Shown piece by piece: positions 1-53,235 of a stretch of 53,235 bases of DNA. This DNA is from Solidesulfovibrio fructosivorans JJ] (GTDB taxonomy: Bacteria; Desulfobacterota; Desulfovibrionia; Desulfovibrionales; Desulfovibrionaceae). A program made the translations under genes and the position numbers. The DNA is taken from assembly GCF_000179555.1 (NCBI RefSeq), contig NZ_AECZ01000028.1, positions 1 to 53,235 of the forward strand, written 5' to 3'. Position 1 is the stretch's first letter. Each line of letters starts with the position of its first letter. The notes beneath the pieces were generated by a model that worked only from the letters and a program-made list of their open reading frames with translations, ran no database searches and was not told the DNA's origin.

Positions 1-66
1 TTCTAATGGGGGCGATTTGTTAAAATTCGCTGTGCAATCCTTTCGCCCCGCAGGGGCGACGGCTGG

Positions 67-135
67 TGGTGCCTGCATTTCGCCCGGCGCGCCTGCCGCG
101 AAGCGGCGGCATCGTCGGGCGAAATGCAGGCACCA
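67..135. repeat. 20-bp perfect inverted repeat with nested hairpin
   Basis: The arms are 67-86 (TGGTGCCTGCATTTCGCCCG) and its exact reverse complement at 116-135. The 29-nt interior contains a second dyad, TGCCGC...GCGGCA, around positions 95-112. There is no T-tract, so a simple terminator is not an obvious explanation. The nested shape resembles REP/BIME-like or cruciform elements, but no further copy was noticed in this window. Confidence 0.75.
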
Positions 136-234
136 TCTTTCAGGGCTCCGACCCTTCGCAAGCCGGCCACGCCTTCCGCTGGCCAGAGCGAATCGGGGGG
201 ACCGGGGGGCGCGCCCGCCCCCCGGCGGTGAGGT

Positions 235-259
235 CCAGGAGAGGCAGCGCCTCTCCTGG
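235..259 (-). terminator. Hairpin 3' of the 175-aa protein gene
   Basis: CCAGGAGAGGC and GCCTCTCCTGG pair perfectly around AGC. It lies 28 nt past the minus-strand stop codon at 287. The flanks GGTCCAGG (left) and CCTGGCCGCCGGAGG (right) are shared with the hairpins at 956-991 and 12514-12549 although the stem itself differs. No T-run is present, so termination strength is uncertain. Confidence 0.5.
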
Positions 260-286
260 CCGCCGGAGGCACGCTTCCCGCTACCG

Positions 287-814
287 CTACACGCCTTCGC
301 GCAGCCATTCGGCGAAATCGGAGAGTTCGCCGGTCCAGCCCTGGCTCAGGCGGACATTGAGGAACTGCGTATAGAGCGCGTCGAAGAAGCCGGCGCATTT
401 TTCGATCAGGTACATCTTTTCCAGCACCTTGGCGTCGGGGTCGTCGCCTTCTTCGGAGCGGGTTTCCGTTTTGGGGGGGCGCAGGGCGTTTAGCGTGAAG
501 TCGTCGGCCTTGGCCACAACGGTCCAGGTTTCGCCGTCCTGTTCGAAGCGGATGAGCGCGCGGTCCACGCGTTTGCCGCTTTTGACGCCCAGGCGCGCTT
601 CGGCGAACTGGGCATGGGGGCCGGAGACGGTGGCGGTTTCGGCTTCCTCGCCGGAGCCGCCGCGCACCGATATTTTCTGCTCCAGGTAGACGTTGACCTC
701 GGAGCCGTCGGGCAGCTTGAAGAGCCAGCCGCTTTTTTCGCTTTTGAACCAGAGCCAGGTCAGGAAGTCCTGGCCGAGCACCGGATTTTTGGCTTCCGCC
801 ATGTTTATATCCAT
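287..814 (-). CDS. Conserved hypothetical protein downstream of rdgC
   Basis: This 175-aa acidic soluble protein begins MDINMAEAKNPVLGQDF. I chose the ATG at 814 because GGGAGG sits 8 nt upstream; the ATG at 820 would leave only 2 nt and the one at 802 has no close site. No signal peptide or membrane segment is seen. The N-terminal part contains a WLWFKSE...LPDGSEVNVYLEQ stretch and the middle a RFEQDGETWTVVAKADDF stretch. I do not recognise a catalytic motif. It follows the RdgC-like gene on the same strand, but 207 nt and a hairpin separate them, so cotranscription is uncertain. A shared role in DNA recombination would be inference from position only. Confidence 0.75.
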   Translation of the reverse strand: MDINMAEAKNPVLGQDFLTWLWFKSEKSGWLFKLPDGSEVNVYLEQKISVRGGSGEEAETATVSGPHAQFAEARLGVKSGKRVDRALIRFEQDGETWTVVAKADDFTLNALRPPKTETRSEEGDDPDAKVLEKMYLIEKCAGFFDALYTQFLNVRLSQGWTGELSDFAEWLREGV

Positions 815-955
815 ACGCATGCCCTCCCGGCATCGGTATGCTTTAGGTATGGTGTGCGGTTGGCTGGTCGGCCACGCGCCCTTTGCCCGGGAGCGATCCC
901 GGCATGGCCGCGCGGCATGAGCCTCAACCCCCTATTGAAAGTTGTTGAAGGGGGT

Positions 956-991
956 CCAGGGGGAAACTTTTTTCAAAAAGTTTCCCCCTGG
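956..991 (-). terminator. Rho-independent-type hairpin after rdgC
   Basis: CCAGGGGGAAACTTTT pairs with AAAAGTTTCCCCCTGG around loop TTCA, 30 nt past the rdgC stop on the minus strand. The same sequence recurs at 12514-12549, including both flanks. Confidence 0.75.
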
Positions 992-1021
992 CCGCCGGAG
1001 GCATCTTTTCTCTCTTCCTCT

Positions 1022-1645
1022 CTATCCATTTCCTCCGAACGCGCTGGGTTCGACGTGTTCGATGGCCAGGCCGCGTTCGACGCCGAGGATGCGTTCGGCG
1101 AGGAAGGCCGGGGTTTGCGGTTCGAGGTGCAGTTCGAAGGTCATGGTGAAGAGGTCTTCGAAGAGCGTTTGGACCTTGCCGTTGGTGGTGCACAGCCAGA
1201 TGACGTGGTCCATGGTGTTCCAGATGGCCTCGAACACGGCCGGGATGGGCAGGGACCGGGACATGAGGTGGAGCTTGACCCGTTCGGCGATTTCTTTTTT
1301 GCGGTCCTTGGAGACGAAGTTTTTGCCTGCGGCCTGGTTGTGTTCCTTTTCCTGGTCGAGGGCGAGGCGCAGGTGTTTTTTGAGCACGGCCGGCGAGACG
1401 CGGCGCGTGTCCAGGCGCAGGGAGAAGGCGAGGTAGTGGCCTTTTTCCGGCGGCGCGGTGCGCCATTCGGTGTCCAGGTAGTCTTCGAAGGCGACCCAGC
1501 CGAAGGAGCGTTCGTCGGCGGTGCCGTCAATGTCCACGAAAGCGTATTTTTTGAGGCGGTCGGGGGCTTCCCGCAGGATGTCGTCCTTCACGTCGCCGAC
1601 GATCCTGTAGCGGGTGAATCCGCCGCTGGCAGCCAAAAGTCCCAA
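1022..1645 (-). CDS. rdgC: RdgC-like recombination-associated protein
   Basis: A 207-aa protein starting at a TTG codon (MGLLAASGGFTRYRIVGDV). AAAGGAGG lies 5 nt upstream of that TTG, and no ATG in frame fits the homologous N-terminus. The sequence matches my recollection of the RdgC family as seen in deltaproteobacteria: FTRYRI near the start, FSLRLDTRRVSPAVLKKHLRLAL in pieces across the middle, SKDRKKEIAERVKLHL, then WNTMDHVIWLCTTNGKV and LFEDLFTMTFELHLEPQTP. RdgC of E. coli is a ring-shaped dsDNA-binding protein of about 300 aa that modulates RecA; this one is a third shorter. Family assignment is from sequence memory and moderately sure; function is by family. Confidence 0.7.
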   Translation of the reverse strand: MGLLAASGGFTRYRIVGDVKDDILREAPDRLKKYAFVDIDGTADERSFGWVAFEDYLDTEWRTAPPEKGHYLAFSLRLDTRRVSPAVLKKHLRLALDQEKEHNQAAGKNFVSKDRKKEIAERVKLHLMSRSLPIPAVFEAIWNTMDHVIWLCTTNGKVQTLFEDLFTMTFELHLEPQTPAFLAERILGVERGLAIEHVEPSAFGGNG

Positions 1646-1844
1646 GGCGTCCTCCTTTGCCGGCCGGTATTTCCGGCGCGGCGAGTGGGTTGTGTGGCTC
1701 AATAGATCAAATCCGGCCGGCGCGCCAGGGTCGGGGAAGCGGGGAGGGCGTCTGGGAGGATCTGTTGTTATATAAACGAGTTGGCGTACATTTTGTTGTG
1801 TTTGGCCCGCCTTATGCATGGGGAAAGGAAACGGAGGTGACGTC

Positions 1845-2048
1845 ATGGCCGTCATCAGCTTCGCCCACACGGATGGCAGGATGCGCATCGGTTCCCACTC
1901 ACGCAAGGCAATCACTCCCTCCGGGTGCAACGAGCCTTTCAAGAAGGCCTACTGGTGCCCGAAGCGGAAGTGGTTTTCCAAGGAACCATGCCCGTTTTCC
2001 AACCGCTTCGAATGCATGAGCTTCGCGCGCTTCAGCGGGGCCTTGTAG
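1845..2048 (+). CDS. Small four-cysteine hypothetical protein
   Basis: A 67-aa ORF starting MAVISFAHTDGRMRIGSH. The ATG at 1845 is preceded by GGAGG with a good 7-nt spacing, which is the main reason to believe it. Cysteines fall at residues 28, 38, 49 and 57 among many aromatic and basic residues (KKAYWCPKRKWFSKEPCP), so metal binding is possible but the spacing matches no zinc ribbon I know. There is no signal peptide or membrane segment. It is divergent from rdgC, with about 200 nt between the two starts. Function unknown. Confidence 0.5.
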   Translation: MAVISFAHTDGRMRIGSHSRKAITPSGCNEPFKKAYWCPKRKWFSKEPCPFSNRFECMSFARFSGAL

Positions 2049-2263
2049 ACCGGGACCCTTCATCCGGCGGGTTGCAGGAGGCCGACCGCCTTTTGCAACC
2101 GTCGCCGCCCCATGCCGCGTCCTTTCGGGCGGAACCTGCCGCCACGCCCAGTCTTTTTAATTGATCCCGCATCCGCCGCACCCCCTATCCCGCGTCATGG
2201 GCCTGACATTTTTGCCGGCCCGAAGCTGCAAAAACGTCGTTTTCCGGACCGCCCATTTTTCCC

Positions 2264-2294
2264 TTGAGCCTGACGTAACGTCAGGGTTTATGTT
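2264..2294 (+). promoter_or_regulatory. MerR-type promoter and operator
   Basis: A perfect 8-1-8 dyad CCTGACGT-A-ACGTCAGG at 2269-2285 lies between a -35-like TTGAGC (2264-2269) and a -10-like TATGTT (2289-2294). The spacer is 19 bp, the over-long spacing typical of MerR-family promoters. It sits 24 nt upstream of the MerR-fusion start, so autoregulation is the natural inference. Confidence 0.65.
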
Positions 2295-2317
2295 CGGCGG
2301 AAATGGAGGTGCACCCC

Positions 2318-3868
2318 ATGTCGCTTCGCATCGGCGAACTCGCCAGGAAATCGGGACTGACCGTGCGCACCCTGCACCACTACGACGCCATCGGGCTTTT
2401 GACCCCGTCGGGCCGCAGCGACGCGGGTTATCGCCTTTATGACAGGAAGGACGTCATGCGCCTGCATGCCATCCAGGCGCTCAAGTCGTTCGGCTGTTCC
2501 CTGGCCGAGATCGGCCAGGCGTTGTCCCGGGGCAAACCGGAGCTGCCCGACATCCTGGATCGGCAGGTACGGGCCCTCGACGCCCAGGCCAGGCGGGCGA
2601 TCGCGCTTAAGGACCGGCTGGCGCGGCTGCGGGAACGGATGCGCAACAAGGAAGGCACGGACGTCGACGACTGGCTGGAGGCGCTCGGGATGCTGCATGT
2701 GTATCGCCAATATTTTTCCGAGGAGGAGCTTATGCGGCTGCGACAGGGACGGGACAAGGACGCCTGGCGGGAACTGGCCGGCCGGGTCGATGCGGCCGTG
2801 TCCGCTGGGCAGGAGCCGGATGCGGCCGAGGCCCGGGAGCTGGTTCGGGACATCATTGGCCAGGCCGGCAGGACGGCCGAGGGCGATCCGGTGCTGCTGG
2901 TCAAAATGCGCGGCCTGCTCGACCGCGAGGAGCGGGTGCGGGCGACGGTGGGGTTTTCGCAGGCCGCCTTGGCCTGGATCGACGCGGCCGTGGCCGCCTA
3001 TCGCCGCGACTGCCGGCCCGCCGTGCCCTCGGGTACGGCCCTGGGCGTGGCCACGCTGCGGGCGGCGCATCAGCTGCTCGACGATCCGCCGGTCTTTGTC
3101 GATCCTCTCGCCCTGGCCATGGTGGGGCCGGGGCGGGAGGCGGTCATCCGCAACGATCCGGCACGGTTCGCGGCCGGGACTCTGCCCGGGCTTCGGGCCT
3201 CGGTCGCGGTGCGCGCCCGCTGCGTCGAGGACGCCTGGGCGGCGGCCAGGGCCCGGGGATTGGGCCAATACGTGATTCTCGGGGCCGGGTTCGACACCTT
3301 CGCCTACCGCACGGCGGACCGGGACAGCCGGATTTTCGAAGTTGACCATCCCGGGACCCAGGCGAAAAAACGCCAACGGTTGGCCGAGGCGGGCATCGCC
3401 GCGCCGGAAAATCTCGTGTTCGTTCCCCTGGATTTCGAGCGGCGAACCTTGGCCGAGGCCCTGGACGCGGCCGGGTTTCGCCGGGACGAGCCGGCTTTTT
3501 TTTCCTGGCCGGGCGTCACCATGTACCTGCCCGAAGCGACGGTGCTCGAAACATTGGCCGTCCTTTCCGTGATGGTGGCGGGCTCCGAGGTTCTCTTCGA
3601 CTACGCGGCCGACCCGGAGACGCTGTCCGAGGCCGAACGTAAGGGCCGCGAGGCGATCATGGACCGGGCTGCGGCCGGGGGAGAGCCGTGGAAATCCTGT
3701 TTCGAACCGGCGGACCTGGCCGACAGGCTTGCCCGGATGGGGTTCGTGGTTATCGAAGACCTTGGCGGCGCGGAACTGACGCGGCGCTATCTGGCCGGGC
3801 GGAGCGACGGCCTGCGAAAATCGGGTGTAAGCCGTATTGTGCACGTCACTATCCCCCGATCTTCCTGA
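2318..3868 (+). CDS. MerR regulator fused to LCM-type SAM methyltransferase
   Basis: A 516-aa protein; the ATG at 2318 has GGAGG 8 nt upstream. Residues 1-70 form a MerR winged helix (RIGELARKSGLTVRTLHHYD, then GYRLYDRKDVMRL), residues 75-115 a coiled coil, and about 120-225 a helical segment resembling TipA-type effector domains. From about 236 the sequence is a leucine-carboxyl/PPM1-like methyltransferase (PF04072 type): LLDDPPVFVDPLA, RARCVEDAW, the SAM-binding ILGAGFDTFAYR, and FEVDHPGTQ. A regulator and enzyme in one chain suggests that the effector is the methylation substrate or product, or that the enzyme state is sensed; this is inference. A MerR-like operator lies upstream. No frameshift or internal start with a strong ribosome site was noticed. 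Confidence 0.85.
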   Translation: MSLRIGELARKSGLTVRTLHHYDAIGLLTPSGRSDAGYRLYDRKDVMRLHAIQALKSFGCSLAEIGQALSRGKPELPDILDRQVRALDAQARRAIALKDRLARLRERMRNKEGTDVDDWLEALGMLHVYRQYFSEEELMRLRQGRDKDAWRELAGRVDAAVSAGQEPDAAEARELVRDIIGQAGRTAEGDPVLLVKMRGLLDREERVRATVGFSQAALAWIDAAVAAYRRDCRPAVPSGTALGVATLRAAHQLLDDPPVFVDPLALAMVGPGREAVIRNDPARFAAGTLPGLRASVAVRARCVEDAWAAARARGLGQYVILGAGFDTFAYRTADRDSRIFEVDHPGTQAKKRQRLAEAGIAAPENLVFVPLDFERRTLAEALDAAGFRRDEPAFFSWPGVTMYLPEATVLETLAVLSVMVAGSEVLFDYAADPETLSEAERKGREAIMDRAAAGGEPWKSCFEPADLADRLARMGFVVIEDLGGAELTRRYLAGRSDGLRKSGVSRIVHVTIPRSS

Positions 3869-3950
3869 CGATTTTGAAAGCGGCCGGGTTGTCGCTGGCT
3901 TCCCGCGACACGCTCATGTAACCTCTCGCCTCCCGATTACGACGTGGGTG

Positions 3951-3991
3951 AGGCAACCGCATTTTTTCGGGTATTTTACGGGCGATTGCCT
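3951..3991. promoter_or_regulatory. Imperfect dyad upstream of RND operon
   Basis: AGGCAACCGC (3951-3960) and GCGATTGCCT (3982-3991) form an imperfect inverted repeat across an AT-rich centre, 20 nt before the adaptor gene. It could be an operator or a leader hairpin. No regulator gene adjoins it except the upstream MerR fusion, whose palindrome is different. Confidence 0.25.
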
Positions 3992-4011
3992 AAACGACAA
4001 GGATGTCCGTC

Positions 4012-5196
4012 ATGCCTCTACGTACCGACGGTCGGGCCGCGCGCGGGCCCCTCAAATTGCTGGCTCTGGTCGCGCTTCTGGCGCTGGCCGCGGGGGCGCT
4101 TTGGCGCCTGGACGAAGGCTCGGGCGAGGCCAGGCCTCCGGGACCGCCGCCCGGGATGTCCATGGCGGTGACCGTGACCACGGCCGCGGCCAGGCTCGGC
4201 GACGCGCCCGTGACCCTCTCCGGCATCGGCACGGTCACGCCGCTTAGAACCGTCACGGTCAAAAGCCGGGTGGACGGCGAGCTGACCAAGGTGCTGTTCA
4301 AGGAAGGCCAGCAGGTCAAGGCCGGCGAATTGCTGGCCCAGATCGACCCGCGCCCCTTTATCGCCCAGCGCGATCAGTACGAAGGCCAGTTGGCCAAGGA
4401 CACGGCCCTGCTGCAAAACGCCCGGGCCGATCTGGCGCGCTACACCAATCTGGTCCAAAAGGACATGCTGGCCGGCCAGACCAAGGACACCCAGGCGTCG
4501 CTGGTGCGCCAGTACGAGGGCGCGGTGCGCTCGGACAAGGCCCAGATCGACAACGTCAATCTCCAGATCGAGTACAGTCGCATCACGGCCCCGATTTCCG
4601 GCCGGGTGGGCCTGCGCCAGATCGACCCCGGCAACATGATCCATGCCACGGATTCCTCCGGGCTTTGCGTCATCACCCAGATGACGCCCATAAGCGTGCT
4701 GTTCACCCTGCCCGAGGACCAGCTTCCGGCCGTGCGCAAGCGCCTGCGCGCCGGGGAAAAGCTGTCCGTGGCCGCCTATGACCGCACCATGAGCGAGAAG
4801 CTGGCCGAGGGCACGCTCGAGACCACGGACAACCAGATCGACACCGCCACGGGCACGGTCAAGCTGCGGGCCATATTCCCCAATGCCGACGAGACGCTTT
4901 TTCCCAACCAGTTCGTCAACGCCGAGCTGCTCCTGGAAAAGAAGCAGGGCGTGGTCCTGCTGCCGGCTTCGGCCGTACTGCGCGGCCCCAAGGGGGCGCA
5001 TGTGTTCGTGGTCGGCAAGGACAATACCGTCAGCGACCGCGCCGTGACCACGGACATGACCGTGGGCACGAACCTCGTGATCGCTTCCGGGCTCAGCGCG
5101 GGCGAGACGGTCGTGGTCGAGGGCGCGGACAGGCTGCGCGACGGCGCGAAAGTGGTCATCAAGAATCCGGGCAGCGCGGCGGCCGACAAATCATGA
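4012..5196 (+). CDS. mdtA: RND efflux periplasmic adaptor (MdtA-type)
   Basis: A 394-aa membrane fusion protein that would link the two inner-membrane pumps to an outer-membrane channel. I chose the ATG at 4012 because AAGGA lies 7 nt upstream; the in-frame ATG at 4003 sits directly on that site. Residues about 14-32 form an N-terminal membrane anchor or signal. Then come a lipoyl-type half ([21 protein letters not shown]), a coiled-coil hairpin (about 115-170), the second lipoyl half ([20 protein letters not shown]) and beta-barrel and membrane-proximal domains. Its stop codon overlaps the next start (ATGA), so translation is coupled. Substrate cannot be told from sequence. Confidence 0.92.
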
Positions 5197-8100
5197 ACCT
5201 CTCCCGCCCGTTCATCGTGCGGCCGGTCGCCACCACGCTCATCATGGTGGCGGTGATCCTGGCCGGCGCCGTCGCCTATTTCCAGCTTCCGGTCTCGGCC
5301 CTGCCCCAGGTGGATTATCCCACCATCCAGGTCCGCACGCTCTACCCCGGGGCCAGTCCCGACGTCATGGCCTCGGCGGTGACCGCGCCCCTGGAGCGCC
5401 AGTTCGGCCAGATGCCGGGGCTTACCCAGATGACCTCGGCCAGCTCCAGCGGGGCCTCGATCATCACCCTGCAATTCGCCCTGTCCCTGTCCCTGGACGT
5501 GGCCGAGCAGGAGGTGCAGGCCTCGATCAACACGGCCTCGACCCTGCTCCCCGACGACCTGCCCTCGCCGCCGGTCTACAGCAAGGTCAACCCGGCCGAC
5601 GCGCCCATCCTGTCGCTGGCGCTGACCTCGGATTCCCTGCCCCTCACCGAGGTCCAGGACCTGGCCGACACGCGGCTTGCCCAGAAGATTTCCCAGCTTT
5701 CGGGCGTGGGGCTCGTGAGCGTGGCCGGCGGCCAGCGCCCGGCCGTGCGCATCGCCGCCAACCCGACGGCCCTGGCCGCCTATGGCATCACCCTGGAGGC
5801 GGTGCGCACGGCTGTTGCCGCGGCCAACGTCAACCAGGCCAAGGGCGGCTTCGACGGTCCCTACCAGTCCTCCATCCTCGGGGCCAACGACCAGCTTCTG
5901 ACCAGCAAGGACTACCGGCCGCTGATCGTCTCCTACAAAAACGGCCGGCCGGTGCGTCTGTCCGACGTGGCCACGGTGACCGACGGGGCCGAGGACGTGC
6001 GGCAGGCCGCCTGGGTGAACGGCAAGCCGGCCATCGTGCTCAACATCCAGCGCCAGCCCGGGGCCAACGTCATCGCCGTGGTGGACCGGGTCAAGGCCAT
6101 CCTGCCGAGCCTTCGCGCCTCGCTGCCGGCCTCCGTCGATCTCGCCACCATGGCCGACCGCACCGTGACCATCCGCGCCTCCATCGAGGACGTGCAGCTC
6201 GAACTGCTTTTGGCCGTGGTCCTGGTCGTCGGCGTCATCTTCGTCTTTTTGCGCGACGCCCGGGCCACGCTCATTCCGGCCGTGGCCGTGCCGCTGTCGC
6301 TTGTCGGCACCTTCGGCGTCATGTACCTGCTCGGCTATGGCCTGAACAACCTGACGCTCATGGCGCTGACCATCTCCACAGGCTTCGTGGTGGACGACGC
6401 CATCGTCATGATCGAAAACGTGGCCCGCCACGTGGAGGACGGGGCTTCGCCCATGCGGGCGGCCCTCGACGGGGCCGGCCAAATCGGCTTCACCATCCTG
6501 TCGCTGACCGTCTCCCTTGTGGCCGTGCTCATTCCGCTTCTTTTCATGGGCGACGTGGTGGGGCGGCTTTTCCGCGAATTCGCCGTGACCCTCGGCGTGA
6601 CGATCCTTTTCTCGGCCGTGGTGTCGCTGACGCTCACCCCCATGATGTGCGGCCGCATGCTCGGCCACACCGGAGCCGGCGGCGGCCGCTTTTTCCGGGC
6701 CACCCAGGTCTTTTTCGATCGGGCCATCGCCGGCTACGGCCGCACGCTGACCGTGGTGCTGCGCCACCAGCCCCTGACCCTGCTCGTGGCCCTGGGCACG
6801 GTGGTCCTGACCGTCGTGCTCTACATCTACGTGCCCAAGGGCTTCTTCCCGGTCCAGGACACGGGCATCATCTCGGGCGTGACCGTGGCCCCGCCCACGA
6901 TCTCGTTTAAGGCCATGGGCGAGCGCCAGCAGGAATTGGCCAACCTGTTCTCCAAGGACCCGGCCGTGGTGTCGGTCGCTTCCTACGTCGGGGTGGACGG
7001 GATCAATGCCAGCCTCAACACCGGCCGGTTGTCCGTTGTGCTTAAGCCCAAGGCCGATCGCGCCGCCTCGGCCTCGGCCGTGGCCAGGCGTCTCGAGGAA
7101 CAGGCCCGGTCCGTTGCCGGCATCACCGTGACCCTGATGCCGGTGCAGGATTTGACCGTGGACGTGCGCACCGCCCGGGCCCAGTACCAGTACACCCTGG
7201 ACACGCCGAGTTCCTCCGAGCTTTCGGTCTGGACGCCGAGGTTCGTGGCGGCGCTGTCCAAGATGCCGGCCGTGCGCAACGTCGGCAGCAACCTGGCCGA
7301 GGGCGGGCTACGCTACAATATCGACATCGACCGGGTGGCCGCCGCCCGCTACGGCATCACGCCCTCGGACGTGGACAACATCCTCTACGACGCTTTCGGC
7401 CAGCGCCAGATATCGACCATGTTCACGGAGCTCAGCCAATACAAGGTGGTGATCGGGCTCGCGACCGACATGGGGCAGGGCGCGGACGCGCTCTCGCGCA
7501 TCCGTCTCCCCGGCGCGGGCGACGCCCAGGTGCCGCTTTCGGCCGTGGCCAAGGTGACCGAAGGCACGGGACCGCTGGTCATAAACAGGCAGGGCCAGTT
7601 TCCGGCCGCGACCGTAAGCTTCGACGTGGCCCCGGGGCATTCGCTCGGCGACGCCGTGAAGGCGGTCGACGCGGTCAAGGCGGAACTCGGCATGCCGGCC
7701 AGCATCGTCGGCTCGTTTCAGGGCGCGGCCAGGGCGTTCATGGATTCGCTCAAAAACGAGCCGCTTTTGATCCTCGCCGCCCTGGTCACGGTCTATATCG
7801 TGCTCGGCGTCATGTACGAGAGCTTTATCCATCCGGTGACGATCCTGTCCACGCTGCCTTCGGCCGGCATCGGCGGCTTGTGGGCCTTGCTTCTTTTTCA
7901 CGAGGACCTGGGGATCATGGCCGTCATCGGCATCATCCTTCTCATCGGCATCGTGAAGAAAAACGGCATCATGATGGTGGATTTCGCGCTCTCCGCCGAG
8001 CGCGAGGAGGGCAAGTCCCCGCGCGACGCCATCTACGACGCCTGTCTGCTGCGCTTCCGGCCTATCATGATGACCACCTTTGCCGCCCTCCTCGGCGCCT

Positions 8101-8291
8101 TGCCCCTGGCCCTCGGCACCGGCGTCGGCTCCGAGCTGCGCCGGCCCATGGGCATCGTCATCGTCGGCGGCTTGATCGTGAGCCAGGTGTTGACCCTTTA
8201 CACCACGCCCGTGATCTACCTTTTCTTCGAGCGCCTGGCCCGGCGCCGCCGCGAAACGGCGTCGCGGGAAGAGACGGTGCGCGCGTCATGA
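5193..8291 (+). CDS. mdtB: RND efflux pump, inner-membrane subunit (MdtB-type)
   Basis: A 1032-aa proton-driven RND transporter of normal family length. It opens with the usual first helix ([19 protein letters not shown]). The proton-relay aspartates are D401 and D402 in TM4 ([14 protein letters not shown]), and the TM10 lysine lies in [15 protein letters not shown]. Two large periplasmic loops flank the duplicated six-helix halves. The start overlaps the adaptor stop and its own stop overlaps the next start by ATGA. Two different pump subunits in tandem after one adaptor is the MdtABC/MuxABC arrangement, known to form heterotrimers exporting amphiphiles such as bile salts or novobiocin in enterobacteria; substrate here is unknown. 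Confidence 0.92.
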
Positions 8292-11200
8292 CCCTTCCCG
8301 AGCTGTGCATCCGCCGCCCCGTCGGCACCACGCTTCTTACCATGGCCCTGATCCTGGCCGGGGCCATCGCGTTTCGGCTCCTGCCTGCGGCGGCTTTGCC
8401 CCAGGTGGATTTCCCCGCCATCTCGGTTTCGGCCCAACTGCCCGGGGCCGAGCCCCAGACCATGGCCACCTCGGTCGCCGCGCCGCTGGAACGCCAGTTC
8501 GCCCGTATCGCCGGCCTCAGCGAAATGACCTCCCAAAGCAGCCGGGGATCGACGCGCATCAACCTGATTTTCGACCTCGACCGCGACATCAACGGCGCGG
8601 CCCGCGATGTCCAGTCGGCGATAAACGCCGCCATGGGCTATCTTCCCTCCACGCTGCGCCAGAACCCCACCTACCGGAAGATGAACCCCGCCGACGCGCC
8701 GGTCATGGTCCTGGCGCTCACTTCGGACACGGTGTCGCGGACCAAGATGTACGACGTGGCCTCCACCGTGCTGCAGCAAAAGCTCTCCCAGGTCGACGGC
8801 GTGGGGCAGGTGTTCGTGGGCGGCGGCGCGCTGCCGGCGGTGCGGGTCAACGTCGATCCCGCCGCCCTGGCCGCCAAGGGGCTGAGCCTCGCCGACGTCA
8901 AAAGCATGCTGACCAAGACCACGGTCAACAAGCCCAAGGGCGGCATCGAGGCGGGGGATCGCTCCTACGAGGTGGAGACCAACGACCAACTCCACGAGGC
9001 CTGGCAGTACCAGCCGCTGATCCTGTCCTATAAAAACGGCGCGGCCGTGCGCCTGACCGACGTGGCCACCATCACGCCCTCGGTGGAGGACGTGCGCACG
9101 GCCGGCTTCGTCAATGGCAAGCCGTCGGTCATGGTCATCGTTTTTCGCCAGCCCGGGGCCAACATCATCGAGACGGTGGACAACGTCAAAGCGCTGATCC
9201 CCCAGCTGCGGGCCTCCCTGCCCGGCGATGTGGACATTTCGGTGGAGATGGACCGCAGCCCGCCGATCCGGGCCTCCCTGGCCGAGGTGGAGCGCACCCT
9301 GATCATCTCCTGCCTGCTGGTCATCCTGGTGGTGTTCGTGTTTCTCGGCAGCGCCCGGGCCACGCTGATCCCGGCCGTGGCCACGGTGGCCTCCCTCGTC
9401 GGCACCTTCGCGGTCATGTACCTGCTGGGCTACTCCCTGGACAACCTGTCGCTGATGGCCCTGACCATCGCCACCGGCTTCGTGGTCGACGACGCCATCG
9501 TGGTGGTGGAAAACGTGGCCCGGCACATGGAGCAGGGCATGGCCCCGCGCGCGGCCTCGCTTCTGGGCTCCAAGGAAGTGGCCTTCACCGTGGTCTCCAT
9601 GAGCGTGTCCCTGGTGGCGGTTTTTATCCCGATTCTGCTCATGGGCGGCATGGTGGGCCGGCTTTTCCGCGAATTCGCCATGGTGCTTTCCATCGCCATT
9701 CTCATCTCGCTTTTGCTCTCGCTCACCTCCACCCCGACCCTGTGCGCCGTGCTGCTGCGCCCGGTCGCCAAAAAGGCTTCCGGCCGGCCGTGGCTTACGG
9801 CCCGGGCCTTTGCCTGGCTCCACCGCGGCTACGAGCGCAGCCTCGCTTTCGCCCTGTCCCACCCGAGGCTCATGCTCACGGCCACGGTGGGGGCGCTGGC
9901 CGGCGCGATCTGGCTCTACGTGGCCATCCCCAAGGGCTTTTTCCCGGAACAGGACACCGGCCGGGTCATGGGCTTCATCCAGGCCGCGCCGGACACCTCG
10001 TTCCAGGCCATGGAGAAAAAGCTGCGGACCGTGATCAAGGTCATCGGGGCCAACCCGGACGTTGCCTCGGTGACGGGCTTTACCGGGGGCGGCGGGGGAC
10101 CCGGCGGCGGCGGCACCAACTCGGCCCAGATGTTCATTACGCTTCGCCCCAAAAACAAGCGTCCGCCCCTGGCCGTGACCATGGGGCGGCTGCGCAAGGC
10201 CTTGGCCGCCGTTCCCGGCACGCCGGCCTTTCTCATGCCGGCCCAGGAGCTGCGCATGGGCGGCCGGCCAGGCAAGGCGCTCTACCAGTACACGCTGCTC
10301 TCGGACAGTTATCCCGATCTGGTGGCGGCTTCGCCCAAGGTCGAGGCGGCCATGAAGAAGCTGCCCGGCCTCACCGACGTCAGCGCCGACCAGCAGGACA
10401 ACGGGCTGATGACCTTTGTCGACGTCGACCGGGATACGGCCTCGCGCCTGGGCGTGACGAGCGCGGCCGTGGACGCGGCGCTCTACAGCGCCTTCGGCCA
10501 GAGCCTGGTCGGCGTGTCCTACACCGACCAGAACCAGTACCATGTGGTGCTCGAGGTCTCGCCGCGCATCTGGCAAAGCCCGGAGGGGCTGCGCAAGATC
10601 TACGTGGCCGGTACGGACGGCAAGCAGATTCCCCTGGCGTCGGTGGCCAGGTTCCGCCAGAGCGAGGCGGCGCTTTCGGTCAACCACCAGGGGCAGTTCC
10701 CGGCCGCCACCATCTCCTTCAACCTGGCCCCGGGCGTGGCCCTGTCCCAGGCGGCCCAGGCCATCGAAGCGGCGACCCGGGCGCTGCATCTGCCGTCGTC
10801 GGTGCGCGGCAGCTTCGCCGGCACGGCCGAGGCGTTCAAAAGTTCGCTGTCGACCCAGCCGCTGCTTCTGCTCGCCGCGCTCATCGCGGTCTACATCGTG
10901 CTCGGCATCCTTTACGAAAGCACCATCCACCCCCTGACCATCCTCTCGACCCTGCCCTCGGCCGGACTCGGGGCCGTGGCGGCGCTCATGGCCTTTCGCA
11001 TGGACCTGACCATCATTGCCGTCATCGGCATCATCCTGCTGATCGGCATCGTGAAGAAAAACGGCATCATGCTGGTGGATTTCGCCCTTTCCGCCGAGCG
11101 CGAGCGCGACCTTTCCCCGCGCGACGCCATCTACGAAGCCTGCCTCAAGCGTTTCAGGCCCATCATGATGACCACCATGGCCGCCTTTCTGGGCGCGCTG

Positions 11201-11413
11201 CCCCTGGCGCTTGGCACGGGATCGGGAGCGGAACTGCGCCGGCCGCTCGGCATCGCCATCGCCGGCGGACTGCTCGTCAGCCAGGCCATGACCCTCTATA
11301 CGACGCCTGTGATCTATTTGTACTTGGATAGGTTGCGCTGCTGGGGGAGGGGACCCCTTTTTGCAAAAAGGGGTCCCCTCCCCCAGACCCCCTCCCTCCC
11401 CAAAAACTCTTGA
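8288..11413 (+). CDS. mdtC: RND efflux pump, second inner-membrane subunit (MdtC-type)
   Basis: A 1041-aa RND transporter whose ATG at 8288 overlaps the previous stop (ATGA). It begins [21 protein letters not shown]401/D402 in [14 protein letters not shown] and the lysine in [15 protein letters not shown] are intact, so it should translocate protons. A Gly-rich insertion ([10 protein letters not shown], residues about 600-610) lies in the second-half periplasmic loop. The last 20-odd residues are unusual: after the final helix ([12 protein letters not shown]) the frame reads right through the long hairpin at 11341-11386, giving a tail such as [13 protein letters not shown]. The family normally ends in a short basic tail, so this end is probably repeat-derived. 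Confidence 0.92.
11341..11386 (+). terminator. Long hairpin inside the mdtC 3' end
   Basis: CTGGGGGAGGGGACCCC...TTTTT and its perfect complement form a 22-bp stem with a 2-nt gap. The following tail (ACCCCCTCCC...AAAAACTCTTG) matches the other members of this hairpin family. It lies wholly within the coding frame, ending 27 nt before the stop codon. Confidence 0.7.
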
Positions 11414-11479
11414 TGGGGGCGTAAGGGGAGAGTCGTTTTTTTTGGGGGGGAGCGGCGTAGGGACGAGAAGCGGCGTCGA

Positions 11480-11509
11480 AAAAGGGGGCCGGCGGTGCGG
11501 CCCCCTTTT
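11480..11509. terminator. Bidirectional terminator between convergent genes
   Basis: AAAAGGGGGCCG pairs with CGGCCCCCTTTT around the loop GCGGTG. It serves the plus-strand efflux operon and the minus-strand gene that ends at 11528. Confidence 0.8.
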
Positions 11510-11527
11510 CGCTGTGCGGGGTGATCG

Positions 11528-12277
11528 TCAGACGGTAAGCGAGATGGACGGCTTGTCGCTTGTCGCCGGGGCTTCTCCGCCGGCGACCGCTGCTGCTGCG
11601 GCGGCGAGGGCCGCCGCCGCCTGGGCTTGCGCGTTGGCGGCGGCGCTTGCATCGGACGCTTGCCCCGTGTCGGCGGAAGCGCTTTCCGTGGACGTAGGCG
11701 TGGACGTGGGCGTCGCGCTTTGCGCGTCGGCGGCCTGCGTCTGGGCGGTATCGGTCGAGGCGTCCGTTGCGCCTTCTTCGCCGGCGGCGGGTTGCGTCTT
11801 GGCTTCCTGGGCCTTGGCGATCCCCTCCTCGACCATTTCCTGGAGATCGTCGAAGACTTCCTTGAAGGAAGTGCCCAGGCTTTGCAGCATCGAGGCGGTG
11901 CGCAGGCCGGGTTTGTTCCAGAAGGCCGCCTTGTTCACTTTATCCATCGTCGATTCCATTTCCGACTCCAGGGAGCTGTTCATGGAATTCTGGAGGGACA
12001 GCCGGGAGGACGTGCCGGCCATGTAGGCATCGAGGTAGGACGCGTCCGCGGCGGTGCTTTTCCCGACATCGTTTAGCGACAGGATATCCTGGCTTTTGGT
12101 ATAGCCCGCGCTGGAGATCGCCACGGAATCGTTTTGCAGCGTGGAGAGCAGGCTCGATGTCGCGCCGGACGGCGACGTCGCGTCGCCGGCGGTGAGCGAC
12201 CCTTGCTGTTTTTCCTGAAATTGCGAGAGATAATCAGCCAATTTGCTGCCCATCCCGGAAATTCCAGTCGTACCCAT
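11528..12277 (-). CDS. Hypothetical protein with Ala/Gln/Ser/Thr-rich C-terminus
   Basis: A 249-aa protein starting MGTTGISGMGSKLADYLSQF; GGAGG lies 8 nt upstream. The first 165 residues look helical and soluble, with SAGYTKSQDILSLNDVG and SFKEVFDDLQEMVEEGIAKAQ. From about 165 the chain becomes low-complexity, rich in Ala, Thr, Ser and Gln with an AAALAAAAAAVAGG run, and ends PSISLTV. There is no classical signal peptide. I do not recognise the family. A glycine/serine-rich start plus a disordered tail can occur in flagellar or type I/III secreted proteins, but no export apparatus lies nearby and this is only a possibility. It is monocistronic, with an AT-rich upstream region. Confidence 0.75.
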   Translation of the reverse strand: MGTTGISGMGSKLADYLSQFQEKQQGSLTAGDATSPSGATSSLLSTLQNDSVAISSAGYTKSQDILSLNDVGKSTAADASYLDAYMAGTSSRLSLQNSMNSSLESEMESTMDKVNKAAFWNKPGLRTASMLQSLGTSFKEVFDDLQEMVEEGIAKAQEAKTQPAAGEEGATDASTDTAQTQAADAQSATPTSTPTSTESASADTGQASDASAAANAQAQAAAALAAAAAAVAGGEAPATSDKPSISLTV

Positions 12278-12513
12278 TTGGTTCCCTCCTGCCGTTACTC
12301 TCCTATCGTCTTTTATGTGGGAAACTTTACGTTATATTTGGAATCATCGTCTCGTTGCCTCGCATCCCCTTATTTTAATGGCGATAGTTTTCGAAAAAAC
12401 AGCCCGCTTTTTCGGGTCCACGCATGCGCGCATAGCGTGAGGGCATATCGCAGAGGCGCTGCCCGCAACACCTGCTCCCCCCGCCGATCCCGTCAACAGT
12501 TTTTGAAGGGGGT

Positions 12514-12549
12514 CCAGGGGGAAACTTTTTTCAAAAAGTTTCCCCCTGG
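12514..12549 (-). terminator. Hairpin overlapping the methyltransferase stop codon
   Basis: CCAGGGGGAAACTTTT and AAAAGTTTCCCCCTGG around TTCA, the same as 956-991 including flanks. The stop codon TGA of the minus-strand gene is read from the TTCA loop (12531-12533). Confidence 0.75.
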
Positions 12550-13469
12550 CCGCCGGAGGGCTCCTTCTCCTCCCCCAACAGCGCGAACGTCAGTTCGTGC
12601 TTGTTGTGGGAAAGGTGGAGCAGGCGGGAGCCGGGGATGGCGCGGAATTTGTCCAGCAGGGCGGAATCGGTTTCGCCTTGCAGTTTGACCGTCAGCACGA
12701 AGCGGCGGCATTCGCCCAGTTCCAGCCAGCGCGAGAGCCATTCGTAGAGTCGGTCGGGGTAGCAGATCACGTCGGAAAAGAGCCAGTCCACGGCCCCGGC
12801 GTGGCGCGGATCGAGGCCGAAGGCGCTGCCCTGGCACCAGGAGACCAGCGGGTGATGGGCCACGTGCGGCGCGAGCGGCGCTTTGTCGATGCAGAAAACC
12901 CGCGCCCCGAGGTCCGCCAGGACGTAATCCCAGCCGCCGGGGCTGCCGCCCATGTCCAGGCACAGTTCCCCCGGCGCGGGGCGCACGCCCGTTCGCGTGA
13001 AAAATTCCCACAGCTTGAGATAGGCCCGGCTCGGCGGCCCTTCCTTGTCCTCGACGAAGCGGTATTCCCCGGCCGGCACGGGTTCGCTGGTCGCGGGCGA
13101 GGCCAGAAGCAGGTTTTCCTCCCAGAGGGTGAACGCGCCAAGGGGCGCGGTGGGAAGCGGCGCGCCGAAAACGAGGGGCTTTGCCGCCACCTTGGGCAGC
13201 TTCTCGGCGACAAGCGCCGCCCGGCGGAAATGGCCCGAGGGGACCAGCGCCCAGTTGCGCTGGATGGCTTTGAGCTTTTTGGCCGCGTCGCCGATGGACT
13301 CCACGGGGATAAAGACCGGCTCGGTCCAGACGTTGGCGGCGAAGGCGGCCTGCCTGGCCGGGCCGTCGGCTGTGACCAGCGGATCGCGCACGGCGGTGAC
13401 GGCGTCGCCGAGTTCGGCGACAAGCTCGGGCAGAAGGCCCGGGGCGGCATGGTAGACGGCAAAGGACAT
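12531..13469 (-). CDS. FtsJ/RlmM-like SAM-dependent RNA methyltransferase
   Basis: A protein of 312 aa if it starts at the ATG at 13469 (MSFAVYHAAPGLLPEL); an in-frame ATG at 13502 would add 11 residues but has no ribosome site. The N-terminal half resembles a THUMP-like or unknown region of RlmM-type enzymes. The C-terminal half is a Rossmann 2'-O-methyltransferase: LDMGGSPGGWDYVLADLGA binds SAM, LFSDVICYPDRL gives the catalytic Asp and FVLTVKLQGE the catalytic Lys. RlmM methylates C2498 of 23S rRNA in E. coli; the target here is not established. The last eight residues (SGGQGETF) come from the repeated hairpin module, and the stop lies in its loop. Confidence 0.82.
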   Translation of the reverse strand: MSFAVYHAAPGLLPELVAELGDAVTAVRDPLVTADGPARQAAFAANVWTEPVFIPVESIGDAAKKLKAIQRNWALVPSGHFRRAALVAEKLPKVAAKPLVFGAPLPTAPLGAFTLWEENLLLASPATSEPVPAGEYRFVEDKEGPPSRAYLKLWEFFTRTGVRPAPGELCLDMGGSPGGWDYVLADLGARVFCIDKAPLAPHVAHHPLVSWCQGSAFGLDPRHAGAVDWLFSDVICYPDRLYEWLSRWLELGECRRFVLTVKLQGETDSALLDKFRAIPGSRLLHLSHNKHELTFALLGEEKEPSGGQGETF

Positions 13470-13633
13470 GGGGTGGCACCGGATAAGGGATTTGAAGGCC
13501 AAATATCATAGGCCGCCGGCCGGCGCGAGGCAAGCCGGGGAAAGACGTCGGATTTTGGGGCGGACGCATTCCGGGCCGCGCGGGCTCACGTCCTCGCGCG
13601 GACGATGGCGAGGCGCATGGCGGCCGCGCGGGG

Positions 13634-13957
13634 TCAGGAGGCGTCGGCCGGAGCGATGGCGAAAAATTCCGTCAGGCGCAGCACGGAAATAAGCTTGCGG
13701 ATGGCCGGGCTGGGGTCGGCCACGCTGAAGGCCTTGCCCTTGTCCTGGCACAGGCGGCGAATGCCGATGAGAAGGCCCACGCCGGAGCTGTCCATGAAGT
13801 CCACCCGGCGCATGTTGCACACGACCTCGGGCTTTTGCGTGGCGTCGATAAGGAGCGTCAGCTCGGCTTTGAGGTTGGCGGCCAGGTCCATGACGATTTC
13901 GCCGGAAAGGCGGATGACCAACGCCTGATCGGTTTCCGTATAAAGGGGCTTTTCCAT
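13634..13957 (-). CDS. STAS-domain anti-sigma factor antagonist
   Basis: A 107-aa single STAS domain (SpoIIAA/RsbV type) starting MEKPLYTETDQALVIRLSGE; GGGAGA lies about 6 nt upstream. The phosphorylatable serine motif is FMDSSGVGLLIG, with Ser57 the first serine of DSSG. Such proteins bind a serine kinase/anti-sigma protein in a partner-switching cycle. No RsbW-like kinase or PP2C phosphatase gene is found in the window, so its partner is elsewhere. The nearby ECF sigma gene (18464) is not the usual client type. Confidence 0.88.
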   Translation of the reverse strand: MEKPLYTETDQALVIRLSGEIVMDLAANLKAELTLLIDATQKPEVVCNMRRVDFMDSSGVGLLIGIRRLCQDKGKAFSVADPSPAIRKLISVLRLTEFFAIAPADAS

Positions 13958-14075
13958 GGGGAATCTCCCTGGGATGCGGCCGCGACGCGCGTTCCCCTTT
14001 GGCGGCGTCTGCCGCGCGCCGCGAAAATCCATGTGGCGCACGGCGTTGGGGACGCGGATGGTGTTCGGATGACGC

Positions 14076-15563
14076 TTACGGGTTGTGCTTAGGGCAATCA
14101 TCATCCTTAGGCAAGCCCGCTCCTTCCGCCTGGGCCGCGGCCAGACGCCCCAGGGTGGTCAGCGCCTCGTCCACGACCGGCGTCCAGACATTGCCGTAGC
14201 TTAGGCGCAAGAAACGGCTGAACTGGTCGCAGCTGGAAAAGATGTTGCCCGGGGCCACGCCGATGCCTTTGGCCTTGGCCTCGTAGAAGAGGGCGATGGA
14301 GTCCACGGCCTCGGGGAGCTGGACCCACAACACCGTGCCGCCGCCGGGATGGGTGACCCGCGTTCCCGGCGGGAAGCTGCGCAGGATACGTTCCTCCATG
14401 ATGCGGGCCTGCCGTTCGAGCACGGCCCGGATCTTGCGCAGGTGGCGCTCGAAGCCGCCCTGGGAAAGGTATTCGGCCACGGCGATCTGGGTGGGCGTGG
14501 CGCAGCAGACGTTGGTGGTGGCCTTTATCTCGAAGGCCTTGGCCGCATAGCGCCCGGGGAGCAGGTAGCCGACACGAAAACCCGGGGCCAGGGTCTTGGA
14601 AAACGACGAGCAGTGAAGCACGTAGCCTTCGGTGTCGGAGGAGGCCAGGCAGCGCGGCCGGCCGCCGTCGAAATACAGGTCGCCGTAGACGTCGTCCTCG
14701 ATGACCGGCACCCCCCGGGCGGTGAGCATGGCCGTCATTTCGGCCTTGGCCGGGTCGGGGATGCGCGCGCCGTCGGGATTGTTGAAATTGGGGGTGAGGA
14801 TCACGACCTTGATGTCGAAGCGGTCCAGCGCCGCGGCCAGGTCGGCCGGGCGCACGCCGCCGTCGGGATGGGAGGGCAGCTCCACGGCCCGCAGGCCGAA
14901 ATTCTCCAGCAACTGGAGGAAGCAGTAATAGGAGGGGGCGGCGATGGCCACGTTGTCGCCCGGCCGGGTGACCGAGCGCAGGGCGATGTACAGCGCCTCC
15001 ATGGCCCCGGAGGTGATCATGATGTCCTCGGGCCGCGCCTCGATGCCGGCCTCGACCAGACGCCAGGCGATCTGGCGGCGAAGTCCCAGATTCCCGAACA
15101 CGCCCTCGTAGCCCACCACCGACTCGCCGCCGGCCGTCGCCACCTTGGCCAGAAGCCGGGACAGCTGGCGCGTGGGCAAAAGCGATTCGTCGGTCTGGGC
15201 CACATTGAGGGGCACCATGTCGCGCCGGCCCATGCCGCCGAGCACCTCCCGGATGAGCGCTCCCCGGTTGATGGCCGTGGGCGGCTTGGCCGGCAGGCGC
15301 GACGGCCGGGGAGCGGGCGGGCGGTCCGGCCGGGAGCGCACGAAGAATCCCGATTTGGGCCGTGCCTCCACCACGCCGCGTCGTTCGAGGGCCATGTAGG
15401 CCTGGTTGACCGTGGACACGCTGACGCCAAGTCGGGTCCCCAGGGCGCGCAGGGACGGAATGCGTTCGCCGGGGAGCAGCTCCCCGGATTCGATGCGCTC
15501 CAGGATATGGCGCTCCACGCTGACGTAGCGGAAGATGCCGTCGTCGGTCTGGGGCAGGGGCAT
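14076..15563 (-). CDS. MocR-family regulator (GntR wHTH fused to aminotransferase fold)
   Basis: A 495-aa protein. Residues 10-78 are a GntR winged helix (IFRYVSVERHILERIESGEL, PSLRALGTRLGVSVSTVNQA). Residues about 115-480 are a class I/II aminotransferase fold, with the substrate-pocket NFNNPDGARIP and PLP lysine K323 in SSFSKTLAPGFRVGY. Known MocR proteins (PdxR, GabR) sense PLP or amino compounds and act mainly as regulators. It is divergent from the DUF2917 gene at 15695, and repeated ATCTGTYATG sites lie between the two starts, so autoregulation and control of the neighbour are likely. Confidence 0.9.
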   Translation of the reverse strand: MPLPQTDDGIFRYVSVERHILERIESGELLPGERIPSLRALGTRLGVSVSTVNQAYMALERRGVVEARPKSGFFVRSRPDRPPAPRPSRLPAKPPTAINRGALIREVLGGMGRRDMVPLNVAQTDESLLPTRQLSRLLAKVATAGGESVVGYEGVFGNLGLRRQIAWRLVEAGIEARPEDIMITSGAMEALYIALRSVTRPGDNVAIAAPSYYCFLQLLENFGLRAVELPSHPDGGVRPADLAAALDRFDIKVVILTPNFNNPDGARIPDPAKAEMTAMLTARGVPVIEDDVYGDLYFDGGRPRCLASSDTEGYVLHCSSFSKTLAPGFRVGYLLPGRYAAKAFEIKATTNVCCATPTQIAVAEYLSQGGFERHLRKIRAVLERQARIMEERILRSFPPGTRVTHPGGGTVLWVQLPEAVDSIALFYEAKAKGIGVAPGNIFSSCDQFSRFLRLSYGNVWTPVVDEALTTLGRLAAAQAEGAGLPKDDDCPKHNP

Positions 15564-15582
15564 GGCGTTTCCTTTTTTTGTG

Positions 15583-15632
15583 ATCTGTTATGCCTATTTT
15601 TTCTTTGAACTGTATCTGTCATGGTAACAGAC
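15583..15632. promoter_or_regulatory. Candidate MocR operator with repeated ATCTGTYATG
   Basis: ATCTGTTATG at 15583-15592 and ATCTGTCATG at 15614-15623 are direct repeats 31 bp apart, three helical turns. An inverted copy, TAACAGA, follows at 15625-15631. MocR regulators such as GabR and PdxR bind direct repeats in divergent promoters. The sites lie between the regulator and the DUF2917 gene. Confidence 0.5.
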
Positions 15633-15694
15633 GTTCTGGTCTAAGGGAAGGGCGCCGGCGGCGGTTCCGCCGGGTCTAACCTGAGGAGGACGCC

Positions 15695-16057
15695 ATGTTC
15701 GCGGATCGCATCAAGGAAGACAGACAGCTTGCGGCGGCCCGACCGGGGCTTTTGGACGCCTGGATTTCCCGCTTTCGGGACAACCGGTTCGTGCGGGTGG
15801 CGGCCGAGGCCGGGGAACGGCTTTTCACGCCGGGGCGGCAGCTCACCGCACGCCTGGGCCAGGGCAAATATCTGAGCCTCTCGGGCACGCGGTTTTGCCG
15901 GGTGGAATGCCGGCGCGGCGCGGTCTGGGTGACGGCGGCGGGCGACGGCCGGGACAGGGTGCTGACCCCAGGGCAGCGGGCGAGCTATTCCCGGGGCGGC
16001 AAGGTGGTGGTTTCCGGGCGGGGCGACGCGTCGGAAGTGCGGGTGTGCTGGGACTGA
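15695..16057 (+). CDS. DUF2917 domain protein
   Basis: A 120-aa protein; GAGGA lies about 8 nt before the ATG (MFADRIKEDRQLAAARPGLL). Residues about 50-115 match the DUF2917 pattern: a beta-rich domain with RRGAVWVTAAGDGRDRVLTPG and ASYSRGGKVVVSG, possibly cupin-like. The first 45 residues are basic and helical. There is no signal peptide. The function of DUF2917 is not known to me. Position opposite the MocR gene suggests it is the regulated target. Confidence 0.8.
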   Translation: MFADRIKEDRQLAAARPGLLDAWISRFRDNRFVRVAAEAGERLFTPGRQLTARLGQGKYLSLSGTRFCRVECRRGAVWVTAAGDGRDRVLTPGQRASYSRGGKVVVSGRGDASEVRVCWD

Positions 16058-16153
16058 CGCCTTTCGTCGGCGAGGCGCAACGCGGTTGCCGCCGGATCGT
16101 GTTGCCGGGCTTGGCGCAACCTGCTATCGCCAGGACAGCAAGGAGCCTGCCGC

Positions 16154-17488
16154 ATGGAAGAAAGCTGTCCGATCGCCCCCATCGACACGTCCATTCCGGT
16201 TCTCGGGCCGGCCAAGATTCCTTCGCCGCTGCCTTATTGCCGCTTCGCCGACGACAGCCGCGCCAGGATGGAGCTCGACGCCAGCGAATTCGGCTCGGGC
16301 TCGGGGCCGTGCTTCGCCGATTTCGAGCTGGCCGGGCCGCGCAGCCGCATTTATTATGATTCGTCCAAGGTCAAGGCGGCCATCGTCACCTGCGGCGGAC
16401 TGTGCCCGGGCTTAAACGACGTCATCCGGGCCATCGTCATGGAGGCCCACCACAACTACCACGTGGCCGGCGTGCTCGGCATCCGTTTCGGCCTGCAAGG
16501 CTTCATCGAATCCTACGGCCACGAGCCCGTGGAACTGACTTCGGCCAACGTGGCCGACATCCACCAGTTCGGCGGCACCACCCTGGGCTCGAGCCGAGGC
16601 CCCCAGCGTCCCGAGGATATCGCCGACGCCCTGGAGCGCCTCAACATCGCCATGCTTTTCGTCATCGGCGGCGACGGGTCCATGAAGGCGGCCCGGCGCA
16701 TCCAGGAGGAAATCAGCCGGCGCGGTTCGAAAATCAGCATCATCGGCGTGCCCAAGACCATCGACAACGACATCAACCTCGTCACCCAGTCCTTCGGCTT
16801 CGACACGGCCGTGGAGAAGGCCGCCAAGGCCATCCGTTGCGCCCATACCGAGGCCATCGGAGCCCTAAACGGCGTGGGCCTGGTCAAGCTCATGGGCCGG
16901 GAATCCGGGTTTATCGCCGCCCAGGCGACGCTCGCGCTCAAGGAAGTCAACTACGTGCTGGTGCCGGAATACCCCTTTGCCCTGGAGGGGGAGCATGGGC
17001 TCTTGCCGTCCCTGGAGAGTCGTCTGGCCCGGCGCGGTCACGCCGTGATCGTCGTGGCCGAGGGCGCCGGGCAGGACCTGCTCCCGGACACGGGGCTGCG
17101 TGACGCCTCGGGCAACCCGGTGCTCGGCGACATCGCCGAATTCCTTTCCGGCAGGATCGAGTCGTATTTCCGCGACCGCGACATCCCCATGACGCTCAAA
17201 TTCATCGACCCGAGCTATATCGTCCGGTCGGTCCCGGCCAATGCCAACGACCGGGTCTACTGCGGCTTTCTGGGGCAAAACGCGGTGCACGCGGCCATGG
17301 CCGGCAAGACGGGGATGGTGGTGTCCAAGCTCTACGGCCGCTACGTCCACCTGCCCCTCGACCTCGTGACGCTGCGGCGCAAGAAGCTCAACATCGCCTC
17401 GGACTACTGGCGCTCGGTGATCGAATCCACAGGCCAGTACACGGTGACGCCCTTCATCGACGACCCCGCCATTTTCTGCGCCAGGTAA
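16154..17488 (+). CDS. pfkA: ATP-dependent 6-phosphofructokinase
   Basis: A 444-aa PFK that phosphorylates fructose 6-phosphate in glycolysis; AAGGAG lies 8 nt before the ATG. It is longer than E. coli PfkA (320 aa) because of an N-terminal extension of about 75 residues, as in plant/trypanosome/spirochaete-type ATP-PFKs. The donor-site motif is GGDGS with G175 (ATP type), while the next signature is PKTIDND with K201 (the residue seen in pyrophosphate enzymes). This pairing occurs in the group of ATP-PFKs that evolved from the PPi lineage, so ATP is the likely donor. FGFDTAVEKA and MGRESGFIA bind the sugar phosphate. It is separated by 96 nt from the DUF2917 gene. Confidence 0.9.
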   Translation: MEESCPIAPIDTSIPVLGPAKIPSPLPYCRFADDSRARMELDASEFGSGSGPCFADFELAGPRSRIYYDSSKVKAAIVTCGGLCPGLNDVIRAIVMEAHHNYHVAGVLGIRFGLQGFIESYGHEPVELTSANVADIHQFGGTTLGSSRGPQRPEDIADALERLNIAMLFVIGGDGSMKAARRIQEEISRRGSKISIIGVPKTIDNDINLVTQSFGFDTAVEKAAKAIRCAHTEAIGALNGVGLVKLMGRESGFIAAQATLALKEVNYVLVPEYPFALEGEHGLLPSLESRLARRGHAVIVVAEGAGQDLLPDTGLRDASGNPVLGDIAEFLSGRIESYFRDRDIPMTLKFIDPSYIVRSVPANANDRVYCGFLGQNAVHAAMAGKTGMVVSKLYGRYVHLPLDLVTLRRKKLNIASDYWRSVIESTGQYTVTPFIDDPAIFCAR

Positions 17489-17511
17489 TTGGGGGGAAGA
17501 GAGAAGAGTGT

Positions 17512-17553
17512 GCGAGAGGGGAACCCTTTTTGAAAAAAGGGTTCCCCTCTCGC
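17512..17553 (+). terminator. Hairpin module B after pfk
   Basis: GCGAGAGGGGAACCCTTTTT pairs with the matching complement ending CCCCTCTCGC. The tail GCGCTCTCCCCTCCCAAAAAC is the one that follows other module-B hairpins. Confidence 0.75.
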
Positions 17554-17580
17554 GCTCTCCCCTCCCAAAAACTTTCAACG

Positions 17581-17613
17581 GTTACAGACGCTGTGACGGT
17601 AATTGTCTGTAAC
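17581..17613. repeat. Central inverted repeat GTTACAGAC/GTCTGTAAC
   Basis: Nine-bp perfect arms at 17581-17589 and 17605-17613 with a 15-nt loop, located between two terminator hairpins at the pfk/aroK convergent junction. The same stem core and loop length occur at 44208-44246. Confidence 0.65.
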
Positions 17614-17639
17614 TATTAAAAGTCTTTTGGAGGGGGGGT

Positions 17640-17677
17640 CCGGGGGGACCCTTTTCTTCAGAAAAGGGTCCCCCCGG
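17640..17677 (-). terminator. Hairpin module A after aroK
   Basis: CCGGGGGGACCCTTTTC and GAAAAGGGTCCCCCCGG around loop TTCA, 28 nt past the minus-strand stop of aroK. On the minus strand it is followed by CCAAAAGACTTTTAATAG, the tail shared by module A. Confidence 0.75.
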
Positions 17678-17704
17678 GAAGTCTCTTTCCTCTCCCCCTA
17701 TCCC

Positions 17705-18238
17705 CTATTCCCTCTCCCAGGCCGTTAGGGCGCGCAGGGCGAATTCGAGGAGCTCGTCCACGGGGCGTTCGGGCAGGCTGGCGTGGGCGCAGGCCAGGTA
17801 GAGCGGTTCGCGTTCGGCCAGGGTGGCGGTGATTTCCTCGCGCAGCCCGAGCTGCGTCAATTTGGGGCGTTGTTCCTCGTTTAAGTCGGCCATGAGCCGT
17901 TCGGCCAGGCGCTCCGGATCTGCCTGGAGGTAGAAGACCAGCCCCTTGCCCAGCAGGTCGCGGTTTTCCGGCAGCAGGACGACGCCGCCGCCCGTGGCCA
18001 CCACCTGTCCCGTTTGCCCGGCGGTTTCGGCCAGGATGGCGGCTTCGGCCTTGCGGAAGGCGTCCCAGCCGTCGCGGCCGACCATGTCGGCGATGGTTTC
18101 CCCGTATTTTTCGCAAAATGCCGCGTCGAGGTCGGTAAACGGCCGTTCGAGGCGTTCGGCCAGGCGTTTGCCCAGGGTGGTTTTGCCCGAGGCCCGGGGG
18201 CCGATGAGGTAGATGTTGCGGTCGTCGGCAAGGGGCAT
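17705..18238 (-). CDS. aroK: Shikimate kinase
   Basis: A 177-aa enzyme phosphorylating shikimate in the chorismate pathway. The ATG at 18238 has GGAGG 6 nt upstream. The P-loop is GPRASGKTT (residues 13-21), FTDLDAAF supplies the Mg/shikimate aspartates (D36, D38), FRKAE has the shikimate-binding arginine (R62), and ATGGGVVLLP is the GGG motif at 83-85. Length is normal for the family. No other aro gene adjoins it. It ends in a convergent junction with pfk and is divergent from the ECF sigma gene, so it appears to be monocistronic. Confidence 0.9.
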   Translation of the reverse strand: MPLADDRNIYLIGPRASGKTTLGKRLAERLERPFTDLDAAFCEKYGETIADMVGRDGWDAFRKAEAAILAETAGQTGQVVATGGGVVLLPENRDLLGKGLVFYLQADPERLAERLMADLNEEQRPKLTQLGLREEITATLAEREPLYLACAHASLPERPVDELLEFALRALTAWERE

Positions 18239-18463
18239 TGGCGGCCTCCGTGAAGGATGCTGGCGGGAAAAATGGTCCGCCGCGCCCGGGAAATAGCGTT
18301 CCGGGGCCTTTCTGTCGAGCCGGGGTGTAACCGAAGGCCTCTTTGCCGCGCCAAAGACGGCAGTGCGGGCTTCTGTCCGCGCCATCGAGGAGGGACTTGC
18401 GGCATGGACGGGGTGACGGGTGCGGCCTCGGCCCACAGCCGGTCGTGCTGACGGCTGGCGGGC

Positions 18464-19030
18464 ATGGGACAATTTCTGACGAAACTCGAGGGGATCGACG
18501 ACGGCTCCCTGGCCGCCGCCGCCGCCCAAGGGGATCAGCGGGCGTTCGCGGTCCTGGTGTCCCGGCACCAGCCCGGCGTCCTGCATCTCGTCTCGCGCTT
18601 TTGCGACGACCCCGACGGCATGGAGGATCTTGCCCAGGAGATCTTCGTCAAAGCCTACCTGAATCTGGGAACGCTGCGCAACGGAGCGGTTTTTCGCGGC
18701 TGGCTGCACCGTATCGCAGCCAACACCTGCATCGACTGGTTGCGGCGGCGCAAATCCGACGTGGATATGGTGGCCGGGATCGAGGAATCGCTGCCCGACG
18801 AGCGCGACCAGGCCAGGATCGAGGCCCGCGACGCAAGGCGTCGGCTCAAGGCGGCCATGGCCGTGCTTGGTCCCAAGGACCGGCTGCTGGTGGCGCTTTT
18901 GGGACTCGAGGGAAAAAGCGTGGAAGAAGTGGCGGGCATGACCGGCATGACCCAGGTCAACGTCAAGGTTCGGGCCTTTCGCGCCCGGCGCAAGCTCAAG
19001 GCCTACCTGGAAGAGAAGGAACATGATTGA
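18464..19030 (+). CDS. ECF-type RNA polymerase sigma factor
   Basis: A 188-aa sigma-70 family protein with only regions 2 and 4. Region 2 covers RAFAVLVSRHQPGVLHLVSR, MEDLAQEIFVKAYLNL and FRGWLHRIAANTCIDWLRRR. Region 4 is LLVALLGLEGKSVEEVAGMTGM with a helix-turn-helix and ARRKLKAYL. The ribosome site is weak, so the start is less sure. ECF factors usually have an anti-sigma gene immediately downstream; here the convergent permease ends 23 nt away, so no full-length partner exists. Signal and regulon are unknown. Confidence 0.88.
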   Translation: MGQFLTKLEGIDDGSLAAAAAQGDQRAFAVLVSRHQPGVLHLVSRFCDDPDGMEDLAQEIFVKAYLNLGTLRNGAVFRGWLHRIAANTCIDWLRRRKSDVDMVAGIEESLPDERDQARIEARDARRRLKAAMAVLGPKDRLLVALLGLEGKSVEEVAGMTGMTQVNVKVRAFRARRKLKAYLEEKEHD

Positions 19031-19053
19031 GCGGCCGGGGCGCGGCCGACCGA

Positions 19054-21603
19054 TCATTCGTTGCGCAGATACGGCCAGGCCTTGCCCGCCAGGGCGCGCC
19101 ACAGGCCGGCCATGCCGAGGGTCAGCGTGACTCCCGCCGCCGTGGCGACCGTCAGGAGCGCCGGCACGGCGAAGAAGCGAAACGGCAGGTCCATGAAAAA
19201 GGCCACAAAAGCCCAGGCCAGTCCGCCGCCGATCGCCAGGGCCATGCACCCGGCCAACGTCCCGAGCAGGGCGTTTTCCCCCAGAAAGACCGCCAGAATA
19301 TCCCGCCGCTTCGCGCCGCAGGCCTTGTAGATGGCCGCTTCGTAGGTTTTGCGCCGCATGCCCACGGCCATGGTCTGCAACAGCACCAGCATGCCGATGC
19401 ATAAGGTGGTTCCGGCCGCGACGGTCACGGCGGCCGCGACCTTGTCCGCCACGCCCAGCACCGCGTTTAAGGCGTCGCCGGTGCCGATGGCGGTCACGTT
19501 GGCGAAGCGCCCGGTCACGGCATTGAAAAGCGCCTCGGCCGGATCGCCGGAAGCCTTGTTGTCCACATAGGCTGTGGCCAGCCAGGTCATGGGAATGCCG
19601 TCGAGCGCCCCGGGCGAGAAGACGAAGACATAGTTGATGCCGAGCGACAGCCAGTTGATGCGTCGCAGGCTCGCCACCGTGGCCGTGATCTCGCGGCCGA
19701 GCGCGTTGACGGTCACCGTGTCGCCCAGGGAAAGCCCCAGCCCGGCGGCGATTTTTTCATCCACCGACACGAGCGGCGGCCCGGCATAGTCCTTTGGCCA
19801 CCAGCTCCCGGCCACGATGCGCGTGCCCTCGGGCATGGTCGCGGCATAGGTGAGTCCGCGATCGCCCTGCACCGCCCAGCGGGCGTCCGGGTCCACGCGG
19901 GCCTCGGCCACGGGCGCGCCGCGCAGTTCGGCGATGCGTCCCCGGGCCATGGGCGAGGTCTCGACGCGGCTGACGCCCGGCACGGACCGGGCTGTTTGCA
20001 AAAACGACGGCAGCTGGTCCGGCTGGATGTCCACGAAGAAAAAGGCCGGGGCCGTGCGGGGAATGTCTTCGGTGAAGGCGGCGCGAAAATTGGCTTCCAC
20101 CAGAATCATGGCGCACAGGGTGGAAAGACCGAGTCCGAGCGCCGCCAGCACCCGGCCCACCTGGTTGTCCGGCCGGGATATGGCGCGAAGGGCCAGTCCC
20201 CGGATTCCGGGGCGGCGCGGGATGCGTCCGGCCAGAAAGACCGCCAGTCCGGCGAAAAGCCAGAACAGGGCCGTTGCCGCCACGGCCGCCACGACGAACC
20301 CGAGCCCCAGCCGCCGGTCCGGGGTGGACACGACGGCCAGGGCGAAAAGCCCGGCCAGGCACAAAAGGCCCGGCAGACGGGCGGTGAGTCCGAGGCGCGG
20401 GCGGTCCGGGGCGTCGTAGCCGCGAAAAAGGAGCAGGGGCGGCACGCGGCCGGCGGCGGCCAGCTGGGGCAGGGAAAAGGCCAGGGCGGTCAGCGCTCCG
20501 CAGCCTCCGGCCAGGGCCAGCGCGCCGGGATAGGGGCCGGGCGGAAAGCGCACGGGCACGAGCGCGCCGAGCAGCGGGCCGAGCGCGACCGGAACCAGGG
20601 CCCCGACAAGCAGGCCCACGGCGATGCCGCAGGCGGCTTGCCCCGCGATCACGAGCAGATAGGTGGTCACGACCAGACGGCGGGGCGCGCCCAGGCATTT
20701 CATGGCCGCGATGGAGGCCGTGCGGCCGTCGAGATAGCCGGAGACGGCCTGGGAGATGCCGATGCCGCCCAAAAGCAGCGCGGCCAGGCCGACCAGGGCG
20801 GTGACGGCGGCCAGCCGGTCCATGAAGCGCGTGAGCCCGGGCTGGGCCGCGGCGGCGTCGCGCAGCCGCCAACCGGCCATGGGGAATTCCCGGCGCAGGG
20901 CGGCCATGGCGCTTTTGGCGGATTCCCCGGCCGGGAGACGGAGGCGGTAAAAGTGGCGGGTGAGGCTTCCCGGGCCGTCCAGGCCGGCGGCATGCAGGCT
21001 GGACGCGGCCACGAGCAGGGGCGGCCCCAGGGCGGTCAGGCCGCCGGCGGCGTCGGGCGTGCGTTCGAGCACGGCCCGCACGGCATAGGCCGCATCGGCC
21101 ACAAGGATCGTGTCCCCGACTTTGAGGCGAAGGCGTGAGAGCAGTTCCGGCGCGACGACCGCGCCGGGCCGCCCGTCGCGTACGGCCAAGGCCGAGGCCA
21201 GGGGCATGGGCGGGCGCAATTCCACGCTCCCATAGAGCGGATACGCCCCGTCCACGGCCCGCAGGGTGGCGAGCGTCCGGGCGGCCGGGCCGGCCGCCGT
21301 CTCGCGCCGGGCCATGATCTGCATGGACACGAGGTGGGAGACGCGTCCCAGCCGGGAAAGCGCGGCCCGCTCTTCGGCGGTCGCCGGCCGTTGGGACAGG
21401 GCCGCTTCCAGGTCGCCGCCCAGAAGCGACGCCGCGTCCTCGGCCAGCCCGGCCTGGTAGGAGGCGGCCAGGCTTTTGACCCCGGCCACGGCGGCGACAC
21501 CCAGGGCCAGACAGGCCAGAAAAATGCCGAATCCCCGGAAACCGGCCCGCAATTCCCGTCCCGCCAGACGAAAGGCCAGCCCTATCTCTTTGGGAAAACG
21601 CAT
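19054..21603 (-). CDS. FtsX-family ABC transporter permease (YbbP-like)
   Basis: An 849-aa membrane protein. It starts with a cytoplasmic stretch and TM1 (FGIFLACLALGVAAVAGVKS), followed by a periplasmic MacB-like domain (SLLGGDLEAALSQRPATAEE). Two FtsX cores follow: one near residues 260-400, and a C-terminal one with MAVGMRRKTYEAAIYKACGA, the hallmark loop of this fold. Length and duplicated architecture match YbbP. YbbP-type permeases normally pair with a YbbA ATPase thought to move hydrophobic compounds or lipoproteins; no ATPase gene lies beside it here. It is divergent from the chemoreceptor at 21758. Confidence 0.87.
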   Translation of the reverse strand: MRFPKEIGLAFRLAGRELRAGFRGFGIFLACLALGVAAVAGVKSLAASYQAGLAEDAASLLGGDLEAALSQRPATAEERAALSRLGRVSHLVSMQIMARRETAAGPAARTLATLRAVDGAYPLYGSVELRPPMPLASALAVRDGRPGAVVAPELLSRLRLKVGDTILVADAAYAVRAVLERTPDAAGGLTALGPPLLVAASSLHAAGLDGPGSLTRHFYRLRLPAGESAKSAMAALRREFPMAGWRLRDAAAAQPGLTRFMDRLAAVTALVGLAALLLGGIGISQAVSGYLDGRTASIAAMKCLGAPRRLVVTTYLLVIAGQAACGIAVGLLVGALVPVALGPLLGALVPVRFPPGPYPGALALAGGCGALTALAFSLPQLAAAGRVPPLLLFRGYDAPDRPRLGLTARLPGLLCLAGLFALAVVSTPDRRLGLGFVVAAVAATALFWLFAGLAVFLAGRIPRRPGIRGLALRAISRPDNQVGRVLAALGLGLSTLCAMILVEANFRAAFTEDIPRTAPAFFFVDIQPDQLPSFLQTARSVPGVSRVETSPMARGRIAELRGAPVAEARVDPDARWAVQGDRGLTYAATMPEGTRIVAGSWWPKDYAGPPLVSVDEKIAAGLGLSLGDTVTVNALGREITATVASLRRINWLSLGINYVFVFSPGALDGIPMTWLATAYVDNKASGDPAEALFNAVTGRFANVTAIGTGDALNAVLGVADKVAAAVTVAAGTTLCIGMLVLLQTMAVGMRRKTYEAAIYKACGAKRRDILAVFLGENALLGTLAGCMALAIGGGLAWAFVAFFMDLPFRFFAVPALLTVATAAGVTLTLGMAGLWRALAGKAWPYLRNE

Positions 21604-21757
21604 ATCTCAGTCCTATTTGGAACAGTACGGCAAATTGCGGAGGTGGTCCACAGCTTCGAAAAAGATGCGATTGGCATTGCAACAAGCAACGAAATAAGAC
21701 AAATACTGAAGATGCGCGGTTCACAGCGCCCGCGCCCGTTGAAGGGAGGCGCGGTTC

Positions 21758-23830
21758 ATGTCCGTCGGGGATTCGGGAAACGCAAGCATCGGGGGAATGA
21801 TCGTGAAAAACATGAAACTTGGCGTCAAGATCACCATCGGCTTCGGACTGTTGATCCTCATTGCCTGCGTGCTCGGCGGCATGGCCGTGGTCAACATGAA
21901 CAGTGTCGAAAAACAGTCCACGCGGCTGGCCCAGGAATATGTCCCGGAAGTCGCCATCGCCAACCAGCTCGAACGGGCCGCCGCGCAGGTGATGTTGGAT
22001 ATCCGTGCGTACGGATATAGTGAGGATAAAAAGGATCTCGACGCCGGCCTGCGCAGTTTCGCCGAATTGAAGCGCGCGCTGGCCGAGGCCAAAGCGCATT
22101 CGGAGAAGTACCCGGACCTGACCAAGCTGCGCGAGGACGTGGGCAAGGCCCAGGTCAAGGTGGCGGAATACGAAAAACTCATTACGGACACGTCGTCGCG
22201 CCTGGAGGCGTTGGCCGGGGTGCGGCGCAACCTGGATGCGGCGGCCGGCGAGTTCGTGCGCAATACCGGAGCCTATCAGGAGAGCCAGGCCAAGGCGCTG
22301 CTTGACGAGATCGCCCGGGGAATGCCCGCCGATGCCCTGCGCGACCGCGCCAACAAGGTGGCCGGCATCGACGGCATTCTTACCCAGGTCACGGCCATCC
22401 GGGTCAACAACTACCGGGGCCAGCTCTACCGGGAGCCGCGCTTCATCGACGACGCCATCAAAGGATTTACGCCCCTCGATCAGGCCGTCGAAACGCTTCG
22501 GGCCAAGACCCGCGCAGACGCCAACCTGCGGCAACTGGCGGCCATCAAGGACGCTTCCGCGAAATACCGGCAGGCGCTCAGCGATTTTCTGGATATCTAC
22601 AAGGTGTTGCAGGAGCTGGCCGTCAAGCGCCTCGAAGCCGGCAACGCCGTGCAGGAAGCGGCCGTGACAACGGCCAAGGCGGCCCTCGACGCTACCCAGC
22701 ATATCGCCAACGAGGCTGTCGCCAGCCTGTCCACCGCCTCCACGATCATGCTCGGCGGATTGGCCGTGGCGCTTGTGCTCGGCATTCTCATCGCCATTTT
22801 CCTGACCAAGGCCATCACCGGCCCGGTGGTCAAGGGCGTGGATTTCGCCAAGGCCATGGCCCAGGGGGACTTCACCCGCCTGCTCGACATCGACCAGAAG
22901 GACGAAATCGGCATTCTGGCCGCCTCGCTCAACGAGATGGTGAGCAAATTGCGCGAAGTGGTGGCCGAGGTGCAGTCGGCTTCGGAAAATGTGGCCTCCG
23001 GGTCGGAGGAGCTTTCCGCCTCGGCCCAGAGCATGTCCCAGGGCGCCACGGAACAGGCGGCCAGCGTCGAGGAGATCTCCTCGTCCATGGAACAGATGAG
23101 TTCCAACATCAAGCAGAACGCCGAAAACGCCCAGCAGACCCAGTCCATCGCGGTCAAGGCGGCCCAGGACGCCCGTGAGGGCGGCGAGGCCGTTATCTCG
23201 GCCGTGGCGGCCATGAAAAACATTGCCGAAAAGATCTCCATCATCGAGGAGATCGCCCGCCAGACCAACCTGCTGGCCTTAAACGCCGCCATCGAGGCCG
23301 CAAGGGCCGGCGAACACGGCAAGGGCTTCGCCGTGGTGGCGGCCGAGGTGAGAAAACTCGCCGAACGCAGCGGCTCGGCCGCGGCCGAAATCTCCGAGCT
23401 GTCCTCTTCCAGCGTCCAGGTGGCCGAACAGGCCGGCTCCATGCTGACCAAGATGGTGCCCGACATCCAGCGCACGGCCGACCTTGTGCAGGAAATCGCC
23501 GCCGCCAGCCAGGAACAGAACTCCGGGGCCGACCAGATCAACAAGGCCATCCAGCAGCTCGACCAAGTGGTGCAGCAAAACGCCTCGGCCTCCGAGGAGA
23601 TGGCCTCCACCTCCGAAGAGCTTTCGAGCCAGGCCGAGCAGCTCCAAAGCACCATGGCCTTCTTCCGGGTGGACGGCACGGGACGCCGGCAGGTCCGGAC
23701 GGTCAAGGCGCTGCCCGCCGCCCACCGATCGGCCGCCAAGAAGCCGGCGCCCGCAGCCGGCGCCAAGAAGGCCTCGGGCGGCGTCGGCATCGACCTCGAC
23801 GACAAGGACGACGATTTCGAGCGTTTTTAG
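21758..23830 (+). CDS. Methyl-accepting chemotaxis protein with large periplasmic domain
   Basis: A 690-aa transmembrane chemoreceptor. The ATG at 21758 has GGGAGG 8 nt upstream; a GTG at 21803 (after GGGGGA) or ATG at 21812 could also start it and would place TM1 nearer the N-terminus. TM1 is about residues 25-46 and TM2 about 328-351. Between them is a roughly 280-residue all-helical periplasmic domain, the size of HBM (helical bimodular) sensors. HAMP follows, then the signalling hairpin around residue 500 ([20 protein letters not shown]). The acidic C-terminus ends DDDFERF, a possible methylation-enzyme tether. The ligand is not predictable. Confidence 0.92.
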
Positions 23831-23840
23831 GGAAGAAGCT

Positions 23841-23872
23841 GGGGGAAACCTTTCTTCAGAAAGGTTTCCCCC
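23841..23872 (+). terminator. Hairpin module A after chemoreceptor gene
   Basis: GGGGGAAACCTTTC and GAAAGGTTTCCCCC around TTCA, 10 nt past the stop, followed by the CAAAGACTTTTCATAGTAAC tail. Confidence 0.8.
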
Positions 23873-23993
23873 AAACCCCTTTTCAAAGACTTTTCATAGT
23901 AACCTGCCGCTATTTCATTTTTTTTATTGTGGTTGGCGGTTTAATTGAGTACCGCGCCGCAAGAATGAAGGAATTTAGGAAGGGGAGAGCGCA

Positions 23994-24025
23994 GAGGGGA
24001 GAACCCTTTTTAAAGGGTTTCCCCT
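23994..24025. terminator. Hairpin module B upstream of aminotransferase gene
   Basis: GAGGGGAGAACCCTTT pairs imperfectly with AAAGGGTTTCCCCTTT. The preceding TTTAGGAAGGGGAGAGCGC is shared with the 28.4- and 44.3-kb copies. It lies only 40 nt before a plus-strand start, so it may act on transcripts in both directions. Confidence 0.6.
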
Positions 24026-24064
24026 TTCGCATGCTCTTTCCTTTTTTTGTTTCAAGGAGGCGTC

Positions 24065-25189
24065 ATGGATCAGGCCCGGTTGCGTGAGGAGTTTCCGGTT
24101 GTGGCCGAAGCGGTCTATTTCAACCATGCGGCCGTCTCGCCTCTGCCCGGGCGCGCCTGCGCCGCCGGACAGGCCGTGTACGAGGACCGGTGGCGGCGGG
24201 GCTCGGCCGATTATTTCCGTTGGCAGGCGGCTGTGGCCGCGGCCAGGGAAGGGGCGGCGCGGCTCCTTCGGACCACGCCCGACCGGGTGGCCTTTACCGG
24301 TAACACCTCCCACGGGTTGTCGCTCGTGGCCGGCGGCCTCGACTGGAAGCCGGGGGACAAGGTGGCCGTGACCTGGCCGGATTTTCCCACCGTGCGCTTT
24401 CCCTTCGACAATCTGGCCGATCACGGCGTGGGCGTCGTGGAACTGCCCAAGCACGACGGCCGCCTGGACATGGACGCGGTGCGAAAGCTGATCCCGGGGT
24501 GTAAACTGGTGGTGGCGGCGACGGTGGACTGGACCACGGGCGTGCGCCTGCCGGCGGCGGAACTTGGAGCGCTTTGCCGGGAGGCGGGGGCGCTTTATTG
24601 TCTGGACGCCATTCAGAGCCTGGGGGCGCTGCCCACGGACGTGGCCGAGCTGGGCGTGGATTTTCTGGCCGCCGGCTGCCACAAATGGCAGCTCGGACCC
24701 ATGGGGCTCGGCATCTTCTACGTGGCGCCGGGGGCCGATGCCGCCCTCGGTACGGTCATGGCCGGCTGGCGCTCCATGCGCGACGCCGAGGAACTCGGCA
24801 TGACCTTTCGCCTGAAGGCCGGGGCCGGCCGTTTCGAGGCCGGGACCCAGGACATCGCCGGTATCGCCGCCTACGGCGCGTCGCTTGCCTTGTTCGAGGA
24901 GCTCGGCCGGGAAGAGGTCGCCCGCCGCATTTTCGCCATCGCCGACATCCTGGCCGCCGGGCTCGCCGAAAGGGGGCTTTGCGTCCCCTCGCCCCTGACG
25001 CCCGGGGAGCGCTCGGGCATTCTCGTGTTCGAGCATCCCGACGCCCCGGGCCTGTACAAGGCGCTGATGGGCGCCAATGTTGCCGTGTCGCTTCGAAACG
25101 GGCGCATCCGCCTGTCGCCGCACTGCTACAACGACGCAACGGACGCCGCGCGTTTTTTCGCGCATCTCGACGCGTTCGACGGACGCTGA
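24065..25189 (+). CDS. Class V aminotransferase family protein
   Basis: A 374-aa PLP enzyme of the cysteine desulfurase/isopenicillin epimerase group. The ATG at 24065 has AAGGAGG 4 nt upstream. It opens with FNHAAVSPLPGRA. The PLP-phosphate region is FTGNTSHGLSLVAG, the cofactor aspartate is D181 (YCLDAIQSLGALP), and the Schiff-base lysine is K207 in AAGCHKWQLGPMG. There is no obvious catalytic Cys loop like that of NifS/IscS, so a selenocysteine-lyase-like or C-S/C-N lyase role is more likely than Fe-S assembly. The substrate is open. It is flanked by unrelated genes and ends at a bidirectional terminator. Confidence 0.85.
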   Translation: MDQARLREEFPVVAEAVYFNHAAVSPLPGRACAAGQAVYEDRWRRGSADYFRWQAAVAAAREGAARLLRTTPDRVAFTGNTSHGLSLVAGGLDWKPGDKVAVTWPDFPTVRFPFDNLADHGVGVVELPKHDGRLDMDAVRKLIPGCKLVVAATVDWTTGVRLPAAELGALCREAGALYCLDAIQSLGALPTDVAELGVDFLAAGCHKWQLGPMGLGIFYVAPGADAALGTVMAGWRSMRDAEELGMTFRLKAGAGRFEAGTQDIAGIAAYGASLALFEELGREEVARRIFAIADILAAGLAERGLCVPSPLTPGERSGILVFEHPDAPGLYKALMGANVAVSLRNGRIRLSPHCYNDATDAARFFAHLDAFDGR

Positions 25190-25248
25190 TCGGCTTGTCG
25201 GCAGGGCCTTCGACGCCGCCGGCGAGGTGGGGGGCAGGGCTCTTTTCG

Positions 25249-25284
25249 TCCCGGGGGAAACGGACGCGTCCGCCTCCCCCGGGA
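25249..25284. terminator. Bidirectional hairpin between convergent genes
   Basis: TCCCGGGGG...CGGACG pairs with CGTCCG...CCCCCGGGA with a small internal mismatch (AAA opposite CCT). Confidence 0.65.
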
Positions 25285-25293
25285 TGCGCGATT

Positions 25294-25845
25294 TTAGGCG
25301 AAGGAGCGGGCGAACAGGTCGGCGATGGCCGTCTTGCCGGACTCCTCGAGAAAGCGGGTGCCGGTGCCCGTGAAATGGGTCTGGGTGATGGTCGGCGCGG
25401 CCACTGCGGTCCAGGCGTCGTTTTCCCAGGTGAACCAGCCGGCCTTTTGCTGGCAGAAGACGTAAAGCGGCTTGTTGCAGATCTTGGCGAATTCCGCGCC
25501 CCAGCCGGTGCCGCCCTTGACCGTGCCGTCCTCCTGGATGCTTCCCACCACGAAAATCTCCAGGCCGGCGTCGACCTGGTGCATGATGGTGCGCAGGACC
25601 ATGCGGATCTGCGGGCCGTTGGAAAATTTGCGCGCCAAAAGCTTGGACACGTAGGTGAGGCTCACGTCCTTCTTGGCCAGTTCCTCCTGGGTCAGGACGC
25701 GGATGCCGCGGGTGCGTTCGATGCGGTGCCCTTCGAACGTGTAGTTGACTTCCTGGACGCCGTAGCTCTCGGCCTGGCGGCCGAACTCGGCTTCGGCGCC
25801 CTGGGCGCCGCCGCTGAAAAGCGTGAAGCTGGTGGCTTTGGGCAT
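25294..25845 (-). CDS. Conserved hypothetical, Rossmann/SLOG-like protein
   Basis: A 183-aa soluble protein starting MPKATSFTLFSGGAQGAEAE; AAGGAG sits 6 nt upstream of the ATG at 25845. The start FTLFSGGAQGAE looks like the nucleotide-binding loop of SLOG/DprA-like Rossmann folds, and IFVVGSIQEDGTVKGGTGWG resembles the second ligand loop of that group. WFTWENDAW is Trp-rich. The family appears conserved to me, but I cannot name a proven function; SLOG-type proteins bind nucleotides or act in nucleotide salvage or immune signalling. Monocistronic between two terminator-bounded genes. Confidence 0.78.
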   Translation of the reverse strand: MPKATSFTLFSGGAQGAEAEFGRQAESYGVQEVNYTFEGHRIERTRGIRVLTQEELAKKDVSLTYVSKLLARKFSNGPQIRMVLRTIMHQVDAGLEIFVVGSIQEDGTVKGGTGWGAEFAKICNKPLYVFCQQKAGWFTWENDAWTAVAAPTITQTHFTGTGTRFLEESGKTAIADLFARSFA

Positions 25846-26035
25846 GGGGACTCCTTGGCAGTGTGGTTCCTGTGGCGAGGCAGCGCCGACGCAAGCCGCC
25901 CATATTTCCGGGCATTGTGCACGTTTTGGCCGGGCCGCGCAAGAAAAGGACGCGGTTTCCCGCGCCCCTGATATCGTCATGGCATCCGATGGCCCGGACG
26001 GCCGCGCCGACCGGGTCCATCCGGAAGGAAAACGG

Positions 26036-27568
26036 CTATTCCAAACGCATGCGCGTCATGGACGTTTTGAGGTCCGCCGCCAGATGGGCCAGGCTGGTCA
26101 CGGCGGAGGAGGTCTGGGTCATGGACCCGGCGGTATCCCCGGCGATGCGGTTGATGTGGTCGGTGGAGCGGTTGATCTCCTCGGAGGTGGCGGACTGCTG
26201 TTCGGCGGCGGTGGCGATGCCACGCACCTGATCCGAGGTTTTTTCCACGAAATTGAGGATCTGGTGCAGCGCGTCGCCGGCTTCGTGGGCCAGATTGTCG
26301 GCGTCCTCGATGCCCTGGGTGGTCTCGTCGGTGGCGGACATGTTGCGCCGGGCGCTTTCCTGAATGGCCTGGATGTAGCTGCTCACTTCCTTGGTGGCGG
26401 TCATGGTCTTTTCGGCGAGTTTTCGCACTTCGTCGGCCACGACCGCGAAACCACGTCCGGCCTCGCCGGCCCGGGCCGCTTCGATGGCGGCATTGAGCGC
26501 CAGCAGGTTGGTCTGATCGGCGATGTCGGAGATGACCTGCATGATCTGGCCGATGCCCTGGGCCTGGCCGCCGAGGTCCTGCATTTCGGATTTGAGCCCG
26601 GCCGCCTTGACGTTGACCGACTCCATCACGCTTATGACCTTGGCCACGAGATCCGAGCCGGTGGTGGCCATGGCGTTGGCCTTGCTGGCCGTCGCGGCGG
26701 CGTCGCCGGCGTTTCTGGCCACCTCGAGAATGGTGGCGTTCATCTCTTCGATGGCCGTGGCCACTTCGGCCGTGCGGGCGCGCTGCTCTTCCATGCCCTC
26801 GGTGGACTGGGCGATGTGGCTGGTCATCTGTTCGGCCGCTTCGGCCAGGGACTCGGCCACGGCCGTGGCTTCGGACACGCCCTGGGCGATGCGGTGGTTT
26901 TGTTCGGTGATGGTGCGTTCCTTGAGCACCACGCCCGTGAAGTCGGCCACGGACACGAAGCCGCCGATGAGGTTGCCGTCGAAGTCCAGGATCGGGGTGG
27001 CGAAAATGCTGATGTATTTGCGGTTGCCCTTGTGGGTGTCGAATTCCGTCTTGGAGCTCTGGCGGGAGCGTTCGCGGATGGCCTTGTCGGCCACGGTATC
27101 GCATTCCTCGTTGTAGAAGAAACGGGAAAAGCTCTTGCCCACGTGGCTCTCCGGCGTGCCCTCGTTTTCCGTCAGGCGCACCATATGCTCGTTGACCCAT
27201 TTGATCTTGCCGTCTTCCCCGACAATGGCCATGGGCGTGATGATGTTGCCGAGCATGGCCTCGTCCTTGCTCAGGCGTTCCTTGATGGCCTTTTCATGAG
27301 GCTCGACGGTCTCGCGCAGGGCGTCGACGCGAAGCACGGGGTCGTCCTCCAGATCGTAGTCGAAAGTGGCCGACGCGACCGAGGCGAACATGTGGCCGAT
27401 GCGGGTGAACGTCGCTTCCAATCGTCCCTGGACCCACAACAAAAAGCCCGAGACGAGGATGAAGGCAAGAGCCAGGAGGCAATAGGAAAGAATGCCGCCG
27501 GCCAAGGCACTTGCGATGAGGAGGACGGCGTTGACGACGATGACGGCGAACAACAGCGGACGTTTCAT
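26036..27568 (-). CDS. PAS-domain methyl-accepting chemotaxis protein
   Basis: A 510-aa receptor starting [23 protein letters not shown] lies 3-4 nt upstream of the ATG at 27568. Two adjacent N-terminal membrane helices (about 5-24 and 26-45) leave almost no periplasmic loop. A PAS domain (about 105-225) follows, with [16 protein letters not shown] and [20 protein letters not shown]. There is no clear HAMP domain. The signalling hairpin is [20 protein letters not shown]. It should sense a cytoplasmic or membrane cue such as redox or energy state. It is a paralogue of the receptor at 33193. Confidence 0.92.
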
Positions 27569-27702
27569 GATTCCCCCTGTGAAAAAATGAACAAACGTCC
27601 GTGGCAGCGGACCTCCGGGCCGTAACGTATAATCACCGGAATCGCAATAATGCGGACGCAAATGTCACAAGGGGTACGGAGGGAGGCTTTGGCAACCCGG
27701 CG

Positions 27703-28269
27703 TCAGGCCGAGGGGGAATAATAGCTGCGTCCCTCGAAGCAGGCCCGACACAGCGTCTCCCCGCCGAAAACGATTTCGCGGCCGTCGAGGACCGATTCGC
27801 CGCAGCGCGCGCACAGGCAGGCCCGCACCGGCCGGCCGGGCAGGTCCTCGGGGCGTAGGGGAACGGCGACCGGGGTCAGGCGGAAAAGCGCCTCGTCAGG
27901 GATCGTGGCCAAAAGCGCCGGGGCGGCGTCCTTGTCCGGGCCGTCCTCGCGCTCGGTCACGCGCACGGCGGCCCCGGTGCGCAGGTTGACGAACGTGGCC
28001 GCCATCTTGCCGTAATCGAGCACCTTCATGGTGCGCTTGCCGGGCCGGCAGCCGGTCAGGGCCATGATGGCGTCCGTGGCGCAGCGGTCGATCTCCACGA
28101 AGACGATCAGATTCTTGCGGTCCGCGCCCTTGGGGTCGGCGATGCCGATCTCCCGCAGGCCGGCCATGGTCATGCGGGTGCCGATCCTGATCCCCCGGCA
28201 GACGTCGCCGTGAAAGCGGCCCGCCTCTTCGAGCAGACGGGCGTAGGTTTCGGATTGCGTCGTGTCCAT
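27703..28269 (-). CDS. FmdE-family protein (formylmethanofuran dehydrogenase subunit E-like)
   Basis: A 188-aa protein; the ATG at 28269 is preceded by GAGGAAG. Residues 8-130 match FmdE (PF02663): AGRFHGDVCRGIRIGTRM with H20 and C24, and DRCATDAIMALTGCRPGKRT with C63 and C74. The C-terminus carries a four-Cys zinc ribbon (C153-x2-C156, C174-x2-C177). In methanogens FmdE belongs to formylmethanofuran dehydrogenase; sulfate reducers lack that pathway and carry FmdE proteins of unclear role, often linked to molybdenum or tungsten enzymes. No such enzyme is adjacent here. Confidence 0.9.
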   Translation of the reverse strand: MDTTQSETYARLLEEAGRFHGDVCRGIRIGTRMTMAGLREIGIADPKGADRKNLIVFVEIDRCATDAIMALTGCRPGKRTMKVLDYGKMAATFVNLRTGAAVRVTEREDGPDKDAAPALLATIPDEALFRLTPVAVPLRPEDLPGRPVRACLCARCGESVLDGREIVFGGETLCRACFEGRSYYSPSA

Positions 28270-28417
28270 ACCGCTTCCTCCCTTGGCGCGTCTTGTCCCA
28301 GGGGTGCGGAAAAAAAGCAATCCATCACGCGGGGTTGTAAAATCGTGTGCCTTGTGTCTCCCCGGTGTGCCTCTTCCCAACATGGATTTCCGGTAAAAAA
28401 TTTCGGAAGGGGAGAGC

Positions 28418-28457
28418 GCGAGAGGGGAAACCCTTTTTAAAGGGTTTCCCCTCTCGC
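28418..28457 (-). terminator. Hairpin module B after aspartate decarboxylase gene
   Basis: An 18-bp perfect stem, GCGAGAGGGGAAACCCTT with AAGGGTTTCCCCTCTCGC, around a 4-nt loop, 20 nt past the minus-strand stop. Confidence 0.8.
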
Positions 28458-28477
28458 ATTTCTCTTCTTTTCATTTC

Positions 28478-30073
28478 TTACCTCGCGTCCCACTCGCGTT
28501 TGTAGTCCTCGAGCAGCTCGCTTACGGCCTGGCCGATCCGTTCGTACTGCGGCGTGTCCAGGTTGGCCTGGGACACGCGCACGGACATGGTGGGGCCGGC
28601 GAAGCCGCCGCCGTCCATGAGCACCACGTCCTTTTCCCGGGCCAACCGCCAGACGAAGTCGATGGGCTCGTGGGTCTCGCGCAGCCAGTCGTCGAAGTCC
28701 CGGCCGTAGCGCGAGGCCGCCAGCTTGTGGATGTCGATGGTGGCGTAGTAGCGGGCGCAGCCGGGGCCGTCGGCCGGCGGCGCGACGCCGAGGCCCCGGT
28801 AGAGCGCGGCGTAGCGTTCGGCCAGGAGCCCCTGGGCCTCCTTTTTATAGCGCGCCCCGGCGTCAAGCAGTTCGGCCAGGGAGAAAAAGACCATCATGGC
28901 CTGCTGGGGCGTGGACAGGCCGGCGGTGTGGTTTAGGGCCACGGCCCGGCTGTCGGCCACCAGTCGGTCGATGAGCCGCAAGCCGTCCGGATCGGTGGTG
29001 ATGGAGGCGTAGCGTTGCCGCAGGGCCTTGCGCCTGGCTTCGGGCTGGGCGGCGATCATGGGGTCGAGGGCGTTGTCCCGGGCGATGCCGATGACCCCGA
29101 GCCGCCAGCCGGTGCAACCGAAATACTTGGAGTAGGAATAGACCAGGATGGTGTTTCGGGGAGCCAGGGCGGCCAGGGAGGTAAACCCGTCGACAAAGGA
29201 ACCGTAGACGTCGTCGGTGAGGATCACGAGGTCCTTGCGACGGGTGGCCACGAGGTCGGCGATGCGCTCCAGGGACTCCCTTGAAAGGCTGACCGAGGGC
29301 GGGTTGGACGGGTTGACCAGGAAAAACGCCTTGACCGCCGGATCGGCCAGCTTTTCCAGTTCGGCTTCCGGGAACTGCCAGCCGAGGTTTTCGTCCATGG
29401 CGACGCGCACGCTGGTCAGGGCGTAGTCGGCCAGGGGCGGAATCTCGAGGTAGGGGGAAAAGATGGGCGTGGCGATGGCCAGGGTGTCGCCGGGCGTGAG
29501 CAGGCCATTTTCCTTGAGCGTATTGAAAAGGTAGCTGATGGCGGCCGTGCCCCCTTCGGTGAGAAAGAGGTCCATGCCGCCGGCCGGGGGACGGCCGTCG
29601 AAGAGCACGGTGTCGAGATAGGCCCGGACGATTTTTTCGGTCAGGGGCAGGGCCCGGTCCGGGCTCGGATAGTGGTCGCCCAGGATGGCGTCGGCCATCT
29701 CGTAGGCGAAGGCGTCGCCGTCAAGGCCGAGCCGGTCGGTGGCAAAGCGGCAGGCGTCGGCGAGAAAGCGCGCCCCGGGCTTGTCCGCGTTGGCGTCGCA
29801 GTAGGCCAAAAGCCTTTTCCCGCAGCCGCCCCGCTCGGGGACGCCGGCCATGCCCGGCCGGGTCATGACGCGCCGGCCTTCCTCCAGGGCGAAGCCGCCG
29901 AACAGGAAATAGGCTTCGCGCGGGGCGGTGGCGATCCAGTTGGGATTGCCCCGGCCGGCGTTGATCATCATCTTCTCATGGTTGGTTTTGGCCAGATCGG
30001 CCAGCTTGTTTTTCAGCTCGAAGGGACTGAGGTGCTCGTAGCGTTTTTCCTCGGCGACCCGGTCTGCGGCCAT
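28478..30073 (-). CDS. asdA: Aspartate 4-decarboxylase / aspartate aminotransferase
   Basis: A 531-aa PLP enzyme of the fold-type I AspD group, which converts aspartate to alanine and CO2. AAGGAGG lies 5 nt before the ATG. The extended N-terminus (EHLSPFELKNKLADLAK, NAGRGNPNWIATAPR) and total length around 530 are characteristic; ordinary aspartate aminotransferases have about 400 aa. Cofactor contacts include FLVNPSNPPS, LTDDVYGSF and Schiff-base lysine K316 in VYSYSKYFGCTGWRLG. In several bacteria the enzyme works with the aspartate:alanine antiporter AspT to generate proton motive force, but no antiporter gene is next to it here. Confidence 0.9.
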   Translation of the reverse strand: MAADRVAEEKRYEHLSPFELKNKLADLAKTNHEKMMINAGRGNPNWIATAPREAYFLFGGFALEEGRRVMTRPGMAGVPERGGCGKRLLAYCDANADKPGARFLADACRFATDRLGLDGDAFAYEMADAILGDHYPSPDRALPLTEKIVRAYLDTVLFDGRPPAGGMDLFLTEGGTAAISYLFNTLKENGLLTPGDTLAIATPIFSPYLEIPPLADYALTSVRVAMDENLGWQFPEAELEKLADPAVKAFFLVNPSNPPSVSLSRESLERIADLVATRRKDLVILTDDVYGSFVDGFTSLAALAPRNTILVYSYSKYFGCTGWRLGVIGIARDNALDPMIAAQPEARRKALRQRYASITTDPDGLRLIDRLVADSRAVALNHTAGLSTPQQAMMVFFSLAELLDAGARYKKEAQGLLAERYAALYRGLGVAPPADGPGCARYYATIDIHKLAASRYGRDFDDWLRETHEPIDFVWRLAREKDVVLMDGGGFAGPTMSVRVSQANLDTPQYERIGQAVSELLEDYKREWDAR

Positions 30074-30172
30074 GCGCGTCCTCCTTGGCTGTGGCGGAAA
30101 GGCGGGGCCACGGCATGGTACGGCATGGACGCGTTTCGGTAAATCGCCTTAGCGCGAAAGCGCCTCCCGGCG

Positions 30173-30583
30173 TCAGGCACGCGGCCCGTGTTCCCGGGCG
30201 AAGGCGGCGAAGCGCTGGTCGTCGTTGCGGATGTGGCCGACGAACCAGGTTCCCAGGTATTCGAGCGTTTCCAGGGACAAAAGTCCCGGGCCCTCGCCGG
30301 TGCGCTTTCCCAGGTCCCGCGTCATGCGACGGAAGGTGTCGTGCTGGCGGCGATGGTCCGCGAGATCCGGGTAGTCGTAGCCGGCCATGGTGGCTTCCTC
30401 GTCGGTAAAATGCCCGTCGGCATAGGCCTGCATGCCCTGGAAGGCGTTCAGCACGCCCTGCCGATGGTGCCCCGCCTGTATCTGCTCCCCCAGTTCGGAA
30501 AGCATGTCCAAAAACATCCGGTGTTGCTCGTCGATGACCTCAAAGCCGGTCCTCAGGCTGTCGTCGAAGATGCTGGGCTGCAT
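30173..30583 (-). CDS. Bacteriohemerythrin
   Basis: A 136-aa di-iron O2-binding protein. All ligands are visible: H21, H58, E62, H77, H81, H117 and D122 (VIDEQH, GHFTDEE, DHRRQH, GHIRNDD). GAGGA lies 6 nt before the ATG. It has no signal or fused domain, so it is a cytoplasmic single-domain hemerythrin, thought to sense, store or scavenge O2 in anaerobes. It lies upstream of the aspartate decarboxylase gene on the same strand with about 100 nt between. Confidence 0.92.
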   Translation of the reverse strand: MQPSIFDDSLRTGFEVIDEQHRMFLDMLSELGEQIQAGHHRQGVLNAFQGMQAYADGHFTDEEATMAGYDYPDLADHRRQHDTFRRMTRDLGKRTGEGPGLLSLETLEYLGTWFVGHIRNDDQRFAAFAREHGPRA

Positions 30584-30656
30584 GGAGAATCCTCATCCTT
30601 CAAGCTGGTGGGGCAGGCCGCGCGGAGCCCGGGGCGGCCTGCCGGCGAACCGGGGA

Positions 30657-31637
30657 TTATTCCGGCGGGGCCATGAACTGCGGGCCGACGGGGTCGGTCA
30701 CGTGTTCGGCCAGGATGCGGTTGACGGCCTCGAAATCGGCGGCCGTGAGCGCAAAGTCGAAGATGTCGCCGATGGGGGCCATCTGGGCCGGCCGGCGGCC
30801 GCCCCACAGGGCCACCTCGACGCCCTGGTCCAGGACCCAGCGCACGGCGAAGGGGAGGAGTTCCTTGCCGTGGCGCTGCCTGGCCCAGGCGGCCAGGGCC
30901 TCGGCCGCGCCGAGGTATTGCCCGAACCGGGGCATGGCGAATTTGGGGTCGAACCGGCGCAGGTCGTCGCCGGTAAATTCCCGGTCCGGCCCCATGGTCC
31001 CGGACAAAAGCCCCCGGCAAAGCGCTCCGTAGGTCATGAGCGCCACGCCGTGCCGCTTGCAGTAGGGCAGGATGGCGGTTTCCATGTCCCGCTCGAACAG
31101 GTTGTAGGGCGGCTGGCAAAACGACAGCCTGCCCCGGCCGCGAAAGGCCTCCATCTGGGCCGGGTCGTAGTTGCTCACCCCGACGCAGCGCACCTTGCCC
31201 GACAGCCGCAGCCGCTCCAGGGCGGCCGCCGTTTCCTCGAAGGGCACCTTGCCGTCCGGCCAGTGCACGAAATAGATGTCGATGGTCTCGACGCCAAGCC
31301 GACGCAACGAATCCTCGACCTCGGCCTCGATGCGGGCGGGGCTGGCGTCGCGGCTGACCTGGCCGTCCTTCCAGGCCAGGGCGACCTTGGTGGAGATGCG
31401 CACCTTATCGCGGCGCCCGTATTCCTTGAGGGCCTTGCCCACGATTTCCTCGGACCGGCCGAAGCCGTAGACCGGGGCGGTGTCGATCAGGGTGACCCCG
31501 GCGTCCAGGGCGGCGTGGATGGTGGCGATGCCCTCCCGCTCGTCGCTGCCGCCCCACATCCAGCCGCCGATGGCCCAGGTGCCGAGCGCCACCCGGGAAA
31601 CCGTCAGATCCGTATCCGGAATGTGTACGTATTCCAT
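30657..31637 (-). CDS. Aldo/keto reductase
   Basis: A 326-aa NAD(P)H-dependent oxidoreductase, TIM barrel. The catalytic tetrad is D52, Y57 (DTAPVYGFGRSEE), K84 (ISTKVALAW) and H125 (YFVHWPDG). It starts MEYVHIPDTDLTVSRVALGTW and has CAGGAG 7 nt upstream. The C-terminal cofactor region includes WVLDQGVEVALWGGRRPAQM. The sequence resembles the YghZ/AKR11-like group; substrate unknown. It lies between the superoxide reductase and hemerythrin genes on the same strand, but hairpins separate it from the former. Confidence 0.9.
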   Translation of the reverse strand: MEYVHIPDTDLTVSRVALGTWAIGGWMWGGSDEREGIATIHAALDAGVTLIDTAPVYGFGRSEEIVGKALKEYGRRDKVRISTKVALAWKDGQVSRDASPARIEAEVEDSLRRLGVETIDIYFVHWPDGKVPFEETAAALERLRLSGKVRCVGVSNYDPAQMEAFRGRGRLSFCQPPYNLFERDMETAILPYCKRHGVALMTYGALCRGLLSGTMGPDREFTGDDLRRFDPKFAMPRFGQYLGAAEALAAWARQRHGKELLPFAVRWVLDQGVEVALWGGRRPAQMAPIGDIFDFALTAADFEAVNRILAEHVTDPVGPQFMAPPE

Positions 31638-31663
31638 GGCGATACTCCTGTCAGGACGAGCGA

Positions 31664-31695
31664 AGGGAAACCCTTTACAACGGGATCTCCCCTTG
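31664..31695 (-). terminator. Degenerate module B hairpin
   Basis: AGGGAAACCC...GGGATCTCCCCTT forms an imperfect stem upstream of the aldo/keto reductase gene. It looks like a decayed copy of the 28418-28457 module. Confidence 0.35.
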
Positions 31696-31777
31696 CGCGC
31701 GCTCCCTTTCCCAATGTTATGCCTTTATGGATGTTGTACGGGTAACATACTGTTACTATTAAAAATCTTTGGGGGGG

Positions 31778-31815
31778 CTGGGGGAGGCCCTTTCTTCAGA
31801 AAGGGCCTCCCCCAG
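31778..31815 (-). terminator. Hairpin module A after superoxide reductase gene
   Basis: CTGGGGGAGGCCCTTTC and GAAAGGGCCTCCCCCAG around TTCA, 11 nt past the stop. On the minus strand it is followed by CAAAGATTTTTAATAGTAAC, the module-A tail. Confidence 0.8.
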
Positions 31816-31825
31816 GCTGCTAGGC

Positions 31826-32218
31826 TTAGGCCAGGCTGATGACCTGGGAGGCTTCCCACAGGCCGTGGATGTTGCAGTAGGCGGCGGCGGTCAGGGTGCC
31901 GGGGGCGGTGGTCTTCATGGAGAAGGTCACGCCGTGGAAGGTGTGGACGGGGCCGGTGTTGGGGCCTTCGACGGCCTCGCCGTGGGCGGTGAACTCGAAG
32001 CTGCCCACCTCGTAGGCGAACTTTCCGCCTTCGGGCTTGAAATAGACCCGTATCCAGCGGATGTGGTGCTCGGTGGTGTTGGGGTGGGCGATTTCCTTGC
32101 CCAGAGAGACGCGCACGTCGAAAAAGCCGTCCCCTGGGACCTGCGCCGGGCATTCGATCACCGGAACGTGCTTTTCCTTTTTCCAGTCAGCCGTTTGAAA
32201 CAAGTCGACCATGCTCAT
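31826..32218 (-). CDS. sor: Superoxide reductase (neelaredoxin type)
   Basis: A 130-aa protein reducing superoxide to peroxide without releasing O2. Iron-centre ligands are H17 (EKHVPVI, with E15), H45 and H51 (HPNTTEHHIRW), C115 and H118 (CNIHGLW). The N-terminal desulforedoxin Fe(Cys)4 domain is absent, so this is the one-iron class II form. The ATG at 32218 has GAGG 6 nt upstream; the ATG at 32212 is an alternative. Electron donor would be rubredoxin, whose gene is not in the window. Its presence argues for a strict anaerobe. Confidence 0.93.
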   Translation of the reverse strand: MSMVDLFQTADWKKEKHVPVIECPAQVPGDGFFDVRVSLGKEIAHPNTTEHHIRWIRVYFKPEGGKFAYEVGSFEFTAHGEAVEGPNTGPVHTFHGVTFSMKTTAPGTLTAAAYCNIHGLWEASQVISLA

Positions 32219-32287
32219 GCTGCACCTCGTAGTGGTTTGGCGACATGGTAAACACGTTTCGTCCCGGTTTGGCAAGTCCGGGGAAGC

Positions 32288-32887
32288 TTATCGGGGAATA
32301 TAGCCGTGGTCCTTGCCGGTGGCCTTTTTTTTGCGGGTTGGCGCGGGGTGGCGCTCCTGCCAGCAGGCTCGCTCGGCTTCGAGCAGTCCCCAGTTGGTGA
32401 GCTTGATGGTGTTGCCGGCGCCGGTTTCCGGGTCCTCGCCCTCCACGTGCTGCACGATGAGGCTGACCGGGCGGGTCCAGGGATCGGTGAAGCCCCATTT
32501 GTTGCCCATGATGCGGCCGTCGAGTTCGCCCTTGTATTCGGTCGGGTCGCCGTAGCGCGCAAGCAGATCGCCGCTGATCCGGCGGAAGAAATCCAGGTTC
32601 CCGTCCCGGTAGCGGGCCTTGATCCTGGCCACCCGCCCCGGCGCGGCGCAGGTGCCGACCAGGACGTAGCCCGAGGCGAAATACTTGTCGGGTCTCAGGG
32701 GAATGCGGCGCACCCAGGGGGCGTTTTTGACCGGGCGTTCCCGGGCGATGGTGAGGCGGCCCCTGTAGCTTTTGGCCGTGTCGCCGAGGGTGACGCCGGC
32801 CAGGTTGGACGGCGCTTCGGCCCGGACGGCGGTCGGCGCGGCCAAAAGCAGCAGGGCGAAAAGGACGAAGGCGCGGCAGCGAAACAT
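32288..32887 (-). CDS. Secreted hypothetical protein
   Basis: A 199-aa protein with a clear signal peptide (basic start, FVLFALLLLAAPTAVRA, cleavage near residue 23). AAGGAG lies 6 nt before the ATG at 32887. The mature part begins EAPSNLAGVTLGDTAKSY and has DFFRRISGDLLARYGDPTEY and NTIKLTNWGLLEAERACW; the C-terminus is basic (PTRKKKATGK). The GVTLG...YGDP layout is seen in small periplasmic proteins that I cannot name. It precedes the superoxide reductase gene by 70 nt on the same strand, so cotranscription is possible. Confidence 0.85.
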   Translation of the reverse strand: MFRCRAFVLFALLLLAAPTAVRAEAPSNLAGVTLGDTAKSYRGRLTIARERPVKNAPWVRRIPLRPDKYFASGYVLVGTCAAPGRVARIKARYRDGNLDFFRRISGDLLARYGDPTEYKGELDGRIMGNKWGFTDPWTRPVSLIVQHVEGEDPETGAGNTIKLTNWGLLEAERACWQERHPAPTRKKKATGKDHGYIPR

Positions 32888-32966
32888 GGCGGACTCCTTG
32901 GAACACGGCCTTGCCCGGGCGCGCCGGCCTCGGCCCTGGCCGTGTGTGTGGACGGCCCCTTTACGG

Positions 32967-33161
32967 TTAATGCTTGTTGCCGAAACGGGTCCTGTCGTGG
33001 ATGCCCCGGCGGTTGATCTCGCGGGCTTTGAACGCGTCGAAATCGAATTTGCCCGGGGCGATGACGTCATGGCGCTTGCGTACGCTTTGGCGGATAAAAA
33101 ACCATAAACATACGCTTAGAATCAGGAAAAGCAGGACGAAAGCAAGAATGGTCTCCCACAT
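32967..33161 (-). CDS. Small single-pass membrane protein
   Basis: A 64-aa protein: one membrane helix (residues 4-24, ILAFVLLFLILSVCLWFFI) and then a basic tail (RQSVRKRHDVIAPGKFDFDAF) predicted to face the cytoplasm. It starts 31 nt after the stop of the chemoreceptor at 33193 on the same strand, so the two are likely cotranscribed. The ribosome site (GAGG) is modest. Function unknown; a membrane partner of the receptor is a guess. Confidence 0.65.
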   Translation of the reverse strand: MWETILAFVLLFLILSVCLWFFIRQSVRKRHDVIAPGKFDFDAFKAREINRRGIHDRTRFGNKH

Positions 33162-33192
33162 GGGAGCCTCATAGCCTGAAAGGAGGCGAGTG

Positions 33193-34731
33193 TCATCCGA
33201 TGGCGTCGTTCTCGATGAAAAGCGCTTCCAGGTCGGCCGCCACGCGGGCCAGGTCGGCCACGGCCCGGGCCGAGGCGTCCATGGCCTGGCTGGTGTCGGC
33301 GGCCGCGCCGGCGATTTCCCCGCCATGGCGACCGGCCTCGTCGCCGGCGGCGGTCTGCGACGCGGCCGCTTCGGCAATGGCGCGCACATGGGTCGAGGTC
33401 GTATCCGCCAGTCCCAGGATGGCGTTGAGCGCCTCTCCGGCCTCGCCGGCGATGCCGGTGGTCGCCGCGACCAGGGCCACAGCCTCGCCGGTGACCCGGT
33501 TGTTGGTCTCGGCGCTGTCGCGGATGGCCGTGACGTTGCGCCCGACCTCCTTGGTGGCGGCCATGGTCTTTTCAGCCAGCTTCCTGACCTCGTCGGCGAC
33601 CACGGCGAAGCCCCGGCCGGATTCGCCGGCCCGGGCCGCCTCGATGGCGGCGTTTAGGGCCAGCAGGTTGGTCTGGTCGGCGATGTCGGAGATGACGTCC
33701 AGGATGCCGCCGACCTCCTTGGCTTGGCCGGAGAGGGTTTCCATGTGGCCGCCGAGGTCGCCGGCCTTTTCGGACAGTTGCCGCATGCCCGCGAGCACCT
33801 TGCCCATGACGTCCGCCGCCGCGGCCGCGCGTTCCCGGGTCTGGCCGGCCGCGGCGGCGGTCTGGCCGGCCTGTTCGGCAATGTCGCGGGAGGAGCGGCC
33901 GAGTTGCTCCACGGCCTCGCCCACACGCTCCAGGCGTTCGCGCTGGTCGCGGGCGGCCCGGCTGGCCTGGTCCACCCGCTCGGTCAGGATCTTGGCCGTG
34001 CCCGCCAGGTCGCCGGCCAGTTCGCCGGCCCTCGCCGCCCGGGCCGTCGTGCGCTCGTTTTGCCGGCAGAGGGTGTCCTCCTTGGTCCGCAGCTCGGTGA
34101 CGTCGAGGTAGAGGCACAGCCCGCCGATGACCGTCCCGGCCGCGTCCTTGAGGGGAAAGACGTTGTAGAAGACGTTGCGCCGGCCGCCCTTGTGCCCGGT
34201 GATGGTCACTTCCTTGTTGGAGAAGACCATGTCCTGGCGCATGGCCTTGCCGACCACGGTTTCACGGCCTGTTTCGTTGTAAAAGACCTCGGCCAGGGTG
34301 CGCCCGGTCTGGCTCGACGGCGGCGCGTCGATCTCGAGCATGCGCATGGTTGCTTCGTTGGTGTAAAGCGTGCGTTCGTCGGGGTCGACGAGCAGGAAGG
34401 GGATGGGCAGGCCGCTCGTGATGCCGTTTAAAAAGCCCCGCGTGGTGCGGGAGGACAGGGCCAGGGCGGCGATTGCCCCGGCCAGTTCGGGCGGCGCGGC
34501 CTCTTCGGCCGGCGTGCGTCCGGCCTCGATGTCGGCCAGCACGTTTTCCAGGCCCACCAGGGTCTTGCGCCGTTCCCGCGCGGCGACGAGTCCGCCGGCA
34601 ACGGCCACGGCGGCCGGAAAGGCCCCGCCGAGCAGGGCCGTCCCCGGCGCGTCCAAAAGCCAGCCGGCCAAAACGCCCAGGAGCAGGGAACAAGCCACGC
34701 CGCCCAAAAACACCCACATCCGTCCGGACAT
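33193..34731 (-). CDS. PAS-domain methyl-accepting chemotaxis protein
   Basis: A 512-aa receptor with two closely spaced N-terminal helices (about 5-24 and 30-50), no periplasmic domain, a PAS domain (about 105-215; [32 protein letters not shown]) and a signalling domain ([20 protein letters not shown]). It parallels the receptor at 26036 in layout and in motifs such as FYNE after the first PAS strand and IGG before the last. GGGG lies upstream of the ATG. The C-terminus lacks a recognisable methylation pentapeptide. It probably senses an intracellular signal. Confidence 0.92.
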
Positions 34732-34800
34732 GTTTTCCCCTTTGCCTGGAGGTCAGGCACACCGGCAGTTCGTCCGATCATCCTCGCCTTTTCGCGCCGC

Positions 34801-35217
34801 TTAGTCCATACGCAGCATGCGGTGCGGTCCGCCGGTGGTGGTCATCTGCCACACCTTGCCGTCTTTGACGAAATAACGTGAGCCGTCGTACTCCGCCGTG
34901 ACCGAGTCGCCGTTGATGACGGCCCCGGTCCAATCCTTGAACGTCGCCAGCGTCTTGCCGTCCATCACGTAGTAGAGCATGGCGTAGCCGTCGCCTTCCT
35001 TCACCAGGCAGAACTCGTATTTGTTGGGCCGGTTGTACTCGCTGGGCCGGCTTCTGACGTAGCAGCCGACAAGCAGCGGGTCGGGGGCTTTGACGACCTT
35101 GGCGTAGACCGAGGGCTTTCCTGTGGCTTCCTTGGGGCCGATGGCGTTGAGGCCGTTGCAGGCGCAAAGACACAGGGTCAGGGCCGCGATGCAGGCGATG
35201 CCGATGATGCGACGCAT
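34801..35217 (-). CDS. Putative lipoprotein
   Basis: A 138-aa protein with a lipoprotein signal: MRRIIGIACIAALTLCLCAC, lipidated Cys probably at residue 20. GGGAGA lies 5 nt upstream. The mature part is small and beta-rich, with two cysteines (LVGCYVRSRP, YEFCLVKEG) and a repeated DG-turn pattern (MDGKTLATFKDW, YDGSRYFVKDGKVW). No family recognised. It is divergent from the RND adaptor at 35514 and lies upstream of the chemoreceptor gene on the same strand. Confidence 0.8.
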   Translation of the reverse strand: MRRIIGIACIAALTLCLCACNGLNAIGPKEATGKPSVYAKVVKAPDPLLVGCYVRSRPSEYNRPNKYEFCLVKEGDGYAMLYYVMDGKTLATFKDWTGAVINGDSVTAEYDGSRYFVKDGKVWQMTTTGGPHRMLRMD

Positions 35218-35513
35218 GGTTGTCTCCCGGGTTATGGGTTGCGTTCATTTTCTATGTTTTTTCCCCGATAGAGTAAACCGTCACGGGAGGCGGTTTATCC
35301 GTGACGACCTCGTCGCGCGCGCGTCGTTTCCCACGATGGAGGGGAAAATGCGCGATCTTGCCGCCGGGGAAACGCCCAGGCCGGCCCATGCCGCGAAGGG
35401 CATTTTCGGCGATGTTGGAAACAGTTGCGGCCGGGGGTTGCCGGAATACGGAAAAATGCCGTATTCGAAGCATAAAGTCTCTTTCCTGGTATTTTCGAAA
35501 CAAGGAGTTGCGC
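35218..35513. promoter_or_regulatory. Divergent intergenic region with two dyads
   Basis: It lies between the lipoprotein (minus) and RND adaptor (plus) starts. GAATACGG-7-CCGTATTC at 35444-35466 is a perfect 8-bp dyad, a candidate repressor operator 48 nt before the adaptor. Around 35275-35306, CGTCACGG/CCGTGACG and AAACCG/CGGTTT are interleaved and could form alternative hairpins. No gene is seen here. Confidence 0.45.
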
Positions 35514-36698
35514 ATGCCCCCGAGCCCGCGTCGCATTCCGGTCCCGTTTCCTGCCTGTCTGTTGCCGGCGGTGTTGGGTCTTTTCCTGCTTTGGGGCTGC
35601 GGCAACGGGGACGCCGACAAGACGAAGGCCGCCGCGCCGCAAGCCGTGGCCGTCATGGTCGCGGCCCAAAAGCCGGTCGTGGCCGACGTGCCGGTTTACG
35701 CCGAATATGTGGGACGGCTGGCGGCCAAGGAGAACGTGGACATCCGGGCCCGGGTGGAGGGCTATCTCAAGGAGCGGCTCTTCACCGAAGGCTCCATGGT
35801 GAAAAAAGGCGACCTGCTTTTTGTCATCGAACCCCGCCAGTACCAGGAGAGCCTGCAAAAGGCCCGGGCCGAGCTGGCCCGGCAGCAGACGCTTCTGTCC
35901 AGGGCGCAGGTCGATTTCACGCGCTTCGAAAAGCTTTATAAGCAGGGCGCGGTCAGCCGCGACGAATACGATACCAAGCTCACCCGGCAGCACGAGCTCG
36001 AAGCGGGTGTGACAAGCGCCAAGAGCGCCGTGGAAACGGCCGAGCGCGACCTCGGCTACACCCGGATCGCCGCGCCCATCACCGGGCGCATCGGCAAGGC
36101 CTTCGTCAATGTCGGCAACCTGGTCGGCAAGGGCGACAACACGCTTCTGGCCGAAATATCCTCCACCGACCCCATCTACGTCGATTTCTCCATCAGCGAA
36201 CGTGATTACCTGGAGCTGGTCAAGGCCATGCAGGCCGGCAACGGCGGCAAGGCCCAGGATTTTCCGCTGACGCTCATCCTGGCCGACGATTCGGTCTATC
36301 CCCTGGCCGGCGAGGCGGACATGGCCGAGCGGGCCGTGGACGCCAAGACCGGCACCCTCGGCGTGCGCGGCGTGTTCCCCAACCCCGACGGCATCCTGAA
36401 GCCCGGTCAGTTCGGCAAGGTCCGGGTGCTTTTGGAAAACAGAAAGGGCGCGTTGCTCGTGCCCCAGCGGGCCATCGTCGACGTCCAGGGCAGCAAGTCG
36501 GTCTACGTGGTCGGCCCGGAGAACAAGATCGAGGCCAAGGCCGTGACCATCGGCGGCGGCCAGAACGGCTCCTTTGTCATCGACTCGGGCCTGACCCCGG
36601 ATGATGTGGTCGTGGTCGAGGGCGTGACCAAGGTTCGCCCCGGCGTCGTCGTCAAGGTCGCGCCGCCGCCGGCCAAGGAGGGGGGAGGAAAAGAGTAA
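35514..36698 (+). CDS. RND efflux periplasmic adaptor lipoprotein (AcrA-type)
   Basis: A 394-aa membrane fusion protein. The ATG at 35514 has AAGGAG 6 nt upstream. The signal ends in LLWGC, so Cys29 is probably lipidated, unlike the adaptor at 4012. Lipoyl halves are YVGRLAAKENVDIRARVEG and LGYTRIAAPITGRIGKAFV, flanking a coiled-coil hairpin (about 110-165). The following beta-barrel begins TDPIYVDFSISERDY. It pairs with the HAE1-type pump at 36913, although a strong hairpin and 214 nt separate them. No outer-membrane factor gene follows. Confidence 0.92.
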   Translation: MPPSPRRIPVPFPACLLPAVLGLFLLWGCGNGDADKTKAAAPQAVAVMVAAQKPVVADVPVYAEYVGRLAAKENVDIRARVEGYLKERLFTEGSMVKKGDLLFVIEPRQYQESLQKARAELARQQTLLSRAQVDFTRFEKLYKQGAVSRDEYDTKLTRQHELEAGVTSAKSAVETAERDLGYTRIAAPITGRIGKAFVNVGNLVGKGDNTLLAEISSTDPIYVDFSISERDYLELVKAMQAGNGGKAQDFPLTLILADDSVYPLAGEADMAERAVDAKTGTLGVRGVFPNPDGILKPGQFGKVRVLLENRKGALLVPQRAIVDVQGSKSVYVVGPENKIEAKAVTIGGGQNGSFVIDSGLTPDDVVVVEGVTKVRPGVVVKVAPPPAKEGGGKE

Positions 36699-36702
36699 GG
36701 AG

Positions 36703-36748
36703 CCGGGGGAGGGAACCCCTTTTTGAAAAAAGGGGTTCCCTCCCCCGG
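36703..36748 (+). terminator. Hairpin between adaptor and pump genes
   Basis: CCGGGGGAGGGAACCCC...TTTTT pairs with its complement ending CCCTCCCCCGG, 4 nt past the adaptor stop. The tail CCCCAAAAACTTTTCAAGG matches the family. Being inside a probable operon, it could reduce rather than stop transcription into the pump gene. Confidence 0.65.
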
Positions 36749-36912
36749 ACCCCCACCCTCCCCAAAAACTTTTCAAGGGGAATGCGTCGACGGCCGATTG
36801 GTGGAGGATGGAAGGGAAGATGCGGCGATCGCTTGCAAAAGTATGGGGCGTATTGCCTGGGCCGGGGAGAGGGGGAGTGGCAGGAACGCAAGCCTGAGGG
36901 GGGCGAACGGTC

Positions 36913-39900
36913 ATGGTCAATTTCTTCATTGAGCGGCCCGTGTTTTCGGCCGTGTTGTCCATCGTCATCACCCTGGTCGGGGCGATCTGCATCCTGACCC
37001 TGCCCATCGCCCAGTACCCCCAGATCGTGCCGCCCACGGTCCAGGTGACGGCCACCTACGACGGCGCCAGCGCCCAGGTGGTGGAGGAGTCCGTGGCCAC
37101 CCCCATCGAGCAGGAGGTCAACGGCGCCCAGGACATGCTCTACATGAATTCCGTCAGCTCCAACGACGGACGCATGGTCTTAAACGTCACCTTCGACATC
37201 AGCCGCGACCTCGACCTGGCCACGGTGGACGTGCAAAACCGCGTGGCCCTGGCCAATTCCCGCCTGCCCTCCGAAGTCGTCCGGCGCGGCATCTCGGTCA
37301 AAAAGCAGTCCCCGGACATGCTGCTGGTCATCAACCTGAATTCCCCGGACGGTAGCCGCGATACGCTTTTTCTCAACAACTACGCAAAAATAAATATTAC
37401 GGATGCCCTGGCCCGGGTGCCGGGCGTGGGCAATGTGGCCGTTTTCGGCGAGCGCGACTACAGCATGCGGGTCTGGCTCGACCCGGACAAGCTGGCGCGC
37501 CTGGGGCTTACCGCCTCGGACGTGGCCAACGCCATCCGCCAGCAAAACGTCCAGGCCCCGGCCGGCCAGATCGGCATGCCCCCGGCTCCGCCGGGCCAGG
37601 AGTTCCAGCTCACGGTCCAGGTCAAGGGACGTCTGGCCGATCCCGAGGAATTCGCCGACATCATCGTGCGCTCGGGCAAGGGGGCGCAGCTCGTGCGCGT
37701 GCGCGACGTGGGCCGGGTGGACCTCGGCAGCCAGAGCTACACCGCCTTTACCCGCCTGAATGGCAAGCCCACCTGCACCATCCAGATTTTCCAGCTGCCC
37801 GGGGCCAACGCCCTGGAGGTGGTCAAGCGGATCCGGGCCATCATGGCCGAGCAGGCGACCTATTTCCCCTCCGGCGTCGCTTACACCATTCCCTACGACA
37901 CGACCAAGTTCGTCAACGCCTCCATCCACGAGGTCATAAAAACCCTGTTCGAAGCCGTTTTTCTGGTCCTGCTCGTGGTCTACGTCTTTTTGCAAAACGC
38001 CCGGGCCACGCTCATCCCCATGCTCACCGTGCCGGTGTCCCTGGTCGGGGCTTTCGCCTTCATGCAGCTCTTCGGCTTTTCCATCAACACGCTGACGCTG
38101 TTCGGACTGGTGCTGGCCATCGGCATTGTCGTGGACGACGCCATCGTGGTGGTGGAGGCGGTGCAGCACAAGATCGACCACGAGGGGCTGCCCGCCCGGG
38201 AGGCCACCAAGGCGGCCATGGCCGAGGTGGCCGGGCCGGTCGTGGCCATCTCGCTGGTTTTGATCTCGGTCTTCGTGCCCGTGGCCTTCATGGGCGGGGT
38301 GACGGGCCGGCTCTACCAGCAGTTCGCCCTGACCCTGGCCGTGTCCGTGGCCCTCTCGGCCATCTGCGCCCTGACCCTTTCGCCGGCGCTTTGCGCGCTG
38401 ATCCTGCGTCCGGCCGGCACGCCCAAGGGGCCGCTCGGGGCATTTTTCCGCGGCTTCAACCGCCTCTTTGCCGCCACCACCAACGGCTACACGGCCGGGG
38501 TGCGCGCGGCCATCAGGCTCTTTCTCGTCACGCTCGTCACCCTCGGGGCGCTTGTCGGCGGCACCTACTGGCTGCTGACCACGGTGCCCACGGGGTTTGT
38601 TCCCGACGAGGACCAGGGCTATTTCATCGTCAACGCCCAGTTGCCCGAGGGCGCGTCCCTGGAGCGCAACGAGGCGGTGGTCAAGCGCATGGAGGAACAC
38701 CTCGCCGCCGACCCGGCCGTGGCCGACGTCCTGTCCCTTGGCGGCTACAACCTGCTGACCGCCACCTACAGCTCCTATGCCAGCGCCCTGTTCGTCATAT
38801 TAAAGCCCTGGGACGAGCGGAAAACGCCGGAGCTCTCCCTGGAAGCGGCCATGGACCGGGCCAGGCGCTTTTTTGCCGGCATCCAGCAGGCCGTGGTCAT
38901 GGCCTTCAACCCCTCGCCCATTCCCGGCCTCGGCACCACCGGCGGCTTTCAGTTCGAGTTGCAGGACCGCGCCGGCGGCAAGGTGGAGGAGCTGGCCAGG
39001 GTGGCCTATGGCTTCATGGACGCGGCCCGGCGGCTGCCGTCCGTGACCGGCGTCTTTTCCGACTTCAGCGTGGACGTGCCCCAGCTTTTCTACAACCTCG
39101 ACCGCGACAAGGTGCAGACCCTCGGCATCCCGCCAAGCGACGTGTTCGAGGCGCTCCAGACCTATCTCGGCGGCCTCTACGTCAACGACTTCAACAAGTT
39201 CGGCCGCACCTACCGGGTCATGCTCCAGGCCGAGCCGCGTTTCCGCACCAGTCCGCGCGACATCGAGCGCTTTTACGTGCGCGCCGCCGAGGGGGAGATG
39301 GTGCCCTTAAGCACCCTTGGCCGGACGAAGTCCATTCGCGGGCCGGAATACATCCGCCGCTACAACCTTTTCCGGACCGTGGAGATTTCCGGCGCGACCC
39401 CGCCCGGGTTCTCCTCGGGCCAGTCCCTGGCCGCCATGGCGGGGCTGGCCCAAAAGGACCTGCCCCAGGGCTTCGGCTACGACTGGACCGGCATCGCCTT
39501 CCAGGAAGTCCGCTCCGGCAGCCAGTCCATCTACATCTTCGCCCTGGCCCTGGTCATGGTGTTTCTGGTCCTGGCCGCCCAGTACGAATCCTGGGCCGTG
39601 CCCTTCGCGGTCATCCTGGCCGTGCCGCTGGCGGTGTTCGGGGCCATGGGCGCGCAGATGCTGCGGGGGCTCGACAACAATGTCTACGCCCAGATCGGGC
39701 TGGTCATGCTCATCGGCCTGGCCGCCAAGAACGCCATCCTGATCGTGGAATTCGCCAAGATGCGCCGGGAGGCCGGGGATGCGCCGGAGGAGGCCGCCGT
39801 TTCGGCCTCGCGGCTGCGGTTTCGGCCGATCCTCATGACCTCCTTCGCCTTCATCCTCGGCGTGGTGCCGATGATGGTCGCCACCGGCGCGGGAGCGGCC

Positions 39901-40023
39901 AGCCGCCATGCCCTCGGCACGGCGGTCTTCGGCGGCATGGTCGCGGCCACCATCCTTGGCGTCTATTTCGTGCCGGCGCTGTACTGCTTCATCCAGCGCG
40001 CCGTGGAGCGGCTGCGGCGGTAG
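36913..40023 (+). CDS. RND multidrug efflux pump (AcrB/HAE1 type)
   Basis: A 1036-aa inner-membrane proton/drug antiporter starting MVNFFIERPVFSAVLSIVIT, the typical HAE1 N-terminus. Proton-relay residues are D408 and D409 ([14 protein letters not shown]) and the TM10 lysine in LAAKNAILIVEFAK. Length matches AcrB (1049). It is a homotrimer type, distinct from the MdtB/C pair at 5.2-11.4 kb. The start has a weak GGGGGCG ribosome site. Substrate unknown; the family exports hydrophobic drugs, solvents and bile-like compounds. Confidence 0.93.
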   Translation: MVNFFIERPVFSAVLSIVITLVGAICILTLPIAQYPQIVPPTVQVTATYDGASAQVVEESVATPIEQEVNGAQDMLYMNSVSSNDGRMVLNVTFDISRDLDLATVDVQNRVALANSRLPSEVVRRGISVKKQSPDMLLVINLNSPDGSRDTLFLNNYAKINITDALARVPGVGNVAVFGERDYSMRVWLDPDKLARLGLTASDVANAIRQQNVQAPAGQIGMPPAPPGQEFQLTVQVKGRLADPEEFADIIVRSGKGAQLVRVRDVGRVDLGSQSYTAFTRLNGKPTCTIQIFQLPGANALEVVKRIRAIMAEQATYFPSGVAYTIPYDTTKFVNASIHEVIKTLFEAVFLVLLVVYVFLQNARATLIPMLTVPVSLVGAFAFMQLFGFSINTLTLFGLVLAIGIVVDDAIVVVEAVQHKIDHEGLPAREATKAAMAEVAGPVVAISLVLISVFVPVAFMGGVTGRLYQQFALTLAVSVALSAICALTLSPALCALILRPAGTPKGPLGAFFRGFNRLFAATTNGYTAGVRAAIRLFLVTLVTLGALVGGTYWLLTTVPTGFVPDEDQGYFIVNAQLPEGASLERNEAVVKRMEEHLAADPAVADVLSLGGYNLLTATYSSYASALFVILKPWDERKTPELSLEAAMDRARRFFAGIQQAVVMAFNPSPIPGLGTTGGFQFELQDRAGGKVEELARVAYGFMDAARRLPSVTGVFSDFSVDVPQLFYNLDRDKVQTLGIPPSDVFEALQTYLGGLYVNDFNKFGRTYRVMLQAEPRFRTSPRDIERFYVRAAEGEMVPLSTLGRTKSIRGPEYIRRYNLFRTVEISGATPPGFSSGQSLAAMAGLAQKDLPQGFGYDWTGIAFQEVRSGSQSIYIFALALVMVFLVLAAQYESWAVPFAVILAVPLAVFGAMGAQMLRGLDNNVYAQIGLVMLIGLAAKNAILIVEFAKMRREAGDAPEEAAVSASRLRFRPILMTSFAFILGVVPMMVATGAGAASRHALGTAVFGGMVAATILGVYFVPALYCFIQRAVERLRR

Positions 40024-40074
40024 GCGGCCGCGCGACACCATTCTTCGGAAAGCAGGATCGGGGAGGGAAGGCGC

Positions 40075-40114
40075 GCGCGAGGCAAGGGCCTTTATAAAGG
40101 GCCCCCGCTCGCGC
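40075..40114. terminator. Hairpin between convergent pump and kinase genes
   Basis: GCGCGAG (40075-40081) pairs with CTCGCGC (40108-40114), enclosing the inner stem GGGCCTTTA/TAAAGGGCCC with a bulge. TTTT follows at 40118-40121 on the plus strand. Confidence 0.6.
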
Positions 40115-40131
40115 ACGTTTTCTACGCCCCG

Positions 40132-42219
40132 TCAATGTCGGGGGGAGAGCGGTTCCAGTTCGAACGTCAGGGAGAAGGTGAACACCGAGCCCTGGTCCGG
40201 CACGCTGTCCACCCCGAGTTCCCCGCCCATGAGCGCCACCAGCCGTCGGGTGATGGCCAGCCCCAGCCCCGTGCCGCCGAAGCGCCGGGTGTAGGAGCCG
40301 TCGGCCTGGGTGAAGGCCTCGAAAATGCGGGAGGTGTCCTCGGGGAGGATGCCGATGCCGGTGTCGCTGACGGAGAAGAGCAGCTCCTGGCGCATGCCGC
40401 GCGTGATCGCCTCGGCCGGCCGGCAGGCTTCCACGCACTGCGCCTGGACCACCACGCCGCCGTGGTCGGTGAACTTGATGGCGTTGCCGACGAGATTGGT
40501 CAGCACCTGGCGCAGGCGGTCGGCGTCGCCAAGGAGCATGTCCGGCACGTCGGGGGAGATGTCCACGGAGAGTTCGAGCCCCTTTTCCCGGGCCGGCGCG
40601 CCCATGGCGGCTTCCACCGAGGCCAGCACGGCGCGCAGGCCGAAGGCCTCGTGGGCCAGCTCCACGCGCTCGGCCTCGATCCTGGAGAAGTCGAGGAGGT
40701 CGTTTATCAGCGCCAGTAGCGATGAGGCCGATCCTTCGATATCCTTGAGGAATTCCTTCTGGTCGTCGCTGAGCCCGGTTTGGCCGAGGATCTGGGCCAT
40801 GCCGAGGATGCCGTTCATGGGCGTGCGGATTTCGTGGCTGATATTGGCCAGAAACGCCGATTTGGCCCGGCTGGCCGCCTCGGCCGCCTCCTTGGCCCGG
40901 GCCATGGAGGCCTCGGCCTCACGGCGCTCCAGCACTTCGTGGATGAGTTCCTCGTTCATGCGGTTGAGCGTCTGGGTCCGTTTGCGCACCATGTCTTCCA
41001 GGCGTTCGTTGACGCGCTCCAGCTCGAGGCGGGTCTGGACCCGGTCGGTGATGTCCTCGAGGGTGCCGGCGAGCCGGGAGACCCCACCGGAGTCGCCGAT
41101 CACGGGGAAATAGCGGGCCTGGACCCAGCGCACGCTGCCGTCGTCGCGCACCACGCGGAAATCGGGGAAAATTCCCCGGGCGGGCGGGCCGGAGGCCAGG
41201 CGGGTCATGTGGTCGAGCACCTTGTCCCGGTCTTCGGGGTGCACGCTGTCGAGCCAGGATTGCGGGGAGGCGTAGAGGCTGACCGGCGGCCTGCCCCAGA
41301 GGGTTTCGTAGGCCGGGCTGACGTAGAAGATGCGCTTTACGTCCGGGGAGGCCAGCCAGAACACCTCGCCGATGGTTTCGGCCAGTTGCCGGAATTTCTT
41401 TTCGCTCTCCCGCAAGGCCCGCTCGGCGTTTTTGCGCTCGGTGATGTCGCGCACCACGGCGATGATGCGGTCCTGTCCCCGGACCACGGCATGGCGCAGG
41501 TTGACCTCGGTCCAGAAAAGCCGGCCGGTCTTGTCGCGGGCCAGCCATTCGAAGAGCTGGGGCTGGCCGCGGCGGGCCTGGTCGAGCTTGGCCAGGGCCG
41601 CCGCGCCGGTGTGGGGAGGAGTGCCGGCGCTCAAGCCGTCGGGCGTTATCCGGCGCAGTTCGTCCACGCCGTAGCCATAAAGGGACACGGCGCGCTCGTT
41701 GGCGTCCAGGATTTGGCCCGTGGCCGGGTCCTGGATGAAAATGGCGTCGTTGGCCGCATCCAGGATGTCGCGGTACTCGGCTTCCTTTTCCCGGACGGCC
41801 GCTTCGAGCTGGCTCTGCGCGTCCACGTCCCGCCCGCAGGCGAGCACCATGGCCGGCTGTCCGTCCGGGCCGTCGATGAGGCCCAGCCCCCAGCGCAACC
41901 GCCGCCAGCCGAGGGCCGTGCGGATGGTCTGATTTTGCGTCAGGTCCTTGGGAGACAACTCGCCGTCGAGAAGGGCGCGATGCAAAATGCGCGCATTGTC
42001 GTTGTCCTTGGGCGGCAGGGCCAGATCGAACCAGTCGCTGCCCACGGCCTGTTCGCGGGTTTGGCCGAGCAGCCGCAGGCCGCTTTCGTTGATGGCCGCC
42101 AGACGGCCCACGGCGTCGATGACGACAACGATATCGCCGGCCGCTTCCCACAGGGCGGCGAGCATGGACCCGGCGTCGCAAGGGAGAGGGGAGGCGCGTG
42201 GGGCGGGCTGGTCGGGCAT
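40132..42219 (-). CDS. Multi-PAS sensor histidine kinase
   Basis: About 695 aa if it starts at the ATG at 42219 (MPDQPAPRAS), a start not backed by a good ribosome site. It has three PAS domains (about 20-130, 140-265 and 275-390), each with PAC-like ends (RRLRWGLGLID, IIAVVRDITERK, SRLAGTLEDITDR). Then come a coiled coil, HisKA with phospho-acceptor H462 (LANISHEIRTPMNGILG), and HATPase_c (FSVSDTGIGI, GGTGLGLAITRRLV). No membrane helices or receiver domain are seen, so it is a soluble kinase that needs a separate response regulator; none lies beside it. The signal is unknown. Confidence 0.88.
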   Translation of the reverse strand: MPDQPAPRASPLPCDAGSMLAALWEAAGDIVVVIDAVGRLAAINESGLRLLGQTREQAVGSDWFDLALPPKDNDNARILHRALLDGELSPKDLTQNQTIRTALGWRRLRWGLGLIDGPDGQPAMVLACGRDVDAQSQLEAAVREKEAEYRDILDAANDAIFIQDPATGQILDANERAVSLYGYGVDELRRITPDGLSAGTPPHTGAAALAKLDQARRGQPQLFEWLARDKTGRLFWTEVNLRHAVVRGQDRIIAVVRDITERKNAERALRESEKKFRQLAETIGEVFWLASPDVKRIFYVSPAYETLWGRPPVSLYASPQSWLDSVHPEDRDKVLDHMTRLASGPPARGIFPDFRVVRDDGSVRWVQARYFPVIGDSGGVSRLAGTLEDITDRVQTRLELERVNERLEDMVRKRTQTLNRMNEELIHEVLERREAEASMARAKEAAEAASRAKSAFLANISHEIRTPMNGILGMAQILGQTGLSDDQKEFLKDIEGSASSLLALINDLLDFSRIEAERVELAHEAFGLRAVLASVEAAMGAPAREKGLELSVDISPDVPDMLLGDADRLRQVLTNLVGNAIKFTDHGGVVVQAQCVEACRPAEAITRGMRQELLFSVSDTGIGILPEDTSRIFEAFTQADGSYTRRFGGTGLGLAITRRLVALMGGELGVDSVPDQGSVFTFSLTFELEPLSPRH

Positions 42220-42368
42220 GATGGTCGCGGGTGTTGGAGGTTTCGCCGTCTGGTTTAAGGTATGGTCCTTTTCCCCTGCCCAGGCAAGGGGGCCGGATTC
42301 CGATTGCCGGGCGGAACCTCCGGCGTTAAGAGGCAATCAAGGACGCGAAGCGTCCAAGGAGTGCCCGT

Positions 42369-43019
42369 ATGGATCGCAGAACCTTTCTCTTGGCGGCGGG
42401 CGTCATGGCCGCGAGTTGCGGCACGCCCGGCCTGGGTCTGGCCGCGAGCGGCGTCGCGCTTCCCCCGCCGGCCATCCCCGGGGGCAAGACCCTGGAGGAG
42501 GCGCTCCAAAAACGGCAGAGCCGGCGGCAGTTCGATGCCCGGCCCTTGCCCGAGGCGGTGCTGTCCGGCCTTTTGTGGGCGGCGAACGGCGTCAACCGCC
42601 CGGAAATCGGCAAGCACACCGCGCCCACTGCCATGAACCGCCAGGAAATCGCCGTCTACGTGGCCAAGGCGGACGGGCTTTTTCTCTACGAGCCCAAGGA
42701 CCATGCCTTAAGCCGCGTCAAGGACGCCGACCTGCGCGCCGCCACCGGCAAGCAGGCCTTTGCCGCCACGGCCCCGGTCGACCTCGTCTATGTGGCCGAC
42801 ATGGCCAAGGTGGCGGGCTCCACGCCGGAGGAAAAGCTCTTTTACGCCGGCACGGACACGGGCTTTGTCAGCCAGAACGTCTACCTCTACTGCGCGGCCA
42901 TGGACCTGGCCACGGTGGTGCGGGCCAGCATCGACACGGCGGCCCTGGCCTCGGCCATGGGGCTGCCGGCGACCAGTCGCATCACCCTGGCCCAGACCGT
43001 GGGGTATCCCAATGTCTGA
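42369..43019 (+). CDS. Tat-exported nitroreductase-family protein
   Basis: A 216-aa protein; AAGGAG lies 7 nt before the ATG. The N-terminus MDRRTFLLAAGVMAASC has a twin-arginine-type signal (R3R4), and Cys17 could be a lipidation site. The rest is a compact nitroreductase/SagB-like fold: EALQKRQSRRQFDARPLPE, LSGLLWAANGVNRPE, and the FMN-proximal FVSQNVYLYCAAMDLATVVR. This exported SagB-like group is common in anaerobes and of unclear substrate. Monocistronic, divergent from the sensor kinase. Confidence 0.87.
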   Translation: MDRRTFLLAAGVMAASCGTPGLGLAASGVALPPPAIPGGKTLEEALQKRQSRRQFDARPLPEAVLSGLLWAANGVNRPEIGKHTAPTAMNRQEIAVYVAKADGLFLYEPKDHALSRVKDADLRAATGKQAFAATAPVDLVYVADMAKVAGSTPEEKLFYAGTDTGFVSQNVYLYCAAMDLATVVRASIDTAALASAMGLPATSRITLAQTVGYPNV

Positions 43020-43336
43020 ATCACGCTTTATGTATAAATGGTGTCCGTGTATGCCGGATCAGCGTAAGATAGCAGCGGTTGTCCGTATTCCGGCAACGCA
43101 ATAATCGCAGCATGCTTGTGCCGAAATTCACAAGTATGCTGCTGACCCGGGCCTCAAGCAACACCCCTCACGTGATAAATCAGGCAAGGCCGCTTTGTTG
43201 TTGACAGTGCCTTGCCCAAATCGCTACCTCCCCTAGCATCGCAAAGCCGTTACGGTCGCCCGATGGCGCGGCGCCGCCGGCGCAAGTCCGGACGCCCGGG
43301 CGTTTTTCCTTGCATTACCATACTAAAGGAGTCGTC
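43020..43336. other. Intergenic region with a stem-loop
   Basis: No coding frame is convincing in these 317 nt. A 14-bp stem (GCAGCATGCTTGTG/CACAAGTATGCTGC, one G-U) at 43107-43142 with an 8-nt loop is the main structure; no T-run follows it. A TTGACA box at 43201-43206 could be a -35, but no good -10 sits at the right distance. Confidence 0.5.
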
Positions 43337-44137
43337 ATGGAAGAACTTTCGTATCAGGAAATGCAGCACGTGCTTATGGACGAGCTGCGGCTCATGCACT
43401 ATCCCATCGCCGTCAAATATTTTTTCGATCAAGCCGAGCTTGACGACTTCAAGGAGCGCGTCTCCTACTACCTGCCGGCCAAGGCGCTGACCTTCTGCCA
43501 GGCCGAGATCGGCGCGCGCATGGAAGGCATCACCGTGCTCATGGGCAAGGAACAGCTGGGCTGCTCCAACGCCAAATGCGTGTTCGGCTGGAAGGACATC
43601 GACGCGGCTGAATTCAAAAGCCATATCAAGTACTGCGAGAGCCTGGAACAGGCCGAACGTTTCGTGCGCAGCAAGCCGCGCATGAAGGAAGGACTGCTCG
43701 CCGCCGCTGTCTCGCCCCTGGCCGACGCCGCCTTTCCGCCCGATGTGGTGCATTTCTACTGCGACAACATGCAGGCCTACCACCTCGTGGTGGACTGGAT
43801 GGCCGTCATGGACAAGCATCCCCTGCGCCCCAACATGACCATGAACTCGGCCGCCTGCGCCGGCAACGTCTACGTCTACAACTCCGGCGAGGCCAACGTG
43901 TTTTTGGCCTGCAGCGGCAGCTACAACGCCGGCAAGACCGAGCGCGGCGAGATCAACGTGGCCATTCCCGGCAAGGATATCGGCCGCGTGGTGGCCCGGC
44001 TCAAGGCCCGCAAGGAGCGCGAGGGCGGCGCGGCCATCACCCGCATCGGCCACCCGTTCCCGGGCGCGGACATCTGCAAGAACTGCCCGCTCATCGTCTT
44101 CAAGAAGGCCAAGGACCCGGCCGCGGCTACGGACTGA
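43337..44137 (+). CDS. DUF169 family protein
   Basis: A 266-aa protein; AAGGAG lies 6 nt before the ATG at 43337 (MEELSYQEMQHVLMDELRLM). It matches DUF169: PIAVKYFFDQAELD near the start, LTFCQAEIGARMEG, GCSNAKCVFGWKD, then MNSAACAGNVYVY and a C-terminal DICKNCPLIVFKK. Seven cysteines, several in CxxxxC/CxxC-like settings, suggest metal or Fe-S binding. The family is common in anaerobes and methanogens; its function is not established. Well bounded by hairpin A downstream. Confidence 0.88.
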   Translation: MEELSYQEMQHVLMDELRLMHYPIAVKYFFDQAELDDFKERVSYYLPAKALTFCQAEIGARMEGITVLMGKEQLGCSNAKCVFGWKDIDAAEFKSHIKYCESLEQAERFVRSKPRMKEGLLAAAVSPLADAAFPPDVVHFYCDNMQAYHLVVDWMAVMDKHPLRPNMTMNSAACAGNVYVYNSGEANVFLACSGSYNAGKTERGEINVAIPGKDIGRVVARLKARKEREGGAAITRIGHPFPGADICKNCPLIVFKKAKDPAAATD

Positions 44138-44151
44138 GGATGCGGGAAGAA

Positions 44152-44187
44152 CCGGGGGAAACCTTTCTGTAGAAAGGTTTCCCCCGG
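44152..44187 (+). terminator. Hairpin module A after the DUF169 gene
   Basis: CCGGGGGAAACCTTTCT and AGAAAGGTTTCCCCCGG form a perfect 17-bp stem, followed by the tail CCCCCTTCCAAAGACTTTTA. Confidence 0.8.
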
Positions 44188-44207
44188 GCCCCCTTCCAAA
44201 GACTTTT

Positions 44208-44246
44208 AACGGTTACAGGATGTTATGTGTACGCCCTGTAACCGTT
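44208..44246. repeat. Central inverted repeat AACGGTTACAGG/CCTGTAACCGTT
   Basis: Perfect 12-bp arms at 44208-44219 and 44235-44246 with a 15-nt loop, between module A and module B. It is the counterpart of 17581-17613. Confidence 0.7.
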
Positions 44247-44269
44247 AGGAAGTTTAGGAAGGGGAGAGC

Positions 44270-44310
44270 GCGAGAGGGGAGAACCCTTTTTAAAGGGTTT
44301 CCCCTCTCGC
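44270..44310 (-). terminator. Hairpin module B after the 73-aa gene
   Basis: GCGAGAGGGGAGAACCC... pairs with ...GGGTTTCCCCTCTCGC, 20 nt past the minus-strand stop. On the minus strand GCGCTCTCCCCTTCC follows. Confidence 0.75.
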
Positions 44311-44329
44311 ATTCTTTTTTTCTCTCTCT

Positions 44330-44551
44330 TTAAATACGCGTGCGCAGGATGGCGCCGAGGCCCGTTTCGAGGATGGGGCCGGTGGTGATGGCGTGGGGCG
44401 TGTTGTCCGGCACGTTGGAGCCCATGGACGGGGAGAGGCGTTCGATGGCGGCGTGGGCGTTCGCCAGCCCCGCCACCATGTCGGCGGTGGAGCTGCCGTC
44501 GTAGTGGGTCAGGTAGGCGGCGCGTTCCCACATGCGCTCCGATATGGACAT
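44330..44551 (-). CDS. Small hypothetical protein
   Basis: A 73-aa soluble protein, MSISERMWERAAYLTHYDGS..., with GGGAGA 5 nt before the ATG at 44551. It has HYDGSSTADMVAGLANAHAA and a C-terminal TGPILETGLGAILRTRI. No cysteine, signal peptide or known motif. A good ribosome site plus a terminator module directly after the stop make it a credible gene. Function unknown. Confidence 0.65.
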   Translation of the reverse strand: MSISERMWERAAYLTHYDGSSTADMVAGLANAHAAIERLSPSMGSNVPDNTPHAITTGPILETGLGAILRTRI

Positions 44552-44812
44552 GGTCTTCTCCCGGATGATCTTGATCGATACATAACGCCTTCTTTCCTTC
44601 CGGGCAAGGGATTGTCGACATATCGGCGATGTGGGCAACAAACGTAACCAGGATGTGCAACAAACGGAACGTCCGGCGGTCCGTTGCGGCGGAGTGTTGG
44701 AGTGATTTAAAGATAATGCTGTAAAGACAGTATGTTGTAATTGGTGTCGCGAGGCGGCTCGGTTGGCATGGTTCTGGCTTGGGAAAAGGAAACGCATTGA
44801 AGGAGGCACGCC

Positions 44813-45172
44813 ATGAAGCGTCTTCTGAGCACCCTTATCCTGACTTGTTCCCTGGTCGCCATGGCTGGTGTCGCCCAGGCCCTGACCGTGGCCGGTCCGG
44901 GGTTTGCCGTAAGCGTTCCCCTCTATGTCGGCGTCGCCCCGGCCCCGGTTTATGTGGCGCCGCCCCCGCCCGTGTATGTGGCTCCGGCCTATGTGCCGCC
45001 GCCCCCGCCGGTCTACGTGGCCCCGGCCTATGTGCCGCCGCCGGTATGGGTCGCGCCGCGTCCGTATCGGGCTCGGCCGCGTCCGGTGGCCGTGCTGCCG
45101 CCGGTCGGCCCCCGGCCCATCGGCCCCGGGCCTGTCGGTCCGCACCCCCACTTCGGTCCGCGCCCCCGCTAA
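44813..45172 (+). CDS. Secreted Pro/Val/Tyr-rich repeat protein
   Basis: A 119-aa protein with a signal peptide (MKRLLSTLILTCSLVAMAGVAQA, cleavage near residue 23). AAGGAGG lies 6 nt upstream. The mature part begins LTVAGPGFAVSVPLYVG and then contains repeated VYVAPPPP/VYVAPAYVPPPP units, ending in a Pro/Arg/His-rich tail (GPHPHFGPRPR). Such proteins are thought to be extended cell-envelope components; the family resembles the small YXWGXW/VYVAPP-rich secreted proteins of proteobacteria. Role unknown. Confidence 0.8.
   Translation: MKRLLSTLILTCSLVAMAGVAQALTVAGPGFAVSVPLYVGVAPAPVYVAPPPPVYVAPAYVPPPPPVYVAPAYVPPPVWVAPRPYRARPRPVAVLPPVGPRPIGPGPVGPHPHFGPRPR
44943..45055 (+). repeat. Degenerate tandem repeat encoding VYVAP units
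   Basis: Repeats of roughly 50 nt around GTNTAYGTGGCNCC and CCGGCCTATGTGCCGCC produce the Pro-rich core of the secreted protein. Three near copies of the VYVAP unit and one variant (VWVAP) are visible. Confidence 0.65.
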
Positions 45173-45194
45173 CGTGGCGCGGCGGCTGTAAAAG

Positions 45195-45225
45195 AAACGC
45201 GCGGTCGGATTGCGGCCGCGCGTTT
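45195..45225. terminator. Bidirectional terminator between convergent genes
   Basis: AAACGCGCGG pairs with CCGCGCGTTT around an 11-nt loop; TTTT runs lie on either strand. Confidence 0.75.
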
Positions 45226-45230
45226 TCCTA

Positions 45231-47633
45231 TTAGATGCCCTCGGCCCGGGCCAGGGCGTCCCGGGCTTCTCCGTCGCGTCCCTGGGCGGTGAGGGCGCGG
45301 GCCAGCGCCTGCCAGAATTCCGTCCGTTCGGGCCGCAGGGCCACGGCCTGCCGGGCCATGGCCTCGGCGATGGCCGGGTCCTGGCCTTCCTTGAGGTAGA
45401 GCTTGGCCATCAGGTGCAGGGACACCGCGTCCTTGGGGTCGTGGAGCAGGGCCTGGTGCAGGTGTTCCCGGGCTTCCTCGTTGCGGCCTCGCTTGAAAGC
45501 CAGCCGGGCCAGGTGGCGCAGGGTCAGGGGCGCGCCGCCCGGGGCGGCCATGGCCCGCTTGTAATATTTGAGCGCCGTGGTGAAGCGCTTGTCCTCCTCG
45601 GACATGCGCCCGAGCCGCAGCAAGCTGTAGATGTGGCCGGGATTGGCCCGCAGGCATTTCTGGAAGGCCTTGCGCGCGGCGGCGTTTTCGCCCAGCCGGC
45701 GGCAGACGCAGCCGAGGTTGTACAGGGCCATGGTGTTTTTGGCGTCGCGGCCGATGACCCGGTCGAATTCGGCCCGGGCCGTATCCAGCCGGCCGAGCCG
45801 GGCCAGGCAGATGCCGAGCGAGTTGCGGGCCAGCGTATTACCCTCGTCGGCCAAAAGCGCCTGCTTGTATTCCTCCATGGCCGCGTAGATGTCGCCCATG
45901 GCGAAATGGCGGTCGCCGCTGACGGTCAGCGACAAAGTGTCGAAGACGGCCGTCTTGGGGCCGCGCGGCAAAAGCAGGGCGTGGTCCAGGGCCTTGCGGC
46001 AATTTTCCGGCACATCGGCCCGGGTGTGGTTGAGAAACGGATACCCGGCCACGCCCACGGCCGCGGTGCCGCCGAGGCGTTCGCCAAGCCCGGCCAGCAC
46101 GGCTTCGGCGGCCTCGGCCAGTCCGGCCGGCTCACGGTCGGGGAGGTAGAAGACGAGCTTGGACGAGCTGAACCGGCCGCCCACGGCCGCCTGGCCGAAA
46201 TGGGCCCGGCACACGGCCGCCGCTTCGGCCACGTCCGCCTCGGCCGGCCGTCCGGCGCGCGGTTCGGACGCCGGATCGGGCAACAGCACCAGGGCCATGG
46301 AAAAGGTCTGGCGCTTTTCGCGGTCGGCGGCGGTCTGGCGCAGGAAATCGGCGTGGGAGAAAAGGCCGGTGGCCGGATCCTTTTTCGGCGGACCGTCCGG
46401 CGCGGCGGCATGGCCGGCCTCGTCGGAGTCGGCCGCGAGCAGGAGCCGGTCCCCGGGCTCGATGGCCCAGCCCGGATCGTTGCATTGGAGCGTTTCGGCG
46501 AAAGCCAGGTCCTCGCCCACCTCCAACAGGGCGATTTCGCCCTTGATCATGGTGGGGGAGCGGCCCGAGACCCGCTCGCCGTCGGACTTGCGGATGTCGT
46601 GGGCCCCTTCGTGGCGCGGCGACCAGACCAGGAAGCGTTGTCCGGCCTCGGCGTCCACGAAGCGGCCGAGGCTTACGGCATAGCGCGACAGGGGCAGCGC
46701 CTCGAGCACCACGCCGCCCTCGGCCAGGATGCGGTGAAAGGCCATGGCCTGGTTGCGGCCGAGGTCCTTGGCCACGGCCAGGGCTTTTTTGGCCTTGCGC
46801 AAGAGCACCCGGGCCTGTTCGGCCGGCGGGGCCACGAACTGGCCGCCGCGCATGTCCTGGGGATAGGCCACGCAGCCGGCGCTGGCCGTCAGGGCGTGGC
46901 TTTCCCCGGTGGCCGGGGTCTCGAAGGTCAGCCGCGAGACCTCCCGCACGATGCCCTCGGCCGCCTCCCGGCAGCGCGAGGCCGTGGCCCCGGGCAGAAA
47001 AAGCCCGAAAAGGTCGTCGTGGAGCCGGGCGGCCAGCCCGCCTTCGGGGCACAGGCGGCGCAGCAGCGCGCCGGCTTCGGCCAGATTGCCCTCGGCCGCG
47101 ACAAAGCCGTGCCGGGCGGCCAGCCGGCTGAAATGGTCCACATCGAGGACCACGAGCCCGAATCCGCCCCGAAGCCCGGTGAGCCCCGGATCGACCAGAC
47201 TGGCCGAGCCCGGCAGGATGCGGTCCTGGACCAGCTCGATCTCCCGGGTGAGGACCGAGGTCAGGGCGTCGGCGTTGGCAAGGCCGGTGAGCGCGTCGCT
47301 TGTGGCGGCATGGCGCAGCCGGATTTCCTCCAGGGCCATGGCCGCGATGCGGGGCAAAAGCGCCAGCATGGTACGCGGCGCGCCAAGGCTCGCCCCTCGG
47401 GCCACGAACACACCGAGCAGCCTGTCCGAGGCGGCCAGGGGAACGAGCACCTTGCGTTCCGCCGGCAGATGCACGGCCTGGTCGTGGCCCGGACCGAAGC
47501 CGGCGATAAGCCCGTCATCGTCGCGGGGGAAAAAAAGGCTGTGGGTTTTGAAGGAAAGGAACCGGGAAAAAACATCCCGGAGAAACTGTTCGTTTGCGAT
47601 GAGGTCACGCTGTGTGACGGATGCCGCCGGCAT
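45231..47633 (-). CDS. GAF/double degenerate GGDEF/TPR protein
   Basis: An 800-aa cytoplasmic protein; GGGAG lies 5 nt before the ATG at 47633. Residues about 10-105 look GAF-like (KVLVPLAASDRLLGVFVARG). Residues 110-260 form a GGDEF domain whose signature is HDDLF (205-209), so it should lack cyclase activity, though DALTGLANADAL and LVVLDVDHFSR are kept. A second GGDEF-like domain (about 425-560; DPATGLFSHADFLRQ) has SSSKL at its signature. About 560-795 is a run of TPR repeats (YNLGCVCRRLGENAAARKAF and similar). It probably binds a ligand or partner rather than making c-di-GMP. Target unknown. Confidence 0.85.
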   Translation of the reverse strand: MPAASVTQRDLIANEQFLRDVFSRFLSFKTHSLFFPRDDDGLIAGFGPGHDQAVHLPAERKVLVPLAASDRLLGVFVARGASLGAPRTMLALLPRIAAMALEEIRLRHAATSDALTGLANADALTSVLTREIELVQDRILPGSASLVDPGLTGLRGGFGLVVLDVDHFSRLAARHGFVAAEGNLAEAGALLRRLCPEGGLAARLHDDLFGLFLPGATASRCREAAEGIVREVSRLTFETPATGESHALTASAGCVAYPQDMRGGQFVAPPAEQARVLLRKAKKALAVAKDLGRNQAMAFHRILAEGGVVLEALPLSRYAVSLGRFVDAEAGQRFLVWSPRHEGAHDIRKSDGERVSGRSPTMIKGEIALLEVGEDLAFAETLQCNDPGWAIEPGDRLLLAADSDEAGHAAAPDGPPKKDPATGLFSHADFLRQTAADREKRQTFSMALVLLPDPASEPRAGRPAEADVAEAAAVCRAHFGQAAVGGRFSSSKLVFYLPDREPAGLAEAAEAVLAGLGERLGGTAAVGVAGYPFLNHTRADVPENCRKALDHALLLPRGPKTAVFDTLSLTVSGDRHFAMGDIYAAMEEYKQALLADEGNTLARNSLGICLARLGRLDTARAEFDRVIGRDAKNTMALYNLGCVCRRLGENAAARKAFQKCLRANPGHIYSLLRLGRMSEEDKRFTTALKYYKRAMAAPGGAPLTLRHLARLAFKRGRNEEAREHLHQALLHDPKDAVSLHLMAKLYLKEGQDPAIAEAMARQAVALRPERTEFWQALARALTAQGRDGEARDALARAEGI

Positions 47634-47849
47634 TGCCGCTCCCTTGCTGACTGTCTGGATGGGGCTTTTCTCTACCGTTGACGCGGCGGGAAAACAAGCG
47701 CGGTCCAGGCGGCATGGCGCGGCCTCTTGACGGGGGGCGTCCGGAAACGGCACTGCTTGCCGCAGGCGGCGTCCGGCGCGGGCGGCCGGGTCGCCGTTTT
47801 CGACCACGGGCCGGCAGTCGCGGCAAATCGCACGGGAGGGTCATGCGGC

Positions 47850-48476
47850 ATGGACATCAAGACGTTTCCGATAGGTCCCCTGGAGACCAACTGTTACATC
47901 GCGGTCGCGGGCAGCGCGGCCATTGCCGTGGATGTCGGCGGCAAGCCCACGGCGGTGGCGCAATTTCTTGAGGAAAAAGGGCTTGCCCTTGAGGCGGTGC
48001 TGCTCACCCACCTGCACTGCGACCATTTGTACGGCGTGGGCGAGCTGGCCGGGGCGTTCGGCGCGCCGGTTTTCGCCGGGGCCGCCGACGCGTCGCTTCT
48101 GGAAATCGAAATCGGCCGGGGCGGATTCATGGGCCTGCCCCAGGTGCCCGAGTTCTCCTACGAGCCCATCGCTCCGGGCGAGCGCACGTTTCTCGGCCAA
48201 CCCTGCCGGGTGCTGGCCACCCCCGGGCACTCCCCGGGCAGCCTGTCCTATTATTTTCCCGAGGCCGGCACGGTTTTCGTCGGGGACCTGCTTTTTTACC
48301 GCTCCATCGGCCGCACGGATTTCGCCGGCGGCGACTATGACCAGCTCATGGCCTCGGTGCGCGAAAAGATCTTCGTCCTGCCCGAGGCCACGTTGGTCTA
48401 TCCCGGCCATGGTCCGGCCACGAGCGTCGGCGACGAGATGCGGCACAACCCGTTTTTTTCGGAGTACGCCCGGTGA
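47850..48476 (+). CDS. MBL-fold metallo-hydrolase (glyoxalase II-like)
   Basis: A 208-aa protein; GGGAGG lies about 10 nt before the ATG at 47850. It starts MDIKTFPIGPLETNCYI, typical of YcbL/GloB-like hydrolases. The HxHxDH motif is THLHCDHLYG (H54, H56, D58, H59), followed by LATPGHSPGS, VFVGDLLF and YPGHGPAT, giving a complete dinuclear metal site. The C-terminal domain of true glyoxalase II is absent. Its stop overlaps the next start (GTGA), so translation is coupled to the flavin reductase. Substrate unknown. Confidence 0.9.
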   Translation: MDIKTFPIGPLETNCYIAVAGSAAIAVDVGGKPTAVAQFLEEKGLALEAVLLTHLHCDHLYGVGELAGAFGAPVFAGAADASLLEIEIGRGGFMGLPQVPEFSYEPIAPGERTFLGQPCRVLATPGHSPGSLSYYFPEAGTVFVGDLLFYRSIGRTDFAGGDYDQLMASVREKIFVLPEATLVYPGHGPATSVGDEMRHNPFFSEYAR

Positions 48477-49078
48477 CGCCCGGTCCCGCGGCCACGGTGT
48501 TTTTGTGCGGTCCGAGACCCGGCGGCAATGCCGACGCGGCCGGGCTGGCCTTTGCCCGGGGGCTTCGGGAGAAAGGCATCGCGGCCCAGGTCGTGGCCTT
48601 GCGCGACGAACGTATCGCCCCGTGCCGGGGCTGCGGCGCCTGCCTCGCTGCCGGCCACCGCTGTCCTCTGGATACGGAAGGCGACGCGGCCGAGGCGCTT
48701 TTCGCCCATGTCCGCGAATCCCCTCTTCTGGCTTTTGCCTCGCCCATCTACTTTTACCACGTGCCGGCGCTTTTCAAGGCGTTCATCGACCGGGCCCAGC
48801 GCCACTGGGCCGTGCGCTCCGCTGGCGAGGCCGGCGAGGCCGAGCCGTCCGTCCTGCCGGACGTCCGTGTCCTGCTGGTCGCCGGCCGGCCCCGGGGCGA
48901 AAAGCTCTTTGCCGGGACGCTGCTCAGCCTCAAGTACTTTCTCTGGCCCTTTTACCGCGCCCTGGCCGAGCCGTGCCTGTTTCGGGGCTATGACGCGCCG
49001 GGCGATCTGGCCGGCGACGTCGCCGCCGTGAAACAGGCGGCCGGGTACGGCCGGGATGCCGCCCATGGGGCTTTTTAG
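48473..49078 (+). CDS. NADPH-dependent FMN reductase family protein
   Basis: A 201-aa flavodoxin-like protein starting at GTG 48473, overlapping the upstream stop by 4 nt. It has the FMN-binding loop CGPRPGGNADAAGLAFA and the APCRGCGACLAAGHRCPL Cys cluster typical of this iron-sulfur-flavoprotein-like group, then LLAFASPIYFYHVPALFKAFIDR. The Cys spacing may hold a cluster or only disulfides. The MBL neighbour is reminiscent of flavodiiron partners, but that is inference. The ComF start lies inside its last codons (23-nt overlap). Confidence 0.87.
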   Translation: MTPGPAATVFLCGPRPGGNADAAGLAFARGLREKGIAAQVVALRDERIAPCRGCGACLAAGHRCPLDTEGDAAEALFAHVRESPLLAFASPIYFYHVPALFKAFIDRAQRHWAVRSAGEAGEAEPSVLPDVRVLLVAGRPRGEKLFAGTLLSLKYFLWPFYRALAEPCLFRGYDAPGDLAGDVAAVKQAAGYGRDAAHGAF

Positions 49079-49832
49079 GGCCGGGCTGCCGCGTCTGGCC
49101 GGGTGGCTCGCCCGGGCCATGCTTTTTGCCTGCGACCGGTGCCAGGCCTGTTCGGGCCTGCTGCCGGTCCGGGACGGACCGCATCCGGTATGCCCGTTGT
49201 GCGCCGCGCGTCTGACCCCGCGCCTGGGCGGCTATTGCCCCCGGTGCGGCGAGCTTGCCGCCGATCCCGCCGCGCCGCCGCAGCTCTGCCCCGAGTGTCT
49301 GCGCCAGGGCCGCTCATGGGACGGCTTCGCCTTTCACGGTCCCTACGAGGGGCTGTTGCGGGACATGGTGCTGGGGTTCAAATTCCACGGCCGGCTGGGC
49401 CAGGGCCGGGTCTTGGCGGAACTGACCGCCGACGCCTACGCGCGCGCCGCCGCCCGCACCGGTCCCGGTGCCATGGACCCGGCCGGGCCGGATGTCATCG
49501 TGCCCGTGCCCCTTTATCCCAGACGCCTTGCCTGGCGGGGATTCAACCAGAGCCTGGAACTGGCCCGGGAGCTCTCCCGCCGGCTGGCCCGGCCCGTCGC
49601 CGTAAACGCCCTGGCCCGCATCCGCGACACCACCCCCCAAAGCCAGCTGCCCGGCTCAAAGCGACTGCGCAACATCCAGGGCGCTTTCGCCGCCGCGCCG
49701 GAGATCGTCTCCGGCCGGGCCGCGCTGCTCGTCGACGACGTCATGACCACCGGGGCCACCGTGGAAACCGCCGCGCGCGCCTTGCGCCTGGCCGGGGCGG
49801 AGCGCGTGGATGTGGTGGTGGTTGCCCGCTAG
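49056..49832 (+). CDS. comF: ComF family phosphoribosyltransferase-like protein
   Basis: A 258-aa protein. N-terminal zinc-ribbon cysteines are FACDRCQACSG, VCPLCAARL, YCPRCGEL and LCPECLRQG. The C-terminal type I phosphoribosyltransferase fold has VIVPVPLYPRRLAWRGFNQ and the PRPP loop LLVDDVMTTGATVETA. ComF proteins assist DNA uptake or recombination in competent bacteria; in others their role is unclear. The ATG at 49056 overlaps the previous gene; an in-frame ATG at 49065 is an alternative start. Confidence 0.9.
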   Translation: MPPMGLFRAGLPRLAGWLARAMLFACDRCQACSGLLPVRDGPHPVCPLCAARLTPRLGGYCPRCGELAADPAAPPQLCPECLRQGRSWDGFAFHGPYEGLLRDMVLGFKFHGRLGQGRVLAELTADAYARAAARTGPGAMDPAGPDVIVPVPLYPRRLAWRGFNQSLELARELSRRLARPVAVNALARIRDTTPQSQLPGSKRLRNIQGAFAAAPEIVSGRAALLVDDVMTTGATVETAARALRLAGAERVDVVVVAR

Positions 49833-49844
49833 GTCCGGCAAGGA

Positions 49845-49873
49845 CTGGAAAAAACCCCCGCGCCCTGTATACT
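49845..49873 (+). promoter_or_regulatory. Candidate sigma-70 promoter of treS
   Basis: CTGGAA (49845-49850) and TATACT (49868-49873) are 17 bp apart, 27 nt upstream of the treS start. The -10 is 5/6 to consensus and the -35 is weak. Confidence 0.45.
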
Positions 49874-49900
49874 GGGGGCAGTCAACGACAAGGAGCACCC

Positions 49901-53203
<3,303 letters not shown>

Positions 53204-53218
53204 TCGGGGAAGTGAGGA

Positions 53219-53235
53219 GGAACCGGGGGAGGGAA
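53219..53235 (+). terminator. Left arm of a terminator hairpin cut by the window end
   Basis: AACCGGGGGAGGGAA starts at 53221 and matches the left arm of the 36703-36748 hairpin. Confidence 0.5.

Follow-up and report, generated by a model that had tools for sequence, protein, structure and literature searches.

Many gene ends of Solidesulfovibrio fructosivorans JJ carry dispersed hairpin modules, each with purines in the 5' arm, pyrimidines in the 3' arm and, behind them, a tail that, as read from the sequence, repeats the pyrimidine arm in mirror order. This succession of purine arm, pyrimidine arm and mirror tail is the layout of a pyrimidine-motif intrastrand triplex, in which the third strand runs parallel to the purine arm and places C on G-C and T on A-T pairs, and the modules satisfy the rules for intrastrand triplexes, with the purine, pyrimidine and third strands all present on one strand. 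On balance, these modules are probably sense-strand terminators or 3' caps in which the third strand would zip into the hairpin just behind RNA polymerase; a sense-strand RNA triplex appears to be the best explanation because of the position, orientation and covariation of the modules taken together.

In module B, the purine arm GAGAGGGG and the pyrimidine arm CCCCTCTC are followed by the third strand CTCTCCCC, the complete order being GCGAGAGGGG...CCCCTCTCGC, 1 nt and CTCTCCCC, such that the final 8 letters are the pyrimidine arm mirrored; on the opposite strand, the 19-mer of this module, GGGGAGAGCGCGAGAGGGG, is identical when read backwards. Module A combines the purine arm GGGGGAAA, the pyrimidine arm TTTCCCCC and the third strand CCCCCTTT in the order CCGGGGGAAA...TTTCCCCCGG, 1 nt, CCCCCTT(T/C). 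The window, that is, the whole stretch of 53,235 nt that was analysed (contig NZ_AECZ01000028.1), contains about a dozen strong gene-end hairpins, namely all hairpins in Table 1 other than the degenerate module B at 23972..24032; genes were called with our own script, and the Pfam check of these calls is confined to the window.

Table 1. Hairpin modules, third strands and associated features in the 53,235-nt window
Feature	Position	Strand	Remarks
Module B hairpin	17512..17553	+	23 nt past stop of PFK-domain gene (16154-17488 +)
B third strand CTCTCCCC	17555..17562	+	8/8 triplex match to arm GAGAGGGG
A-rich then T-rich stretch AAAAACTTTC	17567..17576	+	behind B third strand
Central inverted repeat GTTACAG-N19-CTGTAAC of A+B composite	17581..17613	.	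exact dyad
Module A hairpin	17640..17677	-	27 nt past stop of shikimate-kinase gene (17705-19402 -)
A third strand	17631..17637	-	7/7
Module A hairpin	23840..23873	+	9 nt past MCP gene stop
A third strand	23875..23882	+	7/8
Degenerate module B facing A at 23840	23972..24032	-	third strand GGGGAGAG on - at 23982-23989
Module B hairpin	28418..28457	-	20 nt past stop of Aminotran_1_2 gene (28478-30073 -)
B third strand CTCTCCCC	28409..28416	-	8/8
Module A-like hairpin	31778..31815	-	10 nt past desulfoferrodoxin gene stop
Weak third strand of 31778 hairpin	31770-31777	-	6/8, nearly all C
Module A hairpin	44152..44187	+	14 nt past DUF169 gene stop
A third strand CCCCCTTC	44189..44196	+	7/8
Central inverted repeat GTTACAG-N17-CTGTAAC	44212..44242	.	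exact dyad
Module B hairpin	44270..44310	-	19 nt past called - gene end at 44330; ORF without Pfam match
B third strand CTCTCCCC	44261..44268	-	8/8
Family C element	11341..11395	+	hairpin 11341-11386, third strand 11388-11395 (8/8)
Family C element	36703..36757	+	hairpin 36703-36748, third strand 36750-36757 (7/8; A for T)
Family D element	947..991	-	hairpin 956-991, third strand 947-954 (7/8)
Family D element	12505..12549	-	hairpin 12514-12549, third strand 12505-12512 (7/8)
Tandem of two short elements	195..259	-	hairpins 235-259 and 202-225
Tandem element 1	235-259	-	third strand 227-233 (6/7)
Tandem element 2	202-225	-	third strand 195-200 (6/6, all C, order uninformative)

The mirror tail is found on the sense side in 13 of the 16 purine-arm hairpins in the window, with matches of 8/8 in four, 7/7 in one, 7/8 in five, and 6/8, 6/7 and 6/6 in one each, compared with 1/6 to 6/8 on the opposite side of the same 13 hairpins. 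It is absent from the hairpins at 11480, 15469 and 25249, two of which are located 18 and 9 nt from a stop codon. The degenerate module B, which the scan for purine-arm hairpins in the window missed, precedes a plus-strand gene (24065-25189), and no minus-strand gene ends there. No Rfam family matches the window at the gathering score, and a consensus scanner applied to 15000-34000 lists two of these hairpins, each on the strand opposite to its gene. The original prediction of directional terminator modules is supported by the position and orientation of the elements at gene ends, including the four module A hairpins (17640, 23840, 31778 and 44152), which follow a stop codon in the direction of the gene at 27, 9, 10 and 14 nt, respectively. 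The CAAARACTTTT-like tail that it described for module A also recurs (8 occurrences in the window at one mismatch or less vs 0.63 expected), as does the module B core (3 occurrences at three mismatches or less vs 0.00 expected), and A and B are opposed, as stated, between the pfk and aroK genes and behind the DUF169 gene. The TTCA loop considered usual for module A is present on the sense strand at 23840, with TGAA at 17640 and 31778 and TGTA at 44152, and the 15-nt loop thought to be shared by the two central repeats proved to be two spacers of 19 and 17 nt that differ in sequence. The positions, tails and facing pairs of this prediction stand and the shared loop does not, whereas the mirror relation was overlooked.

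Several additional features of these elements deserve mention. An A often replaces the expected T opposite the first A of the purine arm (CCCCCACCC for GGGGGAGGG), a substitution that is seen at 36750-36757 in the window, on contigs C2 and C8, in the sister species and in D. piger, and for which the standard triplex rules give no explanation. A constant GCCTCCGGCGGCC-like leader right before the hairpin is common to family D and the short tandem element (956-991, 12514-12549 and 235-259 in the window, and family D elsewhere in the genome). The open reading frame of an RND pump (ACR_tran, 8288-11413 +) crosses the family C hairpin at 11341-11386 and stops within its tail, about 28 codons beyond the Pfam match; either the loss of a closer stop codon or a partly coding terminator may account for this. 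ACR_tran matches are found in two open reading frames, 8288-11413 and 36913-40023, and a third long one, 5193-8291, shares repeats (D1, D2 and D5; 72-76% DNA identity) with the former.

A preference for mirror over direct order is also seen in the genome beyond the window. We scanned 843,296 bp of the same genome, with contigs C2, C8 and C13 picked for the central dyad and C1 picked without a repeat match, and found that exact asymmetric third strands occur in mirror vs direct order 62 vs 7 times at 8 nt, 90 vs 20 at 7 nt and 116 vs 25 at 6 nt. Among 104 sense hairpins located within 60 nt of a stop and chosen by the duplex only, 31 have a full mirror and 4 a full direct tail, and the mirror is the better match in 64, the worse in 9 and tied in 31. 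When purine-5'-arm hairpins are chosen by the duplex in both orientations, a mirror tail is found in 54 and a direct one in 3 of the 271 informative hairpins of this genome, and in 36 and 3, respectively, of the 156 of the sister species. Searches with module patterns give 52 mirror vs 0 direct for module A in the whole genome, and for module B, 177 vs 0 in this genome and 199 vs 1 in the sister species. A 50-kb control stretch of E. coli is uninformative, as it contains just one such hairpin, which is counted on each strand.

Because family copies inflate any count, one hairpin was taken per distinct arm in the covariation tests. In gene-sense orientation, 26 arms from 105 hairpins of this genome match their own tails at 0.713, compared with 0.594 (sd 0.028) for permuted and 0.574 for reversed tails; with the sister species included (30 arms, 159 hairpins), the values are 0.703, 0.578 (sd 0.026) and 0.566. 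None of 1000 permutations is as high as the own tails in either data set, and tails in reversed order fit no better than shuffled ones. Contig C1 alone provides a weak test (6 arms, 32 of 1000 permutations as good), and the signal is weaker in a fixed-register test in which both hairpin orientations are mixed (0.727 vs 0.612 permuted, sd 0.052, maximum 0.761). Two arm tests that include loci fetched by mirror patterns, and are partly circular for that reason, give 262.9 vs 225.5 (sd 6.4; 49 arms) and 0.684 vs 0.566 (sd 0.024; 34 arms). Joint changes in arm and tail, each at single places, include GGGGGAGAGGG with CCCCCTCTCCC, GGGAGGGG with CCCTCCCC, GAAGGGG with CTTCCCC and GAGAGGGA with CTCTCCCT. 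Compensatory changes within loci were also sought between the sister species, and mostly whole-module replacement was found; some elements, such as the one at 31778, match the third strand poorly. Polymerases copy antiparallel, so that a mirror copy has no templated origin, and selection is therefore its natural cause.

The elements are linked to gene ends. Among 90 exact elements, 74 lie behind a same-strand gene, 15 between two opposite-strand genes and 1 inside a gene, and none is found in a divergent gap; in a set of 114, 74 elements are located between -25 and 40 nt from a same-strand stop. Of the gaps of at least 60 bp, 34 of the 69 between convergent genes and 42 of the 240 between codirectional genes contain an element, as do 0 of the 88 between divergent genes, which leaves half of the convergent and most of the codirectional gaps without one.

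The exact module B pattern, with the above 177 copies in this genome and 199 in a sister species, is absent from all 12 other genomes of the same genus; samples from seven of these 12 species yield mirror vs direct counts of 0 vs 2 for third strands of 7 nt and 8 vs 6 for those of 6 nt, and no duplex-chosen purine-arm hairpin in the same-genus samples has a full tail in either order (0 vs 0). The module A pattern has no match in 147 further genomes of the phylum. At orthologous gene ends, another variant or none is often present. At seven PFK loci, those lying on one of the two strands, we observe the composite in two, a hairpin with a T run in two, a different mirror-tailed tandem in one and no recognised element in two.

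The same rule is followed by a different sequence in Acetobacteraceae. The B 19-mer, which already contains the mirror, is present in at least 119 stretches, with Clostridia, Rhodobacteraceae, Acetobacteraceae and others among the matches listed, whereas a viral collection yields the B core in just 3 stretches. In 24 genomes that were chosen for holding this 19-mer, so that the counts show the rule and not its frequency, the GGGGGAG-type pattern occurs in mirror vs direct order 377 vs 22 times, with 11 of the 24 named genomes having no match to one pattern. Five Acetobacteraceae contribute 340 vs 8 (41/0, 174/7, 47/0, 9/1 and 69/0), followed by two Clostridia MAGs with 16 vs 5, three Rhodobacteraceae with 10 vs 0 and an archaeal MAG with 8 vs 0; the exceptions are D. 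piger (2 vs 5) and a Ruminococcus (0 vs 3), in which many of the direct matches, judged by eye, appear to be mirror tails in another register, with an arm end CCCCCTC followed by CTCCCCC. Hairpins chosen by the duplex show mirror vs direct counts of 20 vs 0 in Acetobacteraceae, 7 vs 0 in Rhodobacteraceae, 3 vs 0 in Clostridia and 1 vs 0 each in the archaeal MAG and D. piger, which are largely circular because most of the loci were fetched by mirror patterns; with the mirror-fetched hairpins removed, 4 vs 0 of 49, 0 vs 0 of 6, 1 vs 0 of 15, 0 vs 0 of 4 and 0 vs 0 of 10 remain in the respective lineages. In stretches of Acetobacteraceae DNA mostly picked around pattern matches, 14 of 23 elements lie behind a same-strand gene, 7 between opposite-strand genes, 2 inside called genes and none in divergent gaps, and a T run directly behind the third strand is present in several tails. 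A number of the 174 GGGGGAG-type copies in N. eburnea appear by eye as facing pairs about 60 nt apart with unlike loops.

The modules resemble ordinary intrinsic or bidirectional terminators in having a strong hairpin a few nucleotides past the stop codon, a T-rich stretch downstream and facing pairs between convergent genes. The stable sense-strand hairpin shortly past the stop codon that is typical of intrinsic terminators is present in the modules, but the T/U-rich tract straight after the stem is not, its place being taken by the third strand, which is inserted between the stem and the T stretch. A linker of 1 nt separates the stem from the third strand in 74 of 90 elements (3 nt should the two lowest base pairs of the stem open), and across these 90 elements the tail consists of the third strand at positions 2-9, a C-rich to mixed segment at 10-13, an A-rich segment at 14-18 and a T-rich segment at 19-23. 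The distance from the stem to the first TTT is 15-19 nt in 55 of the 90, and in 20 no TTT is present in the 45 nt that follow the stem. It is conceivable, if unlikely, that a hairpin and a displaced A/T-rich stretch suffice for termination and that the tail is conserved through the copying of a few sequences. Such ordinary terminators would be compatible with the position and orientation of the elements, and copying would be compatible with the many copies of the exact module B pattern in two species and its absence from 12 others, and with the replacement of variants at orthologous gene ends, but it leaves unexplained that each different family has a mirror tail of its own and that the same rule holds for another sequence in Acetobacteraceae; furthermore, a T-rich stretch lies directly behind the stem in only 11 of 110 strong gene-end hairpins.

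It is improbable that the triplex forms at the DNA level, as H-DNA or in a single strand, and blocks polymerase or forks, with the transcript not being the folded molecule. The pyrimidine arm and the tail do constitute a mirror repeat in duplex DNA, and Holder et al. (PMC4666352) describe intrastrand triplex motifs as widespread among bacterial genomes and associate them with instability in E. coli. DNA, however, is indifferent to the side of the third strand relative to transcription, whereas among 112 purine-arm hairpins located at most 60 nt from a stop, a full third strand is present on the 3' side only in 43, on the other side only in 1 and on neither in 68. When both strands are scanned, the order with the third strand first is absent at 8 nt (0 vs 62 for the order found here) and scarce at shorter lengths (5 cases at 7 nt and 14 at 6 nt, compared with 90 and 116, respectively). 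From this bias and this scarcity it follows that the third strand is the last part to be transcribed and that the pyrimidine motif lies on the sense RNA; according to PMC4666352, this motif can form in RNA, unlike the purine motif.

Modules A and B are parts of one asymmetric unit. Among 115 sampled elements, there are 29 facing pairs and 5 tandem pairs, and no pair points outwards. All 24 pairs that contain B are A+B pairs, in which the partner is A in 15 and A-like, judging by its stem and tail, in 9; the remaining 5 facing pairs hold no B, AA pairs are not found, and the absence of BB pairs has a chance probability of P = 1.6e-4. The spacing between the hairpins is 80-87 nt in 21 of the 24 pairs. 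The exact GTTACAG...CTGTAAC dyad occurs at 8 places in the genome, of which the 7 complete ones all join A to B and the eighth is interrupted by a contig end, and in 58 other genomes of the family it has one match each in five, with different spacers. Accordingly, the head-to-head arrangement around a shared inverted repeat that had been proposed for the window holds as a fixed A+B unit, the centre of which is only loosely conserved. A long perfect palindrome is a deletion hazard, and we infer that the unlike A and B halves avoid forming one.

This fixed unit, found in every B-containing pair, and the lineage-specific expansion are features of mobile families similar to REP or MITE, in which the location at gene ends would be incidental; both the orientation, which is tied to transcription, and the distribution of the candidate mobiliser render this quite improbable. 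A Y1_Tnp (RAYT-type) domain, expected in high-copy genomes for REP/BIME elements with RAYT, occurs once in this genome and is present in two of three other species searched, with no occurrence in the sister species that holds 199 copies of B. The suggestion of a mobile or gene-converted family is thus supported only as lineage-specific expansion and replacement, with no mobiliser found, and the conservation in excess of what a terminator needs, from which it had been drawn, is better accounted for by the third strand. Slightly more doubtful still is the loading of Rho on the C-rich, G-poor tail as a rut-like site behind the hairpin: a rho gene is present and the composition is suitable, but Rho needs composition and not mirror order, and reversed third strands fit no better than permuted ones. 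The least probable alternative is that the tail forms Watson-Crick pairs with the purine-rich leader between the stop codon and the hairpin, yielding a longer interrupted stem, as partially predicted by RNAfold in 3 of 4 folded window transcripts, those that include the leader, since across 115 elements the tail hardly covaries with this leader (5.52 for own and 5.44 for swapped leaders, sd 0.06, with Watson-Crick pairs alone, and 6.03 vs 5.97, sd 0.05, when G-U pairs are allowed).

Among characterized elements, the PIT/BoxC (TM_ECO) family resembles the modules in having three tracts per strand with the third one mirrored, a short second loop and many dispersed copies. The order of the tracts is different, namely pyrimidine, purine and purine third strand in TM_ECO as opposed to purine, pyrimidine and third strand on the sense RNA in the modules, and a scan of both strands detects the TM_ECO order in 0 cases at 8 nt and 5 at 7 nt. 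The available text of PMC4666352 reports that TM_ECO does not tend to lie at a set distance from genes and is located more frequently upstream of ORFs, and, citing an earlier study, that these E. coli PIT elements, which belong to another class than the modules, lack terminator activity; the modules, in contrast, are located just past stop codons and are followed by an A/T-rich stretch. Class III, with the tracts in the order purine, pyrimidine, third strand, accounts for 6% of the 988,588 motifs catalogued there, although the label class III is also applied in two places of that source to the order third strand, pyrimidine, purine. Because the ITxF search employed in PMC4666352 permitted loops of 1-6 nt, modules A and B, with an extra stem inside the first loop, should escape it. 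REP/BIME elements are likewise dispersed intergenic palindromic families with asymmetric paired units, and differ from the modules, which have a mirror-repeat tail, a sense-strand bias and apparently no linked RAYT. Finally, MALAT1-type 3' ends of eukaryotic and viral RNAs form a U.A-U-rich triple helix with an A-rich tail; the modules would similarly place a pyrimidine-motif RNA triplex at the transcript 3' end, but one that is rich in C+.G-C and has the third strand directly behind the hairpin.

Termination or 3' capping is the likeliest function of the element, and from the computed mirror covariation, position, orientation and A+B pairing we infer that an RNA triplex might form and drive termination or protection. 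The hairpin with its purine-rich 5' arm would emerge first behind the polymerase, and the third strand would be the next RNA to leave the exit channel, pairing parallel to the purine arm by Hoogsteen rules, with G taking C and A taking T/U, and zipping from the foot of the hairpin into the major groove. Meanwhile, the polymerase would be positioned on a weak hybrid rich in A/T, which is AAAAACTTTT in this genome and a T run in Acetobacteraceae. The polymerase holds a hybrid of 9-10 bp and an exit channel of about 5 nt, so that the third strand would be just out of the polymerase once the RNA 3' end lies within the T-rich stretch. Pulling or locking by the third strand would then end transcription, cap the 3' end against nucleases, or both. 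At convergent genes, A facing B would provide each gene with its own terminator and avoid a long perfect palindrome. The C+.G-C triples require protonated C, which weighs against this fold. Greater stability of pyrimidine-motif triplexes in acid is reported by Holder et al. (PMC4666352).

More tentatively, and with somewhat less than even confidence, we suggest that these elements represent a distinct type of terminator in which a nascent RNA triple helix, rather than the hairpin alone, would drive release and/or cap the 3' end, which would occur with different sequences in this genus and Acetobacteraceae at least, and probably also in some Clostridia and Rhodobacteraceae, and which would employ unlike, palindrome-avoiding pairs at convergent genes. 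No triplex terminator was found in the open-licence literature, and bacterial intrastrand triplex motifs are catalogued in the available text of PMC4666352 with no gene-end role. One class of intrastrand triplexes now has a clear place, strand and direction at gene ends, and its three strands covary. If the proposal is true, bacterial transcripts would be terminated or capped in an unfamiliar manner, and triplex-assisted termination would explain gene ends that are likely to be scored poorly by finders based on a hairpin plus a T tract.
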